This document shows positions 1-64,000 of a stretch of 64,000 bases of DNA, in pieces; within the stretch, counting starts at the first letter, position 1, and each line of letters starts with the position of its first letter. The notes under the pieces are model-generated. The model searched no databases and was not told where the DNA came from. It saw nothing but the letters and a program-made list of their open reading frames with translations. Source of the DNA: Gemmobacter fulvus (GTDB lineage: Bacteria; Pseudomonadota; Alphaproteobacteria; Rhodobacterales; Rhodobacteraceae). The translations under genes and the position numbers were made by a program. The DNA lies in NCBI RefSeq assembly GCF_018798885.1, contig NZ_CP076361.1, forward strand, positions 1,711,501 through 1,775,500, written 5' to 3'.

Positions 1-1
1 C

Positions 2-1228
2 TTGCCCATCGGCATCGGGCTATGGCTGATCGGGGTCCCCAACGCGCTGCTCTGGGGGCTTCTGACGCTGGTGTTGCGCTTTGTGCCCTATATCGGCTCG
101 GTCCTGTCGGCGGCGTTCCCGCTGTTTCTGGCCTTTGCCGTCAGCCCCGAATGGTCGGCGCTGTTGTGGACGGCGGCCCTGTTCATCGTGGTGGAGCTGA
201 TCACCTCGAATATGATCGAGCCTTGGCTCTATGGCTCGCGCACCGGGGTCAGCCCGCTGGCCATCATCGTATCGGCGATCTTCTGGACCTGGATCTGGGG
301 GCCTTTGGGGCTGGTTCTGTCAACCCCGCTGACGGTGTGTCTGGTGGTGCTGGGCCGACATATTCCGCAGTTCGAACTGTTCGACATTCTGTTTGGCGAT
401 GAACCCGTGCTGGCCCCCCATGCCCGGCTCTATCAGCGCTGGCTGGCGGGCGACACGATCGAGGCGACCTTCCGCGCTGAAGAAGCGTTAGAGGAAAACT
501 GGCTGGCCGATTATTACCGCGATACCGGCATTCCGGCGCTGATCCTCGCTCAGGCGGATTGGTCGCGCGGGGTTCTGACCACGGAACAGGAAACCCGACT
601 GGCGGGCATCGCCATGGGCATGGTGGACAATTTGCAGGTGGTCGTGGGCGAGGAGCTGGAAGAGGCCAGCACCACCGCCCCCTCGGATGATGCCGATGCC
701 CCGCCGCCCTTGATCGGGGCCGGGAGGCGCATCTTGTGTATCGGCGGCCGGTCAGCACTGGATGATGTGACGGCGGCGATGCTGTCGCAGGCCTTGGCCG
801 CAGAAGGGGCCGAAACCGATCACCGCCCGCACAGCGATCTGTCCCCCGCGCGGATTGCGGCGCTGGATCTGGAAACCCGCGACAGCGTGGTGATGTGTTT
901 TCTCGATCCTGCGCCGTCGCGCGCGTCGCTGCTGCATATCCGGCGGCTGAAGCGGGCGATGCCGCATCTGCGCGTCGGTGTGGTGATCTGGCAAATGCCC
1001 GAAACCGCCGCAGGCAATGGCGAGGATCAGGTGCTGCTGAAAAGTGTGCAGCCCGCCAAACTGTCCGAGGCCGAAGAGATCGGTGCCGATTTTGCCGCCA
1101 CTGCGATGGAGCCGCTGATGCTCGCCGCCGTGGCCGAGGACGCGCCGCGCCCCCTGCCCAAACCCGACCCCAAACCCAGTCGCGCCAAACCGCGCAGTCG
1201 CAGCGCACGCAGCGCCGTGCCCAGTTAA
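2..1228 (+). CDS. AI-2E family transporter (PerM/YdiK-like), C-terminal part
   Basis: Inner-membrane permease of the AI-2E/PerM family, truncated by the left edge of the window, so the true start lies outside. The visible part opens with hydrophobic segments (roughly residues 1-45, 48-70 and 85-120) and the family-typical region containing FVPYIGSVLSA and the ITSNMIEPWLYG block. It continues into a long cytoplasmic tail of about 280 residues that ends in a Pro/Lys/Arg-rich, probably disordered stretch. The substrate is unknown; family members have been linked to autoinducer-2 export or to sodium/proton exchange, and nothing here decides between these. A DUF883 protein follows 10 bases later, so these genes may be co-transcribed. 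Family assignment is firm, function is not. Confidence 0.85.
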   Translation: MPIGIGLWLIGVPNALLWGLLTLVLRFVPYIGSVLSAAFPLFLAFAVSPEWSALLWTAALFIVVELITSNMIEPWLYGSRTGVSPLAIIVSAIFWTWIWGPLGLVLSTPLTVCLVVLGRHIPQFELFDILFGDEPVLAPHARLYQRWLAGDTIEATFRAEEALEENWLADYYRDTGIPALILAQADWSRGVLTTEQETRLAGIAMGMVDNLQVVVGEELEEASTTAPSDDADAPPPLIGAGRRILCIGGRSALDDVTAAMLSQALAAEGAETDHRPHSDLSPARIAALDLETRDSVVMCFLDPAPSRASLLHIRRLKRAMPHLRVGVVIWQMPETAAGNGEDQVLLKSVQPAKLSEAEEIGADFAATAMEPLMLAAVAEDAPRPLPKPDPKPSRAKPRSRSARSAVPS

Positions 1229-1238
1229 GGAAAAGACC

Positions 1239-1598
1239 ATGGCCCGTTCCCCCGCCGAAAAAGCCGCCGAAACCGTGAAAGACGCCGCTGCCGCCGCGCA
1301 GGACAGCCTCGCCGGATCCGAGGCAGAGCGCCTGCATGGCCAGATTGCCGATCTGCAAAAGGATCTGGCCCGCATCGTGCAAAGCCTGGCCGATCTGGGT
1401 GCCAACCAGGGAGCTACCATCGCGGATACCGTTAAGGCCGAGGCGCAGCGGATCTATGCGCAGGGCGAGGCGATGGCAGGCCGCGCCGAGGATGGTGTGG
1501 AGGAGGCCCGCGCCTATGTGCAGGCCAATCCCCTGAAATCACTGGGCATTGCGGCAGGGCTTGGCCTGCTGTTCGGGTTGTTGCTGGGACGCCGCTGA
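1239..1598 (+). CDS. DUF883 family (ElaB/YqjD-like) protein
   Basis: Small 119-residue protein with an Ala/Glu/Lys-rich, probably coiled-coil body and one C-terminal hydrophobic segment (about residues 97-117, ending in LLFGLLLGRR). This is the ElaB/YqjD/DUF883 layout. In E. coli such proteins are tail-anchored in the inner membrane and bind stationary-phase ribosomes; transfer of that role to this protein is inference. The ATG is preceded by AAGGAAAAGACC, a usable Shine-Dalgarno. The stop is separated from the next start by one base, implying translational coupling with the holin-like gene. Confidence 0.8.
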   Translation: MARSPAEKAAETVKDAAAAAQDSLAGSEAERLHGQIADLQKDLARIVQSLADLGANQGATIADTVKAEAQRIYAQGEAMAGRAEDGVEEARAYVQANPLKSLGIAAGLGLLFGLLLGRR

Positions 1599-1599
1599 G

Positions 1600-2031
1600 A
1601 TGTTTGCCCTGATGCGGCTTCTGGCGCAGATCGCCACACAGTCGGCGGCCCGCCGGGCCGAACAGACCGCGCGCAAGTTTGCCCTGATGGTGGTGGCGCT
1701 GCTGCTGTTGCTGATCGGTGCGGGTTTCCTGACCGCCGCAGGCTGGAGTGCCTTGCACCACTGGCTCGGGCCGGTGCAGGCCTCGCTCTGGATGGGCGGC
1801 GGCTTCGTGGTGCTGGCGCTGATCCTGCTGGCGCTGGCCAGCCGCAAGCCGCGCCCCTCTGATGCGCTGGCGCTTCAGGTCGCACGGGCCGAGGCCGAAG
1901 CGCGCAAGGCACAGGCCGAAGCCGCCAACTTGTTGGCACAGCTGCCCAAAACCATCGCGCGGGCCCCGGCCCTGCCACTGCTGGGCGCGTTTATTGGCGG
2001 GCTGCTGCTGGCCCTGAAACTGCGCAAGTGA
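1600..2031 (+). CDS. holin-like (Holin-X type) membrane protein
   Basis: A 143-residue protein starting at the ATG one base after the DUF883 stop; an upstream in-frame ATG at 1549 lies inside the previous gene and is not needed. It has two adjacent membrane segments (about residues 27-50 and 62-80), an Ala/Glu/Lys-rich helix, and a third short hydrophobic stretch at the C-terminus. This matches the 'phage holin family / Holin-X' proteins that sit beside DUF883 genes in many proteobacteria. Despite the name there is no phage context. It probably acts with the preceding gene at the membrane; biochemical function is unknown. Confidence 0.7.
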   Translation: MFALMRLLAQIATQSAARRAEQTARKFALMVVALLLLLIGAGFLTAAGWSALHHWLGPVQASLWMGGGFVVLALILLALASRKPRPSDALALQVARAEAEARKAQAEAANLLAQLPKTIARAPALPLLGAFIGGLLLALKLRK

Positions 2032-2041
2032 TCTGCGGCAC

Positions 2042-2695
2042 CTAGAACGGGCAGGGCACCGAATAGGTGATGCTCTTGCCGGTTTCCGGGTGGCGCAGGC
2101 GCAGGCTTTCGGCATGCAGCATCATGCGCGGATAGGCGTCACGCGCCTCGCCCGTCGCATAGATCAGATCGCCCAGGATAGGGTGACCCAATTCCAGCAT
2201 ATGCACGCGCAGCTGATGGCTGCGCCCGGTCTGCGGCATCAGCCGCACCCGCGTGGTTTTGCCGTCATGCCGGATCACGCGGTAATCGGTGACCGCCGGT
2301 TTGCCGATCTCGTGGTTCACATGCTGGCGCGGGCGATTGGGCCAATCCACGCAAAGCGGCAGATCCACCGTGCCCTCTTTCGGCTCCAGATGCCCCCAGA
2401 GGCGCGCGAGGTAGATCTTCTTGGTCTGCCGCTTTTCAAACTGCTGGCCCAGATTGCCCTGCGCCGCCTTGGTCAGGGCAAACACCATCACACCGGATGT
2501 ATCGCAATCCAGCCGATGCACCAGCAACACCTCGGGAAAGACACGGCGCAGCCGGTCGATCAGGCAATCTTCCTTGCCCGGATCCTTGCCCGGCACCGAC
2601 AGAAGCCCCGCCGGTTTGTCGACGATCAGCAGCGCGGAATCGTGGTGCAGGATGCGCAGCGGCTCGTCCGGTGGATTGTATTCATAGGGCGGCAT
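2042..2695 (-). CDS. rluA: RluA family pseudouridine synthase
   Basis: Isomerises specific uridines in RNA; E. coli RluA modifies 23S rRNA U746 and tRNA U32. The 217-residue protein carries the family signature HRLDCDTSG at residues 60-68, with Asp63 the expected catalytic residue, and the downstream TGRSHQLRVHM block. There is no N-terminal S4 domain, and the length matches short RluA rather than RluC/RluD. Its start overlaps the upstream methyltransferase stop by one base (TGATG), so it is the last gene of a leftward operon. It converges with the holin-like gene across a 10-base gap. RluA is the best subfamily fit; the exact target sites are inferred. Confidence 0.85.
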   Translation of the reverse strand: MPPYEYNPPDEPLRILHHDSALLIVDKPAGLLSVPGKDPGKEDCLIDRLRRVFPEVLLVHRLDCDTSGVMVFALTKAAQGNLGQQFEKRQTKKIYLARLWGHLEPKEGTVDLPLCVDWPNRPRQHVNHEIGKPAVTDYRVIRHDGKTTRVRLMPQTGRSHQLRVHMLELGHPILGDLIYATGEARDAYPRMMLHAESLRLRHPETGKSITYSVPCPF

Positions 2696-3591
2696 CAGAC
2701 GATCTCATGCCCCGCCGCCCGCAGCCGCGCCGCCAGTTCGGCAATATGCGCGGGGCCGACATCACAACAGCCGCCCACGATGGTTGCCCCCTGCGCCACC
2801 CAGCCCATCGCGAAATCGGCATATTTTTCGGGTGTCAGGTCATGGCGATGCGTCAGTTCGGCCACGGTCGGGGCCTCTTGCAGGAACCCGTCGGAAATAT
2901 GGGTAAAGCCATTGGCATAGGCCCCGAACGGCAGACCAAAACCCGCCAGCGCCGACAGCGCATCCGCCATAGCCTCGGGCACCGAACAGTTCGCCAGCAC
3001 GGCAGCAGGTTTGTAGGTGGCAATCAGCGGCGCCAGATCGGCCAGCGGCTCGCCCGACCGCAGGGTGCCGCCCGCGCGGTCATGCACGGTGACCGACAGC
3101 CAGACCGGCAGACCCGCCTGTGCCGCCCCTTGCAACGCGCCTTCGACCTGCAACAGCGACGACAGCGTTTCCAGCAGGATCACATCCACATGCGGCGCGA
3201 TCAGCCGGGCAATTTCGGCCACCTTGGGCGCGGCCTCGGCCACCGGAAGTGCGACCTCCACCCGGTAACTTGCGACCAGCGGCCCGATCGAGCCTGCAAT
3301 CCGCCCCGACCCATGTGCCGCGCGCGCGTCTTCAGCCTGCGCCAGCGCCGCCATATGCAGCGCGGCAAACTGGTCATCCAGCCCGAAACGCTCCAGCCGG
3401 TCATGGTGGATCGCATAGGTGTTGGTGGTGGCCACCGTCGCCCCGGCGGCAAAGTAATCGTCATGGATCGCGCGGACGAGGCCCGGATGATCCAGCATCA
3501 CCCGCGTCGCCCACAGCGGCGTCGACGCATCGCCAGAGCGCGCCACCAGCTCTTGCCCCATGCCGCCATCCAGAAGCGTGATCCGTGCCAT
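2695..3591 (-). CDS. homocysteine S-methyltransferase family protein (MmuM-like)
   Basis: A 298-residue single-domain methyltransferase of the Pfam S-methyl_trans family, which transfers a methyl group from S-methylmethionine or a related donor to homocysteine. The N-terminal LLDGGMGQEL motif and the zinc ligands expected in ANCS (mid-protein) and GGCC (near the C-terminus) are all present. It lacks the folate and cobalamin domains of MetH. It lies 9 bases downstream of a LysE-type exporter and one base into rluA, so it is part of a four-gene leftward run led by a DeoR regulator. The donor substrate cannot be told from sequence. Confidence 0.85.
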   Translation of the reverse strand: MARITLLDGGMGQELVARSGDASTPLWATRVMLDHPGLVRAIHDDYFAAGATVATTNTYAIHHDRLERFGLDDQFAALHMAALAQAEDARAAHGSGRIAGSIGPLVASYRVEVALPVAEAAPKVAEIARLIAPHVDVILLETLSSLLQVEGALQGAAQAGLPVWLSVTVHDRAGGTLRSGEPLADLAPLIATYKPAAVLANCSVPEAMADALSALAGFGLPFGAYANGFTHISDGFLQEAPTVAELTHRHDLTPEKYADFAMGWVAQGATIVGGCCDVGPAHIAELAARLRAAGHEIV

Positions 3592-3600
3592 CCGTTTCCC

Positions 3601-4227
3601 TCAATCCAGAACCAGCTTCGCCGCCAATCCGCCAAACAGCAGGGCCGCGAGCTTGTTCATCACGCCCATGCGCGGGCCGAGCGCCTGCCCCATCCATCCG
3701 GCAAGCGCGCCATAACCGGCAGTAATGATCGTTCCCGTCAGGCAGAACAAGAGGCCAAGCATCACGATCTGCTGCCAGATCGGGCCAAGCTCGGGCAGGG
3801 TGAATTGCGGCAGAAAGGCCAGCACGAACAGCGCAACCTTGGGGTTCAGCGCATTGGTCAGAAAGCCGCGCCCCAGCGCCCGCAGCGGCGCGGCCACGCC
3901 GCGTCCCGCCGCAACCGGATCACCCGCGCGCCAGCTTTTCCACGCCAGATACAGCAGATAGGCGGCCCCGGCCCATTTCAGCGCGGTCAACGCCTCGGGG
4001 TGGCTGGCCAGCAGGGCGCTGACGCCCGCGGCGGCCAGACCGACATGCAGCAGCCCGCCCAACCCGACACCGACACCCGCCACCGCCCCGGCCCGTGGCC
4101 CGCCTGCCAGCCCCGAGGCGGTGGCAAAGATCACATCCGCCCCCGGCGTCAGGTTCAGCGCGATACCCGCCAGCAGAAACGCCGCCAGCTGTGCAGGCGG
4201 AAAGGCGAACAGCAGATCCAGCATCAT
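3601..4227 (-). CDS. LysE/RhtB family amino-acid exporter
   Basis: A 208-residue inner-membrane protein with about six hydrophobic helices and the family hallmarks LNLTPGADV near residue 25 and LNPKVALFVLAFLPQF around residues 128-143. The family exports amino acids such as lysine, arginine, homoserine or threonine. The start is ATGATG at 4227 (4224 is equally possible), with AAGGAAG just upstream. It sits between a DeoR regulator (15 bases upstream) and a homocysteine methyltransferase (9 bases downstream). A sulfur amino acid or its precursor is a plausible substrate, but that is inference from context only. Confidence 0.85.
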   Translation of the reverse strand: MMLDLLFAFPPAQLAAFLLAGIALNLTPGADVIFATASGLAGGPRAGAVAGVGVGLGGLLHVGLAAAGVSALLASHPEALTALKWAGAAYLLYLAWKSWRAGDPVAAGRGVAAPLRALGRGFLTNALNPKVALFVLAFLPQFTLPELGPIWQQIVMLGLLFCLTGTIITAGYGALAGWMGQALGPRMGVMNKLAALLFGGLAAKLVLD

Positions 4228-4242
4228 CTTCCTTTCCGCCGC

Positions 4243-5004
4243 TCAGCCCGCGACGTGAACCTCGGTGCCCCAATCGGCGCAGCGTTTCATCAGCGGTTCC
4301 GGCAGCGGCTGATCGGTGAAGATCGCATCGACATCGGCAAGGCTTGCCAGCCGCGCCGGGGCCGAGCGCGCCAGTTTCGACGCATCCGTCACCAGATACA
4401 CCTTGCGCGACTGGCGGATGATCGCCTTGGACACCCGCACCTCGTTCAGATCGAAGTCCAGCAGATCGCCATCCTTGTCCAGTGCCGAAATGCCGATGAT
4501 GCCATAATCCACCTTGAACTGTTCCATGAACTGGCTGGTCAGATCGCCCACCAGCCCGCCATCGGTGCGCCGCAACGCCCCCCCGGCCACCATGATCTCG
4601 CAGGAGGCATTGGCCACAAGGATATTGGCCACATTCATGTTGTTTGTGACAACGGTGATTTCGCGGTGATGCAGCAATTCCCGCGCCACCGCCTCGGTCG
4701 TGGTGCCCAGATTGAGGATCATCGAGCAATTGTCGGGGATCGCCTGCGCACAGGCCCGCCCGATGGCCGCCTTGGCCGCATCATGCATGCCGCGCCGCTC
4801 TTCATAGCCGATATTGCTGACGCCGGTGCGGATCACGGCACCGCCATGCACACGGTCCAGATGGCCCGCATCGGACAGTTCGGTCAGGTCGCGTCGGATG
4901 GTCTGCAGCGTCACGCCAAAGCGTTCGGCCAGCACCTCTACCACCACGCGGCCTTCGCTGCGGGCAATTGCCAGAATCTCGGTCTGCCGGAAACTCAGCG
5001 CCAC
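4243..5004 (-). CDS. DeoR/GlpR family transcriptional regulator
   Basis: A 253-residue DeoR-family repressor. Residues 1-55 form the helix-turn-helix (RQTEILAIARSEGRVVVEVL through IRRDLTELSDAGHLDRVHGG). Residues 75-235 form the sugar-phosphate-isomerase-like sensor domain, with the NLGTTT and VVTNN motifs characteristic of phosphosugar binding. These regulators usually control sugar or polyol genes. Here the gene heads a leftward run with an exporter, a methyltransferase and rluA, so its real target may be elsewhere. A promoter is expected in the 60-base gap up to 5064, but I see no clear -35/-10. Confidence 0.85.
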   Translation of the reverse strand: MALSFRQTEILAIARSEGRVVVEVLAERFGVTLQTIRRDLTELSDAGHLDRVHGGAVIRTGVSNIGYEERRGMHDAAKAAIGRACAQAIPDNCSMILNLGTTTEAVARELLHHREITVVTNNMNVANILVANASCEIMVAGGALRRTDGGLVGDLTSQFMEQFKVDYGIIGISALDKDGDLLDFDLNEVRVSKAIIRQSRKVYLVTDASKLARSAPARLASLADVDAIFTDQPLPEPLMKRCADWGTEVHVAG

Positions 5005-5064
5005 GGAACGCCTCCCCTTTTTCCGAGTGGTGCCACAGCTTTACAGAAATGTCATGCGCGGCGT

Positions 5065-5829
5065 TCAGTCATGGCGCCCTGCCGCCGGTGGCAGATCATA
5101 ATAGTCGCCCTTCTCGTCCAGCCCGAGATGTGCTGCCAGATGGCCGCCCGTCGCCCCGTTGATCGCCCCCGCCGCAACGGCAAAGCCGCCCTCGGCGCGT
5201 TGATACAGGCTGGATCCGCAGCGTGCGCAGAAGCCGTGCTGCCCGCCTGATGGCAGGTCATATTCGGCGAGGGATTCGCGCCGCTGCCACGCCAGATCCA
5301 CCTCTGGTACCGCAAAACTGGCGGCATAATGGCCCGAAAGCTTGCGACAGGCGCTGCAATGACAGGCGGTGATCGCCCCGGCGGGGCCGGGCAGGCTGAA
5401 ACAACAATCTCCACACAGACAGTTTGCCGTCAGCGGTGTGGTTGCCGCCGCAGCGGGGGCGGTGCTTTCGGGATCATAATCGCTGCCATCCCCGGTATAG
5501 ATATGCTCGTCCATGGCAATGCCGGCTGGCCCGTCCAGCGCCCCCGGCGACAGCGACATCCGCCCTTCGCCTTCGGGCAGCCAGAACAGGGTCGCGCCAC
5601 AGCGCCCGCAATGACCGCGCTGCGCCGCAGGGGACGAGCGATACCACACCAGCCCGGCCTGTTCAGTCAGCCGAAACCGCTCCAAGGGCACCGAGGTGGC
5701 CGCCCAGACATGCCCCGAAGCCTTGCGGCATTGTGTGCAATGGCAGGCCACCACATCTCGCAGCGGGGCATCTGCCTCGAATCTGACCGCGCCGCACAGG
5801 CAGCCGCCGCGATGGGTTTCAGACTGCAT
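5065..5829 (-). CDS. double GFA (glutathione-dependent formaldehyde-activating-like) domain protein
   Basis: About 254 residues made of two consecutive GFA/CENP-V-type zinc domains. Domain 1 has GGCLCGAVRFEAD near the start, CHCTQCRKASG, and a later CGRCGATLF. Domain 2 repeats the pattern with NCLCGDCCFS, CHCSACRKLSG and CARCGSSLY. Each domain thus carries a full set of Cys zinc ligands. Most family members have one domain, so this is a fused duplication. The original formaldehyde/glutathione role is proven for few members. The ATG at 5829 overlaps the upstream msrC end by 11 bases; an alternative ATG at 5847 overlaps it more. Neither has a clear Shine-Dalgarno. Confidence 0.8.
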   Translation of the reverse strand: MQSETHRGGCLCGAVRFEADAPLRDVVACHCTQCRKASGHVWAATSVPLERFRLTEQAGLVWYRSSPAAQRGHCGRCGATLFWLPEGEGRMSLSPGALDGPAGIAMDEHIYTGDGSDYDPESTAPAAAATTPLTANCLCGDCCFSLPGPAGAITACHCSACRKLSGHYAASFAVPEVDLAWQRRESLAEYDLPSGGQHGFCARCGSSLYQRAEGGFAVAAGAINGATGGHLAAHLGLDEKGDYYDLPPAAGRHD

Positions 5830-6277
5830 CGCGGAAAACCGCCGCAAGGATCGCGGTCAACTGCTGCACATCCTCATCGGTAAAGGCGGCTTCGGTATTG
5901 CTGTCCAGATCCAGCACGCCCAGCAACCGGCCCGCCCCGTTCCAGACCGGCAGCACCAGTTCCGACCGGGTGGAGGAGGCGCAGGCGATATGGCCGGGGA
6001 ACAGGTCGACATCCGGCACGAGCTGCGGCTGGCCCAGCCGCGCCGCAGCGCCGCATACCCCGCGCGAAAACGGGATGACCAGACAGCCATGCCCGCCCTG
6101 ATAGGGGCCGATCTTCAACAGATCGGGCGCAGTGACCCGGTAGAACCCGGTCCAGTCCGACAGCGGATGGGCGTGATGCAATTCGCAGACCACGGTTGCC
6201 ATCAGGGCAACCGTATCGGTTTCGCCATGGCACAGCGCGTCAAGTTGCCGGGCGAGGTGGGGATAATCAAGCGTCAT
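5819..6277 (-). CDS. msrC: GAF-domain free methionine-(R)-sulfoxide reductase (fRMsr)
   Basis: A 152-residue GAF-fold reductase of free methionine-(R)-sulfoxide. The protein has the fRMsr hallmark, GGHGCLVIPFSRGVCG followed by VPDVDLFPGHIACAS, so all three cysteines that form the catalytic and resolving set in characterised fRMsr proteins are present. The C-terminal VLDLDSN block is also typical. The length is close to the usual 150-170 residues. It is first in a two-gene leftward unit with the double GFA gene, whose start overlaps its end. It is divergent from the STAS gene over a 102-base gap that should hold both promoters. Confidence 0.85.
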   Translation of the reverse strand: MTLDYPHLARQLDALCHGETDTVALMATVVCELHHAHPLSDWTGFYRVTAPDLLKIGPYQGGHGCLVIPFSRGVCGAAARLGQPQLVPDVDLFPGHIACASSTRSELVLPVWNGAGRLLGVLDLDSNTEAAFTDEDVQQLTAILAAVFRDAV

Positions 6278-6379
6278 GTCGGATCCTGCGGTTGGCGCGG
6301 TGCGGAAAAACCGGCGCTGCTTACGGAATGCTAACGATCCCGCCATAGCCTGCAAGTCATAGTCAGGAAAGGACGGGAA

Positions 6380-6715
6380 ATGGAGCTTTTGGCGAAGGAA
6401 ACATCGGGGCTGCTGCTGGTGCAGGTGCTGGAGGACCGGATTGATGCCGCCGGGGCGATTCAGTTCAAGGACCGGATGCGCGCGCTTGCGGCCCATGGCC
6501 CGCGCCGGGTGATGCTGGACATGTCGCGCGTGCTGTTTCTGGACAGTTCGGGGCTGGGCGCGGTGGTCGCGGTGATGAAGCTGCTCGGCCCCGATTGCAG
6601 GCTGGAATTGTCGGGGCTGAGCCCGTCGGTGGAAAAGGTGTTCCGGCTGACCCGGATGGATTCGGTTTTCACCATCCACCCGGCCCTGCCCGAAGAGCTG
6701 CGGGATGCGGGCTGA
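6380..6715 (+). CDS. STAS-domain anti-sigma factor antagonist (RsbV/SpoIIAA-like)
   Basis: A 111-residue single STAS domain. The phosphorylation-site region reads VLFLDSSGLGAV, with Ser56/Ser57 in the position of the regulatory serine of RsbV/SpoIIAA. In partner-switching systems the dephosphorylated form binds the anti-sigma kinase and frees the sigma factor. GGACGGGAA lies just upstream of the ATG. The downstream gene, an RsbW-like ATPase, starts 11 bases before this gene's stop, so the two are translated together. No sigma factor or PP2C phosphatase lies in the window. Confidence 0.88.
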   Translation: MELLAKETSGLLLVQVLEDRIDAAGAIQFKDRMRALAAHGPRRVMLDMSRVLFLDSSGLGAVVAVMKLLGPDCRLELSGLSPSVEKVFRLTRMDSVFTIHPALPEELRDAG

Positions 6716-7163
6716 AACCGCCCAGCGCGCCGCGCCCCTGATGTCCGGGCAGGTGATACGGCACAGCCTGATGGCCACGCCGCTGGCGGTGCGCGAGGCC
6801 TTGGGGCAGCTGTTCCACCACCCTGCGCTTCAGTCCTTCGGCCCCACCACCCGCGACACCGCCGAAATCGTGCTGGCCGAGGTGCTGAACAATATCGTCG
6901 AACATGCCTATGGCGGGCACGGCGGCCATATCACCGTGCAGGTCGAAGTTCTGGCGGACCGCCTGCTGTGCCAGATCCATGATGGGGGCCGCCCGATGCC
7001 CGGCCTGGAACTGCCGCAAGGCCAGTTGCGCCGCCTGCGCGATGACGATCTGCCCGAGGGCGGCTTTGGCTGGCACCTGATTCGTAGTCTCGCGCGGGAT
7101 CTGGCCTATGTCCGTCGGCAGGATCTGAACACGTTCAGCTTTCGCGTGGATGCGTCACAGTGA
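6705..7163 (+). CDS. ATP-binding anti-sigma factor / serine kinase (RsbW-like)
   Basis: A 152-residue GHKL ATPase of the HATPase_c_2 class found in RsbW/SpoIIAB anti-sigma kinases. The N-box is visible as EVLNNIVEHAYGG and the G1 box as IHDGGRPMP, followed by a degenerate G2 loop around GGFGWHLIRSLA. The kinase would phosphorylate the STAS partner encoded just upstream and sequester an unknown target. The start at 6705 overlaps the STAS gene by 11 bases; a later ATG (residue 13) is possible. The signalling output is unknown. In alphaproteobacteria the target may be another response-regulator pathway rather than sigma-B. Confidence 0.82.
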   Translation: MRAETAQRAAPLMSGQVIRHSLMATPLAVREALGQLFHHPALQSFGPTTRDTAEIVLAEVLNNIVEHAYGGHGGHITVQVEVLADRLLCQIHDGGRPMPGLELPQGQLRRLRDDDLPEGGFGWHLIRSLARDLAYVRRQDLNTFSFRVDASQ

Positions 7164-7356
7164 CCGGCAATCGGGCGTATTGTTGTGCGAATGGGCAATC
7201 TGGCGCAGATTTGCCGTATTTTCCCCGTAAAGTTGCCGCGTGAATCCGTCACAGATGGCGGTGTAGCTGCATAAGGCTTCCCTCGGCGCCGCGAACAATT
7301 GCCCCCACCCAGATCGCGGTGCCGAGGCTCTTCCCCTTGGCCGGTCCCATGCCTAG

Positions 7357-7377
7357 TCTCTCCTTAACAGGGAGAGA
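7357..7377 (+). promoter_or_regulatory. SD-containing hairpin before the gamma-glutamyltransferase gene
   Basis: TCTCTCC at 7357-7363 pairs perfectly with GGAGAGA at 7371-7377 across a short AU-rich loop. The 3' arm contains the only good Shine-Dalgarno for the ATG at 7381. A stem of 7 bp plus a possible G-U pair could lower translation. The pairing is seen directly; a regulatory role is inference. Confidence 0.35.
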
Positions 7378-7380
7378 CAT

Positions 7381-8958
7381 ATGCGTGATTTTCAGCGTCC
7401 GGGCCGCTCGGCGGTTTATGCCACCAACGGCGTCTGCGCCACGTCCCACCCGCTTGCGGCCAAGGTCGCGCTGGATGTGCTGCAAGCCGGGGGCAATGCC
7501 GCCGATGCCGCGATTGCCGGGGCGGTGTTGCTGGGGATCTGCGAACCACAGATGACCGGCATCGGGGGTGACTGCTTCATACTGATGAAACCCGCAGGCG
7601 AAGACCGCGTTATCGGGCTGAACGGGTCGGGCTGTGCGCCTGCGGCCCTGTCTGCGGCGGTGCTGCGGGCAGAGGGGCTGACCACCATGCCCATTCACGG
7701 CATTGCGCCGGTCACCTTGCCCGGCGCAATGGATGCGTTCTGCCGCCTGAATGCCGATTGGGGCAAGCTGCCGCTGGCGGATCTTCTGGCCCCCGCCGTC
7801 CATTATGCCGAAGAGGGCGTGCCAGTGGCACCCCGCGTCGCCCGCGACTGGGCCGAAGATGCCGCCATCCTGCAAGGCGATGCCCGCCGCTTTTACCTTC
7901 TGAACGGTGCCGCGCCACAGATCGGCCAGATCTTCCGCGCGCCCGGTCAGGCCGAGGTATTGCGCCGCGTCGCCCGCGAAGGCCGCGCCGGATTTTACGA
8001 GGGCGAGGTGGCAGATGACATGATCACCTCGCTCCGCGCGCTGGGCGGCTGTCATACGCATGAGGATCTGGCCGCCGTTGCAAGCTTTTACACAGATCCG
8101 GTGCAGACCACCTACAAAGAGGTGGATCTGCTGGAACATCCGCCGAACGGCCAGGGCGCGACTGCGCTGTTGCTGCTCAACATCCTGTCGCAATTCGATC
8201 TGGCCGCGATGGACCCGTTCGGCGCCCAGCGCGCGCATATCGAGGCCGAGGCCAGCAAGCTTGCCTATGATGCGCGCAACCGCTTTCTGGCCGACCCCGA
8301 TCACACCACGCGCCTCGCGCATATGCTTGCCCCCGAAACCGCCAGCCGCCTGGCCGCGCTGATTGATCCGCGCCGCGCCATGGCCGATCCCGCACCGCTG
8401 AGCGAGGCGGTGCACAAGGATACCGTCTATATCACCGTCGTTGACCGCGACCGCATGGCGGTGTCGCTGATCTATTCGATCTTCTGGGGCTTCGGGGCCG
8501 GCCTCGCCACGCAGAAATTCGGCATCAACTTCCAGAATCGCGGCGCGGGGTTCAGCCTGACCCCCGGCCATGCGAACGAGGCGGCGGGCGGCAAACGCCC
8601 GATGCACACCATCATTCCGGGCATGTTGGCCGCGCAGGGCCGCGTCACCATGCCGTTCGGCGTGATGGGTGGCGCATATCAGCCCTGTGGCCACGCCCGC
8701 TTTGTCAGCAACCTGTGCGATTTCGGCATGGATCTGCAAAGCGCCATCGACGGGCCGCGCTGCTTTACCACGGCCGAGGGCTTCAAGCTGGAAACGGGCT
8801 ACAGCCCCGAGACCGCCACCGCCCTGACCGAAATGGGGCACAAGGTCGTCGCGGCGGATGAACCGATTGGCGGGGCACAAGCCATTCGCATTCTGGACAG
8901 CGGCATTCTGGAAGGCGCGTCGGACCCGCGCAAGGATGGCTGCGCGCTTGGCTACTGA
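7381..8958 (+). CDS. gamma-glutamyltransferase family protein
   Basis: A 525-residue Ntn-hydrolase of the gamma-glutamyltransferase family, which transfers or hydrolyses gamma-glutamyl groups, classically from glutathione. The precursor self-cleaves before a threonine; here KDTVYITVVD places the likely nucleophile at Thr348. N-terminal ATSHPLAAKVALDVLQAGGN and the CEPQMTGIGGD block are typical of the large subunit. No export signal is visible, which suggests the cytoplasmic YwrD/glutaryl-acylase-like branch, so the true substrate may not be glutathione. It converges with hspQ at a 12-base gap. Confidence 0.85.
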   Translation: MRDFQRPGRSAVYATNGVCATSHPLAAKVALDVLQAGGNAADAAIAGAVLLGICEPQMTGIGGDCFILMKPAGEDRVIGLNGSGCAPAALSAAVLRAEGLTTMPIHGIAPVTLPGAMDAFCRLNADWGKLPLADLLAPAVHYAEEGVPVAPRVARDWAEDAAILQGDARRFYLLNGAAPQIGQIFRAPGQAEVLRRVAREGRAGFYEGEVADDMITSLRALGGCHTHEDLAAVASFYTDPVQTTYKEVDLLEHPPNGQGATALLLLNILSQFDLAAMDPFGAQRAHIEAEASKLAYDARNRFLADPDHTTRLAHMLAPETASRLAALIDPRRAMADPAPLSEAVHKDTVYITVVDRDRMAVSLIYSIFWGFGAGLATQKFGINFQNRGAGFSLTPGHANEAAGGKRPMHTIIPGMLAAQGRVTMPFGVMGGAYQPCGHARFVSNLCDFGMDLQSAIDGPRCFTTAEGFKLETGYSPETATALTEMGHKVVAADEPIGGAQAIRILDSGILEGASDPRKDGCALGY

Positions 8959-8970
8959 ACCCTGTCCGCT

Positions 8971-9297
8971 TCAGTTCAGCTGGAACTGGAGCGGATAGCG
9001 CCCATCCTCGAAATCCCCGAACAGATCGTGCAGATCCGGGTGATCGACAGGCTCGCCCGTGTCATCCGGGACCAGATTCTGCTCTGATACATAGGCGACA
9101 TAGTAACTTTGGTCGTTTTCGGCCAGCAGATGATAGAACGGCTGGTCTTTCGACGGGCGGCTTTCTTCGGGGATGGCCGCATACCATTCTTCGGTGTTGG
9201 AGAACATCGCGTCGACATCAAACACGACACCCCGAAACGGGTGCTTGCGATGTCGCAGCACCTGCCCCAGATGATATTTGGCCTGCGTCTTCAACAT
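8971..9297 (-). CDS. hspQ: heat shock protein HspQ (hemimethylated-DNA-binding family)
   Basis: A 108-residue YccV/HspQ-family protein with the conserved YHLGQVLRHRKHPFRGVVFDVD start, the QPFYHLL core and YVAYVSEQNLVPD. In enterobacteria HspQ enhances Lon proteolysis and was first described as binding hemimethylated oriC. The length is typical. No heat-shock promoter could be confidently read in the 198-base divergent region shared with the transglycosylase gene. Confidence 0.9.
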   Translation of the reverse strand: MLKTQAKYHLGQVLRHRKHPFRGVVFDVDAMFSNTEEWYAAIPEESRPSKDQPFYHLLAENDQSYYVAYVSEQNLVPDDTGEPVDHPDLHDLFGDFEDGRYPLQFQLN

Positions 9298-9495
9298 CGG
9301 ATCAGTCCCCCACCAACTTTAATAATCCTTTGGCTCGGGAACGTCCACACGGGCGGTGGCGAATCAGGGAAACAGTCTGTGGCCCCCGTCCCGACAGTGT
9401 GCTCGCGCAATTCTGATGCAAAAGGCCCTTGCGCCCCATTTCCCCGCCCCCGGATTTACCCTATCCTCTCAAAAAACAAAGAACGCGAGGGGCAG

Positions 9496-10083
9496 ATGAG
9501 CAGACTTCTCCGTGCGTCGATCCTTCTGTTGCTATTGGCCTCCTGTGGAGGTGGCGGCAGATTTTCGGCGCCCCGTAACCTGGACGACGCCTGCGCGATT
9601 CTGCGTGAGCGGCCTGAATACTATCGTGCCATGAAGGCGACGGAGCGCCGCTGGGGCATCCCGATCCACGTCCAGATGGCGACGATCCATCAGGAAAGCA
9701 AATTCATCGGCAATGCGCAGACCCCGCATCGGTTTGCCCTGGGCATCATTCCGATGGGGCGCCAAAGCACGGCCTATGGATATAGCCAAGCTCTCGATGG
9801 CACCTGGGAGGAATACCAGCAAGAAACCCGCCGCCGCAGCGCCCGCCGTGACCGGATCGAGGACGCGACCGATTTCATGGGTTGGTACATGGATGGCACC
9901 GAAAAACGGCTGGGCGTACCCAAATGGAATGCGCGCGACCAGTATCTTGCCTATCACGAAGGCCGGACCGGCTTTGCCAATGGCAGCTACAATGCAAAAA
10001 GCTGGCTGGTGGATGTGGCGGCCCGCGTGCAGACCCGCTCGCAGACTTATGCCGCACAGCTTTCGGGCTGCGGTCGGAACTGA
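9496..10083 (+). CDS. lytic transglycosylase (SLT-like) lipoprotein
   Basis: A 195-residue periplasmic peptidoglycan lytic enzyme. The N-terminus has a lipoprotein signal with lipobox LLAS-Cys, Cys17 being the expected lipidation site, followed by a glycine-rich linker. The SLT-like catalytic region contains IHQESKFIG, where the Glu fits the catalytic acid, then YGYSQALDGTW. It would cleave glycan strands from the inner face of the outer membrane. The ATG at 9496 was chosen because GAGGGGC precedes it and the signal peptide begins there; in-frame sequence upstream is not protein-like. Confidence 0.85.
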   Translation: MSRLLRASILLLLLASCGGGGRFSAPRNLDDACAILRERPEYYRAMKATERRWGIPIHVQMATIHQESKFIGNAQTPHRFALGIIPMGRQSTAYGYSQALDGTWEEYQQETRRRSARRDRIEDATDFMGWYMDGTEKRLGVPKWNARDQYLAYHEGRTGFANGSYNAKSWLVDVAARVQTRSQTYAAQLSGCGRN

Positions 10084-10127
10084 ACCCGGAAGCAAGAGGA
10101 GGCGCAGACAGCGCGCGCCCCTGCACT

Positions 10128-10727
10128 TTACTTGCGGCGTTCCATTTCCAGAGCGATGTTGAACAGCGTGGTGTTGTAGTTCTTGCCCTTGGTCATCTCG
10201 CCAAGGATCACCGTCGTCTGGCCACCGGCATCATCGGTGATCACCCATTGCCGCAACTCGACCGGATTGGCGGTGAACACCATCTCGATCGAGCCATATT
10301 CCGGGTGCTTCGGGTCTTGTGCGACCACGCGGGTGGTATTGCCATCCTCGCGGTGGCCGATCACCATCTTGGCGCGCCCCAGATCGACATTTTCCGCCAG
10401 GATCAGGTTCAGCGGCGTCTTGTCGAGCGGGTATTGCTCGGGCGGCTGGTTCGACTTGTTATCGAAAATCGCCACATTGCCAGCGCTGGCCATGACAAGG
10501 CTGCGGTCCGGTTTGGCATATTCAAACCGCACCCGGCCCGGGCGTTTGATGAACAGCTTGCCGGTGCCGATGCTGCCATCGGCATTCACCTGGGTGAACT
10601 CTGCCTCGGCCGTCGTCAGTTTGTTGAGATAGCCGGAAATCGCATTGAGAGAGATCTTCTCGGCCTGCGCGGGCAGGGCAAGCGCAAGAAGGGCGAGCGG
10701 GGCCAGAAGGGCGCGGAACGGTTTCAT
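10128..10727 (-). CDS. lolA: outer-membrane lipoprotein carrier protein LolA
   Basis: A 199-residue periplasmic chaperone that receives lipoproteins from LolCDE and passes them to the outer membrane. A clear Sec signal peptide (about 22 residues, ending LALPAQA) precedes the LolA beta-barrel with GKLFIKRPGRVRFEYAKPDR and the usual length. In many proteobacteria lolA directly follows ftsK. Here ftsK lies 12.6 kb upstream on the same strand and the interval is filled by the amine-oxidation genes. The start has no competing upstream ATG. Confidence 0.9.
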   Translation of the reverse strand: MKPFRALLAPLALLALALPAQAEKISLNAISGYLNKLTTAEAEFTQVNADGSIGTGKLFIKRPGRVRFEYAKPDRSLVMASAGNVAIFDNKSNQPPEQYPLDKTPLNLILAENVDLGRAKMVIGHREDGNTTRVVAQDPKHPEYGSIEMVFTANPVELRQWVITDDAGGQTTVILGEMTKGKNYNTTLFNIALEMERRK

Positions 10728-10789
10728 GCCCCGAATATAACGATCCCCGCGCCCGCTTGCATCCCCCCCGCCCTCACGATGCGGCGAGA

Positions 10790-12499
10790 TCAGCCTGATT
10801 TTTCGGTCTGCGCCGCCGTCAGCTCGGCAATCATCGCATCGCGCATCACAAATTTCTGCGCCTTTCCCGTGACCGTCATCGGCAGGTCGGCTTTGAACCG
10901 CACATGGCGGGGCACCTTGTAATGCGCCATCTGGCCGCGACAGAATTCGCGGATCTCGGCCTCGGTGGCGCTTTGGCCAGGTTTCAGCACGATCCAGGCG
11001 CAGACCTCTTCGCCGAACTTGGCATCCGGCACGCCAAACACCTGCGCGGTCTGCACGGCAGGGTGACGGAACAGATACTCCTCCACCTCACGCGGATAGA
11101 TGTTTTCACCGCCACGGATCAGCATGTCTTTCAGCCGCCCCACGATGCTGCAATAGCCAGCCGCATCCAGCACCGCCAGATCGCCGGTGTGCATCCAGCC
11201 TTCCTCGTCAATCGCCTCGGCGGTCTTGCCCGGTTCGCCCCAATAGCCACGCATGACCGAATAACCGCGGGTGCAAAGCTCGCCGATCTCGCCCACGGCG
11301 ACGGTGGTACCCTGCTCGTTCACCAGCTTCACCTCCAGATGCGGATGGATGCGGCCCACCGTCGACACGCGTTTGTCGACCGGATCATCGGTCAGCGACT
11401 GGAACGACACGGGCGAGGTTTCGGTCATGCCATAGGCGATGGTCACCTCGGTCATGTGCATTTCGGTCTGCACGCGTTTCATCACCTCGATGGGACAGGG
11501 CGCGCCGGCCATGATGCCGGTGCGCAGGCTGCCCAGATCGTGATGCACAAAACTTTCCGCCGCGAGCATGGTCGAGAACATCGTGGGCACACCATACAGC
11601 GCGGTGCAGCGTTCATCCGCCACCGTGGCCAGCGTGGCATCGGCGTCAAAGCCCTCGCCCGGAAACACCATGGCCGCACCACACGTCACACAGCCCAGCA
11701 CGCCCATCACCATGCCGAAACAGTGATACAGCGGCACCGGAATGCACAGCCGGTCGGCGGCGGTGAAATTCATCCGCCCGGTCACGAATTGCGCATTGTT
11801 GAGGATGTTGCGATGGCTGAGCGTGGCCCCTTTCGGCAGGCCGGTGGTGCCCGAGGTGAACTGGATGTTGATCGCATCATCGGGCGACAGCGCCGCCGTG
11901 GCCCGCGCCAGCCGCGCCGGATCGGCGGGGGTTGCGGCGATGTGATCGAAATTCAGCATCCCGGCGCTGTCCCCTGCCCCCATGCGGATCACCAGCCGCA
12001 GATCGGGCAGCCGCGCCGACACCAGCGCACCGGGCGCGCAAGTGCCAAGCTCGGGCGCAAGGTCGGCCAGCATCGCCAGATAATCCGACGATTTGAACCT
12101 GTCCGCTGCAATCAGCGCCCGCACCCCGACATGGCGCAAGGCATAGTCCAGCTCGCCCAGCCGGTAAGCCGGATTCACATTGACCAGAATCGCCCCGATG
12201 CGCGCGGTGGCGAATTGCGTCAGCACCCATTCCGGGCGGTTCGGGGCCCAGATGCCCACCCTGTCGCCACGTGCAAGGCCAAGGTCCAACAGGCCCGTGG
12301 CCAGCCGGTCCACCGCCTCGGCCAATTGCTGCCATGTCAGTCGCAGGTCGCGGTCGGTAAAGATCAGCCCCTCACCCTGCGGGTTTTCGGCGGCACAGCG
12401 CGCCAGCGCTGCGGGAATGGTGTCATGCAGCAGCGGCGGCTGGCTTGCGCCCTGCACCCGTGCCTCGCCGCCCGGTCGCGGCGCTTCGGTATAGATCAT
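10790..12499 (-). CDS. AMP-forming acyl-CoA synthetase (fatty acid-CoA ligase family)
   Basis: A 569-residue adenylate-forming ligase that activates a carboxylic acid with ATP and joins it to CoA. The motifs are complete: P-loop [26 protein letters not shown], the [20 protein letters not shown] hinge region, and a C-terminal catalytic Lys in [19 protein letters not shown] Shine-Dalgarno precedes the ATG. It lies 61 bases downstream of an aldehyde dehydrogenase with a 10-bp hairpin between them. Next to the amine dehydrogenase cluster it could activate the fatty acid produced from an aliphatic amine; the chain-length range is unknown. Confidence 0.88.
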
Positions 12500-12518
12500 T
12501 CTGGTTCCTCCCCCGAGC

Positions 12519-12546
12519 GGGCGGGCCGCTCCTCAACGGCCCGCCC
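12519..12546 (-). other. intercistronic 10-bp hairpin between ALDH and acyl-CoA ligase genes
   Basis: GGGCGGGCCG at 12519-12528 pairs perfectly with CGGCCCGCCC at 12537-12546 over an 8-base loop. No T-run follows on either strand, so it is a weak intrinsic terminator at best. It may instead stabilise the ends of a processed two-gene mRNA. Structure seen; role inferred. Confidence 0.4.
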
Positions 12547-12560
12547 CCCTTGTGCCTGCC

Positions 12561-13964
12561 TCAGCGGGCTTCGTTCACGATATGCAACTGGGTGAATTCG
12601 GCCAGCCCTTCTTCTGCGAACTCCACCCCGATGCCCGATTGTTTGGCCCCGCCGAACGGCATGTTCGGGCCAAAATCCAGATGTTTGTTGATCCAGACCG
12701 TGCCACTTTCCATCCGCAGTGCCACAGCCCGCGCCGCCTCGCGGTCCTGCCCCCAGACAGACCCACCCAGCCCCCAAGGCGAGGCATTCGCCCGTGCCAG
12801 CGCGGTTTCGGTATCGCTGTAGCGCACCACCGGCAGGATCGGGCCGAACTGTTCTTCCTGCACGATGCGCGCATCGTCATCGACATCCGCCACGATGGTC
12901 GGGCGGATGAAGAAGCCGGGCCGATCCTCGACCGCGCCACCTGCGATGATGCGGCCGCTGGCCTTGGCATCGGCCAGAAACTCCTTCAGCTTTTCAAACT
13001 GCGTGCGGTTCTGCACCGGGCCGATGGTCGTGCCCTGTTTCAGCCCGTCATCCACCACCGCCGCATCGGCCAGACGGGCCAGACGCGAACAGATGTCGTC
13101 ATAGATCGAATCGTGGACATAGACCCGCTTGATCGCCAGGCACACCTGCCCGGCATTCAGGAAGGCGCCGCCAAAGATGCCCGGCGCGGCGGTTTCGGGG
13201 TCTGCCCCCGGCAGCACGATGGCCGCATCATTGCCGCCCAGTTCCAGCGTCAGCCGCTTGATGGTACCCGCCGCACTGGCCATGACCTTCTGCCCGGTGG
13301 CGCTGGATCCGGTGAACGAGATTTTCGCCACATCCGGGTGCGCCGTCAGCATTGCGCCCAGATCATTCAGGTCGGTGACGATGTTCACCACGCCCGCCGG
13401 AAACACCTCGGCCATGATCTCGCCCAGCTTCAGCGTGGCCAGCGGCGTCGTCGGTGCCGGTTTGATCACCAGCGTATTGCCCGCCAGCAAGGCCAGCGGC
13501 GCCTTGAAGGCCACGATCAGGATCGGGAAGTTCCACGGGATGATCGCGCCCACCACGCCCAGAGGGCGGCGATGCTGCTCCACCAGCCGGGTCTCATTGT
13601 CCTCGATCACCTTCACCGGCAGATCATAACCCGCCAGATGCCGGATGAAGGCGCAGGTATACAGGATCTCGGCCGAGGCTTCGGTCAGCGGTTTGCCCTG
13701 TTCCTGTGTCAGCAGCCGCGCGAAACTGTCGGCCTCTGCCTCCAGCCGGTCTGCCAGTGCAAGGATCATCGCCCGGCGTTCGGTCAGCGGGCGGGCCGCC
13801 CAGCCCGGAAAGGCCGCCTTTGCCGCCGCCACCGCCGCATTCATCTGTGCCGCCGACCCGCGCGGGCAGTGCGCCAGAACCTCTTCGGTCGCGGGGTTGA
13901 TGACCTCCATCACCGCATCCCCGTCGACCAGCGCCCCATTGATGAGCAGTTTATAGTCAGCCAT
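12561..13964 (-). CDS. aldehyde dehydrogenase (NAD(P)-dependent)
   Basis: A 467-residue ALDH-superfamily enzyme oxidising an aldehyde to the acid. The key residues are Asn145 in PWNFP, Glu241 in LELGG and the catalytic Cys275 in NAGQVC. GGND replaces the more usual GGK after the Glu, as in some ALDH branches. The start at 13964 is supported by GGAGGAAAAGCG immediately upstream; a longer in-frame reading to 14306 overlaps the divergent AraC gene and is rejected. It is divergent from qhpR (109-base gap). It probably removes the aldehyde made by QHNDH; this is inference from position. Confidence 0.9.
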   Translation of the reverse strand: MADYKLLINGALVDGDAVMEVINPATEEVLAHCPRGSAAQMNAAVAAAKAAFPGWAARPLTERRAMILALADRLEAEADSFARLLTQEQGKPLTEASAEILYTCAFIRHLAGYDLPVKVIEDNETRLVEQHRRPLGVVGAIIPWNFPILIVAFKAPLALLAGNTLVIKPAPTTPLATLKLGEIMAEVFPAGVVNIVTDLNDLGAMLTAHPDVAKISFTGSSATGQKVMASAAGTIKRLTLELGGNDAAIVLPGADPETAAPGIFGGAFLNAGQVCLAIKRVYVHDSIYDDICSRLARLADAAVVDDGLKQGTTIGPVQNRTQFEKLKEFLADAKASGRIIAGGAVEDRPGFFIRPTIVADVDDDARIVQEEQFGPILPVVRYSDTETALARANASPWGLGGSVWGQDREAARAVALRMESGTVWINKHLDFGPNMPFGGAKQSGIGVEFAEEGLAEFTQLHIVNEAR

Positions 13965-14073
13965 TCGCTTTTCCTCCATTTTGCGAAAAGATGTAATTTT
14001 CATGACGCCTGCGACTTGACGCAGCGGTCTGGCAGGCCGCATCCTCTGGCGATGCAGCACGGGGCCACCTGCC

Positions 14074-15084
14074 ATGAATGCCTCCTGGATCATTGCCCAG
14101 CCCTTTTCCGCGATGCGCGCACAGCATCGCATTGCGGCGCATGGCCCCGACGCGGGCCCGGATCCGCTTGCCGGGGATCGCCACATGCCGCTGCGCGATT
14201 TCGTGGCCGAGCTTGAGGCCGCGCGCTCTGCCGCCGATGATCCCCTGATCGCCTGGCAAATGGGCGAGACATTCGATCTGGCCGATCTGGGCCAGTTGGG
14301 CTGCACCGTGGCACAGGCCCCGACACTGGGGGCGGCGCTGCGCTGCTTTCAGCAGGGCTTCTTCGCGCTGCAATCCGGGGCCGAGGTGCGGCTGGATGTG
14401 GATGGCTCCGAGGCGCATTTCCACTATCGCATCCTCGACAGCCGGATCTGGCCGCGCCGTGCCGATGCTGAACTGACCCTTGGGGTTCTGGCGGGCATCG
14501 TGCGCCGCTATGTGCCGGGCGAACCGATGATGAATGGCGTGTCGTTTGAACACGCGCCCTGCGCTGCCCGACGCCAGATTGCCGACAAGGTCAGCTGTCA
14601 GCTGCGCTATGACGCGGGCGACAACACCATCAGCCTGCCGCTGCGCCTGCTGGATCGCCGCAGAAGTGATGCCGCCGCCACGGATACCGCCTTTCGCGAC
14701 AGCCTTCAGGCGCTGGACCGGCATGTGCAGGAGCTGCGCCGGGCCGAGCCGCTGCCAGACCGCGTGCGCCTCGCCATCTTTGAACGCATCGGCCGCGCCC
14801 CGCTGGATCAGGACAGCATCGCCCGGGTTCTGGGCCTGTCGGAGCGCAGCCTGCGCCGCCATCTGGAAAGCAACGGCACCAGCTTTCAGGAGTTGACCGA
14901 AGAATGCCGCCGCATCTTTGGCCATGCGCTGCTGGTGCGCAGCGCCGTCCCACTGAGCGAGATTGCGTTTCGGTTGGGTTATTCCGATCAAACCGCATTC
15001 TCCCGCGCGTTTTCGCGCTGGTATGGGGCGTCGCCGCGCGCGTTGCGGCAGGCGGGCGATGCGGGGGAAAGCGTGATCCGCTGA
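14074..15084 (+). CDS. qhpR: AraC-family transcriptional regulator, probable QhpR
   Basis: A 336-residue AraC/XylS regulator with an N-terminal arabinose-binding-type ligand domain (about residues 20-200) and a C-terminal double helix-turn-helix (about 245-325, containing VLGLSERSLRRHLES and IAFRLGYSDQTAFSRAFSRWYGASPRALR). In Paracoccus denitrificans an AraC-type QhpR activates the qhp genes in response to n-butylamine. Position at the end of a full qhp cluster makes this the obvious equivalent. Its last 97 bases overlap the 3' end of the convergent qhpF. A likely binding site is the inverted repeat at 21916-21978. The family call is certain; identity as QhpR is by context. Confidence 0.82.
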   Translation: MNASWIIAQPFSAMRAQHRIAAHGPDAGPDPLAGDRHMPLRDFVAELEAARSAADDPLIAWQMGETFDLADLGQLGCTVAQAPTLGAALRCFQQGFFALQSGAEVRLDVDGSEAHFHYRILDSRIWPRRADAELTLGVLAGIVRRYVPGEPMMNGVSFEHAPCAARRQIADKVSCQLRYDAGDNTISLPLRLLDRRRSDAAATDTAFRDSLQALDRHVQELRRAEPLPDRVRLAIFERIGRAPLDQDSIARVLGLSERSLRRHLESNGTSFQELTEECRRIFGHALLVRSAVPLSEIAFRLGYSDQTAFSRAFSRWYGASPRALRQAGDAGESVIR

Positions 15085-16718
15085 TCAAACGGCCCCTCGC
15101 GTGCCGGGCCTGCATGGGCGATCAGGATCCGGGTGCGATCCGCATAGGCCGCGTCGATCCGGGCCAGAATCCGCCGGGCCGACGCTGCGTCGATCTCTGA
15201 CAGGCTCTCATCCAGAACCAGCACACGGAAGGGCAGCAGCAGGGCGCGGGCGATGGCGATCTTCTGCCGCTCGCCCCCCGACAGGCCCGCACCGCCCTCG
15301 GACAGAGGCAGATCAAGCCCACGGCCCTGCGCCTGCACCCAATCGGCCAGATCAGCGCAGTCCAACACCTGCCACAGCTGCGCATCGGTGGCACCGGGGT
15401 CGGCCAGACGCAGGTTTTCGGCCAGAGTGCCGCGGATCAGCGCCCCGCGTTGCGGCACCAGCGCCACCCGGCGGCGCAGCGCCACGGCATCAAGCCTCAC
15501 CACATCCGCGCCATCCAGAAACACCCGCGCGCCCGGCCCCGGCGGGGCCAGACGCGCCGCCAGCATCATCAGCGTCGATTTTCCGACCCCGGACGGGCCG
15601 TCCATCAGCACCCGGCTGCCGGGGGCGATGGCAAAGTCTTGCGCGGCGTGCGCGGCGTGGCGCGCGCGGGCCTGATCAAAGCGCAGCGCACCGGGGCCGG
15701 GCGCGGGCATCCGCCCCGCAGGTTCCGCCAGCGCCGGATGGGCCAGCGCGCCCAACCGCGCCGCGGCCACCTTTGCCTGTGCCTGCGCATGATACAGGCC
15801 CAGCAGATTGCGCAACGGCCCGGTCATCAGCCCGATATAGGCCAGAAAGGCAATCAGCGACCCCAGTGGCCAAGCCCCCGCAATCACCATCATGCCGCCC
15901 GCCAACAGCACCGCCGACCGCACCAGCGCATTGAGGATCTGCGGCACCGCGCCGGTGATCTCTTGCCAGCGCCGTTGCCGCCACAGCGCCGCGATCTGCC
16001 CGGCCTGATGCGGCGCAAAGCCCGCGCTGCGCTGCGCCTCGGCCCCCAGTGTGCGCAGCAAGGGCAGCACGGCAAGGCTTTCGGTCAGGAAACTCGACAC
16101 ATCGCCCCGGTGCTGGCGGCTGTCTTCGGCGCGCGCCTGCGTGCGTGGACGCGCCCAGCTGAGAAACGCCAGCTCGATCGGGGCCGCGATCAGCGGGATC
16201 AGCGCCAGCCGCCAGTCCAGCAGCAGCAGCATGGCCGCGCCGCCGATCAGGCGGAACAGTGCCCCCACCGCCACCAGCACGGAATCAAACGCAAAGCGCT
16301 GGATTTCGGCGCTGTCGCCATCCAGCCTTGCCATCGCCTCGCCCAACGGCAAGGCCGGGCGGGTCGCCTGCTGCGCCAGCACCGCATCCAGCATCCGGGC
16401 GCGCAGATCGGCCAGCATCCGCGCCGAATAGCGCAGATGCAGCAGGCTGTTGCCGATGCCCGCGAGCAGGGCCACCAGCCCCAGCCCGAACAGCGCCGCC
16501 GCCCAGAGGCACAGCGCCCGCACATCGCCTGCAATAAGCCCCTGATCGATCAGCAGCTTGGTCAGATAGGGCGGGGCCAGCCCCAGCAGCGCCGCCGCCA
16601 GCGAACTGGCCAGCACCAGCGCCACGCCACCCATGGCCCGCGCCAGAACCGGCCCCAGCCACAGCGCGGCCTCTGCCCCGAACATCCGGCGGCTGGCCCA
16701 ATGGCCCAGACCCGTCAT
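14988..16718 (-). CDS. qhpF: ABC exporter QhpF (fused permease/ATPase)
   Basis: A 576-residue half-size ABC exporter with an N-terminal six-helix membrane domain (about residues 25-310) and a C-terminal ATPase carrying Walker A GPSGVGKST, signature LSGGERQKIAIARAL, Walker B VLVLDES and the H-loop in LIAHAG. In Paracoccus QhpF is required for QHNDH formation and is thought to move the crosslinked gamma peptide to the periplasm. The ATG at 16718 overlaps the qhpE stop (ATGA), so a longer reading to 16772 is unlikely. The C-terminus runs 97 bases into the convergent qhpR. Confidence 0.88.
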   Translation of the reverse strand: MTGLGHWASRRMFGAEAALWLGPVLARAMGGVALVLASSLAAALLGLAPPYLTKLLIDQGLIAGDVRALCLWAAALFGLGLVALLAGIGNSLLHLRYSARMLADLRARMLDAVLAQQATRPALPLGEAMARLDGDSAEIQRFAFDSVLVAVGALFRLIGGAAMLLLLDWRLALIPLIAAPIELAFLSWARPRTQARAEDSRQHRGDVSSFLTESLAVLPLLRTLGAEAQRSAGFAPHQAGQIAALWRQRRWQEITGAVPQILNALVRSAVLLAGGMMVIAGAWPLGSLIAFLAYIGLMTGPLRNLLGLYHAQAQAKVAAARLGALAHPALAEPAGRMPAPGPGALRFDQARARHAAHAAQDFAIAPGSRVLMDGPSGVGKSTLMMLAARLAPPGPGARVFLDGADVVRLDAVALRRRVALVPQRGALIRGTLAENLRLADPGATDAQLWQVLDCADLADWVQAQGRGLDLPLSEGGAGLSGGERQKIAIARALLLPFRVLVLDESLSEIDAASARRILARIDAAYADRTRILIAHAGPAREGPFDQRITLSPASPACRNARGDAPYQRENARENAV

Positions 16719-17386
16719 TCCTGCGCCACGCGGCGTTCCACGCCGTGAAAGCTGGCCCGGGCGCGCAGCCATGCGGACGCAGGGCCGATATGCCCCGAGG
16801 CCAGCATCACCGCCAGCAGCCCGGCCACCCGCGCCGTGGCCATGCTGGCCCCGCCCTGGCCGCTATGCCCCCGCTCGGGCGAGCCGCACCAGGCGCCGAA
16901 CACGCCGCCGGGCAGGACCGACACCTGATCCCAGTCACAGCGGGCATCGCCGGTGGCGGCAATCACCCCCGGATAGGCTGCGGGAAAACACGGCTCGCCG
17001 CGCGCCGGACTGGCCGCGACCAGCAGCACCCCCTGCTCCAGCGCCGCGATACAGGCGCGCCGCAGCGGCGCACGGTCCACCGCGAGACCAAGGCTGAGGC
17101 AGATGATATCGGCCTGCCCGCCACTGCGGCGCGGATCACCCAGCCAACTGACTGCGGCGGCAACCTGCGCCGAACTGGTGACGGGCCGGTCCAGAAACAC
17201 CTGTGCATGCACCAGTTGCACCGAAGGCCAGGCGCGGCGCAGCACCTGTGCCACCGCCGTGCCATGGCCCAGCCGGTCCGGCACCGGCGCGACAGAGGTG
17301 CCATCGGGCAGAAAGGCGCGGCCGCCCGGCAGATCTTCGGCCGGGCCGCCGCTGTCAATGACGCCGATGCGGGGCGCCATAATCAT
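16715..17386 (-). CDS. qhpE: subtilisin-like serine protease QhpE
   Basis: A 223-residue S8-family protease that in Paracoccus cleaves the 28-residue leader from the crosslinked QhpC peptide in the cytoplasm. The catalytic triad is visible as Asp11 (GVIDSG), His41 (LGHGTAVA) and Ser181 (GGASMATARVAG). There is no signal peptide or propeptide, matching an intracellular single-substrate processing enzyme shorter than secreted subtilisins. At the oxyanion-hole position, where subtilisins have Asn in AAGN, this protein reads AASP, with Pro127 in place of Asn. The start is ATG 17386 or the in-frame ATG 17380, with GAGGA upstream. It lies 3 bases after qhpB and overlaps qhpF by 4. Confidence 0.88.
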   Translation of the reverse strand: MIMAPRIGVIDSGGPAEDLPGGRAFLPDGTSVAPVPDRLGHGTAVAQVLRRAWPSVQLVHAQVFLDRPVTSSAQVAAAVSWLGDPRRSGGQADIICLSLGLAVDRAPLRRACIAALEQGVLLVAASPARGEPCFPAAYPGVIAATGDARCDWDQVSVLPGGVFGAWCGSPERGHSGQGGASMATARVAGLLAVMLASGHIGPASAWLRARASFHGVERRVAQE

Positions 17387-17389
17387 CGC

Positions 17390-18469
17390 TCAGTCCTCGC
17401 GCGTGAAAAGCCGGACCGAGGCCAGCGACATCGACGCCCCACCCGGCATCTTCACCTCGCCCTTGCGTTCCAGCGTTTCGGCATCATAGGCGGCCAGATC
17501 GCCCAGCGCGCCACCCAGCCAGACGGTGCGCCCGTCGGTTGACACGTTCACCGAATAATAGCTGTGCGGCAGCGGCACCCGCTTGATCGGCGCGGGCGTG
17601 GCCAGATCAAAACTCGACAGGAAGTTATAGGCCCCATAGAGGCGCGTCTTGTCGGGGCTGACGGCGGTGGAGAAATAGAAGATGTCGGTGGCCTCGGCAT
17701 CGCGCATCGACAGATCGCCGGTCGACAGATCAAGGGTCAGCAACCCGGTCTGATAGGCGGTCGGGTCGGTCGGATCCTTGTCCTTGCGCACCGCATAGAA
17801 TGGCGTCGCCATCACGCCCGAGCTTTCAAACTGGCTCCACACATCCAGAACATCGGGCTGGGTATGGGTGTCCTGTTGCCAGCCATGGATCGGCTTTTCC
17901 TCGATCACTGCCCCGGTGGTAGCATCGAACACAAACATGTTGCGGCCCATGCCATAGATCTTGCTGCCATCGGTGGCATAGGCCAGCAGCGTGATCTGGC
18001 GCGGCGCCGGGGCAGTGGATTTCAACGCGCCGGTTTCGGTATCGTAGAAAGCGATGCGGGTCGGCTGCACCTTGAACTCGGTCGCGTGCAGTTCGACCGG
18101 GCTTTGATAGACCACCAGCGTCTTGCCATCCGGCGCAAGATCCATGCCGAACATGCCTTTGACGCGGGTTGTGCCATCGCTCATGTCGATGCGCTTCAGC
18201 GTCTTGCCGCTGTGCAGATCGACCTCGGCAATGCTTTCCTGCCCGTTCATCAGCACGAAGGCGCGGCTGCCATCCTTGCTCACCACCGGCAATTGCGGCA
18301 TCGGGCCTGCATCTTCCAGCGTGATCACGGTTTCGATCGCCATCGCCTCGGCATCGACCACCACCAGTTTGTCGGGGCGGATCGGGGCGAGAATGTAATC
18401 GCGGGCGAGGGCAGGGCCGGCCAGCAGGCCCGCCGCCAGCAGGGCGGCAACAGAAGTGCGGTTCAGCAT
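17390..18469 (-). CDS. qhpB: quinohemoprotein amine dehydrogenase beta subunit QhpB
   Basis: A 359-residue periplasmic YVTN-type beta-propeller subunit. A Sec signal peptide of about 22 residues (ending AGPALA) is followed by repeated blades, for example DKLVVVDAEAMAIETVITL and SGKTLKRIDMSDGTTRVKGM. In QHNDH the beta propeller packs against the gamma subunit and lines the active-site cavity near the CTQ cofactor; it carries no cofactor. The length fits the known mature beta subunits of about 335-340 residues. It sits 4 bases after qhpC and 3 bases before qhpE, consistent with tight operon coupling. Confidence 0.9.
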   Translation of the reverse strand: MLNRTSVAALLAAGLLAGPALARDYILAPIRPDKLVVVDAEAMAIETVITLEDAGPMPQLPVVSKDGSRAFVLMNGQESIAEVDLHSGKTLKRIDMSDGTTRVKGMFGMDLAPDGKTLVVYQSPVELHATEFKVQPTRIAFYDTETGALKSTAPAPRQITLLAYATDGSKIYGMGRNMFVFDATTGAVIEEKPIHGWQQDTHTQPDVLDVWSQFESSGVMATPFYAVRKDKDPTDPTAYQTGLLTLDLSTGDLSMRDAEATDIFYFSTAVSPDKTRLYGAYNFLSSFDLATPAPIKRVPLPHSYYSVNVSTDGRTVWLGGALGDLAAYDAETLERKGEVKMPGGASMSLASVRLFTRED

Positions 18470-18473
18470 CGGA

Positions 18474-18800
18474 TCACCCTTTCAGTTTCGGAAAGACCGA
18501 TTGCAGCTGCCGCCAGTCTTCTTCGACAGCAGGGGCCTTGTCGGACCAGTTGGGATAGGTGTTGAGCGTGTCGGCCACCTGTGCGGGCCACCAGCAGGGG
18601 TCGGCGCAGCCATAGAGATCGGCCTCCATCGGCTGACACAGGTTGGCCACGCCGCCAAAGGCGTCGATTTCCCAGCCGGGATCGAACGAGGTGGTGCAGC
18701 CCACCATCGAATTCATCGCCACAACCTCGGCCTCGCGCCCCTCGGCGGCGGCTTCGGTAAAGGCCTTTGCCTTGGCATTTGCGGGGGTCAGATGTTTCAT
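18474..18800 (-). CDS. qhpC: quinohemoprotein amine dehydrogenase gamma subunit precursor QhpC
   Basis: A 108-residue precursor of the catalytic gamma subunit. A 28-residue non-Sec leader (1-28, Ala/Glu-rich) precedes a mature part of 80 residues beginning at Met29. Counting from there, every residue modified in the Paracoccus enzyme is present: Cys7-Glu16 (C35, E44), Cys27-Asp33 (C55, D61), Cys41-Asp49 (C69, D77), and the CTQ pair Cys37-Trp43 (C65, W71). Three thioether bonds are installed by QhpD, Trp oxidation by QhpG, and leader removal by QhpE. The ATG overlaps the qhpD stop by 4 bases. Confidence 0.95.
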
Positions 18801-20230
18801 TGCATGGCTCTCCTTGGCTCAAGATGGCTGCGGAAAAAGGATGGATTGGCCTGCATGATGCGGGTGTAGGCCTCGATGCCGAAATCCACCCAGTCGCGCA
18901 TCAGATCGCAGTAGTGATAGACGGGGGCGAAGGGGTCGCCCTGGCGTGCATAACTTTCGTGATAGCAGCCCCCGGCACAGATCGAGCGGATCCGGCAGGT
19001 CTTGCAGCCAAAGGCGCTGCGGTCCTGTGCCGTCTCGATGAAGCTGGCAAGGCGCGGCACGTCGATGCCGGTTTCCACATTGCCATAGGTCGGCTGGTTC
19101 GATCCGACAAAGCGGTGGCACAGATGCAGATCGCCGGATTTGTCGACCGCCAGCATCCCCAGCCCCGCGCCGCAGGGCACGGCTTTCTTGGTGCCCTGCG
19201 CGATATCGGTCAGCAGCTGGTGCATGTTGGAAAAGCCGATGTTTTCTCCGCGCATCGCCGCTTCGGTATAACGGCGGCCCAGGGTCTTCATGTCCTCGAA
19301 CACCTGTTTCAGCCCGGCCTCATCCAGATTGAATACCGAAACCGGGCCAGAGGTGGCTGGGCCAAAGCCCACTTCGGCAAAGCCCAGATCGTTTTTCAGG
19401 TGGTCATGGATGCCGATGACATCGGTCACGCCCCGCGTCAGCGTGACCCGCACGCCAACCGGCCGGGCACGATAGCGGGCCAGCAGCATCCGCACCTTGC
19501 TGGCGACCACATCATAGGTGCCGCGCCCACCCACCGTCAGCCGGTTCACATCATGCAGGGCTTTCGGACCGTCCATGCTGACCGTCAGCGCAAAGCGATG
19601 CGCATCGAACCAGTCGACCATCTCTTCGGTCAGCAGGGTGGCATTGGTGGTCAGGGAAAAATCCACCACCTTGCCCAGTTCCGCCGCCCGCGGCACCGCA
19701 TACTCCACCACGGCGCGGATCAGCGGCATGTTCGACAGCGGCTCGCCGCCAAAGAACACCACATTCACCCGGTCGCGCGAAACGGCCTGTTTCAGCAGCA
19801 GCTCGAACGAGGCTTTCGCCGTGGCGAACTGCATCTTTTCGCCTTTGGAAGGCGTGGTCAGATCTTCCTTGTAACAATAGGTGCAGGCCAGATTGCAGCC
19901 GGTATTGACGTTGAGCACGATGGTGGAAAGCGGGATCTCTTCCACCTTCACGATCTCGCGCGGGATCTGCGGCAGATCGGCGTCGCGCAGAATATCAAGG
20001 CTCAGAAAGCTCTGCACACAATCGGCCAGCGCCTGCGGCGCATAGCGCCCGGCAAAGCTGTGGCGCATGGTGGCCGGATCGACCGCACCGCTGCGGCGGA
20101 ACAGGTCCAGCACCGACTGGCTGATTTCGTCCATCTCGAACAGGCTTGTGGTGGGCACATGCAGCAGCATGGCACGCCCGTCCACATCCACCTGATGCGC
20201 ATTGTGTCTGACCAGAACTAGGGCTGTCAT
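18797..20230 (-). CDS. qhpD: radical SAM peptide-crosslinking enzyme QhpD
   Basis: A 477-residue radical SAM/SPASM enzyme that forms the three intra-peptidyl Cys-to-Asp/Glu thioether bonds in QhpC. The CX3CX2C cluster is C112, C116, C119 (GCNLACTYC). Residues 1-90 fit a small peptide-recognition domain, and the last 150 residues are Cys-rich ([29 protein letters not shown]), consistent with two auxiliary Fe-S clusters. The start at 20230 follows the qhpA stop by 10 bases and is preceded by GAGGATGCG. A longer in-frame reading to 20353 overlaps qhpA and is rejected. It is translationally coupled to qhpC. Confidence 0.95.
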
Positions 20231-20240
20231 CGCATCCTCC

Positions 20241-21800
20241 TCAGCGGATCGGGGTGTCAACAAAGCGTTGGACGGTGGCGTAAAGATGCGCCTTGCCTTC
20301 CAGCACCTGCGCGCCATCGGTGACGGTCGCCACGACCCACAGATTGCCCGCATTGTTGGTGTTCATCGGGCGGTCGGGGTTCGGGCCGGCATCGCCGGGT
20401 TCAAACAGCCCGTTCGCGTCAATCTGGCCCGCGAATTTGGCATCCTGCATTTCCACTGCCGCCGCGTCGTAATCTTCGGTCCGCCAGGTGGCGGGCACCA
20501 CGCCGATGCGCAGGTCATCCGCGGTCTCCGGCTGGCCGTCGGGACCATGGGCAAAGCCCACCGCCTCGAACTGTGCGGGCACTTTCGGGATCGGGCCGCC
20601 ATTGTCGCCAATCCGCGAGAAGGTCAGCTCCGGCACCACCGCCACCCGGTCGATCTTGTCATAGACCACCAGTGCGCCGGGCAGGCTCAGGCTGCCAATG
20701 CCCAGATCCTGCGCACCGATCACCGCATCCGCCGCCGCCGTCAGCCGCAGCACCACACGGGTTTCGTCTTGCGACACGACCTCGCCGCTGACCCCGGCAG
20801 GCAGCACCGGCTCCCCGGCAAGACCGAGCCCGGTGATCGTGACCTCCGCCGTGGCCCCAGCCTTCAGATGGGCAGGGCTGACCGACAGGATCTGCGCTGC
20901 CGCATCAGATTTGACCGCCCGCAAACGCCCGCCGATCTTGTCGCGATCCACCTCGAACCAGCGGCCCGACAGGCTGCCATCACCGCCCAGCGCAAACACC
21001 TGCCGGATGTCGGTCGCACCATCGCTCAGAGTGGCGCGCCATTCGCCTGCGCCCAGCAACAGCCCGGTTCCGGTGAAGGTGGTGGTGCTGGCATCGGCAA
21101 AGGTCAGCGCCATGGTCACGGTGTAATCCTGGCCCGCGGCGGCCAGCGTCAGCGTGCCGTGATAATCGCCCCGGCCCGGTTGCCGCCCCGCCACCTGCCA
21201 TGTGCCCGACAGATCGGCGCCCGCCGCCGCCGGAGCCGTGCCCATCACATAGGCTTCGGTCAGGGTTTTCAGCACCTCGGTCTGCGCGATGCCCCACCAG
21301 TCGCGGTCGCGTGCGAGGGCCTGATATTCCAGGCTGGGATATTGCCCCAGATGGAAATGCAGCAGCTTTTCCCAATCTTCGGCGGTGCGTCGTTGCAGGG
21401 CCACCCGCGAATAGGAATGGCAGCGCCCGCAGGTCTGCGTCATCAGATCATTGGGGCCGGTGTCCGTGGCCACCGGCTCACGCTCCAGAATATAACGATA
21501 ACCTTCGGTTTCTGCGACCGACAGCCCGCGCGTGTCCGACAGATAACGCACCACCGCCACCCGCTCTTCCTCGGTCAGGGCGACCTGATGGTTGCGCATC
21601 ATGCGCACCACCGTCATGTCCCATGCCTCGGGGGTGCGGCGACCCTCGTCGATGCGCGGCAGGGTGCCATCGGCGCGCGGCACATGGCAGCTTGTGCAGA
21701 CATCCGCCACCACCGCCGCGCCATCGGCTGCAAATCCGGGGGCGGCGAGCGCCATGGCAGCGCAGGTCGATAGCAGGGCAAAGGGGAAATGGCGGCGCAT
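20241..21800 (-). CDS. qhpA: quinohemoprotein amine dehydrogenase alpha subunit QhpA (diheme)
   Basis: A 519-residue periplasmic subunit with a Sec signal peptide (cleavage after about residue 25, PGFAA). It has two c-type heme sites, C35-T-S-C38-H39 and C124-G-R-C127-H128, in an N-terminal diheme domain, followed by beta-rich domains. It accepts electrons from CTQ in the gamma subunit and passes them to a soluble cytochrome or cupredoxin. It is the first gene of the leftward qhpADCBEF operon. Its 5' region faces qhpG over 236 bases holding a strong inverted repeat. Length and architecture match known alpha subunits. Confidence 0.95.
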   Translation of the reverse strand: MRRHFPFALLSTCAAMALAAPGFAADGAAVVADVCTSCHVPRADGTLPRIDEGRRTPEAWDMTVVRMMRNHQVALTEEERVAVVRYLSDTRGLSVAETEGYRYILEREPVATDTGPNDLMTQTCGRCHSYSRVALQRRTAEDWEKLLHFHLGQYPSLEYQALARDRDWWGIAQTEVLKTLTEAYVMGTAPAAAGADLSGTWQVAGRQPGRGDYHGTLTLAAAGQDYTVTMALTFADASTTTFTGTGLLLGAGEWRATLSDGATDIRQVFALGGDGSLSGRWFEVDRDKIGGRLRAVKSDAAAQILSVSPAHLKAGATAEVTITGLGLAGEPVLPAGVSGEVVSQDETRVVLRLTAAADAVIGAQDLGIGSLSLPGALVVYDKIDRVAVVPELTFSRIGDNGGPIPKVPAQFEAVGFAHGPDGQPETADDLRIGVVPATWRTEDYDAAAVEMQDAKFAGQIDANGLFEPGDAGPNPDRPMNTNNAGNLWVVATVTDGAQVLEGKAHLYATVQRFVDTPIR

Positions 21801-21915
21801 CGGGGCGTGATCCTCTGGCTATGCAACGTGCCGCGCGGTGGTCGTTCAGATGTGCCGGGCGGTGCGTGACGCTGGGTTAGGTCGCCAGTATTCCGGGCCT
21901 CTGCCGCCGCTTTCT

Positions 21916-21978
21916 TGACATTTGCGGCCAAAACTGCGGCGTTCAGCCGCAGGCTGTGCAACTTGGCCGGAAATGTCA
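21916..21978. promoter_or_regulatory. inverted-repeat operator between qhpA and qhpG (candidate QhpR site)
   Basis: TGACATTTGCGGCCAA at 21916-21931 and TTGGCCGGAAATGTCA at 21963-21978 are inverted copies matching at 15 of 16 positions, separated by 31 bases. The arrangement sits in the middle of the divergent qhpA/qhpG region, 115 bases from the qhpA start and 58 bases from the qhpG start. Two long matched half-sites are what a dimeric AraC-family activator would need to drive both directions. The repeat is seen directly; the assignment to QhpR is inference. Confidence 0.7.
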
Positions 21979-22036
21979 GGAATGGACGGGGCGAAGGGGG
22001 TTTCCTGCCTGTTGTCGCAGCAAATGGATCACGAAA

Positions 22037-23320
22037 ATGCAGGATCATACCGATCTGGCGATTCTGGGCGGCGGCCCGGCCGGGGCTGTTTCGGCCTGGC
22101 TGGCGGCGCAGGAAGGTCTGCGCGTGGCCCTGATCGACCCCTGCCAGACCCCGGCCCGCATCGAGGGCCTCAGCCCGCGCCTGCATCACTGGCTCCAGAC
22201 ACAGGGTCTGCTGGTCGGGTTCGACGGGCTGATCGGCCCCCTGCCCCGGCGCAGCCTCTGGGCCGGGATCGACAGCAGCCACAATGGCGAGTTTCTGGTC
22301 TGCCGCGCCGCGCTGGATGCCCATTTGCGGCACATGGCGGTGCAGGCCGGGGCGCGGCTGATACAGGGCAGCGGCAAGCCCCAGCCGGGGGGCGTGGTGC
22401 TGGCCGATGGCACCGCTTTGGGCGCGGGGCAGGTGCTGGATGCGCGCGGGCGGCGGGCGCAGACCCGCAGCGCGGCGCAACGCGGCCCGGCCACGCTGGC
22501 CATCGGCGCCTGGCTTTCAGCGCCGCGCAGCACCCCCCTTAGCACGGTGATCTGCCCGCTGCCGCAGGGCTGGCTGTGGCTGGCCGTCACTTATCCCGGG
22601 CGGACCTGGGTGCAATTGACCGTGGATGCCGCCAGCCCGCTGTCCCCGCGCGCCCGGCTGCGCGCGGCGCTGCGACTGGCCGAGGGCCTGCCGGAGGGGC
22701 TACACCTGACCGCCCGGCCCTTGCTGATCCGCGAGGCGGCTCCCGTCCTGTCACCGCCGCCGGGCGATCTGGCGGTGATCCCGGTGGGGGATGCCAGCGC
22801 CGCGATGGATCCGCTGTCGGGCCATGGCCAGTTCTGGGCGGTGTCGAGCGCGCTGGCCGTGGCCGCCGCCCGCCGCACCGGCGCCGCCCGGCCCGGCGCG
22901 CAGACGGATGCACTGATTCTGCGCTTTCTGCACGAACGCAGCCATGACACCTATCTGCGGCAGGCCCGGCTTGGCCGCGATTTTCTGCGTCTGGAACCGC
23001 GCTTTCACGATCAGCCGTTCTGGCGCGCCCGCCAGAGCTTTCCCGACGATCTGCCCAGCCATGCCCCCGCCCATGTAGCGGTGATGCCGCGCGTGGTGGT
23101 GCGCGCGGGTCTGCTGGTGGAAATGGAGGTGCTGATCACCCCCGCCTCGCCGGGCGGGGTGGGCTGGATGGGGCAGGTGCCCGCCGCCGAGGCCTGGCGG
23201 CAACTGGAAGCGGGGGCCGGGGCGGCGCAGCTTATAGCGCAATGGGGTCCGTCCGCCGCCGCCTTTCCGGGCTGGCTTGCCGCACAGATGCAGGTGCCGG
23301 GCGCGGCCACCCGGCCTTGA
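22037..23320 (+). CDS. qhpG: FAD-dependent monooxygenase QhpG (CTQ biogenesis)
   Basis: A 427-residue class-A-type flavoprotein monooxygenase. The FAD-binding GxGxxG motif is AILGGGPAGAVSAWLA near the N-terminus, and the second flavin motif is VGDASAAMDPLSGHG around residue 250. In Paracoccus QhpG hydroxylates the tryptophan of the crosslinked QhpC peptide that becomes the quinone of CTQ. It is transcribed divergently from qhpA and shares the operator region. The start at 22037 places the dinucleotide fold at the N-terminus; the in-frame ATG at 21956 would add a non-conserved tail. It ends 4 bases from the convergent ftsK stop. Confidence 0.92.
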   Translation: MQDHTDLAILGGGPAGAVSAWLAAQEGLRVALIDPCQTPARIEGLSPRLHHWLQTQGLLVGFDGLIGPLPRRSLWAGIDSSHNGEFLVCRAALDAHLRHMAVQAGARLIQGSGKPQPGGVVLADGTALGAGQVLDARGRRAQTRSAAQRGPATLAIGAWLSAPRSTPLSTVICPLPQGWLWLAVTYPGRTWVQLTVDAASPLSPRARLRAALRLAEGLPEGLHLTARPLLIREAAPVLSPPPGDLAVIPVGDASAAMDPLSGHGQFWAVSSALAVAAARRTGAARPGAQTDALILRFLHERSHDTYLRQARLGRDFLRLEPRFHDQPFWRARQSFPDDLPSHAPAHVAVMPRVVVRAGLLVEMEVLITPASPGGVGWMGQVPAAEAWRQLEAGAGAAQLIAQWGPSAAAFPGWLAAQMQVPGAATRP

Positions 23321-23324
23321 AGCT

Positions 23325-26300
23325 TCAGACTTCGGGGATCAGGATTTCCCGCTTGCCGACGTGGTTCGCCGGGGTCACGACGCCCTCTTCTTCCATCTGC
23401 TCCACCAGACGCGCGGCCTTGTTATAGCCGATGCCCAGCTTGCGCTGGATGTAGGAGGTGGAGCATTTGCGGTCTTTCGCCACAATCGCCACCGCCTGAT
23501 CGTAAAGCGCATCCTCGCCTTCGGTATTGCCGCCCGTGTTCAGGCCCAGCACCGCGTCGATGTCATCGGCCTTGTCATCCTCCGGCCCCTCGACCACGCC
23601 CGACATATAGACGGGCGGCCCGAAGGATTTCAGGTGGTTGACGATTTCCTCGACCTCCTCATCCGACACGAAGGGGCCGTGAATCCGGGTGATGCGTGCG
23701 CCATTGCCCATATAGAGCATGTCACCCATGCCCAAGAGCTGCTCTGCCCCCTGCTCGCCCAGAATGGTGCGGCTGTCGATCTTCGACGTGACCTGGAACG
23801 AGATCCGGGTGGGGAAGTTGGCCTTGATCGTGCCGGTGATCACATCGACCGAGGGCCGCTGCGTCGCCATGATCAGGTGGATGCCCGAGGCGCGGGCCAT
23901 CTGCGCAAGGCGCTGGATACAGGCCTCGATTTCCTTGCCCGCCACCATCATCAGGTCGGCCATCTCGTCCACGATCACCACGATATAGGGAATGGCGACG
24001 GGGGCGAATTCTTCGGTTTCAAACACCGGCTCGCCGGTATCCTCGTCAAAGCCGGTCTGGATCGTGCGCTTGAACATTTCCTGATTGGCCAGCGCCTCGC
24101 GCACACGGCCGTTATAACCGTCGATGTTGCGCACACCCATCTTCGACATCTTGCGATACCGCTCTTCCATCTCGCCCACGACCCATTTCAGGGCGACGAC
24201 CGCCTTCTTCGGATCGGTGACAACCGGCGAGAGCAGATGCGGAATGCCGTCATAGACGCTGAGTTCCAGCATCTTCGGGTCGATCATGATCAGGCGGCAT
24301 TCTTCGGGCGTCAGCTTATAGAGCAGCGACAGGATCATAGTGTTGATCGCAACCGATTTGCCCGAGCCGGTGGTGCCCGCAATCAGCAGGTGGGGCATCT
24401 TGGCAAGGTTGGCCACGATCGGGTCGCCGCCAATGTCCTTGCCCAGCGCCAGTGGCAGCCGCATCGCGGAATCGCCAAAGTCACGCGCCGACAGGATTTC
24501 GCGCAGCACCACCTTTTCGCGGGTGGCATTGGGCAGTTCGATCCCGATCACGGTGCGGCCCGGCACGGTGGACACCCGCGCCGACAGCGCCGACATCGAC
24601 CGCGCGATGTCATCGGCCAGACCGATCACCCGGCTGGCCTTGAGGCCTGGCGCGGGTTCCAGTTCATACATGGTCACAACCGGGCCGGGACGAACCGAGA
24701 CGATTTCGCCCTTCACGCCGTAATCATCCAGCACGGATTCCAGCATCCGCGCGTTTTCCTCCAGCGCCTCATCGCTCAGCGTGTGGCGCTGCACGGTCGA
24801 GGGCGAGGTCAGCAAGGACAGCGGCGGCAGTTCATAGGCCTGCTGCATCTGTTCTTCAAACCGCAGACGCGGTTGCGCCTCGGCCACGGCACGGGCCGAA
24901 GGTTGCACCGGCTTTTTCAGCGGATGCTGCACCACGCGCTTCACCTCGGCGGTGACGCGCGGGGCCGACATCACCGGCTCATGGCGCGACGGGGCCACGC
25001 GCAGCGGCGCATGGCTTTGCACCGGCTGCACCGGGGTCGGATCATAATCCGGCTCGTAATCGCCATCCGGGGCCCAGTCATAGGCCTCGTCCGGCGCATA
25101 GGCCAGCGGGACGGCGAGCGTGTCATATTCCGGCACATCGGGCACAAGGGCGGCAGGCTCTTCCCAGACCGGCTCCACCGGCGCGGGCGCAGGCTTCGGG
25201 GCCGGGGCAGGCATCCGCGTGGCCACCGGGCGCAGCAGCGGGGCCGGGCGGTCCAGCGTGACGGCAGCCTCGGCATGATCCGCGTCCAGCGTCAGCGGTG
25301 CGGCGGCCGGTTGCGGTGCGGGCTGGGGCGGCGCTTGCACATGGGCAAGCTGCGCATGGGCCTGTGCCGCGCGCGCCGCCGCCGAGGCGACAGCGGCAGA
25401 CACCGCGTTCAGCGCCACCGGCGTCTGCACCTGTGCGGCCACCACCGGCGGCTCCATCAGGCCGCGCCCGACCGGGGCAGGCTGCACCCCGCGGCGCGTG
25501 ACGGCGGGTTCACGCCGGGCAATCGCCGCCTGCAAGGGGGTCATATGCGGCTGCGGGGCCGCAGCCCCCATGCCTTGCCGCACGCGGGTTTTGATCACAT
25601 CCGAGATCCGCGCCTTGATGCGGTCTTCTTGCGGCACATCGTCTGCCATCTGGTCCTGTTCGGGGTAATAGGTCTGTTCCGGCTCCACCGCGCGGCGCAG
25701 GCGGCCAAGGAAGCCTTCTTTTTTCTTCGGGGCGGGTGCACGCATCGGCACCGGGGCCAGATCCAGCGGCGGCGGCTCTGGCTGGCGCGGCGCGGCCAGC
25801 GGGGCCGCTGCCGTCACCGCAGCACGCGGCGCGCGCATCGGCGCACCCCGCAGGGTTTGCGGCGCGTCATACTGCATCGCAGGTGCATAATCGGGGGTAT
25901 CATCTTCCAGCAGATCGGACTCGGCCCGCAGCACCCGGTTGCGCCGCCCGGCCATGGTTGCGGCCTGCGCCGGGGCTGCCGCCACCGGCATCTGCGCCGC
26001 GCGCAGCGCCTGCGAATCCGCCTTGCGCTGCCGCTGCCGCTCCTGCATCGCCGAAGCCGCCCGCGCAGCCCCCGCCGTGCCACGCCCGGCCAGCGCCATG
26101 CCATGCGAATAGGCCATCACCGACCCGATGGCGAGATAGTGCCGGATCACCCGCAGCTCTTCCAGATCGAAGCCGGTCACGAACAGCAGCATGCCGAGCA
26201 CGGCAAGCCCGGTCAGCAGCGACATCACATGCAGGCCGAAGGTTGCCTTGACCGGGGCCATGCCCAGCAGCGCGCCCAGCACCGTATCACCGAACAATCC

Positions 26301-26726
26301 GCCCAGCCCGAAGGAATGGGGCCAATCGGCCCCCGGCACATGGGTCGCGGCAAAGACCGAGGCCATGGCAACCGCGATCAGCGCAAAGACCACACGCCCC
26401 ACCGCCCGATCCGCCCCGCGATGCAGCACGAAGCGCATCCCCCAGGCGAACAGCACCAGCGGAATCGCCCAGCCGCCCTTGCCCGCAATGATCATCAGCG
26501 TCGAGGCCACCGCCGCGCCGATCCGGCCCAGCCAGTTCTGCACCGGCTGATCGGTGGCCGACATCCAACTGGGATCCGCCGGCGAATAGCTGGCCAGCAT
26601 CACGGTGAACAGCAGTGCCGCGAAAATCAGCCCGATGCCGATCAGTTCACGCGCACGACGCTCAAGCATCGCCTGCATGTTCGGATCAACCAGCGGATCG
26701 CGTTGACGCATCTGAAAAGAAGCCAT
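23325..26726 (-). CDS. ftsK: DNA translocase FtsK
   Basis: A 1133-residue septal DNA pump for chromosome segregation and dimer resolution. The N-terminal part (about residues 25-205) has four to five membrane segments. A long Pro/Ala/Gln-rich linker (about 215-640) follows, then the RecA-like motor with Walker A GTTGSGKS at about residue 785 and Walker [10 protein letters not shown] near 917. The C-terminal winged-helix gamma domain ends the protein ([24 protein letters not shown]). GAGGA precedes the ATG. It is 9 bases downstream of an aminotransferase gene. lolA, its usual downstream neighbour, is displaced by the amine island. Confidence 0.95.
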
Positions 26727-26735
26727 CTGCTGTCC

Positions 26736-27914
26736 TCACCCGTATATACAGTCGCGGAGCTTGATCAGCCCGCGCTGGGTTTCGTCTTTTGGGGCCACAA
26801 GCGCGACCCGGATATATGCGGCACCCGGGTTCTCTCCCCCGGCCTCCCGCGACAGATAGGCACCGGGCAACACCCGGACCCCGGTTTGCGTCCACAGCCT
26901 GACCGCGGCTGCCTCGCCATCCTCGACCGGCAGCCACAGGAAAAACCCGCCTTCGGGCGATTGATAGCCCTGCATCCCGGCAAAGATCTGATCCGCCAGC
27001 GCGAATTTCTCCTGATAAAGCGCGCGCGAGGCGGTCACATGCGCCTCATCCGCCCAGGCGGCCTCGGCCACCCGTTGCAGCGGCAGGGGCAACGGGGCGC
27101 CCGCAAAGGCGCGCAGCTTGCGCAGCCGGATCATGCTTTGCGGACCTGCCGCCACAAAGCCCGAACGCAGGCCTGGCAGATTCGACCGTTTCGACAGCGA
27201 ATGGAAGGCCAGCACCCGTTCCGGGTCTGCGCCCACCTCTTGCACCACCTCCAGAATGCCGGGCGGCGGCGCGGTGCGCCAGATTTCCGAATAGCATTCA
27301 TCGGCGAAGATCTGGAAATCATGCTTTTCGGCCAAGGCCAGCAGGGTTTTCCAATAGTCGCGGCTAGCCACCGCGCCCTGCGGATTGGCGGGCGAACAGA
27401 TATAGGCAACTGTCACCCGATCCAGCAGATCCGGCGGCAGGCTCGCGTAATCCGGCAGATGGCCGGTGGCGGCGGTGGCAGGCACATAGACCGGCTCTGC
27501 GCCGATGGTCAGCGCGGCCACGGCATAGACCTGATAAAACGGGTTCGGCATCAGCACGGCAGGCGGCTTGCCGCCTTTGGTTTCAGGCGACAGCGCAATC
27601 AGCGCATTGAACAGCCCTTCCCGCGTGCCGTTCAGCACCATCAGCCGCTCTTGCCCCAGCGCCACGCCATAGCGGCGCTGCACCCAGGCGGCGATGTTGT
27701 CCAGCAGCTCTGGCGTGCCGTCATTCGGCGGATAGACCCCGAACCCCGCCAGATTGGCCGCCAGAACCGGGCCGACAAAATCGGGCATGGCATGTTTCGG
27801 CTCGCCAATGGTCATGGCGACAGGATCCCCGCCGGGGGTCAGATGATCCAGCAATTTCCGCAGGCGCGGAAACGCATAATCCGGCAGGTTCGAAAACCGC
27901 TCAGGAAACGCCAT
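26736..27914 (-). CDS. class I/II pyridoxal-phosphate aminotransferase
   Basis: A 392-residue fold-type I aminotransferase. The PLP lysine lies in SLSKRSNLPGLRSGF, with upstream SPANPQG and ADECYSE motifs that position the cofactor, and the C-terminal arginine region in YIRVALV. It resembles alphaproteobacterial DapC-type succinyldiaminopimelate aminotransferases, but similar enzymes act on other amino acids, so the substrate is left open. The ATG at 27914 is preferred over 27938 because GAGAGG lies at the right distance upstream. It is co-oriented with and 9 bases before ftsK. Confidence 0.85.
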   Translation of the reverse strand: MAFPERFSNLPDYAFPRLRKLLDHLTPGGDPVAMTIGEPKHAMPDFVGPVLAANLAGFGVYPPNDGTPELLDNIAAWVQRRYGVALGQERLMVLNGTREGLFNALIALSPETKGGKPPAVLMPNPFYQVYAVAALTIGAEPVYVPATAATGHLPDYASLPPDLLDRVTVAYICSPANPQGAVASRDYWKTLLALAEKHDFQIFADECYSEIWRTAPPPGILEVVQEVGADPERVLAFHSLSKRSNLPGLRSGFVAAGPQSMIRLRKLRAFAGAPLPLPLQRVAEAAWADEAHVTASRALYQEKFALADQIFAGMQGYQSPEGGFFLWLPVEDGEAAAVRLWTQTGVRVLPGAYLSREAGGENPGAAYIRVALVAPKDETQRGLIKLRDCIYG

Positions 27915-28051
27915 TATTCTGCCTCTCGTCGGGGTCATGTCGCCCCGTTTGCACCGAGGATAACGGGCAACAGCTTCCCGGTCCAGAAAAACGCGACACT
28001 ATCTATGGTAGGGCGGTGAAAATTGTGTCTTTTTCGCCCGCTTGTCGCACC

Positions 28052-29380
28052 TCAGCCCAGCGCCCGCTCCACCGCAGCGCCCAGCCGCAGCAGCCGCTCC
28101 TCCTTGCCGGGCGGGGCCATCAGGCTGATGCCACAGGACGGTTGCCCCGTGGGCAAGGTCAGCACACAGAGGCCAAACAGGTTGCCAATCCGGGTATTGC
28201 GCAGCGCCAGCAGGTTTTCGCTGGCGAAATAGGCCGGATCATCCAGCAGCCGCTGCGCATCGGGTGGCAGAATGGCCGAGGTGGGCACCGCCACCGCATC
28301 AAAGCCTTCGGTCGCCTGTGCCCAGACCTGCCGCAAGGCCGCCAACTGACGCCATCCCGCAACATACTCGGTCGCCAGAACCTGCGCCCCGGTGCGGAAC
28401 CGCTCCAGTACCGGCGCGAACATCTTGTGCGGGGCGGCCTCGATGGTCGGCCCCCAGATCCCATAGGCCTCGGGGGTGAACAGGATCCCCGCCAATGCCA
28501 TAGCCTCTGACACCGCGGGCAAGGCGGCATGGGTGATCTGCGCTCCCGCCGCGCCCATACGGATCAGCGCATCCTCAAAACCCTTGGCCGGGGCCTCGCG
28601 CAGCGCCTCCAGCGCCAGGGTCTCCAGCACCATGATCCGGGCATTGCCCAGGCTGACTCCGGCCAGATCGGCGGCCCGACCACCCTCCAAGGCCGCCAGC
28701 AACAAGGCGCAATCCTCGACCGTATGCGCCAAAGGCCCAACCGTATCAAAGCGTTCGCACAGCGGCACCACCCCTTTCAGCGACAGCCGCCCCGGCGAGG
28801 TTTTCAGCCCGACCAGATCATTCCACGCCGCCGGCACCCGCACCGACCCGCCGGTATCCGATCCGATCGCCGCAGGGGCCAAGCCAAAGGCCACCGACGC
28901 CGCCGCACCGGAACTGGAGCCACCCGGCACCGCGCCCGGAAAGTTGATGCAGGGCGGCGTGGCCGTCACCGGGTTCAGCCCCAGCCCCGAAAAGGCCAGC
29001 TCGGTCATATGCGTCTTGCCGAGACAGACCAGCCCCTGCGCCGTCGCCGTATGCAGCACCTCGGCATCTACCTGCGGCACGCGGCCCTTCAGCAGCGCCG
29101 ACCCGGCCTCGCACAGCGCCCCCGCCGCATCGAAATTGTCCTTCCAGCTCAGCGGCACCCCGTCCAGCAACCCGATCCGCGTGCCCGCCTTGGCACGCCC
29201 CGCCGCCGACATCGCCATGGATTGCGCCCGGCGTGGCGTGGTCCGGGCATAGATGCGCGCGGCATCGGGGTGGCGCGCAATCGCATCCAGATAGGCTTCG
29301 GTCAGATAGACCGGATGCAGCTTGCCCGCCTCAATTGCCCGCCCCAGATCCGCCGCCGTGCGCCCCAGCCACTTGTCCAT
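28052..29380 (-). CDS. amidase (amidase-signature family)
   Basis: A 442-residue amidase-signature hydrolase. The Ser-cisSer-Lys triad is supplied by the Lys in LSWKDNFD, the cis-Ser in VPGGSSSGAAAS and the nucleophilic Ser in GSDTGGSVRVPAAW. It hydrolyses amide bonds to acid and ammonia. There is no GatA context, no GatB/C nearby, and the sequence reads as a stand-alone amidase of unknown substrate. The start at 29380 has GGAGGGCAGGCG upstream; in-frame sequence beyond it is the antisense of the next gene. It is divergent from the UbiH-type monooxygenase over 78 bases. Confidence 0.87.
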   Translation of the reverse strand: MDKWLGRTAADLGRAIEAGKLHPVYLTEAYLDAIARHPDAARIYARTTPRRAQSMAMSAAGRAKAGTRIGLLDGVPLSWKDNFDAAGALCEAGSALLKGRVPQVDAEVLHTATAQGLVCLGKTHMTELAFSGLGLNPVTATPPCINFPGAVPGGSSSGAAASVAFGLAPAAIGSDTGGSVRVPAAWNDLVGLKTSPGRLSLKGVVPLCERFDTVGPLAHTVEDCALLLAALEGGRAADLAGVSLGNARIMVLETLALEALREAPAKGFEDALIRMGAAGAQITHAALPAVSEAMALAGILFTPEAYGIWGPTIEAAPHKMFAPVLERFRTGAQVLATEYVAGWRQLAALRQVWAQATEGFDAVAVPTSAILPPDAQRLLDDPAYFASENLLALRNTRIGNLFGLCVLTLPTGQPSCGISLMAPPGKEERLLRLGAAVERALG

Positions 29381-29458
29381 CGCCTGCCCTCCATTTTCCC
29401 GAACGCTAGCGGCACTCGGGCGCATGGACAATCCCACAGCTTGCGCCATATTTGCGGC

Positions 29459-30685
29459 ATGATGGCAGATACAGATATTCTTGTCGTGGGCGGCGGGCTG
29501 AATGGCCCTGCCCTCGCCCTTGCGCTGGCCCAGAACGGGCTGTCGGTCACCGTGGTCGACAGCCGCCCCGCCCCGGCGCGCGCCGAAGCCGGGTTTGATG
29601 GCCGCGCCTATGCGCTGGCGCAGGCTTCCAAACGGCTGCTCGGCATGATCGGCGTCTGGCCGCGCATTGCCGCGTTTCAGCCGATGCTGAAAATCAAAGC
29701 CAGCGACGGGGTGGCGGGTCAAGGCCCCTCGCCGCTGTTTCTCGGCTTCGATTCCGCCGAACTGGAAGAAGGCCCGATGGGCTATATGGTCGAGGATCGC
29801 CACCTCTATGCCGCCTTCCTGGCCGCAATGCAGGATCAGCCGCAGATCCGGCTGCTGTCCGGCGAAACGGTGGTCGAACAGGCCGCCACGCCCAACGGCA
29901 TCTGCGCCACCCTCGCCTCCGGCACCCAGCTCTCGGCACGGCTGCTGGTCGGCTGCGATGGCCGCAGCTCCGGCACCGCCAGCCGTGCGGGCATCCGCCG
30001 CAGCGGCTGGAACTATGGACAAACCGCGCTTGTCACCGCCATCCACCACGAAAAGGATCACGCGGGCACCGCGCATCAGTTCTTCATGCCCTCGGGCCCG
30101 CTGGCGATCCTGCCGCTGCACGGCGGCCACCATTCCAGCATCGTCTGGAGCGAGACAACCGCCACCGCCGCTGCCATCCAGGCCCTGCCGGATGCCGACT
30201 ACCTCGCCGCCCTGCGCCCGCGCTTCGGTGATTTTCTGGGCGCAATCGACCTCGCCGGTGCGCGGTTCACCTATCCGCTGACGCTCACGTTGGCCAACAG
30301 CTTCGTGGCCCCGCGTCTGGCGCTGGTCGGCGATGCCGCACATGGCGTGCATCCGATTGCCGGGCAGGGCCTCAACCTCGGCCTGCGCGATGTCGCCGCC
30401 CTCGCCCAGGTGCTGATCGAGGCACAGCGGCGCGGCGATGACATCGGCAGCAGCGTGACGCTGGAAGGTTATCAACGGTGGCGGCGGTTCGATGCCACCA
30501 CCTTGGCCCTGGGCATGGATGGCGTGAACCGACTGTTTTCCAATGACAATCCGCTGTTGCGCCTCGGGCGTGACCTTGGCCTTGGCCTCGTGAACGCCCT
30601 GCCCGGCCTGCGCCGTGGCTTCATGCGGCAGGCCGCAGGCCTCAGCGGCGATCTTCCCAGACTTCTGGCCGGAAAACCGATCTGA
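29459..30685 (+). CDS. UbiH/UbiF/COQ6-type FAD-dependent monooxygenase
   Basis: A 408-residue flavin hydroxylase of the UbiH/VisC/COQ6 group, which hydroxylates the ubiquinone precursor ring. The FAD motif is ILVVGGGLNGPALALALAQNG, followed by EDRHLYAAF and the DG/GD motif LVGDAAHGVHPIAGQGLNLG. It starts at ATGATG, 29459 or 29462. No other ubi gene is adjacent, so the ring position cannot be assigned. A perfect GC hairpin at 30719-30737 lies just beyond its stop and may terminate it. Confidence 0.85.
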   Translation: MMADTDILVVGGGLNGPALALALAQNGLSVTVVDSRPAPARAEAGFDGRAYALAQASKRLLGMIGVWPRIAAFQPMLKIKASDGVAGQGPSPLFLGFDSAELEEGPMGYMVEDRHLYAAFLAAMQDQPQIRLLSGETVVEQAATPNGICATLASGTQLSARLLVGCDGRSSGTASRAGIRRSGWNYGQTALVTAIHHEKDHAGTAHQFFMPSGPLAILPLHGGHHSSIVWSETTATAAAIQALPDADYLAALRPRFGDFLGAIDLAGARFTYPLTLTLANSFVAPRLALVGDAAHGVHPIAGQGLNLGLRDVAALAQVLIEAQRRGDDIGSSVTLEGYQRWRRFDATTLALGMDGVNRLFSNDNPLLRLGRDLGLGLVNALPGLRRGFMRQAAGLSGDLPRLLAGKPI

Positions 30686-30718
30686 CCCCATTCATCTTGG
30701 CGCAAATATCCTGGGGCT

Positions 30719-30737
30719 CCGGGGGCAAAGCCCCCGG
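30719..30737. terminator. bidirectional GC hairpin between convergent genes
   Basis: CCGGGGGC and GCCCCCGG form a perfect 8-bp stem with a 3-base loop, sitting between the monooxygenase gene (+) and trm112 (-). There is no T-run. It is preceded by TTCATCTTGGCGCAAATATCC, a phrase I recall as part of intergenic sequence common in Rhodobacteraceae genomes, so this may be a dispersed repeat doubling as terminator. Confidence 0.5.
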
Positions 30738-30745
30738 CCTTGGCC

Positions 30746-30928
30746 TCAGCTCAAGGCCCGCGCCTCGGACACCAGCATGATCGGGATGCCATCCCGCACC
30801 GGAAAGGCCAGATTGGCCGCCTTGGATACCAGCTCCTGCCGCTCCGCATCATAGCTCAGCACCGCCTGCGTCACCGGGCAGACCAGCGCCTCCAGCATCC
30901 GCCGCTCCACCACGACCTGATCAGTCAT
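30746..30928 (-). CDS. Trm112 family protein
   Basis: A 60-residue Trm112/UPF0434 (YcaR-like) protein: [26 protein letters not shown] then [20 protein letters not shown]. Eukaryotic and archaeal Trm112 activates methyltransferases; the bacterial role is uncertain. Only one Cys of the zinc site seen in some homologues remains. The start overlaps the stop of the LON-domain gene by 4 bases, so it is third in a cnoX-LON-trm112 leftward operon. Confidence 0.88.
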
Positions 30929-31569
30929 TGCAACCGCTCTCCTTCCGTGCCGCCGCGCAGGGCGATTTCCATCAGCGCCACCAGCGTCTCGCGCCGCGTC
31001 GCCAGCGACGGGGCCTCCAGCAGCGCCTGTTTGTCTTCCGGCTCGAACGGGCAGAGCATGGACAGCGAATTGATCAGCAGTTCCGCCTCGGCATCCTTCA
31101 GATTGCCCCAGTCGGTCGACAGGTTCATTGCCTGAAAATAACGCCCGAGCAGCAGCAGGAACCCGTCGCGGTCAAACGCCGCATCCTGTTCGGCATGGCC
31201 CAGATCCCGCGTGAAGGGCGCCCATTCCACCGCACAGCGGCGATAGGGCTGGAACCCCTGCACCTCTTCCCTGACCCGGAAGCGCGAGATGCCCGACAGG
31301 GTGATCATGTAGCGACCATCCTCGGTTTCGGAAAATCCGGTCAGCCGCCCGGCGCAGCCAATCGCCTGCAAGCGCCGCTCGGCGCTGCCGGGCACATCGC
31401 GCGGCTGGATCATGCCGATCAGCCGCCCGTCGGTTTTCATGCAATCCGTCAGCATCGCCAGATAGCGCGGCTCGAAAATATGCAACGGCAATTTGGCGCG
31501 CGGCAACAGCAACGCGCCGGGAAGCGGAAACACCGCGATGACATCGGGCAGGTCAGCAGCTTTGATCAT
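30925..31569 (-). CDS. LON peptidase substrate-binding domain protein
   Basis: A 214-residue protein consisting of the N-terminal substrate-binding domain of Lon without ATPase or protease domains. Motifs include [24 protein letters not shown] and GRLIGMIQP, followed by a helical C-terminal part. Stand-alone copies are common in alphaproteobacteria; function is unknown, with a protein-quality role likely. It lies 27 bases after the thioredoxin-TPR gene and overlaps trm112 by 4, so the three are probably one transcript. Confidence 0.88.
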
Positions 31570-31596
31570 CTTGGGATACCTAGGCCGCGGGGGCGT

Positions 31597-32505
31597 TCAG
31601 GCAAATATCATCGACGACAGTTTGCGCCGTCCGCGCAGCACGATGGGGTCCTGCGGTTTCAGCGCGTCGAAAATGGTGAACAGCTGTGCGCGCGCCGCGC
31701 CGTCGTTCCATTCGCGGTCCCGGCGGAACAGATCCAGCAATTGATCCATCGCCTCGTCCACCTTGCCCGCCGCATTCAGCGCCACCGCCAGATCAAAGCG
31801 CGCCTGATGGTTGCCGGGATCCGCCTCGACCGCCGCGCGCAGATCCGCCTCCGGCCCGGCATTGGCCGCCTGCCGGATCAGCTCAAGCTGCGCCCGCGCG
31901 GCCTCCAGCTCTTTCGCGCCGGTGATCTTGGCCGGGGCCGCGGCTAGCAGGGCCTCGGCCTGATCCAGCTCGCCCAGCGCCAGATGGGCGCGGGCCAGAC
32001 CGCCATAGGCGATGGCATTTTCCGGCTCTTCGCCCAGAATGGCGGCAAAGGTTTCGGCGGCATCGGCGGCGGCCCCTTCGGCCAGCATGGCCTCGGCGGC
32101 CTCGATGGCTTCGGCCAGCCCGCCATCCCCGGCCAGCGCCGCGATCCGGTCGATGAATTTGGTCAGTTCCGAGGCCGGTTGCGCGCCCTGAAACCCGTCG
32201 ACCGGCTGGCCCTGCCAGAAGGCATAGACGGTGGGAATGGATTGCACGCGCAACTGGCCTGCGATCATCTGGTTTTCATCGACATTGATCTTGACCATGC
32301 GCACCCGGCCCTTGGCCGCCGTTACAGCCGCCTCCAGCGCGGGGCCAAGCGTCTTGCAGGGGCCGCACCACGGCGCCCAGAAATCGACGATCACCGGCAC
32401 CTCGCGGCTCGCCTCGATCACGTCGGCCATGAATGTGGCTTCGGTCGTGTCCTTGATCAGCGCGGCCTGCGGGGGGGCGGCAAGGGTTCCATCCGTTCCG
32501 AACAT
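31597..32505 (-). CDS. thioredoxin-TPR co-chaperone (CnoX/YbbN-like)
   Basis: A 302-residue protein with an N-terminal thioredoxin domain (about 20-125) carrying the redox motif WAPWCGPCK and cis-Pro in SIPTVYAF. A C-terminal tetratricopeptide region (about 130-300) fits CnoX/YbbN. E. coli CnoX holds clients for GroEL under oxidative stress and has lost the WCGPC motif; here the active site is intact, so it may also be a working oxidoreductase, as reported for the Caulobacter homologue. The start at 32505 was chosen from family length and an AAGGAT upstream. Confidence 0.88.
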   Translation of the reverse strand: MFGTDGTLAAPPQAALIKDTTEATFMADVIEASREVPVIVDFWAPWCGPCKTLGPALEAAVTAAKGRVRMVKINVDENQMIAGQLRVQSIPTVYAFWQGQPVDGFQGAQPASELTKFIDRIAALAGDGGLAEAIEAAEAMLAEGAAADAAETFAAILGEEPENAIAYGGLARAHLALGELDQAEALLAAAPAKITGAKELEAARAQLELIRQAANAGPEADLRAAVEADPGNHQARFDLAVALNAAGKVDEAMDQLLDLFRRDREWNDGAARAQLFTIFDALKPQDPIVLRGRRKLSSMIFA

Positions 32506-32642
32506 CGCTTTATCCTTGGTCAATGACAGGTCATCTTTGCCCTTATATGGTCGCATCGGCGCAAAAGGCCAAGAGGGCTTTGCATTGCGCCAGAGGCGGC
32601 ATAGCCTGCCCGAAACCCGGATCCTGAACCCCAGAGATTGAC

Positions 32643-33278
32643 ATGCCCGTCCTGCTGACATTCGGTGATAGCAACACCCACGGAACCCCGCCGATGGCAG
32701 ACCGGCTGACCTATGCGCGCTTTGACACGGCGACCCGCTGGCCGCGTGTGGCACAGGCCGCACTTGGCCCGGAGTGGGAGCTGGTGGAAGAGGGCCTGCC
32801 GGGCCGCACCGCGCAGTTTGATGACCCGGTGATGGATGGCATGATGAACGGCCACCCGGCGCTGCGGCAGGCGCTGCAAAGCCATGGGCCGATTGATGTG
32901 CTGACCCTCATGCTGGGCACCAATGACGTCAAGACCCGCTTCGGTGCTGGACCCGAGGTGGTGATGGCCGGCATGGCAGCGCTGCTGGATCTGGCCACTG
33001 GGATCGAATTGCAGACCCGGCATGGCGGTTTCAAGGTGCTGCTGATCTGCCCGCCGCCGGTTCAGGAGGTCGGGGTTCTGGCGGTGGATTTCTGGGGCGC
33101 TGCCGCCAAATCCCGCGCACTGCCGCCGCTCTATGCCGCCCTTGCCGCCTCGCGCGGGGTCGGGTTTCTGGATGCGGGCACGGTGATTGAGACCAGCACG
33201 CTGGATGGCGTGCATTTCGACGCCGGGGCACATGGCAAGTTGGGCCGCGCCGTGGCCGGGGCCATCGCCGCACTATAA
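32643..33278 (+). CDS. SGNH/GDSL hydrolase (arylesterase-like)
   Basis: A 211-residue SGNH-fold esterase. Block I is TFGDSNTHG (Ser nucleophile), block III LGTNDVK with the oxyanion Asn, and block V DGVHFD holds the catalytic Asp and His. No signal peptide is visible, so it is probably cytoplasmic. It resembles SGNH arylesterases; the natural substrate is unknown. It converges with the RES toxin gene across 13 bases. Confidence 0.88.
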   Translation: MPVLLTFGDSNTHGTPPMADRLTYARFDTATRWPRVAQAALGPEWELVEEGLPGRTAQFDDPVMDGMMNGHPALRQALQSHGPIDVLTLMLGTNDVKTRFGAGPEVVMAGMAALLDLATGIELQTRHGGFKVLLICPPPVQEVGVLAVDFWGAAAKSRALPPLYAALAASRGVGFLDAGTVIETSTLDGVHFDAGAHGKLGRAVAGAIAAL

Positions 33279-33291
33279 CAACCTGCCCGCG

Positions 33292-33729
33292 TCAGCTTGC
33301 CATGCGCGGATCCAGCACAAAGGGCGTCTGCGTGATCACACGCACGTGAGACATCGCCGGGTGCAGTGGATTGAGCAGCAGATTCCGCTCCAACGACACC
33401 ACCGCACTGGGCACCCAGAGGGCAAGCTGCGCCCGCGCCGCCAGAAAGGCATCGCCAAGGCTGCGCGGATCGCCTTTTGCCACCGTGTCAAACTGGCCCG
33501 GCACCTCCAGCGCCACCGCAACAAGCGGCGGCAGCGCATCGGGTCGGCGCATGGCGGGCGGCAGATGCACGAACACCTCCAGCACCGCCAAAGCCAGCGA
33601 CGAGGCGCAATAGACCATCGGCTGTCCGGGGCTGTTCCAGCGCCCGCCCCAAAGCCGCGCGCCTTCGCCATCCAGACCCGGCGCATGGGCCGGGCTGGTC
33701 AGCCGCCAGACCTGCGCCGCATCGCTCAC
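33292..33729 (-). CDS. RES-domain toxin (NAD-degrading family)
   Basis: A 145-residue RES-domain protein, the toxin half of a type II toxin-antitoxin pair. RES toxins such as MbcT and ParT attack NAD+ or ADP-ribosylate a target. The conserved Arg, Tyr/Ser and Glu positions are seen in LWGGRWNSPGQPMVYCASS and LAVLEVFVHLPP. The start is a GTG at 33729 that overlaps the antitoxin stop (GTGA); no in-frame ATG fits, and longer readings overlap the antitoxin. The overlap gives the usual antitoxin-first translational coupling. Which chemistry it performs cannot be read from sequence. Confidence 0.85.
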   Translation of the reverse strand: MSDAAQVWRLTSPAHAPGLDGEGARLWGGRWNSPGQPMVYCASSLALAVLEVFVHLPPAMRRPDALPPLVAVALEVPGQFDTVAKGDPRSLGDAFLAARAQLALWVPSAVVSLERNLLLNPLHPAMSHVRVITQTPFVLDPRMAS

Positions 33730-34115
33730 CCGAAGACGCCATGTTCCAGACGGCCCAATGCCGCCTCGACCTCGCGCCCGCCCAGATCGGTGCGGGCCAT
33801 GCGGATCGGCACATCGCCAAGGGCGGGATTGGCGCTGCGCAGCCATTCATCGGCCAGTGCCTCATCCGCGAAGACCCGCTGCGCCATCGCCAGCACACGC
33901 AGCAGCCGCGCCAGCCCGTCTGCCTCGTCCTCGCGCAGCATTTCGCCTGCGGCAATTCGGCGGTCAAGCGTGCGGTCGGCAATGATCATGCGGATGTCTT
34001 CGCGCCGCAGCCCGCGCCCCTCCACCTCGCGCACAAGGCTGGACGGCACCCCCCGAGCCACATCGGCATAGCTGAGAGCGAGACGATTGACTTTGCGCTG
34101 TGCAGACCGGGCCAT
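33726..34115 (-). CDS. Xre/MbcA/ParS-type antitoxin
   Basis: A 129-residue antitoxin with an N-terminal helical region that may act in DNA binding or dimerisation (about 15-60). The C-terminal MbcA/ParS/Xre toxin-binding domain (about 65-129) contains LLRVLAMAQRVFADEALADEWLRSANPALGD. Such proteins block the RES toxin active site and repress the operon. The start at 34115 is favoured by GGAGG five bases upstream; in-frame ATGs at 34130 and 34166 are possible but less well supported. It is followed directly by the RES toxin through a GTGA overlap. Confidence 0.83.
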   Translation of the reverse strand: MARSAQRKVNRLALSYADVARGVPSSLVREVEGRGLRREDIRMIIADRTLDRRIAAGEMLREDEADGLARLLRVLAMAQRVFADEALADEWLRSANPALGDVPIRMARTDLGGREVEAALGRLEHGVFG

Positions 34116-34196
34116 GGGAACCTCCGCCATTTGCCGTATCATAGCACGGCATCTGGCGAAAATCACGCGGCTTTCAAGGGGCGTTGCGCCCGAAAC

Positions 34197-34985
34197 TCAC
34201 AGATCGAAGCTGGCGAAGACCGGCACGTGGTCCGAGGGCTGTTCCCACCCCCGGCACGGCCGAAGAATACGCGAGCCATGCGCCGCCCCGGCAATATCCG
34301 GCGTGGCCCAGATGTGATCCAGACGGCGGCCCTTGTCAGCCGCATCCCAGTCCGCCGCGCGGTAGGACCACCAGCTATACAACAAACCGCTCGGGATATC
34401 CTGCCGGGTCACATCCACCCAGGATCCGGCCTCCATCGCCGCATGCAGATGGTCCACCTCGATCGGGGTGTGGCTGACGATCTTCAACAGTTGCTTGTGG
34501 TTCCAGACATCATCCTCGCGCGGCGCGATGTTCAGATCGCCGACAAGGATCGCGCGGTCTGGCCGTTCCCACCGGAACCAGTCGCGCATCTCGGTCAGGA
34601 AATCGAGCTTCTGGCCGAATTTCACATTCTGTTCGCGGTCGGGAATATCGCCGCCTGCGGGCACATAGAAATTGTGGATGGTCACGCCGTTTTCCAGCCG
34701 CGCCGCCACATGGCGCGCATGGCCCAGATTGGCAAAATCTTTGTCGCCCACATCCATGACCGGCAGTTTCGACAGGATGGCCACGCCATTATAGCCCTTC
34801 TGGCCACGCGCCACGATATAGCGGTAGCCAAGGCTGTGGAACAGATCGAGCGGGAACTTGTCGACCGGGGTCTTGATCTCTTGCAGGCACAGGATGTCCG
34901 GCGCTTCTTCCGTCAACAACCGCGCCACCAAGGCCTCGCGCAGACGGACAGAGTTGATATTCCAGGTGGCAAGGGTGAATGACAT
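34197..34985 (-). CDS. xth: exodeoxyribonuclease III
   Basis: A 262-residue exonuclease III / AP endonuclease family enzyme of base-excision repair. Metal and catalytic motifs are present: ATWNINSVR at the start, LCLQEIKT, VGDLNIAPREDD, LDHIWATPD and SDHVPV near the end. The length matches XthA. The start at 34985 is fixed by the family N-terminus MSFTLATWNINS and by GAGCC upstream; in-frame sequence beyond it is not conserved. A strong terminator at 35047-35070 separates it from the upstream small exported protein. Confidence 0.92.
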   Translation of the reverse strand: MSFTLATWNINSVRLREALVARLLTEEAPDILCLQEIKTPVDKFPLDLFHSLGYRYIVARGQKGYNGVAILSKLPVMDVGDKDFANLGHARHVAARLENGVTIHNFYVPAGGDIPDREQNVKFGQKLDFLTEMRDWFRWERPDRAILVGDLNIAPREDDVWNHKQLLKIVSHTPIEVDHLHAAMEAGSWVDVTRQDIPSGLLYSWWSYRAADWDAADKGRRLDHIWATPDIAGAAHGSRILRPCRGWEQPSDHVPVFASFDL

Positions 34986-35046
34986 GGGTGCTGGCTCCTC
35001 TGATCGCCCCATGTCTAGGGGGCACAGCACGCCCCGTAAAGCAAAA

Positions 35047-35070
35047 CGCGCCGCACATCGGTGCGGCGCG
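35047..35070 (-). terminator. intrinsic terminator of the small exported-protein gene
   Basis: CGCGCCGCAC and GTGCGGCGCG form a perfect 10-bp stem with a 4-base loop. Read on the minus strand it is followed by TTTTGCTTT. It lies 22 bases beyond the stop at 35093. Confidence 0.85.
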
Positions 35071-35092
35071 GCGATCCGGCAAGAAACGGGTG

Positions 35093-35407
35093 TCACTGGA
35101 TGGTGTAGGATCCGGTGTCGCAAAGATTGGCGCTGTCTTCCAGCGTATCGCCATCCGAAAACACCATGCGCAGATCGTAGTCGCAGCTTTCCGATCCGGC
35201 AATCGTCACCTGACCACTGGTGCCGCCCGCCAAGGCGCCGCCACCAAGGATATTCTCTTCCCAGCTGTCCACGCCCACGGGCGAGGCGTAAAACTCGGTC
35301 AATTCCGCGCCGGACATATTCGACAGCGTGAAAGACAGATCAGCCGCCAAGGCCGGACCAGCAAACCCCACCAGCGCCACAGCCGTCAGAACCTTTTGGA
35401 AACCCAT
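35093..35407 (-). CDS. small exported protein of unknown function
   Basis: A 104-residue protein with a clear Sec signal peptide (MGFQKVLTAVALVGFAG, cleavage after PALA, about residue 21) and a mature part of about 83 residues with two cysteines (SCDYD, LCDTG) that could form a disulfide. The pattern SFTLSNMSGAELTEFYASPVGVDSWEENIL resembles periplasmic proteins of the same size in Rhodobacteraceae. I recognise no domain with a known function. The ATG at 35407 begins the signal peptide; the longer reading from 35437 is not needed. A single-gene unit with its own terminator. Confidence 0.75.
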   Translation of the reverse strand: MGFQKVLTAVALVGFAGPALAADLSFTLSNMSGAELTEFYASPVGVDSWEENILGGGALAGGTSGQVTIAGSESCDYDLRMVFSDGDTLEDSANLCDTGSYTIQ

Positions 35408-35563
35408 AGCCAGTCCTCGCGTCTTCAAACCCGGCACCCTTTGCGCCTTATCCGAATGTAGGCACAGGTTTTCACGATTCCAACGGGGAGAACGCAGGCA
35501 ATCGCATCATTTTATGCAATGCGCCGACTGGAGACGGCAAAACCACGGCAGGGCGCAAAGAAA

Positions 35564-35640
35564 AGCCGGGCAATCGCCCGGCTCAGGTCCAACAGGGAGA
35601 TGGAGCCTTGCACCGCAAAGCTCACCCTTTGGTTGTATCA
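35564..35640 (-). ncRNA. candidate small RNA or processed RNA with anti-SD-like motif
   Basis: Read on the minus strand, a first hairpin (GAGC/GCTC arms around 35603-35623, 8 of 9 pairs) is followed by the single-stranded stretch CATCTCCCTGTTGGACCTG. The terminator stem AGCCGGGC/GCCCGGCT (35564-35571 / 35576-35583) then leads into TTTTCTTTG. Pyrimidine-rich UCUCCCU between two hairpins is a common small-RNA seed layout because it can pair with Shine-Dalgarno sequences. No promoter could be read with confidence. It may be an independent RNA or a second terminator of the upstream gene. Confidence 0.45.
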
Positions 35641-35673
35641 CGGAAATGCGACAAAAACCATACAATAAAAAAA

Positions 35674-35694
35674 GGCCGGGCACGAAGCCCGGCC
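35674..35694 (-). terminator. intrinsic terminator downstream of the CenR-like gene
   Basis: GGCCGGGC and GCCCGGCC form an 8-bp stem with a 5-base loop, followed on the minus strand by seven T residues (TTTTTTTATTG). It is preceded by CCTCCCTGTTGGACTT, the same motif as in the second unit. Confidence 0.85.
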
Positions 35695-35827
35695 AAGTCC
35701 AACAGGGAGGATGCCGCGTCATAACCCCGGCGCGGCGAGGGGAACCTGTGCGGTCGAACCCGCTGAGATCAGATATAGGTTACGAAACAGGCCGCAATAA
35801 GGCCCCATGCGACATATTTATGCGCAT

Positions 35828-36514
35828 TTACGCAACCAGCCGATACCCGCCGCTTTCCGTCACCAACAGCCGCGCATTGGAGGGATCGGGCTCGATCTTC
35901 TGGCGCAAGCGGTAGATATGCGTCTCCAGCGTATGGGTGGTGACACCGGCATTATAGCCCCAGACCTCATGCAAAAGCACATCCCGCGCCACAACCCCTT
36001 GTTGTGCCCGATAAAGATACTTCAGGATGTTGGTCTCTTTTTCCGTCAGCCGGATCTTCTTTTCCTTTTCGTCCAGCAACATTTTCTGCGCCGGTTTGAA
36101 GGTATAGGGGCCAAGCTGGAAGATCGCGTCTTCCGATTGTTCGTGCTGGCGCAGCTGCGCGCGGATCCGCGCCAACAGCACCGGGAACTTGAACGGCTTG
36201 GTCACATAGTCATTCGCACCTGCATCCAGCCCAAGAATGGTGTCCGCATCCGAATCATGCCCGGTCAGCATCAGCACCGGGCATTTCACCCCGGCCTTGC
36301 GCATCCGGCGGCACAGTTCGCGGCCATCAGTATCCGGCAGGCCGACATCGAGGATGACCAGATCATAGGCCGAAGCCTTGGCCTTCTCCATGCCTTCCAG
36401 CCCGGTCGAGGCTTCGAACACATCGAAGTCTTCCGTCATCACCAACTGCTCACTCAGCGCTTCGCGCAGGTCGTCGTCATCGTCGACGAGCAGGATTTTC
36501 CGCAGCGTTGCCAT
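35828..36514 (-). CDS. OmpR-family response regulator (CenR-like)
   Basis: A 228-residue two-component response regulator. The receiver domain (about 5-120) has the acidic pocket VDDDDD, the phospho-accepting Asp in VILDVGLPD, Thr in MLTGHDS and Lys in VTKPFKFP. The OmpR/PhoB winged helix occupies about 130-228 ([16 protein letters not shown] and [16 protein letters not shown]). The sequence closely fits the essential cell-envelope regulator CenR of alphaproteobacteria as I remember it; no cognate kinase is in the window. The start at 36514 excludes a non-conserved N-terminal extension. The gene is divergent from the GTP cyclohydrolase II gene over 153 bases. Confidence 0.85.
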
Positions 36515-36667
36515 GGGGTAGCTCCTTGCTTTCTTCACAGACAGATGCGCCCGGCTCACTGTTTCGGCAAGATTTGCAACGAAACTCTCACGCGCTCGTG
36601 TCGACAGCACGGCAAATGTTTCACTTTCCCCGCTGCTTCGTTACACAAGGGCGCGAAAGGATGCCCC

Positions 36668-37756
36668 ATGCCGCTCAGCCCCAGCATCATCGAACGCCTT
36701 GCCCGCGCCCGTGGCGATCTGCGCATGGGGGTGCCGGTTGTGCTGACATCCGGCAGCGCCGCCGCCCTTGCCGTCGCGGTCGAGGCGCTGACCCCCGTCC
36801 GGCTGGCTGATCTGCGGCGGCTGGGCACGCCCGAACTGGCGCTGACGGCACGGCGGGCGGAAACGCTAAAAGCGCGGCCCTATGACGGCGATCTGGCCCG
36901 GCTTGCCCTGCCCGAAGAAGCGGGGCTGGAGTGGTTATGCGCCATGGCCGATCCGGCGGATGATCTGCGGGTGCCGATGAAGGGGCCGTTTCTGTGCCTG
37001 CGCGGCGGCAATCCGGCGCTGCACCGCGCCGCGATCCATCTGGCGAAAGCCGCGCATCTGCTGCCTGCCGCCCTGCTGGTGGCCGTGCCCGACGGCGCGG
37101 AAACGGCGGCCCTAATGAACCTGACGCTGATTGATCTGACCGAAGCGGCACCCGAGCTGGAACGCGCCTCGCCGCTCTCCGAAGTCGTCTCGGCCCGGTT
37201 GCCGATGGTGGCCAGCACGGCGGGCCGGGTGCATATCTTCCGCCCCGAAGATGGCGGCGAAGAGCATTACGCCATCGAAATCGGCCAGCCCGACCGCAAG
37301 GCCCCGGTTCTGGCCCGGCTGCATTCGGCCTGTTTCACCGGCGATGTGCTGGGCAGCCTCAAATGCGACTGCGGCCCGCAACTGCGCGCTGCCCTGGCCC
37401 AGATGGGGGCAGAGGGGGCGGGCGTTCTGCTCTATCTCAATCAGGAAGGCCGCGGCATCGGCCTAGCCAACAAGATGCGCGCCTATTCGCTTCAGGATCA
37501 GGGTTTTGATACGGTCGAGGCCAATCACCGGCTGGGATTCGAGGATGACGAACGCGATTTCCGCATCGGCGCAGGCATCCTGCGCACCATGGGCTTTGGC
37601 GCGGTGCGCCTGCTGACCAACAACCCGCGCAAGATTGCGATGATGCAGGGGCATGGCATCAACGTGACCGAACGGGTGCCGTTGCGCGTGGGCCAGACCG
37701 ATCAGAATGCCGCCTATCTTGCCACCAAGGCCGCAAAATCGGGGCATCTGCTGTGA
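36668..37756 (+). CDS. ribA: GTP cyclohydrolase II with N-terminal extra domain
   Basis: A 362-residue riboflavin-pathway enzyme converting GTP to the diaminopyrimidine precursor. The catalytic half (about 165-362) has the zinc site [18 protein letters not shown], the catalytic [12 protein letters not shown] block and TNNPRKI. The N-terminal half of about 160 residues lacks the acidic metal-binding motifs of DHBP synthase, so this is not a working RibBA. Its start ([14 protein letters not shown]) is a form seen in alphaproteobacterial GTP cyclohydrolase II proteins. It overlaps the downstream YkuD gene by 4 bases (GTGA). Confidence 0.88.
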
Positions 37757-38256
37757 CGCCGCTTGATCTTGTAGTGACGCCGCGCGGCACACGCTTTCTG
37801 GGGCGCTATTTCCCCTGCACCATCGGGCGGGGCGGCATTGTTCCCGCAGCCGCAAAACGCGAAGGCGATGGCGCCACGCCTGCGGGCGTGCATCGCATCG
37901 TGGGGATGCTGTATCGGCCCGACCGTCTGGCCCATCTGCCCGATTGGGCGCTGCCGATCGGCCCCTCGGATCTGTGGTCGGATGACAGCGCCGATCCCGA
38001 CTACAATCTGATGGCGCGCGCGCCGCATCGCTTTTCCCACGAAAAGCTGCGCCGCGCCGACCCGCTCTATGATCTGGTGCTGATCACCGACTGGAACTGG
38101 CCCCATGCCGAACCGGGCCGGGGGTCGGCGATTTTCCTGCACGCCTGGCGCAGGCCCGGGTATCCAACGGCAGGCTGCGTGGCCTTTGCGCCGCAGAACC
38201 TGCGCTGGATCGCGCAACGCATCCGGCCCCAGACCCGGCTCATCGTCAAGGCCTGA
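37753..38256 (+). CDS. L,D-transpeptidase (YkuD) family protein
   Basis: A 167-residue YkuD-fold protein. The catalytic His and Cys are seen in [18 protein letters not shown], matching the HX(n)SXGC-type active site with Thr before Ala-Gly-Cys. The N-terminus is IGRGG and [12 protein letters not shown]. There is no signal peptide, unusual for a peptidoglycan transpeptidase but common in this short subfamily. It starts at GTG, overlapping the ribA stop by 4 bases. It may act in cell-wall remodelling; that is family inference. Confidence 0.83.
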
Positions 38257-38329
38257 CGATTTTCACGGCCCTGGCTTCCCAAAGCGCTTTCAATTCCCTA
38301 TTCTGCACTGCATCAGCGGAGGGGGCATC

Positions 38330-40216
38330 ATGGCACGCAAGGCATCATCGCAGGATGACGAAATCTTTGATCTGCGCCTCGCGCGCAGTGCGCCCGATCT
38401 TTGGCCGATGCTGGAGGCGCTTTATGGCCACCGGACCGATTACGCCAGTTTCCGTGACCGTCTGCTGGAGGTATTGCGCGCCGCCTGGGCCGCCCGCCCC
38501 GCCGATCTGAAACGGCTGGACCTTCAGCGCGATCTGGAGCCGGACTGGTTTCAGTGCGCCGACCGCGCCGGATACGTCTTCTACATCGACCGCTTTGCCG
38601 GAACCCTGCGCGATCTGCCGAAAAAGCTCGATTATCTGGCGGATCTCGGCATCAGCTATGTGCATCTGATGCCCTGTCTGAAACCCCGGCCCGGTGACAG
38701 CGACGGCGGTTATTCGGTGATGGATTACCGTGCCATCAACCCGGCCTATGGCACGATGCGCGATCTGAAAACCGTGGCCGGCAAACTGCGTGCGCGCGGA
38801 ATGAACCTCTGTGTCGATCTGGTGCTGAACCACACCGCCAAAGAACACGCCTGGGCCGAAGCCGCCCGCGCCGGGGATCCGCAGTATCAGGACTATTACC
38901 TGATGTATGACAGCCCTGATCAGCCAAAGCGATTTGAAGAAACGCTGGTCGAAGTGTTCCCCGACAATGCGCCCGGCAGCTTTACCCATTACCCCGACAT
39001 CGGCAAATGGGTCTGGACCACCTTCAACGAACACCAATGGGATCTGAACTGGGCCAATCCGGCGGTGTTCCTGGAAATCACCGACATCATGCTGTTCCTC
39101 GCCAATCAGGGGGTGGATGTGCTGCGGCTGGATGCGGTGGCCTTCATGTGGAAACGCATGGGCACGCGCTGCCAGTCGGAACCCGAAGTGCATATGCTGC
39201 TGCAAGCCCTGCGCGCCTGTAGCCGCATCGCCGCCCCTGCCGTGATCCATCTGGAAGAGGCCATCGTCGCCCCCGCCGAAATGCTGCCCTATCTGGGGCG
39301 CGGGCAGCATGACGGGCGCGAAGGCAATCTGGCCTATCACAACAGCCTGATGGTGCAGTTCTGGGGGGCGCTGGCCACGCGCGACACCCGGCTGATGACC
39401 CATGTGCTGCGCAGCCATTTCCCGGCCACGCTGACCAATGCCACCTATGCCACCTATCTGCGGTGCCATGACGATATCGGCTGGGCGATCACTGATGAGG
39501 ATGCCGCGGCGCTTGACCTGTCTGGCCCGGCCCACCGAGCCTATCTCTCGGCATTTTATGAAGGCGACTTTCCCGGCTCTTTCGCGCAGGGCGCACCGTT
39601 TCAGGTCAATGAAGCGACGGGCGACAAACGCATTTCCGGCAGCCTCGCCGCGCTTGCGGGGCTGGAGCGGGCGTTGGCGACGGGCGACATGCTGGCGGCG
39701 GAATATGCGCTGCAACGCATCCTGCTGGGCCACGCCCTGATCGCGAGCTTTGGCGGCATCCCCCTGATCTACATGGGCGACGAATTGGCGATGCTGAATG
39801 ACCACAGCTATCTTGACCTGCCCGACCATGCCCATGATTCCCGCTGGCTGCACCGTCCGCGCATGGATTGGGCCGCCGCCGCCACACGGCACAGCGCCGA
39901 TACCCATGCCGCGCGCTGCTTCCGGGGGGTGCAGCATATCCTCCGGCGCCGCGCCGCGACTCCGGCCCTGCATGGCGCAACCCCGACCGAGGTTCTGGAG
40001 GCCCCCTTGCCCGGCATCTTGGCCGTGGCCCGCCGCGCGCCGACGGGTGTGGTGCTGTGCCTGTTCAACGTCACCGAACGCTGGCAGAACCTGCCGGTCG
40101 CCTGGCTGCGGGATCAGGGGGTGACGCGGTTCCATGACGCGCTGTCGGATGCGCCGGTCACCGACCATGACGGGCAGATCGTGCTGCCGCCCCATGCCCG
40201 CGTCTGGTTGCTTTAG
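38330..40216 (+). CDS. amylosucrase-type GH13 glucosyltransferase
   Basis: A 628-residue GH13 enzyme whose length and layout fit amylosucrase, which builds alpha-1,4-glucan from sucrose. It has an N-terminal helical domain (about 1-90) and a TIM barrel with the nucleophile Asp268 (VLRLDAVAF) and acid/base Glu310 (HLEEAIV). The HDDIGW motif holds the transition-state Asp, and a C-terminal beta domain ends the protein. Related sucrose hydrolases or phosphorylases of the same subfamily are alternatives. GGAGGGGGC precedes the ATG. It stands alone without glycogen or sucrose-transport genes and overlaps the convergent YggS gene by 4 bases. Confidence 0.85.
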   Translation: MARKASSQDDEIFDLRLARSAPDLWPMLEALYGHRTDYASFRDRLLEVLRAAWAARPADLKRLDLQRDLEPDWFQCADRAGYVFYIDRFAGTLRDLPKKLDYLADLGISYVHLMPCLKPRPGDSDGGYSVMDYRAINPAYGTMRDLKTVAGKLRARGMNLCVDLVLNHTAKEHAWAEAARAGDPQYQDYYLMYDSPDQPKRFEETLVEVFPDNAPGSFTHYPDIGKWVWTTFNEHQWDLNWANPAVFLEITDIMLFLANQGVDVLRLDAVAFMWKRMGTRCQSEPEVHMLLQALRACSRIAAPAVIHLEEAIVAPAEMLPYLGRGQHDGREGNLAYHNSLMVQFWGALATRDTRLMTHVLRSHFPATLTNATYATYLRCHDDIGWAITDEDAAALDLSGPAHRAYLSAFYEGDFPGSFAQGAPFQVNEATGDKRISGSLAALAGLERALATGDMLAAEYALQRILLGHALIASFGGIPLIYMGDELAMLNDHSYLDLPDHAHDSRWLHRPRMDWAAAATRHSADTHAARCFRGVQHILRRRAATPALHGATPTEVLEAPLPGILAVARRAPTGVVLCLFNVTERWQNLPVAWLRDQGVTRFHDALSDAPVTDHDGQIVLPPHARVWLL

Positions 40217-40866
40217 CCGTAATCACGCGTTCCGAAAATGGCGCTGCCCACCCGCACATGGGTGGCCCCGGCGGCAATCGCCGCCTCGAAATCGCCGCTC
40301 ATACCCATCGACAGGCCGGTCAGCCCGTTCTGCGCCGCAATCGTGGCCAGTTTCAGGAAGTGCGGACCACTGTCTGCGCCCTCTGGCGGGATGCACATCA
40401 GGCCCGACAGCGGCAGATCCATCGCGCGGCAGGCGGCAATGAACTCATCCGTCTCGCCCGGCAGGACACCGGCCTTTTGCGGCTCGGCCCCGGTATTCAC
40501 CTGCACGAACAGCTCCGGGCAGGCGCCGCGCGCCTGCACCAACCGCGCCAGTCGTTCAGCCAGCGAGGGGCGATCCAGCGTGTGAATCGCATCGAACAGA
40601 TCCAGCGCCAGCTTGGCCTTGTTGGTCTGCAACGGCCCGATCATATGCACCGACACGCCCGAAAACCGGGCGCGCAGATCCGGCCATTTGCCCGCCGCCT
40701 CTTGCACGTAGTTTTCACCGAACACCCGCTGCCCGGCCTCCAGCGCGGCTTCAACCCGCGCCAGCGGCTGCACCTTTGACACCGCGATCAGCGTCACCGC
40801 GCCTGCCGCACGCCCTGCGGCCTGTTCCGCTGCCGCCACCCGCGCCTTGATTTCTGCCAGCCCCAT
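40213..40866 (-). CDS. YggS/PLPBP family pyridoxal-phosphate homeostasis protein
   Basis: A 217-residue single-domain PLP protein (COG0325). The PLP lysine lies in LIAVSKVQPL, followed by FGENYVQEA and HMIGPLQTNKAK, and the phosphate-binding GMSGDFEAAI near the C-terminus. It buffers PLP and affects amino-acid and keto-acid balance. Two adjacent ATGs (40869 and 40866) are possible; the second has better spacing from GGAGG. The stop overlaps the amylosucrase stop by 4 bases. Two terminators upstream insulate it from the porin transcript. Confidence 0.9.
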   Translation of the reverse strand: MGLAEIKARVAAAEQAAGRAAGAVTLIAVSKVQPLARVEAALEAGQRVFGENYVQEAAGKWPDLRARFSGVSVHMIGPLQTNKAKLALDLFDAIHTLDRPSLAERLARLVQARGACPELFVQVNTGAEPQKAGVLPGETDEFIAACRAMDLPLSGLMCIPPEGADSGPHFLKLATIAAQNGLTGLSMGMSGDFEAAIAAGATHVRVGSAIFGTRDYG

Positions 40867-40915
40867 CATCCGCCTCCGTTTTGCAGCAAGATGCCCATAG
40901 CGGGCGTAAAAAGAA

Positions 40916-40941
40916 AAGGCCCCGGCAGATGGCGGGGCCTT
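40916..40941 (-). terminator. second (distal) intrinsic terminator behind the porin gene
   Basis: AAGGCCCCG and CGGGGCCTT form a perfect 9-bp stem with an 8-base loop; the minus strand continues TTTTCTTTTT. It lies about 80 bases beyond the porin stop and 50 bases before the yggS start. Confidence 0.85.
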
Positions 40942-40973
40942 GCAGACCGCGCGGAACCCGGCGGCACAAAAGA

Positions 40974-40999
40974 AAAGAGCGGGCAAATGCCCGCTCTTT
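40974..40999 (-). terminator. first (proximal) intrinsic terminator behind the porin gene
   Basis: AAAGAGCGGGC and GCCCGCTCTTT form a perfect 11-bp stem with a 4-base loop; the minus strand continues TTCTTTTG. It lies 21 bases after the porin stop. Confidence 0.9.
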
Positions 41000-41020
41000 C
41001 CCAGACTTTTGATCCTGAGA

Positions 41021-41974
41021 TCAGAAGTCGAAACGCACGCCGAGGTCGGCCACGGTCTCATCTTCATAGCCGCGCTGGATCGAGCCGGACAGACGAGCGC
41101 CGCCCAGATCGTAGTCAGCGCCGATGCCGAACGAGGTGTCTTCCACGTTGCCAGCGTAGTCATTGTCAGCAACATAGGCGCGCAGGGTGGTGGCGCCCAT
41201 GGTGTAGTTGCCGTACAGGGTGATGGTGCGGCCTTGGTCGCCGCCATGGGCCATAACAACCGGCACTTCGCCTTCGTCAACGTAGTTCAGGCCAACAGTT
41301 GCAGCGTCATTGATCGCGTAAGCAGCGCCAACGAAGAACTGGTCGTTGTCGGCAATGCCTTCGCCGTCCTGAACAGCAGCCAGAGCCACGGTGAACGGGC
41401 CCGAGGTGTAGTCGAACGAGACCGAAACTTCGGTTTCAGCGCCAACCGAGGTCGTCTGGTCCGGGTCGATTGCCGAGATGCGGCCCGTGAAGCCACCCAT
41501 CGAGTAGGAAGCGAACACGCCCATGTAGTCGGCGGTCGGATTCGGGCCCGAGTTGAAGGCGAAGAAGTTGCCCTGCGGATCACCGAACGACGAGTCGACG
41601 AAGCCCATTTCCGGATCGTACATCAGTGCGACCGAGTCATAAGCGGTGTTTGCGTTGCCGACTTCAACACGCAGACCTTCGTAGGTGGCGAACAGCATTG
41701 CTGCCGACAGGTCAGCGCCATCCGAACCCGAGGAGTGCTGCATCCGGATGCGACCACCGAAGGTCACGCCCGAATCGGTTTCGGTGGTGGCGTCGATGTT
41801 GAAACGCAGACGGGTGTGGATCGTGGTGGTCGAGTTGGTCGTAACCACGTCGTCAGCCGACCCATCATAGACCAGACCGAAGCGGCCGTAGCCGGAGATC
41901 GAAACGCCGGTTTCTGCCGAAGCGACGGTTGCCACGGAAGCCAGGATGGTGGTGGCAAGAAGAATATTTTTCAT
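41021..41974 (-). CDS. outer-membrane porin (Rhodobacter type)
   Basis: A 317-residue outer-membrane beta-barrel porin. A signal peptide (MKNILLATTILASVATVASA) is followed by about 16 short amphipathic strands. Motifs such as ISGYGRFGLVYDG and TRLRFNIDATTETDSGVTFGG fit, and the chain ends with the expected terminal Phe (VRFDF). It is acidic and resembles Rhodobacter/Paracoccus general porins. The codon use is smoother than in its neighbours, as expected for a highly expressed gene. The ATG at 41974 starts the signal peptide. Two stacked terminators follow. Confidence 0.9.
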   Translation of the reverse strand: MKNILLATTILASVATVASAETGVSISGYGRFGLVYDGSADDVVTTNSTTTIHTRLRFNIDATTETDSGVTFGGRIRMQHSSGSDGADLSAAMLFATYEGLRVEVGNANTAYDSVALMYDPEMGFVDSSFGDPQGNFFAFNSGPNPTADYMGVFASYSMGGFTGRISAIDPDQTTSVGAETEVSVSFDYTSGPFTVALAAVQDGEGIADNDQFFVGAAYAINDAATVGLNYVDEGEVPVVMAHGGDQGRTITLYGNYTMGATTLRAYVADNDYAGNVEDTSFGIGADYDLGGARLSGSIQRGYEDETVADLGVRFDF

Positions 41975-42259
41975 CGTTTTCCCTCGTTGACTCAAAGGTG
42001 CGGCCCAACTCAGGGGAATCCGAATTGGGTATGCAGTCTATTTCGGTCGAAGGGCGGCGAATTGCAATCAGGACCGGCCTGCCCCGGCCATTCACGCCGA
42101 TGATGGTGCAGCAAAGTCACAGTCCTGCCGCACCCCCTTCATATTCACGCCGCAGCACAAGGGGCGTCATGGCCCGTGCCGGGCGGCGGATCACCGGAAA
42201 AGCCTTGTTCCACCCCGGACGCTCGGCTAGACAGCCCTTATATCTACCGGGAGTCCTGT
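41975..42259. other. divergent promoter region between porin and DUF3576 genes
   Basis: A 285-base non-coding interval that must hold the porin promoter (minus) and the promoter of the DUF3576-leuS group (plus). A CCCAATTC...GAGTTGGG inverted pattern lies within about 42003-42028. I could not fix -35/-10 elements for either direction. Confidence 0.4.
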
Positions 42260-42805
42260 ATGTTCTTGCCGAGCCTTGCGCGTATCACGCTGACTGGCAG
42301 CCTGTGTCTTGCTCTCGCAGCCTGCGGTGGCATTGGCAGCGGTGACTCCGGTCTGTTCGGGCGGGGCCGCGCCGCTGCCCCCGCCCAACCCGGATATGAA
42401 GTGGCCGAGGCCCGCACCGCAGCGCACAGCGCCGCCACGCGCGAACAGGCCGAACGCAAGTCGACCATCTGGGATCTGTTCAACAACAGCAGCGACCCGA
42501 ACACCACGGTCGAGGTGAACAAGTATCTTTGGCAGGCCTCGCTTGAAGTGCTGAACTTCCTGCCCATCGAATCGGTCGATCCGTTCACCGGCGTGATCGT
42601 CACCGGCTATGGCACGCCCCCGGGCGGCGGCAGCTCGTATCGTGCGACGATCTATGTCAGCGACCCGGCACTGGATGCGCGGTCGTTGAAAGTGTCGCTG
42701 CAAGGGCGCGGCGGCGGCTCGGTTTCGGCCGAAACGCAGCGCGCCGTGGAAGATGCGATCCTGACCCGCGCCCGCGCGATCCGCGTCCGCGATTCGCGGC
42801 TCTGA
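42260..42805 (+). CDS. DUF3576 domain lipoprotein
   Basis: A 181-residue lipoprotein with a signal peptide and lipobox LALAAC (Cys22), then a low-complexity linker, then the DUF3576 domain (about 65-181). That domain contains STIWDLFNNSSDPNTTVEVN and KYLWQASLEVLNFLPIESVD. The family is confined largely to alphaproteobacteria and lies directly before leuS in many of them; its function is unknown, probably outer-membrane associated. The ATG at 42260 begins the signal peptide. Confidence 0.85.
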   Translation: MFLPSLARITLTGSLCLALAACGGIGSGDSGLFGRGRAAAPAQPGYEVAEARTAAHSAATREQAERKSTIWDLFNNSSDPNTTVEVNKYLWQASLEVLNFLPIESVDPFTGVIVTGYGTPPGGGSSYRATIYVSDPALDARSLKVSLQGRGGGSVSAETQRAVEDAILTRARAIRVRDSRL

Positions 42806-42942
42806 CCGGGGCCGCGCCCCACCCGCCTGCCCCGCATCTGCCTGCGCGCATCCCACTGGCCTTTCACGGGGCGGCAGTGTAATCCGGCGCGGGCAATCCC
42901 CAGGCCGCCTGGCCCTGGACAGTCTGGATGAAAGAGGCAAGC

Positions 42943-45489
42943 ATGTCGCGCTATGAACCCGCTGTAATCGAAGCCAAATGGCAAGAGGCCTGGGACGCGG
43001 CCGGGGTTTTCACCGCGAAACGCGATCCGGCCAAGCAGAAGTATTATGTGCTGGAGATGTTCCCCTATCCGTCGGGGCGCATCCACATGGGCCATGTGCG
43101 CAACTATACCATGGGCGATGTGGTGGCGCGCTACAAAGCCTCTTGCGGGTTTTCCGTGCTGCACCCGATGGGCTGGGATGCCTTCGGGATGCCCGCCGAA
43201 AATGCCGCGATGGAACGCGGCGGCCATCCGAAAGACTGGACCTACAGCAATATCGCCGACATGCGCGCGCAGATGAAACCGCTGGGCCTCAGCATCGACT
43301 GGAGCCGCGAGTTTGCCACCTGCGACCCGGAATATTACGGCCAGCAACAGGCGATGTTCATCGACATGATGGAGGCGGGCCTCGTCTATCGCAAGAATGC
43401 CGTGGTGAACTGGGATCCGGTCGACATGACCGTGCTGGCCAATGAACAGGTGATCGACGGCAAGGGCTGGCGGTCGGGTGCGGTGGTGGAACGGCGCGAG
43501 CTGACGCAGTGGTTCTTCAAGATCTCGGATTACGCGGGCGAATTGCGCGCGGCGCTGGACGGGCTGAAAGACTGGCCCGAAAAGGTGCGGCTGATGCAGG
43601 CCAACTGGATCGGCCAATCGCAGGGCCTGCAGTTCCGGTTTGACACCGTAGCCGCCCCTGCCGGTTTCGAGACGCTGGAGGTTTATACCACCCGTCCCGA
43701 CACGCTGATGGGGGCGAGCTTTGCCGGCATCAGCCCCGATCACCCGCTGGCCAAGGCGCTGGAGGCGACAAACCCCGATCTGGCCGCTTTCGTGGCCGAA
43801 TGCCGCCGCATCGGCACCAGCGAAGAGGCGCTGGAAAAGGCCGAAAAGCGCGGCTTCGACACCGGGGTCCGCGTCAAGCATCCCTTTGATCCTGCATGGG
43901 AACTGCCGGTCTATATCGCCAATTTCATCCTGATGGATTACGGCACCGGCGCGATCTTCGGCTGCCCGGCGCATGACCAGCGCGATTTTGAATTTGCCCG
44001 CAAATACGGGCTGGCCATCGACGCGGTGTTTACCGCCGAAGGTGCGCCCGATGCGCCGCTGACCGAGGCCTATGTGCCGATGAAATCGGAACGCGTCAGC
44101 TATGTGCGCGGCCTGCCCGGCAGCAGCGCCACCACCGGCGAGGCCGGGGTGGCCGAGGCGATTGCGCTGTGCGAGGCGCAGGGCATCGGCAAGGGCGTCA
44201 CCAATTACCGCCTGCGCGACTGGGGCATTTCGCGCCAGCGCTACTGGGGTTGCCCGATCCCGGTGATCCATTGCCCCACCTGCGGCGTGGTGCCCGAGGC
44301 CAAGCAGAACCTGCCGGTGCAACTGCCCGATGATGTCACCTTTGACATTCCCGGGAACCCGCTGGACCGCCACCCGACCTGGCGCAATTGCACCTGCCCG
44401 AAATGTGGTGCTGCGGCCCGGCGCGAGACAGACACGATGGACACTTTCGTCGACAGCTCGTGGTATTACGCCCGCTTCACCGCGCCGCGCGCCACCACGC
44501 CGACCGTGGCCGAAGATGCCGATTACTGGATGAACGTCGATCAGTATATCGGCGGCATCGAACATGCGATCCTGCACCTGCTCTACTCGCGGTTCTTCGC
44601 CCGCGCGATGGCCGCCACCGGCCACCTGCCGCAGAAGGCCATCGAGCCGTTCAATGCGCTGTTCACGCAGGGCATGGTGACGCATGAGATCTACAAGACC
44701 ACCGACGCGAAGGGGCGTCCGGTCTATCACCTGCCGGAGGATGTGACCGACGGCAAACTGGCCGACGGCACGGCAGTAGAGATCATCCCCTCTGCCAAGA
44801 TGTCGAAATCCAAGAAGAACGTCGTCGATCCGATGAACATCATCGCCGCCTTCGGGGCCGATACCGCGCGCTGGTTCGTGATGTCGGACAGCCCGCCGGA
44901 ACGGGATGTGGAATGGACGGCCTCGGGGGCCGAAGCGGCCTACAAGCACCTCAGCCGGGTCTGGTCGCTTTGCGTCCGCATCGCAGAGCTGCCCGCCGAT
45001 CACAGCGGCAGCACCGATGCCGATCTGGCAAAGGCCACCGCCAAGGCCGTGCATGAGGTGACGCAGAGCATTGACAGCTTTGCCTTCAACAAGGCCATCG
45101 CCAAGCTTTATGAATTCACCAATACGCTGGCAAAGGCCAATGCCTCCAAACCCGCGCAACAGGCGGCAATGCGCACGCTGGCACAGCTGATGTCGCCGAT
45201 GGTGCCGCATATCGCCGAATCGATCTGGACCTGTCAGGGCGGCGCGGGGCTTTGCGCGCAGGCCCCCTGGCCAAAGGCCGATCCGGCGCTGCTGATCGAC
45301 GATACCGTCACCCTGCCGATCCAGATCAATGGCAAGCGGCGGGCGGAAATCAGCGTGCCCAAGGATATGCCTGCTTCCGAGGTTGAAAAACGCGCCCTTG
45401 CGGAAGAGGATGTGATCAAGTTCTTGGCCGGGCAGCCGGTCAAGAAGATCATCGTCGTGCCGGGGCGTATCATCAATGTCGTCGTTTAA
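42943..45489 (+). CDS. leuS: leucyl-tRNA synthetase
   Basis: An 848-residue class I synthetase charging tRNA-Leu. The HIGH-type motif is H48-M-G-H51 and the KMSKS loop is at residues 619-623. A Cys-rich zinc insert (CPTCG and CTCPKCG) and the editing domain with [11 protein letters not shown] are present. The ATG at 42943 has GAGGCAAGC upstream; an in-frame ATG at 42928 is less well placed. lptE begins 14 bases before the stop. Confidence 0.97.
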
Positions 45490-45961
45490 CCGCCGTTTCC
45501 TGCTGGGCCTGCTGGCCCTTGCCCCTGCCGCCTGCACCTTTACCCCGGCCTATGCGCCGGGGGGGCCTGCGGCGGGCTTGCAGAATGCGGTGCGGGTCGA
45601 CAACCCCGACAGCAAGAACAGCTTCGATCTGGTGGAGCGGCTGGAAGAGCGGCTGGGCCGCCCTCAGACGCCACGATTCGCGCTGCGCTATACCATCACC
45701 ACCAAGTCGATCGGCGTCGGCATCACCCCCGAAAACGCGACAACCCGCTACAATCTGAACGGAACCGTCGATTGGGTTCTGACCGATCTGGCGGGCACCA
45801 CCGTCACCCAAGGCCGCGCGCAAAGCTTTACCTCGTGGTCGGCCACCGGCTCCACCGTGGCGGGGCTGTCTGCCGAAGAGGATGCGGCCTATCGCCTGAT
45901 GCGGATTCTGGCCGATCAGATCGTCACCCGGCTTGTCGCCTCGGCGGGCAGCATCCTGTGA
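45476..45961 (+). CDS. lptE: LPS assembly lipoprotein LptE
   Basis: A 161-residue outer-membrane lipoprotein that plugs LptD and helps insert lipopolysaccharide. It has a lipoprotein signal with lipobox APAAC (Cys20) preceded by two Arg residues, followed by the FTPAY segment common in alphaproteobacterial LptE and a single alpha/beta domain. The gene overlaps the leuS end by 14 bases, and holA starts 10 bases after its stop. The leuS-lptE-holA order is widely conserved. Confidence 0.88.
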
Positions 45962-45971
45962 CCGCCGCGCC

Positions 45972-46973
45972 ATGAAACTTTCGGGCGCAGCCGCCACCGC
46001 CTATTTCGCCAAACCCGATCCCGCCGCCACCGGAGTGCTGATCTTCGGGCAGGATGCGATGCGGGTCGCGATGCGGCGGCAAGAGCTGATCGCCGCCCTG
46101 ATCGGGCCGGAGGGCGAGGCCGAAATGCGGCTGTCGCGCCTGCCCGCCGCAGAGGTGCGCAAGGATCCTGCCGCGCTGATGGACGCACTGAAGGCGCAAG
46201 GCTTTTTTCCCGGCCCGCGCGTGGCGTTTCTGGAGGATGCGACCGACACGATGGCCCCGCTGGTGACGGCGGCGCTGAAGGACTGGCGGCCGGGCGATGC
46301 ACAGCTTGTGGTGACCGCAGGCGGGCTGACCACCAAATCTGCCTTGGTCAAATTGTTTGACGCCCATCCTTCGGCCCGCTGCATCGGCCTTTATGATGAT
46401 CCGCCCTCGCGCGAGGAAATCGAGGCGACGCTGCAAAAGGCGGGGCTGACCCAGATCGACCGCGCCGCGATGACAGATCTGCTCAGCCTCGCCCGCGATC
46501 TGGATCCCGGCGATTTTCGTCAGACCGTCGAAAAGATCGCGCTCTACAAATGGGGCGATACCACGCCGCTGATGGCCGAGGATGTGGCTGCCATGGCCCC
46601 CGCCACCATCGAGGCCGAAGTCGATGATCTTATCGATGCGGTGGCCGAAGGTCGGTCGGGGGCCATCGGCCCGCTGATCCGGCGGCTGGAGGGGCAGGGC
46701 ACGCTGCCGGTGACGCTGTGCATTTTCACGCTGCGCCATTTCCGCACCCTGCACGCGCTGGCCACCGATCAAAGCGGGCAGGCGGTTTTCCGGGTGCGCG
46801 GCCCGCGCAAGGACCGCATCCTGCGACAGTCGAAGGATTGGGCGGTCAAGCGGCTGGAAGATGCGCTTGGCCTGATCGTGGATACCGACCTCACGCTGCG
46901 CTCCACCTCCAAGGCCCCTGCGATGGCGGTGATGGAGCGGGCGATGATCCGACTGGCGATGATGAAGCGCTAG
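45972..46973 (+). CDS. holA: DNA polymerase III subunit delta
   Basis: A 333-residue clamp-loader delta subunit that opens the beta clamp. The sequence fits the HolA family, with an N-terminal AAA-like domain without a usable Walker A (FGQDAMRVAMRRQELIAALI) and C-terminal collar helices (LRHFRTLHALATDQSGQAVF). The ATG at 45972 was chosen because an upstream in-frame ATG lies inside lptE. Confidence 0.9.
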   Translation: MKLSGAAATAYFAKPDPAATGVLIFGQDAMRVAMRRQELIAALIGPEGEAEMRLSRLPAAEVRKDPAALMDALKAQGFFPGPRVAFLEDATDTMAPLVTAALKDWRPGDAQLVVTAGGLTTKSALVKLFDAHPSARCIGLYDDPPSREEIEATLQKAGLTQIDRAAMTDLLSLARDLDPGDFRQTVEKIALYKWGDTTPLMAEDVAAMAPATIEAEVDDLIDAVAEGRSGAIGPLIRRLEGQGTLPVTLCIFTLRHFRTLHALATDQSGQAVFRVRGPRKDRILRQSKDWAVKRLEDALGLIVDTDLTLRSTSKAPAMAVMERAMIRLAMMKR

Positions 46974-47015
46974 GCCATTAACCTAGCCTTTACCCTTTCG
47001 CGCGACGCTCACGGC

Positions 47016-47786
47016 ATGACCAGTTCCCGCGCCTTTCACGAAGCAAGCCTGCCGCTGTTCGCCCCACCGGGCGACGAGGATGAGGCCATTGCAACCCCGC
47101 TTGCAGGCCGTCTGCCCTCGTATATCGCGGATCACCGCAAACGCCTGCGCGCACGCTTTACCGAAGGCGGGGCCGGCGCGATGGCGGATTATGAATTGCT
47201 GGAACTGGTGCTGTTCCGTGCCTTGCCCCGGCTGGATGTCAAACCGCTGGCCCGGCTGCTGCTGGACACTTTCGGCGATTTCAACCGGGTGGTCACAGCG
47301 CCCGCCCCCCGTCTGCTGGCGGTGAAGGGGGTGGGCGAGGCGGTGGTGCTGGAGCTGAAGGTGCTGGAGGCCGCAGCACAGCGTATGGCCCGCGCCAGGG
47401 TGATGCAGCGCGCCATCCTGTCCTCCTGGGATGCGCTGCTCGACTATTGCCACACCGCCATGGCGCATCGGGAAACCGAACAGTTCCGCATCCTGTTTCT
47501 CGACCGCAAGAATGTGCTGATCGCGGATGAGGAACAGGCCAAAGGCACAGTGGATCATGTGCCGGTCTATCCGCGCGAGGTGGTGAAGCGGGCGCTGGAG
47601 TTGAATGCGAGCGCGCTGATTCTGGTGCACAATCACCCCTCGGGCGACCCCACACCCTCGGATGCCGATATCAGTATGACCATGCAGATACGCGATGCGG
47701 CCGATGTGCTGGGCATCACCCTGCATGACCATCTGATCATCGGCAAGGAACGCGAGCTCAGTTTTCGGGCGCAGCACTATCTGTAG
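47016..47786 (+). CDS. radC: RadC family protein (JAB/MPN metalloprotease fold)
   Basis: A 256-residue RadC/YicR protein. The N-terminal helix-hairpin-helix-like region (about 60-130) precedes an MPN domain with the metal motif HNHPSGDPTPSDAD. Despite the name a direct DNA-repair role is not established. The 3' end overlaps the convergent PBP-OmpA gene by 29 bases. Confidence 0.9.
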   Translation: MTSSRAFHEASLPLFAPPGDEDEAIATPLAGRLPSYIADHRKRLRARFTEGGAGAMADYELLELVLFRALPRLDVKPLARLLLDTFGDFNRVVTAPAPRLLAVKGVGEAVVLELKVLEAAAQRMARARVMQRAILSSWDALLDYCHTAMAHRETEQFRILFLDRKNVLIADEEQAKGTVDHVPVYPREVVKRALELNASALILVHNHPSGDPTPSDADISMTMQIRDAADVLGITLHDHLIIGKERELSFRAQHYL

Positions 47787-49281
47787 TGGCGGGCCGCAGC
47801 CAGAGTTCGACGCGGCGGTTTGCCCGCCGTCCTGCCGCCGTGGTATCGCAGGCCATCGGCAGCGCCTCGCCAAAGGCCTCGACCCGCGGGAAGGCCTGCC
47901 CTTCGGCCAGATCGGGCACGGCCTCGGCCAAAGCGGTGGCAATGCCCATCGCCCGGCTTTCCGACAGCGCCATATTGGCCGCCGCATCGCCGGACCCGTC
48001 CGAAAATCCGGCGAGGATCACATCCAGCCCCTTGAACGCCCCGACCGCCAGCAACTGCCCCAAGAGTTGCAGGTTTTCGCGGCTGCGCGCATCCAGCGTG
48101 CTGCTGCCATCCTCGAACCGGAAGGTCAGCGAGGACCGGCTGGCCCCCGCCATCACATCGGCAAGGCGTTTCAGCTCGTCCAGCGGCACATCGCCGCCCG
48201 CGCCCTTGATCGCATTCAGCAAGCGCAGGCCGTCGGCGGTCAAAGGCACCACCTCCGGCGCGCGGTCCACATACCCCGCCTCGGCCACAGCCGCCTGCGC
48301 GGCGGGGTGATCGAGAAATTCCAGCATTTCCCGCACGAACAGCGGCAGGCGGCGGCGCGGGGTCAACAGATGCAGCGGCAGGGTCAGCGGGTAATCCTCA
48401 GCCTTGACCGAGGCGCGCACTGGCAGCAGCAGAAAACCACAACTGTCGGTCAGCGGCAGCGCCCGGGCCGCGCCCTTGGCTGATTGGCCGGTGATCGCCA
48501 GCGCCCAAGGATCACGCGCCACCGCCTCGGCCAGATCGGCCACGCTGTCATGCTCCACCACCGCCGCCACATCGCGGCCCAGCCGCGCGGCCAGCGCCTC
48601 TTGCATCGAGGTGTCGCGGGACAGCGCGTGCAGCACCAGCGGCATATCCGGCCCGCCCAACTCCTGCCAGTTGCGGATCTCGCCCGACAGCGCGCGCGCC
48701 AGATCCGGGGTAGAGATGCGGGGGTGGATATTGTCCTGCGCCACAATCGGGATCAGCGCATCCAGCCCCATCGCCCGCGCGCCAAACCCCTTGTCTGCCG
48801 TCACCGACACCACCAGCTCTGCCGCGCCCGCCAGCAGCGCCGCGCGCCCCTGTTCTGGGGTGGAGGGGGTGAAGCTGATCTGCGCCAGCGCCTGACCGCT
48901 GCCCGGATCGGTCAGCCGGGTTTCAAAACCCTCGGCCAGTAGCTTGGTCTCGATGGTCAGGCCGCGCGTCGCGGCATAGGCGGCAAAAAGCCTGGGCAGC
49001 AGGGCATTGCCCGGCTCTTTTGCGCCCATGATCCGGATCATCGCGAAGGTGGCTGTCAGATCGGGGCAGCCCGGCCCTTCGCAGATCACGCCTTCGCCAT
49101 CTAGCGTCAGCGGGCCGTATTTGGTGTCGACGCGGTAGAATTCACCGTCAAACCCCTGCAACGTGCCGTCGATGGACAAAGAGCCATCCCGTGCGGTCAA
49201 GGTGACATCCTGCGCAAAAGCACCTGTTCCGCAAAACGAGAGCGCGGCGAAAACCGCCGCGCACCAAAGCTTTCGCCGCAT
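47758..49281 (-). CDS. periplasmic PBP-like / OmpA fusion protein
   Basis: A 507-residue exported protein. After a signal peptide (ending GTGAFA) comes a short N-terminal domain and a phosphate-binding-protein-like (PstS/PBP_like) domain, about residues 75-330. A C-terminal OmpA/MotB peptidoglycan-binding domain, about 385-500, includes STLDARSREN, AGFSDGSGDAAANMALSESR and RRANRRVELWLRP. The usual OmpA loop Asp/Arg residues are retained. A substrate-binding fold tethered to peptidoglycan suggests a sensor or scaffold rather than a transporter subunit. It is second in an operon after a protein of unknown function (14-base gap). Confidence 0.82.
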   Translation of the reverse strand: MRRKLWCAAVFAALSFCGTGAFAQDVTLTARDGSLSIDGTLQGFDGEFYRVDTKYGPLTLDGEGVICEGPGCPDLTATFAMIRIMGAKEPGNALLPRLFAAYAATRGLTIETKLLAEGFETRLTDPGSGQALAQISFTPSTPEQGRAALLAGAAELVVSVTADKGFGARAMGLDALIPIVAQDNIHPRISTPDLARALSGEIRNWQELGGPDMPLVLHALSRDTSMQEALAARLGRDVAAVVEHDSVADLAEAVARDPWALAITGQSAKGAARALPLTDSCGFLLLPVRASVKAEDYPLTLPLHLLTPRRRLPLFVREMLEFLDHPAAQAAVAEAGYVDRAPEVVPLTADGLRLLNAIKGAGGDVPLDELKRLADVMAGASRSSLTFRFEDGSSTLDARSRENLQLLGQLLAVGAFKGLDVILAGFSDGSGDAAANMALSESRAMGIATALAEAVPDLAEGQAFPRVEAFGEALPMACDTTAAGRRANRRVELWLRPATTDSAAPEN

Positions 49282-49295
49282 GAATGACCTACCTG

Positions 49296-50204
49296 TTACT
49301 TGGCAGCGAGTGTCATCTCCGGCACGAGATTTTTCAACACCAGAATGTCACCCGCTGCCGCACAATCGGGCATTGCCAGCGTCAATTCCGCCACCTCGAC
49401 GGCACCGCCCCGCGAAGTCAGGGTTTCGCCCAGCAATTCGCGCCCGCAGGTCGCCTCTGTCACCGCGGCCTCGACCACCAGCTCTGCCGCCCCTGCCATC
49501 GGATAGGTGTAGATTTCGGCCAGCATCGGCAGATCCACCGTGCTGTCGCCCAGCAGGGTCAGGTATCCACCCTTGCTGGCCATGCCGGGGGCGGGGCGAT
49601 GCGGATCGGCGGCAGAGACATGGCCCTTCTGGCCGTAATCCGCGCCGTTTTCAAAGGCATGAACCTGAAACGCATCCTGATCCAGCCATTGCACGGCAAA
49701 CCGCTGCACGCCCGCCACCTCGGGCAGATCAATCTGGGCAGCCGTCTTTGTGCCATCGGCAAAGGCCAGCTCTACCTCGGCATTAGCTTTCAGGCCCGGC
49801 AGATCCAGAAACAAGGTGCCGGTGGAAGAGGTTTTCGCCGTCACCACCATCCCGCCATGCTTGACCACCACGCGCTCGGCGGGATGGCAGGGCGCGATCA
49901 GCGTCAGCCCGATCATGGCCCGATCCCGCGCCATCAGATCGAGTTGTCGGGGGCAGGCCTCTGCGCTGACGATGGGGGCGGGGGCAGCCGGGGCCAGGGC
50001 GGGCGCGGCGGGCAAGGCCGGTTTGCTTGGTGGGCTGGCCACATCCTCGGGGCCCGCAGCCAGCGGCACGACGCTGGACGGCGTCACCTCGGGCAGCGCC
50101 GCGAGGGTCTGCGCCTTGGTCGTGCGGTTCTGAACAAAATGCCCGGCACCCAGGCCAATGGCCAGAAGCGCAGAGGCAAGGGCGATGCGTCGTTGCAGCT
50201 TCAT
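49296..50204 (-). CDS. membrane-anchored periplasmic protein of unknown function
   Basis: A 302-residue protein with an uncleaved-looking N-terminal membrane segment (about residues 6-24) and an Ala/Pro-rich linker to about residue 80. The periplasmic domain is beta-rich (CPRQLDLMARDRAMIGLTLIA, HGGMVVTAKTSSTGTLFLDL), with paired cysteines near the start and end. I do not recognise a named domain. It lies 14 bases before the PBP-OmpA gene, so the two are likely functionally linked at the cell envelope. The ATG at 50204 is supported by the N-terminal Arg-hydrophobic pattern; the longer reading to 50435 runs back through the secA terminator. Confidence 0.75.
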   Translation of the reverse strand: MKLQRRIALASALLAIGLGAGHFVQNRTTKAQTLAALPEVTPSSVVPLAAGPEDVASPPSKPALPAAPALAPAAPAPIVSAEACPRQLDLMARDRAMIGLTLIAPCHPAERVVVKHGGMVVTAKTSSTGTLFLDLPGLKANAEVELAFADGTKTAAQIDLPEVAGVQRFAVQWLDQDAFQVHAFENGADYGQKGHVSAADPHRPAPGMASKGGYLTLLGDSTVDLPMLAEIYTYPMAGAAELVVEAAVTEATCGRELLGETLTSRGGAVEVAELTLAMPDCAAAGDILVLKNLVPEMTLAAK

Positions 50205-50304
50205 TTTCACGGCTCCACAGAAAATGCGTTGCTGCCGTGATAGGAGTCGAAAGGGGCCAATCCGTGGCGAAAGCGGGGAATGTTTCCAGCACGCCACCAA
50301 AGGA

Positions 50305-50327
50305 AAAGGGGGCCGCAGCCCCCCTTT
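50305..50327 (-). terminator. secA intrinsic terminator
   Basis: AAAGGGGGC and GCCCCCCTTT pair around a CGCA loop with one bulged C; the minus strand continues TTTTCCTTT. It lies 5 bases after the secA stop. Confidence 0.85.
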
Positions 50328-50331
50328 CGCG

Positions 50332-53028
50332 TCAGGCCAGACGGCCGTGACAGTGCTTGAACTTCTCGCCCGATCCGCAGGGGCAGGGATCGTTGCGCGA
50401 CGGATTGCCCCAGGTCGCCGGATCCGCCTCGTCAAAGCCGGGCAGCGCGGCGCTAGTGGCCTCGGGCAGCGCTGCGGGTTCCGGCTCGGGCTCTGCCGCG
50501 CGTTGCTGCGCCAGATATTGCGCCATCATCAACTGCTGCTCTTCCGCCGAGATCGGACGGACCAGCGCCAGTTTCTGCGTCACATCTTGGCGCAGACCAT
50601 CGAGCATGGATTCAAACAGCGTGAAGCCTTCGTTCTTGTATTCCGACAGCGGGTCGCGCTGCGCATAGCCACGGAAGCCGACGACCGACCGCAGATGCTC
50701 CAGCCGCAGCAGATGCTCGCGCCATTTGCCGTCAATCGTTTGCAGCAACAGCTGCTTTTCGATGTTGCGCATGGTTTCCGGCCCGAAAGCGGCCAGTTTT
50801 TCATCCATCAGCGCATCCGAAGCCTTTTCCAGCCGCTCGCGGATCACGTCCTGATCGACGCCTTCTTCCTTGGCCCAGTCGATCACCTTCACGTCCAGAC
50901 CGAGCTTTTCGATACAGGCGGCATAAAGCCCGGCGCTGTTCCACTGCTCAGGGTATGATTTCGACGGCATGAATTCTTCGACCAGATCGTCGACGACCTG
51001 ATAGCGCATGTCCTGCACGATTTCCGACAGGTCTTCGGCCTGCATGATTTCCATGCGCTGCCCGAAGATGGCCTTGCGCTGGTCGTTCATCACATCGTCG
51101 AATTTCAGCAATTGCTTGCGCATGTCGAAGTTGCGGCCTTCGACCTTGGCCTGAGCCCGCTCCAGCGATTTGTTGACCCAGGGGTGAACAATCGCCTCGC
51201 CATCCTTCATGCCCAGTTTCGACAGCACGGAATCGAGCCGCTCTGACCCGAAGATGCGCATCAGGTCATCTTCCAGCGACAGGAAGAAACTGGACCGGCC
51301 CGGGTCGCCCTGACGGCCCGACCGGCCACGCAGCTGGTTGTCGATCCGGCGCGATTCGTGACGTTCGGTGGCCAGAACATAAAGCCCCCCCGCGTCGATC
51401 ACCCGCTGCTTTTCGGCGGCATGTTCGGCCTCGATCCGGGTGCGGACCTCATCGGGGTGCAGATGCGGATCGGCGGCAATCGCCTCCATCACCTTCATCT
51501 CGACATTGCCGCCCAGCTGGATATCTGTGCCGCGACCGGCCATGTTGGTGGCGATGGTCACCGCGCCGAACTTGCCGGCATCGGCCACGATCTGCGCTTC
51601 CTGTTCGTGCTGGCGGGCGTTCAGCACGTTATGCGCGATGCCCTCTTTCTTCAGCAGGTCCGACAGGAATTCGGATTTCTCGATGGAGGTGGTGCCGACC
51701 AGCATCGGCTGGCCCTTTTCATGCGCCTCTTTGATCGCCTTCACCACGCCATCATATTTTTCGCGGGCGGTGCGATACACCTGGTCGTGATCGTCTTTCC
51801 GCGCCACAGGCCGGTTGGTCGGCACTTCCACCACACCCAGCTTGTAGATTTCCATGAATTCGTCGGCTTCGGTCTGGGCGGTGCCCGTCATCCCGGCCAG
51901 CTTGTCATACAGACGGAAATAGTTCTGGAAGGTGACAGAGGCGAGGGTCACGTTTTCGGGCTGGATCGCGACCTTTTCCTTCGCCTCGATGGCCTGATGC
52001 AACCCGTCCGACAACCGCCGTCCGCGCATCATGCGGCCGGTGAATTCGTCGATCAGCATCACCTCGCCATCGCGCACGATATAATTCTGATCCTTGTGGA
52101 ACAGCTTGTGCGCGCGCAGGCCCTGATTGACGTGATGGACCAGCGTGGTGCTTTCCGGGTCATACAGGGTCTGGCCTTCGGGCAGCAGGCCAAGCTGGGT
52201 CAGCCGCTGTTCGACAAATTCGTTGCCATCCTCGGTAAAGGTGGCGTTGCGGCCTTTTTCGTCCAGCTTGTAATGCGTTTCCAGCAATTCCGGCATCAGC
52301 GCATCAACCGCCTGATACAGGTCCGAGCGGTCCTGCGACGGGCCGGAAATGATCAGCGGCGTGCGCGCCTCGTCGATCAGGATGCTGTCCACCTCGTCGA
52401 CGATGGCATAGAAATGCCCGCGCTGCGCCATATCCTCGATCGAGGATTTCATGTTGTCGCGCAGGTAATCGAAGCCCAACTCGTTGTTGGTCGCATAGGT
52501 GATGTCGGCGCGGTAAGCCTCGCGCTTTTCCATATCCGGCTGATAGGGATAGACGACCCCGGTGGTTAGCCCGAGCGCAGAATAGACCTTGCTCATCCAT
52601 TCGGCATCGCGCTTGGCAAGGTAATCGTTCACCGTCACCACATGCACGCCCTTGCCCGCCAAGGCGTTCAGATAGGCAGGAAAGGTGGCCATGAGGGTCT
52701 TGCCCTCGCCGGTTTTCATCTCGGCGATATTGCCCTGATGCAGGAAGATCCCCGCCTTCAGCTGCACATCAAACGCCCGCAGGCCAAGCGCCCGCCGCGC
52801 GGCTTCGCGGCAATTGGCAAAGGCTTCGGGCAGCAGCGTATCCAGGCTTTCACCGCCCTGTGCCCGCGCCTGAAACGCGCGGGTCTTTTCTTTCAGTCCC
52901 TCATCCGAGAGCGCCTGAAACTCTGGCTCCAGCGCATTGATCTTTGCGACCAGGGGGCGCACCGATTTGACCATGCGGTCATTCGGCGTTCCAAAGACCT
53001 TCCGCGCGAGCGTTCCGAGACCAAGCAT
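50332..53028 (-). CDS. secA: protein translocase ATPase SecA
   Basis: An 898-residue Sec motor. Walker A is MKTGEGKT at about residues 101-108. The helicase-like motifs and preprotein-crosslinking domain are intact, and the C-terminus has the zinc/SecB-binding tail [17 protein letters not shown]. The start [18 protein letters not shown] is the family N-terminus, with GGAG upstream; the longer reading to 53055 is not conserved. It is divergent from the parvulin gene. Confidence 0.97.
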
Positions 53029-53226
53029 GTTTTCTCCGCTGTGTCTTGCTGACAAGATCGTGCGAGGCTTAGGGGGTCATGGCACTTGCCCGCCTCACCC
53101 AGCTTTCATAGAAGAACCCGGAAAGGCGCGAAGGTGCCCCGTCTCGCGCGACCTCCGCGATGTAAGGGGCGGCTCGGCCCAAGTCAACGTGGCGCAAGGC
53201 GCAGCCCCGATCAGGAGACGGTGATA

Positions 53227-54075
53227 ATGGCGAAAATGACGAAATTCCTCGGCGTAATCGCGCTTGGTGCGGCCCTGATGGCCGGGCCGGTGCTGGCAGA
53301 GGAGCTTTCGCCCGAAACGGTGGTTGCGACGGTCAATGGCAAGGCGATCACGCTGGGCCATATGCTGGTGATGCGCGCCACTTTGCCCGCGCAATACCAG
53401 TCTTTGCCCGATGACGTGCTGTTCAAGGGTATTCTGGATCAGCTGGTGCAACAGGCCGCACTGGCCGAGTCGGTCGAGCCGACGCTGGCCAAGCGCGATC
53501 TGCTGCAACTGGAAAACGACCGTCGCGGCACGCTGTCGGGCATCGCGCTGCAGGCCGTGGTCGACAAGGCCGTGACGGACAAGGCCCTGCAGGCGCTGTA
53601 TGACAGCCGCTTCAAGGATGCCAAACCCGGCACCGAATATCACGCCGCCCATATCCTTGTGGACAGCGAAGACAAGGCAAAGGAGATCAAGGCGCAGATC
53701 GAAGGCGGCGTTGAATTTGCCGATGCCGCCAAGACCCACAGCAGCGACGGCGCTGCCGCCAATGGCGGCGATCTGGGCTGGTTCGGCCCGGGCATGATGG
53801 TGAAACCCTTCGAGGATGCGGTTCTGGCGATGAAGTCAGGCGAGCTGGCAGGCCCGGTTCAGACCGATTTCGGCTGGCACCTGATCAAGCTGATCGAAAC
53901 CCGCGACGCGACAGTGCCGAGCCTTGACGATCTGCGCGACGAACTTGCCGCCGAGATTGAAAAGCAGGCCATTGCGGATCATCTTGCCGCCCTGACCAAG
54001 GATGCAAAGATCGAGAAGCCCGGCGAAGGGATTGACCCGGCGGTGCTGAAAGATCAGACCTTGCTCGACAAGTAA
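53227..54075 (+). CDS. exported parvulin-type peptidyl-prolyl isomerase
   Basis: A 282-residue periplasmic foldase of the PrsA/SurA type. It has a signal peptide (MAKMTKFLGVIALGAALMAG, cleavage near PVLA) and an N-terminal helical chaperone region. One parvulin domain (about 137-225) contains AAHILVDSED, GGDLGWFGPGMMV and TDFGWHLIKL. The catalytic residues typical of parvulins are present. It shares the 198-base divergent region with secA and precedes argJ by 21 bases, a gene order I recall from other Rhodobacteraceae. Confidence 0.9.
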   Translation: MAKMTKFLGVIALGAALMAGPVLAEELSPETVVATVNGKAITLGHMLVMRATLPAQYQSLPDDVLFKGILDQLVQQAALAESVEPTLAKRDLLQLENDRRGTLSGIALQAVVDKAVTDKALQALYDSRFKDAKPGTEYHAAHILVDSEDKAKEIKAQIEGGVEFADAAKTHSSDGAAANGGDLGWFGPGMMVKPFEDAVLAMKSGELAGPVQTDFGWHLIKLIETRDATVPSLDDLRDELAAEIEKQAIADHLAALTKDAKIEKPGEGIDPAVLKDQTLLDK

Positions 54076-54096
54076 TCCCGGCAGAGGGGGAAAACC

Positions 54097-55491
54097 ATGG
54101 CCAAGACCGATTGGAAAGCCGAAGCAAAGGCGCTGAAGAAGAAACTGAAGAAAAAGGTTTCCGATCTGTCAGCGCAATTGGCCGAAGCGGGGGCCGCTGT
54201 TGGGGCCGAAGTGGCGGATGCAGCCGAAACGGCGGTGGCGGCGGTCAAGAAGGCGGCAAAGCCTGTCTCGCCGCTGGCTCCCAAGGACGGGTTTCCCAAG
54301 CTGCCGGTGATCAAGGGCGCGTCTTTCGCGGCAATCGGGGCCGGGATCAAATACCAGAATCGCAAGGATGTAATGCTGGTGCATCTGGCCCCCGGCACCA
54401 CCGTGGCAGGGGTGTTCACCCGCTCCTCCACCCGGTCGGGCTGTGTGCGTGATTGTCAGGACAAGCTGGCGATGAAAGTTCCCGCCGGGGCGGGGGCGGC
54501 CATCGTTGTCAACTCCGGCAATTCCAATGCCTTTACCGGCAAGGTCGGCGATGCGGCTGTGGCCGCCGTCACCGGCGGCGTGGCCGAGGCGCTGGCGCTG
54601 CCCGCCTCGCGCGTGTTTTCCTCCTCCACCGGCGTGATCGGCGAGCCGCTGCCCTTCGAGAAGATCACTGCCGTCATTCCGCAACTGACCGCAGATCTGA
54701 CCGAAGAGGCCATCCAGATGGCCGCCGAAGCCATCATGACCACTGACACCTTCCCGAAAGGGGCGGCTGCGGTGATCGAGGGCGAGGGCGGGCCGATCCA
54801 TATTTCGGGCATCGCCAAAGGCTCGGGCATGATCGCGCCCGACATGGCTACGATGCTGGTCTATCTGTTCACCGATGCCAAGATCAGCGCCGCCAATCTG
54901 CAAAAGATGCTGGCGCGCAATGTCGACAGCACCTTCAACTCCATCACCGTCGACAGCGACACCTCGACCTCCGACACGCTGCTGCTCTGCGCCACCGGCC
55001 AGTCCGCTGCCGCCGAGGTGAAGGGCCCGGTGGCAAAGGCCTTTGAGGCGGCGCTGCGCGAGGTGATGATGAGCCTCGCGCATCAGGTGATCCGCGATGG
55101 CGAAGGCGCCACGAAATTCGTGGAAATCCGCGTGACAGGCGCCGCCTCGCCCGAAGATGCGGGCCGGGTTGCCATGTCCATCGCCAATTCGCCGCTGGTG
55201 AAAACGGCGGTGGCCGGGCAGGATCCGAACTGGGGTCGCATCGTGGCCGCAATCGGCAAATCCGGCGCTGCGGCAGACCGGGACCGGCTGAAGATCACCT
55301 TTGGCGATATTCTGGTGGCCGAAAAGGGCTGGCGCAACCCGGCCTATCGTGAAGAGGATGGGGCGGCCTATATGCTACGCGACGAATTGGTGATCGGCGT
55401 TGATCTGGGTCTTGGGCGGGCCGCACGCACTGTCTGGACCTGCGATCTGACCGACCGCTATATCGCCATCAATGCGGATTACCGCTCTTGA
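54097..55491 (+). CDS. argJ: bifunctional glutamate N-acetyltransferase/ornithine acetyltransferase with N-terminal extension
   Basis: A 464-residue ArgJ for arginine biosynthesis. The self-cleavage Thr is Thr252 in KGSGMIAPDMATML, and the family body begins around residue 57 (VSPLAP, FPKLPVIKG). Residues 1-56 are an extra Lys/Ala-rich, amphipathic helix-forming segment absent from typical ArgJ of about 405-415 residues. Its start is well supported by AGAGGGGGAAAACC directly upstream, and no later ATG with a good Shine-Dalgarno lies before the conserved part. mutT follows with a TTGA overlap. Confidence 0.93.
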   Translation: MAKTDWKAEAKALKKKLKKKVSDLSAQLAEAGAAVGAEVADAAETAVAAVKKAAKPVSPLAPKDGFPKLPVIKGASFAAIGAGIKYQNRKDVMLVHLAPGTTVAGVFTRSSTRSGCVRDCQDKLAMKVPAGAGAAIVVNSGNSNAFTGKVGDAAVAAVTGGVAEALALPASRVFSSSTGVIGEPLPFEKITAVIPQLTADLTEEAIQMAAEAIMTTDTFPKGAAAVIEGEGGPIHISGIAKGSGMIAPDMATMLVYLFTDAKISAANLQKMLARNVDSTFNSITVDSDTSTSDTLLLCATGQSAAAEVKGPVAKAFEAALREVMMSLAHQVIRDGEGATKFVEIRVTGAASPEDAGRVAMSIANSPLVKTAVAGQDPNWGRIVAAIGKSGAAADRDRLKITFGDILVAEKGWRNPAYREEDGAAYMLRDELVIGVDLGLGRAARTVWTCDLTDRYIAINADYRS

Positions 55492-55886
55492 AAATCGTCC
55501 TTGTCGCCGCCGTGGCGCTCATTGATGCCGATGGCCGGGTGTTGCTGGCGCAACGCCCGGAAGGCAAATCCCTTGCCGGGTTGTGGGAGTTTCCGGGCGG
55601 CAAGGTGGAGCCGGGGGAAACCCCGGAAGTCGCGCTGATCCGCGAACTGAAGGAAGAGCTGGGCATCGACACCTGGAAAAGCTGCCTCGCGCCGCTGACC
55701 TTTGCCAGCCATGCCTATGAGCAGTTTCACCTGCTGATGCCGCTTTTTGCCTGCCGCCGCTGGGAGGGCACGCCGACCGGCCGCGAGGGCCAGCGACTCA
55801 GTTGGGCACGCGCGGATAAACTCAAAGACTACCCCATGCCACCCGCAGACATCCCTCTGATACCAATCTTGCGCGACTGGCTATAA
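55488..55886 (+). CDS. mutT: 8-oxo-dGTP diphosphatase (MutT, Nudix hydrolase)
   Basis: A 132-residue Nudix enzyme that removes oxidised dGTP from the nucleotide pool. The Nudix box runs from Gly37 to about Glu58 (GGKVEPGETPEVALIRELKE, then ELG). The LWEFPGGKVE context and length are those of MutT proper. It starts at a TTG that overlaps the argJ stop by 4 bases, so it is translationally coupled. Confidence 0.92.
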   Translation: MKIVLVAAVALIDADGRVLLAQRPEGKSLAGLWEFPGGKVEPGETPEVALIRELKEELGIDTWKSCLAPLTFASHAYEQFHLLMPLFACRRWEGTPTGREGQRLSWARADKLKDYPMPPADIPLIPILRDWL

Positions 55887-55999
55887 AACAGGCAAAAATA
55901 GTGCTGAGACGGCCGGAATTGCGACGTTTTTGTTATTCCAAAGTTAAGCCTTTTGTCGCTATCCTGTCATACGAGGCTGCATATTTGGGGGGAGACAGA

Positions 56000-56140
56000 A
56001 TGCTGCGCACGATATCTTTGGGAAGCTGTATTTCGGTTCAGGGCGTCGTTGTCGGCAAGACCGCCGATGGCAAGCTGATGGTTCGCGTCGATGACAAGAC
56101 CTTTGTCGGCTATCCCGTATCAGGTGCCCGCGCCGCCTGA
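56000..56140 (+). CDS. 46-residue protein of unknown function
   Basis: A short gene encoding a 46-residue basic protein with an alternating hydrophobic pattern (TISLGSCISVQGVVVGKTADG, KLMVRVDDKTFVGYPV) suggesting a small beta-strand fold. GGGGGGAGACAGA gives a very strong Shine-Dalgarno at the right spacing. An in-frame extension to 55901 is not needed. It is followed after 40 bases by a terminator shared with infB. I recognise no family with a known role. Expression is supported by the ribosome-binding site only. Confidence 0.6.
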   Translation: MLRTISLGSCISVQGVVVGKTADGKLMVRVDDKTFVGYPVSGARAA

Positions 56141-56179
56141 TCCTTGCAGCCAGATCGCTGAGATCCGATAGAATAGACA

Positions 56180-56204
56180 AAGGCCGGGCATCTCGCCCGG
56201 CCTT
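56180..56204. terminator. bidirectional terminator between the 46-residue gene and infB
   Basis: AAGGCCGGGC and GCCCGGCCTT make a perfect 10-bp stem with a 5-base loop. On the minus strand it is followed by TGTCTATTC and closes the rimP-nusA-infB operon; on the plus strand GTTCATTTC follows. Confidence 0.85.
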
Positions 56205-56226
56205 GTTCATTTCTGGCGTCGCAAGA

Positions 56227-58812
56227 TCAGTCCAGCTTGCGCTGGACCTCCTCGCGTTCAAAGATCTCGATGACATCGCCGGGGCGGATGTCTTCGTAGC
56301 GTTCAAAGGCCATGCCACATTCCTGGCCCGACTGCACTTCCTTGACCTCATCCTTGAAGCGTTTGAGGGTCTTGAGCGTGCCTTCGTGGATGACCACACT
56401 GTCACGCAGCAGGCGCACACCGGCAGAGCGGCGGGCGATGCCCTCGGTGACGATACAGCCAGCCACCATGCCAACGCCGGTGACCTTGAACACTTCCTTG
56501 ATCTGCGCATAACCGATGAAGGTTTCGCGCACTTCGGCCTTGAGCAGGCCCGAGGCCGCCGCTTTGATATCATCCATCAGATCATAGATGATCGAGTAAT
56601 AGCGCAGCTCGACCCCCTTCTGATGGGCGGTGTTGCGCGCCGAAGCATTGGCACGCACGTTGAAGCCGATCACCGGCGCGCCCGAGGCTTCTGCCAGCGT
56701 CACGTCCGATTCGGTGATGGCGCCAACGCCGTAATGCAGGATGCGCACGCGCACCTCGGCATTGCCAACCTTTTCCAGCGCCTGCACGATGGCCTCGGCA
56801 GAGCCCTGAACATCGGCCTTCACCACCACCGGCAGTTCGGCAACGCTCTGATCCGCCTTGGCTTTCGCCATCAGCTGTTCCATCGTCACCGCCGCACCGG
56901 CAGCCGCACGTTTGTCACGTGTTGCGCTTTCACGATAGGTTGCGATTTCGCGCGCCTGAGCTTCGGTTTCCACCACGTTCAGCACGTCACCGGCTTGCGG
57001 CGTGCCGTTCAGGCCCAGCACTTCAACCGGAACCGACGGACCGGCCTCGGTGACCACATCGCCCTTGTCGTTGATCAGCGCCCGCACCTTGCCCCACTGC
57101 TCGCCCACGACGAAGATATCGCCTTTCTTGAGCGTGCCGTGCTGCACCAAAACAGTTGCCACTGGGCCACGGCCGACATCCAGCTTGGCTTCGATCACTG
57201 CACCCATTGCCGCACGGGCAGGGTTGGCGCGCAGTTCCAGAATCTCGGCCTGAAGCGCGATAGCTTCCAGCAGGTTATCAAGGCCCTGGCCGGTCTTGGC
57301 CGAAACTTCGACATCCTGCACATCGCCCGACATTTCTTCGACGACGACTTCGTGTTGCAGCAGGTCGGTGCGGACCTTGGTCGGGTTCGCGCCGTGCTTG
57401 TCGACCTTGTTGATGGCCACGATCATCGGCACTTTCGCCGCTTTCGCGTGATTGATCGCCTCGATCGTCTGCGGCATCACGGCATCATCTGCCGCAACCA
57501 CCAGCACCACGATATCCGTCACATGCGCGCCACGGGCCCGCATCGAGGTGAAGGCCGCGTGGCCGGGCGTATCGAGGAAGGTCAACAGCGCGCCGTTTTC
57601 GGTTTTCACCTGATAGGCACCGATGTGCTGGGTGATCCCGCCAGCCTCGCCAGAGACCACATTCGCCTTGCGAATCGCATCCAGAAGCGAGGTTTTGCCG
57701 TGGTCGACGTGGCCCATGATGGTCACGATCGGCGGACGCGGCAGCAGATCCTCGGCCTTGTCCTGAACCGAATCGATCACCTGTTCCACGTCGGAATCCG
57801 ACACGCGCACCGCGCGGTGGCCGAATTCCTCGATCACCAGCTCGGCCGTATCGGCGTCGATGGTCTGGTTCATGGTGACCATCATGCCCATTTTCATGAG
57901 CGACTTGACCACATCGGCGGCGCGTTCCGCCATCCGGTTGGCCAGTTCCTGCACCACGATCGTTTCCGGCAGCTGCACATCGCGCACCTGCTTTTCGGGC
58001 TTCTGACCGAAGCCCATCGCCTTCTGGCGGGCCTTTTCCTGCTTGCGCTTCATCGCGGCGAGCGAGCGTGTGCGCCCGCCCTCGCCATCCAGCGCGGCGT
58101 TCAGGGTCAGCTTGCCGGCGCGGCGGCCATCGTCGCCCTTGTTCTTGGACGTGCGATCCCGGTCTTCGCGTTCGCGGTCGGTCTTGCGCGGGCTGAGGCC
58201 GGGTTTGGCCGAGGCCGGGCCACGGTTGTCCTCGGTCGCGGCAGGGGCCGCGGCGGGCGCGTCCTTTTCCTTGGCGGCGGGGCTCGCAGGCTGATCTTTC
58301 GGCTGTGCCGATTTCGGGCGGGTGCCCAGAACATCGGCTTTGCGGGCCGCAGCAGCCGCGAGTTTCGCTTCGGCTTCGGCACGCGCCGCGCGCTCTTCTT
58401 CTTCGGCCTTGGCTTTCAGCGCGGCCTCACGGGCACGCTCTTCCTGCTCTTTGGCCTCGATCTCGTCGCGGCGACGCTGACGATCTTCTTCGCGCTGACG
58501 ATCTTCGGCCGCGCGGCGGATGTTGTCTTCCTGTTCGCGCGCTTTCGCAGCACGAAGCGCCGCCAGACGGCGCTCCATCTCGGCATCGGAAATCCCGGCC
58601 GGACGTTTGGAGGGATCTCCCAGATGCGGCGCAGAGCCGCCCGCGGCAGCACCACCCGTCGCACCCGGTTTCGGAACCACAACGCGCTTGCGTTTGGTTT
58701 CCACCACCACGCTCTTTGTGCGGCCATGGGAGAAGCTCTGCTTCACCTGACCGGAACGCGGCGTGTTGCCACCACCAAGCCCAAGGGGTTTTTTGCCGTC
58801 TGTATCGCTCAT
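56227..58812 (-). CDS. infB: translation initiation factor IF-2
   Basis: An 861-residue GTPase that places initiator tRNA on the 30S subunit. Residues 1-280 are the charged, Ala/Glu/Arg-rich N-terminal region with long coiled-coil stretches. The G domain follows with GHVDHGKT at about residue 366, DTPGHAAF and NKVDKHGA, then domains II-IV. Alphaproteobacterial length is typical. It is last in the rimP-nusA-ylxR-infB operon, with a 4-base overlap to the upstream gene and a strong terminator behind it. Confidence 0.97.
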
Positions 58813-59456
58813 GCCGTCTTCGTATCCCTTCCGGCGGTCTCGCCGCCGACTTGCCCACCCGCTCCGCCAAATCGGAGCCCGGTAAGCCTTGCCGCTTCCT
58901 CTACAACACGGTTGCTGAGTCCACCAGCCGCAAGCGCGCCGTGTATTGCATGTTCACGACCGAATGCCAAACCCATTTCCTGGGCTGTCAGACAACTGAT
59001 GAACTTGCCCGTTCCTTCCGGCGGCCTGAGCTTGGATTTCCCCCGCTCCGACCCGTCACTGGCCTGAATCAGGACGCGTGCCTGACCGGAGACCAGCCAA
59101 TCCTTCACCTTCTCGTAGCCGGTGATCGCCAGCCCGGCCTTGCGGGCAAGGCTCAGCAGATCCACGGTGCGCCGCGCCAGCAGACCTTCGATCAGATCGG
59201 ACAGCCCGTCCGGCACCTTTGCGGGTTGCCGGGCGGCGCGGGAAAACAGCCCCTTCGCCGCCGCCCTGTCGATCAACGCGCGGTCCGCTGCCACATAGAT
59301 GCCCCTGCCGGGCAGGCGGCCCAGCAGGTCCGGCACCACCATGCCATCAGGGCCCAGCACAAAGCGGATCAACCCGCCTTTGGGCTGGCTTTCACCGGAG
59401 GCAATGCACTTGCGCTCCGGGTCTTGCGTCGTATCTGTCCGGCCCCCGCGTGTCAC
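58809..59456 (-). CDS. YlxR/DUF448 - L7Ae fusion RNA-binding protein
   Basis: A 215-residue RNA-binding protein with an N-terminal YlxR (DUF448) domain (about 10-85; [20 protein letters not shown] and [14 protein letters not shown]). A C-terminal L7Ae/ribosomal-protein-like domain (about 95-200; [20 protein letters not shown]) follows. The first domain has lost some of the usual GRGAY pattern (GRGIY here). The gene lies between nusA and infB in many bacteria and its product is thought to bind RNA or RNase P; here the two domains are fused. ATGA overlap with infB. Confidence 0.85.
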
Positions 59457-59476
59457 GCCTGGTGCTCCGAGGCCAA

Positions 59477-61099
59477 TCAGGCCTCGGCCTCCTCTTCGTC
59501 GTCGCCGTCGACTTCCGCGTCGTCCGTCTCGGTGGCGAGTTCGGTCGGGTCCACCCAGCCCAGCATCACGCGGGCCGTCATCACCAAATGCTGCGCCTCT
59601 TCCAGCGAAACGTCAAACTTTTCAAGCACACCGTCGTCCTTCTTGCGCTGGCCGTTCTCGGTGGTCCAGCCACCGGCCAGCTCCCAGTCGGCGCAGGTCG
59701 CAAAGTCTTCCAGCGTCTTGATGCCATCCTTGGCCAGCGCCTCGATCATCTGCGGCGTCAGACCTTCAAAATTGAACAGGCTGTCATCGACACCCAGCGC
59801 CCGCGCGGTTTCAATCGCCTTGCGGTTCTGTTCTTCGATGTAGTCCCGTGCGCGCGCCTGAAGCTCGCCCGCCGTGCCCTCATCAAAGCCATCAATCGAC
59901 AGAAGCTCGTCCTGTTCGACGTAGGCCACTTCTTCCAGATTGGTGAAGCCTTCCGCGACCAGCAGCTGCGCCATCATCTCGTCAATGTCGAGCGTGTCCA
60001 TGAACAGCTTGGTGCGTTCTGCGAATTCGGCCTGACGACGCGCCGATTCTTCGGCTTCGGTCATGATGTCGATATCGAGGCCGGTCAGCTGCGATGCCAG
60101 ACGCACGTTCTGGCCACGACGGCCGATGGCGAGGCTCAGCTGCTCGTCCGGCACCACGACTTCGATCTTGCCCGCGTCATCGTCGATCACAACCTTCGAC
60201 ACTTCGGCCGGTTGCAGCGCGTTCACGAGGAAGGTCGCCTGATCCTGATTCCACGGAATGATGTCGATCTTTTCGCCCTGAAGCTCGTTCACCACGGCCT
60301 GCACACGGCTGCCGCGCATCCCGACGCAGGCGCCGACCGGATCAATCGAGTTGTCATAGGAAATCACCGCAATCTTGGCGCGCGACCCCGGATCCCGCGC
60401 CACAGCCTTGATTTCAATGATGTTGTCATAGATTTCCGGCACTTCCATCTTGAACAGTTCGGCCATGAACTGCGGGTCGGTGCGGCTGAGGAACACCTGC
60501 GGGCCACGCGCTTCGCGACGCACATCCTTGATGTAGCAGCGGATCCGGTCATTCGGGCGATAGCTTTCGCGGCCGATCTTTTCGTTGCGGCGCAGGATGC
60601 CTTCACCCCGACCGATATCCACGATCAGGTTGCCATATTCCTCGCGCTTGACCACACCATTGATGATGGTGCCCTTGCGGTCCTTGAATTCATCATACTG
60701 GCGATCCCGCTCGGCTTCGCGCACCTTTTGCAGGATCACCTGCTTGGCGCTTTGCGCGGCGATGCGGCCCAGATCCACCGGCGGCACCTCGTCGATCACT
60801 TCGTCGCCGATCTGCGGGTCGGACAGGTAGGATTTCGCCTGTTTGACCGTCAGCTGGGCGTGGTGATTCTCCACCTCCTCATCCGCCACAACGGTGCGGA
60901 TGCGGGCAAAGGTGGCACGGCCGGTCTTGCGGTCGATCTTCACCCGGATGTCGAGCTCCGAGCCATAGCGCGATTTGGCAGCACGGGCGAGGGATTCCTC
61001 CATCGCCTGAATGACCAGATCGGGGTCGATCATCTTTTCGCGTGCGACCGCTTCGGCGGTTTGAAGCAGTTCCAGCTGGTTCGCAGACGTAATCGCCAT
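59477..61099 (-). CDS. nusA: transcription termination/antitermination factor NusA
   Basis: A 540-residue elongation factor. The N-terminal RNA-polymerase-binding domain (about 1-130), S1 domain, two KH domains (with GMRGSRVQAVVNELQGEKIDI and AIGRRGQNVRLASQLTGLDID) and two C-terminal acidic helix-hairpin repeats are visible. The tail is very acidic. It regulates pausing, termination and antitermination, and in E. coli controls its own operon. It lies 17 bases downstream of rimP. Confidence 0.97.
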   Translation of the reverse strand: MAITSANQLELLQTAEAVAREKMIDPDLVIQAMEESLARAAKSRYGSELDIRVKIDRKTGRATFARIRTVVADEEVENHHAQLTVKQAKSYLSDPQIGDEVIDEVPPVDLGRIAAQSAKQVILQKVREAERDRQYDEFKDRKGTIINGVVKREEYGNLIVDIGRGEGILRRNEKIGRESYRPNDRIRCYIKDVRREARGPQVFLSRTDPQFMAELFKMEVPEIYDNIIEIKAVARDPGSRAKIAVISYDNSIDPVGACVGMRGSRVQAVVNELQGEKIDIIPWNQDQATFLVNALQPAEVSKVVIDDDAGKIEVVVPDEQLSLAIGRRGQNVRLASQLTGLDIDIMTEAEESARRQAEFAERTKLFMDTLDIDEMMAQLLVAEGFTNLEEVAYVEQDELLSIDGFDEGTAGELQARARDYIEEQNRKAIETARALGVDDSLFNFEGLTPQMIEALAKDGIKTLEDFATCADWELAGGWTTENGQRKKDDGVLEKFDVSLEEAQHLVMTARVMLGWVDPTELATETDDAEVDGDDEEEAEA

Positions 61100-61116
61100 G
61101 ATATCCCTCTTGGCCT

Positions 61117-61728
61117 TCAGTGTTTGGTCGCAGGGGTTTCCGACTCTTCGTCGTCATCCCCGTCGGTTTCTTCGATCTCGTCGAACTGGCTTTCATCGAC
61201 AATGCCCGCAGCCTTGCGCTGGCGCAGCATTTCTGCGATCAGCTCGTCGGTCAGCAGCAGCTTCGCATCCGACAGCCAGTCGAATTGCAGACCGATGGTG
61301 ACGCTTTCGCCACCCTCTTCGATCTCGATCAGCACCTCGTCGCCTTCGGTGCCCGCCAGCACGCCCTTGAAGCGGCGGCGGCCGTCGATCAGCTCGGTTG
61401 TCTCAAGCCGCGCCTCGTAATCCGACCACATGTCGAAATCCTTCAGGCGGGTCAGCGGCCGGTCGATACCGGGCGAGGAGACTTCGAGGATATAGTTTTC
61501 CTCGATCGGGTCTTCCACATCCAGAACGGCGGACACGGCGGTCGAAATGGCGGCACATTCGTCCACTTCGATGCCGCCATCCGGACGATCTGCCATGATT
61601 TGCAGCGTCCGCATCTTGCCGCCCATCAGACGGATGCGCACCAGTTCGAAGCCGAGGCCTTCGATGACGGGGCCGACGATATCCGCAAGGCGGCGATCAA
61701 TGGCGGTTTTGGCGATGAGGTCGGACAT
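61117..61728 (-). CDS. rimP: ribosome maturation factor RimP
   Basis: A 203-residue 30S assembly factor. The N-terminal alpha/beta domain ([41 protein letters not shown]) and C-terminal SH3-like barrel are typical, followed by an acidic tail of about 25 residues. It is the first gene of the nusA-infB operon. An intrinsic terminator lies 19 bases upstream of its ATG. Confidence 0.95.
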
Positions 61729-61746
61729 CTATGTTCCAAAAACAAA

Positions 61747-61769
61747 AAACGGGCTCACAGGGCCCGTTT
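61747..61769 (-). terminator. intrinsic terminator just upstream of rimP (possible attenuator)
   Basis: AAACGGGC and GCCCGTTT form a perfect 8-bp stem with a 7-base loop; the minus strand continues TTTGTTTTT. It sits between a candidate promoter (61822-61850) and the rimP ATG at 61728. Transcription of the operon from that promoter would have to read through it. Confidence 0.8.
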
Positions 61770-61821
61770 GCATCTTACGATGGGCTTCCGGTGTGGACCC
61801 GAAAGCGCCGCTGTTGAAGGG

Positions 61822-61850
61822 GACATAGCGCAGGTTTCCTGCAATTGCAA
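61822..61850 (-). promoter_or_regulatory. candidate rimP operon promoter
   Basis: On the minus strand TTGCAA (61845-61850) and TATGTC (61822-61827) are separated by exactly 17 bases. This is a fair match to an alphaproteobacterial sigma-70 promoter, weak at the -10. It lies about 95 bases upstream of rimP and downstream of the terC stop. Confidence 0.4.
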
Positions 61851-61868
61851 GGGGAGGCCTTGCGGAGG

Positions 61869-61897
61869 CCGGGGACGGCGCAACAGGCCGCCCCCGG
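61869..61897 (-). terminator. GC-rich hairpin after terC
   Basis: CCGGGG at 61869-61874 pairs with CCCCGG at 61892-61897, with an inner CGGC/GCCG stem. It starts 10 bases after the terC stop. No T-run follows, so termination strength is uncertain. Confidence 0.45.
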
Positions 61898-61906
61898 CAT
61901 GGACCG

Positions 61907-62884
61907 TTATGCCTCGACCACCTGATCTTTCGTTTTCCACAGCGACACCACGATCCCGGCACCCAGGATCGCGAAGGTGATGCCCAGCGACCAGGCCGGC
62001 GGGAACTTCTCCCAGCCCATCAGATCCGCGATGAAGATCTTGGAGCCGATGAACACCAGCAGGATCGACAGCGCATATTTCAGATAGGCGAAGCGGTGCA
62101 GAATGGCCGACAGCGCGAAATACAGCGCCCGCAGGCCCAGAATGGCAAAGATGTTCGACGTATAGACGATGAACGGGTCGGTGGTGATGGTGAATACGGC
62201 AGGCACCGAATCCACCGCAAAGACCAGATCCGCGATTTCGATCATCACCAGCGCCAGAAACAGCGGCGTGGCAAAGCGCACCAGACGCCCGGTTTCGGGA
62301 TGCGGTTTCTTCACAAAGAAATCATGCCCATGCAGATCGTCGGTGACATGGAACCACCGCTTCATCACCCGCAACACCGGGTTGGCGTGCAGGTCAGGCT
62401 CTTTGTCCGAGGAAAACAGCATCTTGATCCCGGTCAGGATCAAGAACACCGCAAAGATATACAGAACCCAGTGATATTCCGCGACCAGCGTCGCCCCCAG
62501 CCCGATCATGATGCCCCGCAGCACGATCACCCCCAGGATGCCCCAGAACAGCACCCGGTGCTGATAGATGCGCGGCACGGCAAAAAAGCCGAAGATCAGC
62601 GCGATGACAAAGATATTGTCCAGTGCGAGGGTTTTTTCGACGACAAAGGCCGTCAGATATTGCGCCGTTGCGGTCGCCCCCATCTGCCACCAGACAAAGC
62701 CCGAAAAGGCCAGCCCGAGGGCGATGTAGAAGGCCGACATCCGCAGACTTTCGGCCACCCCGATCTCGTGATCGGTCTTGTTTGTCACGCCCAGATCCAG
62801 TGCCAGCAGCCCCAGAACCAGCGTCAGGAACACGGCCCACATCCAGACCGGCGTTCCCATGAAGAGTATTGTTAAAATGTCCAT
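61907..62884 (-). CDS. TerC family integral membrane protein
   Basis: A 325-residue inner-membrane protein of the TerC/Alx family with about nine hydrophobic helices. The family's conserved acidic membrane residues are seen in LALDNIFVIALIF and LVMIEIADLVFAVDSVPAVF. Characterised relatives export Mn2+ or load metal onto exported proteins. The start at 62884 has GGAGG six bases upstream, but that GGAGG is one arm of a perfect hairpin (62886-62922), and the leader contains further stems, so translation is probably regulated. Confidence 0.9.
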   Translation of the reverse strand: MDILTILFMGTPVWMWAVFLTLVLGLLALDLGVTNKTDHEIGVAESLRMSAFYIALGLAFSGFVWWQMGATATAQYLTAFVVEKTLALDNIFVIALIFGFFAVPRIYQHRVLFWGILGVIVLRGIMIGLGATLVAEYHWVLYIFAVFLILTGIKMLFSSDKEPDLHANPVLRVMKRWFHVTDDLHGHDFFVKKPHPETGRLVRFATPLFLALVMIEIADLVFAVDSVPAVFTITTDPFIVYTSNIFAILGLRALYFALSAILHRFAYLKYALSILLVFIGSKIFIADLMGWEKFPPAWSLGITFAILGAGIVVSLWKTKDQVVEA

Positions 62885-63001
62885 CCCTGACCTCCTTGCA
62901 TGTTGCTGCGCTTGAGGTCAGGCCGAAGGCTCCGGGCTGGCATCGAGCGCGCTCGATGCGGTCCGACATCACGACATCTTCATGTCGTCAGAGGGGCCCG
63001 G
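62885..63001 (-). ncRNA. structured 5' leader of terC (terC RNA-motif candidate)
   Basis: On the minus strand, in 5' to 3' order: an outer stem CCGGGC/GCCCGG (62996-63001 with 62932-62937) encloses two perfect hairpins. These are ACGACAT/ATGTCGT (62971-62988) and the 20-base palindrome GCATCGAGCG/CGCTCGATGC (62940-62959). A 9-bp helix GAGGTCAGG/CCTGACCTC (62914-62922 with 62886-62894) follows, burying the terC Shine-Dalgarno. A conserved 'terC RNA motif' upstream of alphaproteobacterial terC genes has been described from comparative genomics; this leader is a good candidate member. The pairing is seen; family identity and ligand are not established here. Confidence 0.6.
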
Positions 63002-63036
63002 TCCGCTTGTCAAAGATGTGATGTGGCGGCGCGGTT

Positions 63037-63540
63037 TCAAGCCTCCGCCGAAAAATTTGCACCGGGATTATCGCGCCAGACCCGCCAGTTCAGCGGCGCG
63101 GCCAGCCCCAGCCAGATCGCATAGGGCAGGATCATGGTGAAGGCCCAGCCATCCAGCGACCAGAAGGTCCACAGCATGCCCAGCACGGCGCAGCACAGCA
63201 GGCCCATCACGGCGACCGAAAGCCCCATGCGGCGTGCGCCGAAAAACACTGGCGTCCACAGGGTGTTGAGCGCGATCTGCATCGCCCAGAACGCCATCGC
63301 ATAGGCATTGCCCGCCAGCGGGGCCACCCGCGCTGCGGCCAGCGCCGACAGGACATAGATCGTAGTCCAGGCCACCGGGAACATCCAGTTTTTCGGCCGC
63401 CAGTCCGGTTTTACCAGGCTTTCATACCAGGCACCCGGTTTGAACAGCACGCCCGTCAGCCCTGCCGCCGCTGAGGCGATCAGGAAAAGAAACGCAAGCT
63501 GCCAGTCAAAGCCCGCAGCACCGGCGATTTCGGGTGTCAT
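63037..63540 (-). CDS. TspO/MBR family membrane protein
   Basis: A 167-residue five-helix membrane protein of the tryptophan-rich sensory protein family. Typical motifs are WYESLVKPDWRPKNWMFPVAWTTIY, then NTLWTPVFFG and an aromatic final helix. TspO of Rhodobacter binds porphyrins and represses photosynthesis genes under oxygen. The C-terminal tail is slightly longer than usual. It lies 3 bases after the proline iminopeptidase stop on the same strand, so they may be co-transcribed; terC follows after 152 bases containing its own leader. Confidence 0.9.
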   Translation of the reverse strand: MTPEIAGAAGFDWQLAFLFLIASAAAGLTGVLFKPGAWYESLVKPDWRPKNWMFPVAWTTIYVLSALAAARVAPLAGNAYAMAFWAMQIALNTLWTPVFFGARRMGLSVAVMGLLCCAVLGMLWTFWSLDGWAFTMILPYAIWLGLAAPLNWRVWRDNPGANFSAEA

Positions 63541-63543
63541 GTG

Positions 63544-64000
63544 TCAGTCGTCCTTCATCAGCGGGCGCAGCCCATCCATCACATGCACAAGCTCTGACGA
63601 GATGCCCGGTTCCGACAGGGCATGGCCTGCCATCGTCACCATACGCAAATCACATCCGCGCCAGCCCTTCGCCAGCTTCCACGCCGACAGCGGCGGGCAG
63701 ATCATGTCATAGCGGCCCTGCACGATGGTCGCCGTCAGATGTTCGATCCGGTGCCGCTCGCGCAGAATCCAGCCATCGGCCTCCAGAAACACCGCATTCT
63801 GGAAATAGTGATTCTCCAGCCGTGAAAACGCGCGGGCATATTCCGACGGGCTTTCATAATGTCCGCCATCGGCGGCAATCGCCGCCAGCGCATTTTCCCA
63901 CTGCGCCCAAAGCCGCGCATAGCGCATTTCCTCGACCATATTGCCGGAAAACAGGCGGCGGTGATAGGCCGCCACCAGATCGCCGCGCTCTGCCTCGGGA
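63544..64000 (-). CDS. pip: proline iminopeptidase (alpha/beta hydrolase), C-terminal part
   Basis: The C-terminal ~150 residues of an S33-family prolyl aminopeptidase, cut by the right edge of the window, so the catalytic Ser region is missing. The catalytic Asp lies in IVQGRYDMICPP and the catalytic His in MAGHALSEPGI. The cap-domain segment NHYFQNAVFL is typical of Pip. It removes N-terminal proline from peptides. It ends 3 bases before the tspO start. Confidence 0.85.
   Translation of the reverse strand, partial: PEAERGDLVAAYHRRLFSGNMVEEMRYARLWAQWENALAAIAADGGHYESPSEYARAFSRLENHYFQNAVFLEADGWILRERHRIEHLTATIVQGRYDMICPPLSAWKLAKGWRGCDLRMVTMAGHALSEPGISSELVHVMDGLRPLMKDD

Follow-up and report, generated by a model that had tools for sequence, protein, structure and literature searches.

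The quinohemoprotein amine dehydrogenase (QHNDH) system has been characterised in Paracoccus denitrificans and Pseudomonas putida, in which the enzyme and its maturation chemistry are already established; the present data add nothing new on either. According to PMC7876137, a 2021 count placed the system in >1300 species, and our scan yielded 507 encoding stretches. Since the system is so widespread, finding one more complete cluster is no surprise, and the window analysed here (the whole 64,000-nucleotide stretch of the Gemmobacter fulvus contig NZ_CP076361.1) provides an ordinary good example of a familiar gene set rather than a new type of system. The initial annotation had proposed a complete QHNDH cluster for an enzyme with the rare CTQ cofactor; this interpretation stands, but the system itself is not rare.

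All eight Qhp proteins are encoded between positions 14074 and 23320 of the window (Table 1), and all eight reading frames are open and uninterrupted. On the minus strand, qhpA-D-C-B-E-F follow one another with a gap of 10 bases (A/D), an overlap of 4 (D/C), gaps of 4 (C/B) and 3 (B/E), and an overlap of 4 (E/F). The qhpG gene is divergent from this run, and qhpR lies at the far end, convergent with qhpF and overlapping it by 97 bases. The one-strand run with 3–10 base gaps or 4-base overlaps, as first annotated, agrees with these coordinates and junctions. Seven of the eight proteins (QhpA, B, C, D, E, G, and R) exceeded the cut-offs of NCBIfam equivalog models, with E-values from 4e-235 (QhpD) to 4e-50 (QhpC), far beyond chance. 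QhpF passed no equivalog among the 25 of 146 NCBIfam matches listed and, because no dedicated model was passed, was identified by synteny and sequence identity (58%). The full P. denitrificans set of qhpADCBEF, qhpG, and qhpR was thus recovered, and in profile searches all of its members but QhpF fell within the QHNDH subunit or Qhp maturation families. These include the gamma peptide (NF037958) and the radical SAM enzyme (TIGR03906), whose placement outside those families was the sequence-level refutation set by the initial annotation; that refutation did not occur. On these sequence grounds, we regard the cluster as very probably complete and apparently intact.

Table 1. Features of the qhp locus and its adjoining genes, in order of position in the window
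Feature	Position	Strand	Length (aa)	Assignment	Evidence
Acyl-CoA ligase	10790-12499	-		Acyl-CoA ligase	PF00501; NF009233 855.2 vs 832 bits; 75% identity, same place in P. sanguinis
Aldehyde dehydrogenase	12561-13964	-		Aldehyde dehydrogenase	PF00171; 75-78% identical to Paracoccus qhp-locus copies
qhpR	14074-15084	+	336	AraC-type regulator	NF049968 363.9 vs 250 bits
qhpF	14988-16718	-	576	ABC exporter	PF00664 and PF00005; synteny; 57.6% identity to P. denitrificans DSM 413 copy
qhpE	16715-17386	-	223	Subtilisin-like leader protease	NF049966 223.7 vs 165 bits; Asp11, His41, Ser181
qhpB	17390-18469	-	359	Beta-propeller beta subunit	TIGR03907 365.7 vs 223.2 bits; 1JJU chain B E 1.6e-146
qhpC	18474-18800	-	108	Gamma subunit precursor	NF037958 168 vs 50 bits; 1JJU chain C E 4.1e-45; eight cross-link residues
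qhpD	18797-20230	-	477	Radical SAM/SPASM thioether-forming maturase	TIGR03906 780.7 vs 453 bits; CX3CX2C
qhpA	20241-21800	-	519	Diheme alpha subunit of QHNDH	TIGR03908 656.8 vs 274.35 bits; 1JJU chain A E 5e-195; CTSCH and CGRCH
Operator-like arm 1	21916-21931			Half of inverted repeat	One mismatch to consensus
Operator-like arm 2	21963-21978			Other half, 31 bp from arm 1	Exact to consensus
qhpG	22037-23320	+	427	Flavoprotein peptidyl-tryptophan dihydroxylase	NF049967 411.6 vs 240 bits; 7CTQ E 3.4e-41

Sequence comparison linked the alpha, beta, and gamma subunits to two enzymes of known structure, 1JJU and 1JMX. QhpA carries two CXXCH haem motifs, and QhpB gave no match in a Pfam search. QhpC consists of a 28-residue leader followed by the core that carries the CTQ cofactor; after the leader, all eight residues of the pairs Cys7/Glu16, Cys27/Asp33, Cys41/Asp49, and Cys37/Trp43 are kept, in agreement with the gamma cross-link pairs given in PMC8172795. 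A single match to PF08992 was found in the genome, i.e. there is no second QHNDH gamma gene. Formation of a mature gamma subunit with thioethers and CTQ is predicted, as is primary-amine oxidation by the enzyme. Among the maturation proteins, QhpD keeps its radical-SAM cysteines and further cysteines, and each residue of the QhpE protease triad lies within its motif. In QhpG, Glu42, Arg70, Trp74, Glu84, Arg89, Asp260, and Pro267 (PMC7876137 numbering) are kept and Arg36 is not, as read by hand off the 7CTQ alignment, in which the numbering is inferred to be shifted by two. With the LodB and GoxB models of the LodA/GoxA tryptophylquinone oxidases, the maturase flavoprotein scored 46.4 and 51.5 bits, below the cut-off of 400 that each model sets, and a system of that type was rejected. 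The methylamine dehydrogenase light chain (PF02975) had no match in this genome, and none in 14 control genomes either.

Among 80 related loci, 57 encode A, D, C, B, E, F, and G together, each with >70% coverage. The locus of P. denitrificans DSM 413 shares with the window the same order and orientation, i.e. divergent G, A-D-C-B-E-F, and convergent R, with an aldehyde dehydrogenase gene (78% identical) coming next, and its Qhp proteins are 46–84% identical. Unlike the window, it has a further operator-like pair ahead of the aldehyde dehydrogenase gene and shows no acyl-CoA ligase match in its 21.4-kb stretch. Paracoccus sanguinis DSM 29303, one of four loci that form the sister group of the window in a quick tree, has the same ten-gene order, including the aldehyde dehydrogenase and acyl-CoA ligase genes. 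Identities to its proteins are 90% (gamma), 81% (D), 78% (aldehyde dehydrogenase), 75% (ligase), 74% (B), 66% (F), 65% (A), 60% (E), 52% (G), and 51% (R). The P. putida amine dehydrogenase (1JMX; locus of strain HAI-2) has homologous alpha, beta, gamma, D, E, F, and G, but F and G are placed ahead of A in the same orientation, and the 21.4-kb locus contains no match to the QhpR of the window.

The unit exceeds the qhp genes, as genes for an aldehyde dehydrogenase and an acyl-CoA ligase (10790–13964) adjoin them. The initial annotation ended at qhpR and so left out both genes. The two neighbours probably process the QHNDH product, and the occurrence of the same ten-gene order in P. sanguinis suggests a route from amine to aldehyde, acid, and acyl-CoA. 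The linked aldehyde dehydrogenase passed no cut-off among the 25 of 43 NCBIfam models listed. It has 33 matches in its own genome and thus need not be the sole or main enzyme for this step.

A 16-bp inverted repeat sits between qhpG and qhpA. Of 30 large loci with a QhpR match, 25 carry such a repeat in the 500 bp preceding qhpA, as opposed to none of the 32 large loci that lack a match. The spacing of its arms, start to start, is 25, 35–36, 46–48, or 58 bp, i.e. near-helical-turn steps. This distribution makes the repeat a probable QhpR operator, although the repeat and QhpR could have been co-inherited without binding, which is conceivable because the loci are kin. The aldehyde dehydrogenase gene is preceded by a second copy in seven Paracoccus loci; this copy is absent from the window and from P. 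sanguinis, so that co-regulation of the aldehyde dehydrogenase is unsupported here. The repeat offers a testable regulatory prediction, namely a QhpR operator and, in the Paracoccus relatives, a regulon reaching the next pathway enzyme. Our literature search found no earlier description of the operator-like repeat, which may already be in print.

The sequences themselves show the gene set, its order, the catalytic residues, and the conservation of the repeat. Because these proteins are homologous to ones characterised in Paracoccus and Pseudomonas, we infer from them, with the mechanistic steps drawn from PMC7876137, the following course of regulation, chemistry, and growth on amines. An amine signal acting via QhpR would turn on both divergent promoters, those of qhpA and qhpG, and the inverted repeat between them would probably mediate this. 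QhpD, gripping the leader, would make three Cys-to-Asp/Glu thioethers in QhpC, QhpG would dihydroxylate Trp43, QhpE would cut off the leader, and QhpF would export the core to the periplasm, where CTQ would be finished as the core assembles with QhpA and QhpB. The resulting enzyme would convert primary amines to aldehydes, passing electrons via the two haems to a periplasmic carrier, and the linked aldehyde dehydrogenase and acyl-CoA ligase would carry the aldehyde on to acid and acyl-CoA. Two cupredoxin matches elsewhere in the genome are candidate electron acceptors.

A silent or decaying copy, in which damaging substitutions or lack of expression leave no active enzyme, would fit the low identity of QhpG (50–58%) and QhpR (39–54%) to their counterparts in the 29 best non-Pseudomonas loci and the absence of the gamma gene from the other genus members searched (0/10); a plasmid-borne copy in Paracoccus contaminans is annotated as fragments, and decay therefore happens in relatives. 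G and R are, however, the least conserved proteins among the relatives as well, and the open frames, the retained catalytic residues, and the seven equivalog cut-offs passed make a silent or decaying copy very improbable. It is more improbable still, to the point of being almost negligible, that the gamma-like peptide is matured for a non-QHNDH purpose, namely as a ranthipeptide-type RiPP that is secreted: QhpD also matches the ranthipeptide (PapB) and SCIFF maturase models, but with 266 vs 340 and 215.5 vs 425 bits it falls below both cut-offs while lying far above that of TIGR03906, and genes for the alpha and beta subunits lie alongside. An intact QHNDH cluster is the reading retained.

The 12.5-kb block sits between lolA and ftsK. 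These two genes are adjacent in one other member of the genus, an 82% complete draft. The gamma gene was found in none of the 10 other genus members searched; lateral gain of the block is therefore likely. The window thus documents a full CTQ-biogenesis gene set in a genus otherwise without the gamma gene among those ten. An origin ancestral to the genus, followed by loss in the other members, appears rather unlikely. It would accord with a base composition that is not distinct, with the restriction of the lolA/ftsK adjacency to that single draft, and with the edges of the block, at which no flanking direct repeat stood out and no mobile gene was found; no integrase or transposase family was detected among the 35 window ORFs run through Pfam, of which 11 gave no match at all and 20, picked by length and some probably in the wrong frame, were run with a 1e-8 limit. 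We give about an even chance to the fuller reading that a portable ten-gene amine-to-acyl-CoA cassette entered the genus between lolA and ftsK, with QhpR acting via a 16-bp inverted repeat shared by the two divergent promoters, the spacing of its arms varying only by near-helical-turn steps, and with the second copy in P. denitrificans-type clusters placing the aldehyde dehydrogenase in the same regulon. Besides the missing gamma gene, two observations speak against an ancestral block: the nearest relatives in the quick tree are a Paracoccus group, and qhp genes are carried on Paracoccus plasmids (10 records).

The window contains a complete set of genes for quinohemoprotein amine dehydrogenase (QHNDH), and the initial annotation read this cluster correctly: all qhp reading frames are open, and the products of qhpA, D, C, B, E, R, and G pass NCBIfam equivalog cut-offs (see table). 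Profile searches place both the gamma subunit QhpC (NF037958) and the radical SAM maturase QhpD (TIGR03906) inside QHNDH families. Gene starts were picked from gene context; the QhpD and QhpG queries in the NCBIfam search were longer, with starts further upstream. For the exporter QhpF, no NCBIfam cut-off was reached among the 25 of 146 matches listed; in the Pfam search, QhpB had no match and QhpG had short nucleotide-binding matches only. The junction spacing described earlier was also recovered, i.e. gaps of 10, 4, and 3 bases and two 4-base overlaps. The convergent qhpF and qhpR overlap by 97 bases (14988-15084). The cluster is a further example of a well-characterised system, to which the candidate operator and the larger cassette described here are both modest additions.

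Features of the qhp region and its flanks (window positions)
Feature	Position	Strand	Assignment or location
LolA gene	10128-10727		Pfam; flanks qhp block
Acyl-CoA ligase	10790-12499		beside aldehyde dehydrogenase and qhpR
Aldehyde dehydrogenase	12561-13964		adjoins qhpR
qhpR	14074-15084	plus	NF049968; Pfam agrees
qhpF	14988-16718	minus	general ABC exporter models (NCBIfam); Pfam agrees
qhpE	16715-17386	minus	NF049966; Pfam agrees
qhpB	17390-18469	minus	TIGR03907
qhpC	18474-18800	minus	NF037958; Pfam agrees
qhpD	18797-20230	minus	TIGR03906; Pfam agrees
qhpA	20241-21800	minus	TIGR03908; Pfam agrees
Operator-like arms	21916-21931 and 21963-21978		inverted 16-bp repeat, 31 bp apart, between qhpG and qhpA
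qhpG	22037-23320	plus	NF049967
FtsK gene	23325-26726		Pfam; flanks qhp block, other side

Motif reading identified CTSCH and CGRCH in the alpha subunit, CX3CX2C at 112 in QhpD, Asp11, His41, and Ser181 in the protease QhpE, and Walker A, LSGG, and LVLDE motifs in QhpF. Alpha, beta, and gamma match the solved structures 1JJU (E 5e-195, 1.6e-146, and 4.1e-45, respectively) and 1JMX; the top solved match of QhpD is the radical SAM protein 5WGG (E 3.1e-48), and none of its five solved matches carries the name QhpD. In mature gamma, numbered after the 28-residue leader given in PMC7876137, Cys7, Glu16, Cys27, Asp33, Cys37, Cys41, Trp43, and Asp49 are all present, the positions of the three thioethers and CTQ cofactor according to PMC8172795. 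The sole solved match of QhpG at E up to 0.001 is 7CTQ (E 3.4e-41); by hand count on this alignment, with an offset of two, Glu42, Arg70, Trp74, Glu84, Arg89, Asp260, and Pro267 are kept and Arg36 is not (numbering of PMC7876137, which names these residues and describes Arg36 as less conserved).

The QHNDH system occurs in >1300 species (PMC7876137, Introduction), and a single scan across GTDB genomes turned up QhpD relatives encoded in 507 stretches, the best 80 of which were used for locus comparisons. In 57 of these 80 loci, coverage exceeds 70% for every one of QhpA, D, C, B, E, F, and G; the remaining 23 include short contigs. One locus, titled Enemella evansiae (an actinobacterium), contains a Rhodobacterales-type qhp cluster, and the record is probably misnamed.

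The longest conserved feature of the qhpG-qhpA intergenic regions, aligned for the window and 27 relatives (10 of the 27 listed), is TGACATTTCCGGCCAA with its inverse TTGGCCGGAAATGTCA. Judged from sequence, the resulting inverted repeat (21916-21978) is likely the operator of QhpR, and we infer that QhpR is the protein binding it; the operator may already be described in a 2014 paper. Among 62 loci (the 80 less six lacking qhpA or 500 bp upstream and 12 under 15 kb), the 500 bp before qhpA contain a match with at most three mismatches in 25 of the 30 that have a QhpR match and in none of the 32 that lack one (Fisher p about 1e-12, relatedness of loci ignored). A QhpR match here is a tblastn hit at 1e-8 against the window protein, a criterion that distant regulators may escape. 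Three of the five exceptions (L068, L071, and L081) contain a half-site at around 7 kb of the locus, with two to three mismatches and, from its position, probably ahead of qhpG, which there precedes qhpA on the same strand. L050 has 4-mismatch sites in the corresponding place, and L064 has a 4-mismatch site at 6964 and a 3-mismatch site at 5691.

At up to three mismatches, only the two arms match in the 64-kb window, against 0.78 matches expected by chance and at least two in 13 of 100 shuffles. This count by itself is weak evidence, to which the mismatch numbers (1 and 0) and the facing orientation of the arms add. The whole genome contains five further matches, each with two mismatches; the reversed-pattern control gave two altogether. 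For eight relatives' genomes, 17 matches with no more than one mismatch are listed; counted against the locus ranges, 15 fall within qhp loci and two elsewhere. The two one-mismatch sites outside qhp loci, in genomes of Paracoccus relatives (G068:C10:21185-21200 and G067:C4:199234-199249), are possible extra regulon members. Start-to-start arm distances in 22 loci were 25 (four loci), 35-36 (four), 46-48 (13), and 58 (one), with 47 in the window. These steps near one helical turn are suggestive, because the 10.5-bp period was picked after the distances were known and the loci are related.

The ten-gene order is identical in the Paracoccus sanguinis DSM 29303 locus (L015), where the aldehyde dehydrogenase and ligase share 78 and 75% identity with those of the window; an uncultured Paracoccus locus (L027) has the ligase (74%) without the dehydrogenase. 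The best dehydrogenase identity in other genus members is 58%, versus 75-78% for Paracoccus qhp-locus copies. This linkage and these identities support a pathway in which amines would be converted by QHNDH to aldehydes, and these by the adjoining dehydrogenase and ligase to acids and acyl-CoA. A strong forward-strand dehydrogenase match accompanies a QhpR match in 8 of the 80 loci; two others (L019 and L029) carry the gene on the opposite strand. Seven of the eight have a second arm pair before the dehydrogenase gene (at most four mismatches), whereas P. sanguinis L015 and the window, where 13901-14150 contains nothing at up to five mismatches, lack it. In P. aminovorans, an operator-like half-site lies beyond qhpR (L003 16332-16347), yet the locus has no aldehyde dehydrogenase match.

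Lateral gain of the qhp block is favoured, but not proved. Among the window's genome and its relatives, 61 in all, the gamma family was found in 3 (the window's own and two from other genera of the same family) and in none of 10 other genus members, eight of which are at least 90% complete. In a quick maximum-likelihood tree (seven concatenated proteins, 58 rows, no bootstrap; many rows flagged as long-branched or uneven in composition), the window is placed next to four loci from the P. sanguinis group of Paracoccus (SH-aLRT 99), and Paracoccus is split into two groups. In base composition, the block does not stand out. Plasmid records matching QhpD at 1e-80 number 27 (including 10 Paracoccus and 14 Leisingera), and both records inspected contain qhp genes. 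On a P. contaminans plasmid (L135 11085-16138), several qhp genes are annotated as short pieces, which suggests a decayed copy or sequencing errors.

In the window, lolA and ftsK (10128-26726) are parted by a 12.5-kb block; they are adjacent in G007, a same-genus draft (82% complete, both readings interrupted), with 172 non-aligning bases in place of window 10790-23331. The empty site is seen in this single genome and the adjacency is not general in the genus, because no FtsK match occurs within 18-19 kb around lolA in eight other members; two of these carry both genes on a single contig, at distances of about 50 and 150 kb, and in G008 lolA is on a 3.9-kb contig. For this reason, we rate lower, at about even chances, the reading that a portable ten-gene cassette entered the genus between lolA and ftsK and that QhpR acts via the spaced inverted repeat, a second copy of which adds the aldehyde dehydrogenase to the regulon in P. 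denitrificans-type clusters. Elsewhere in the window, 38105-40216 encodes an alpha-amylase family protein with a match to the amylosucrase C-terminal domain (Pfam).
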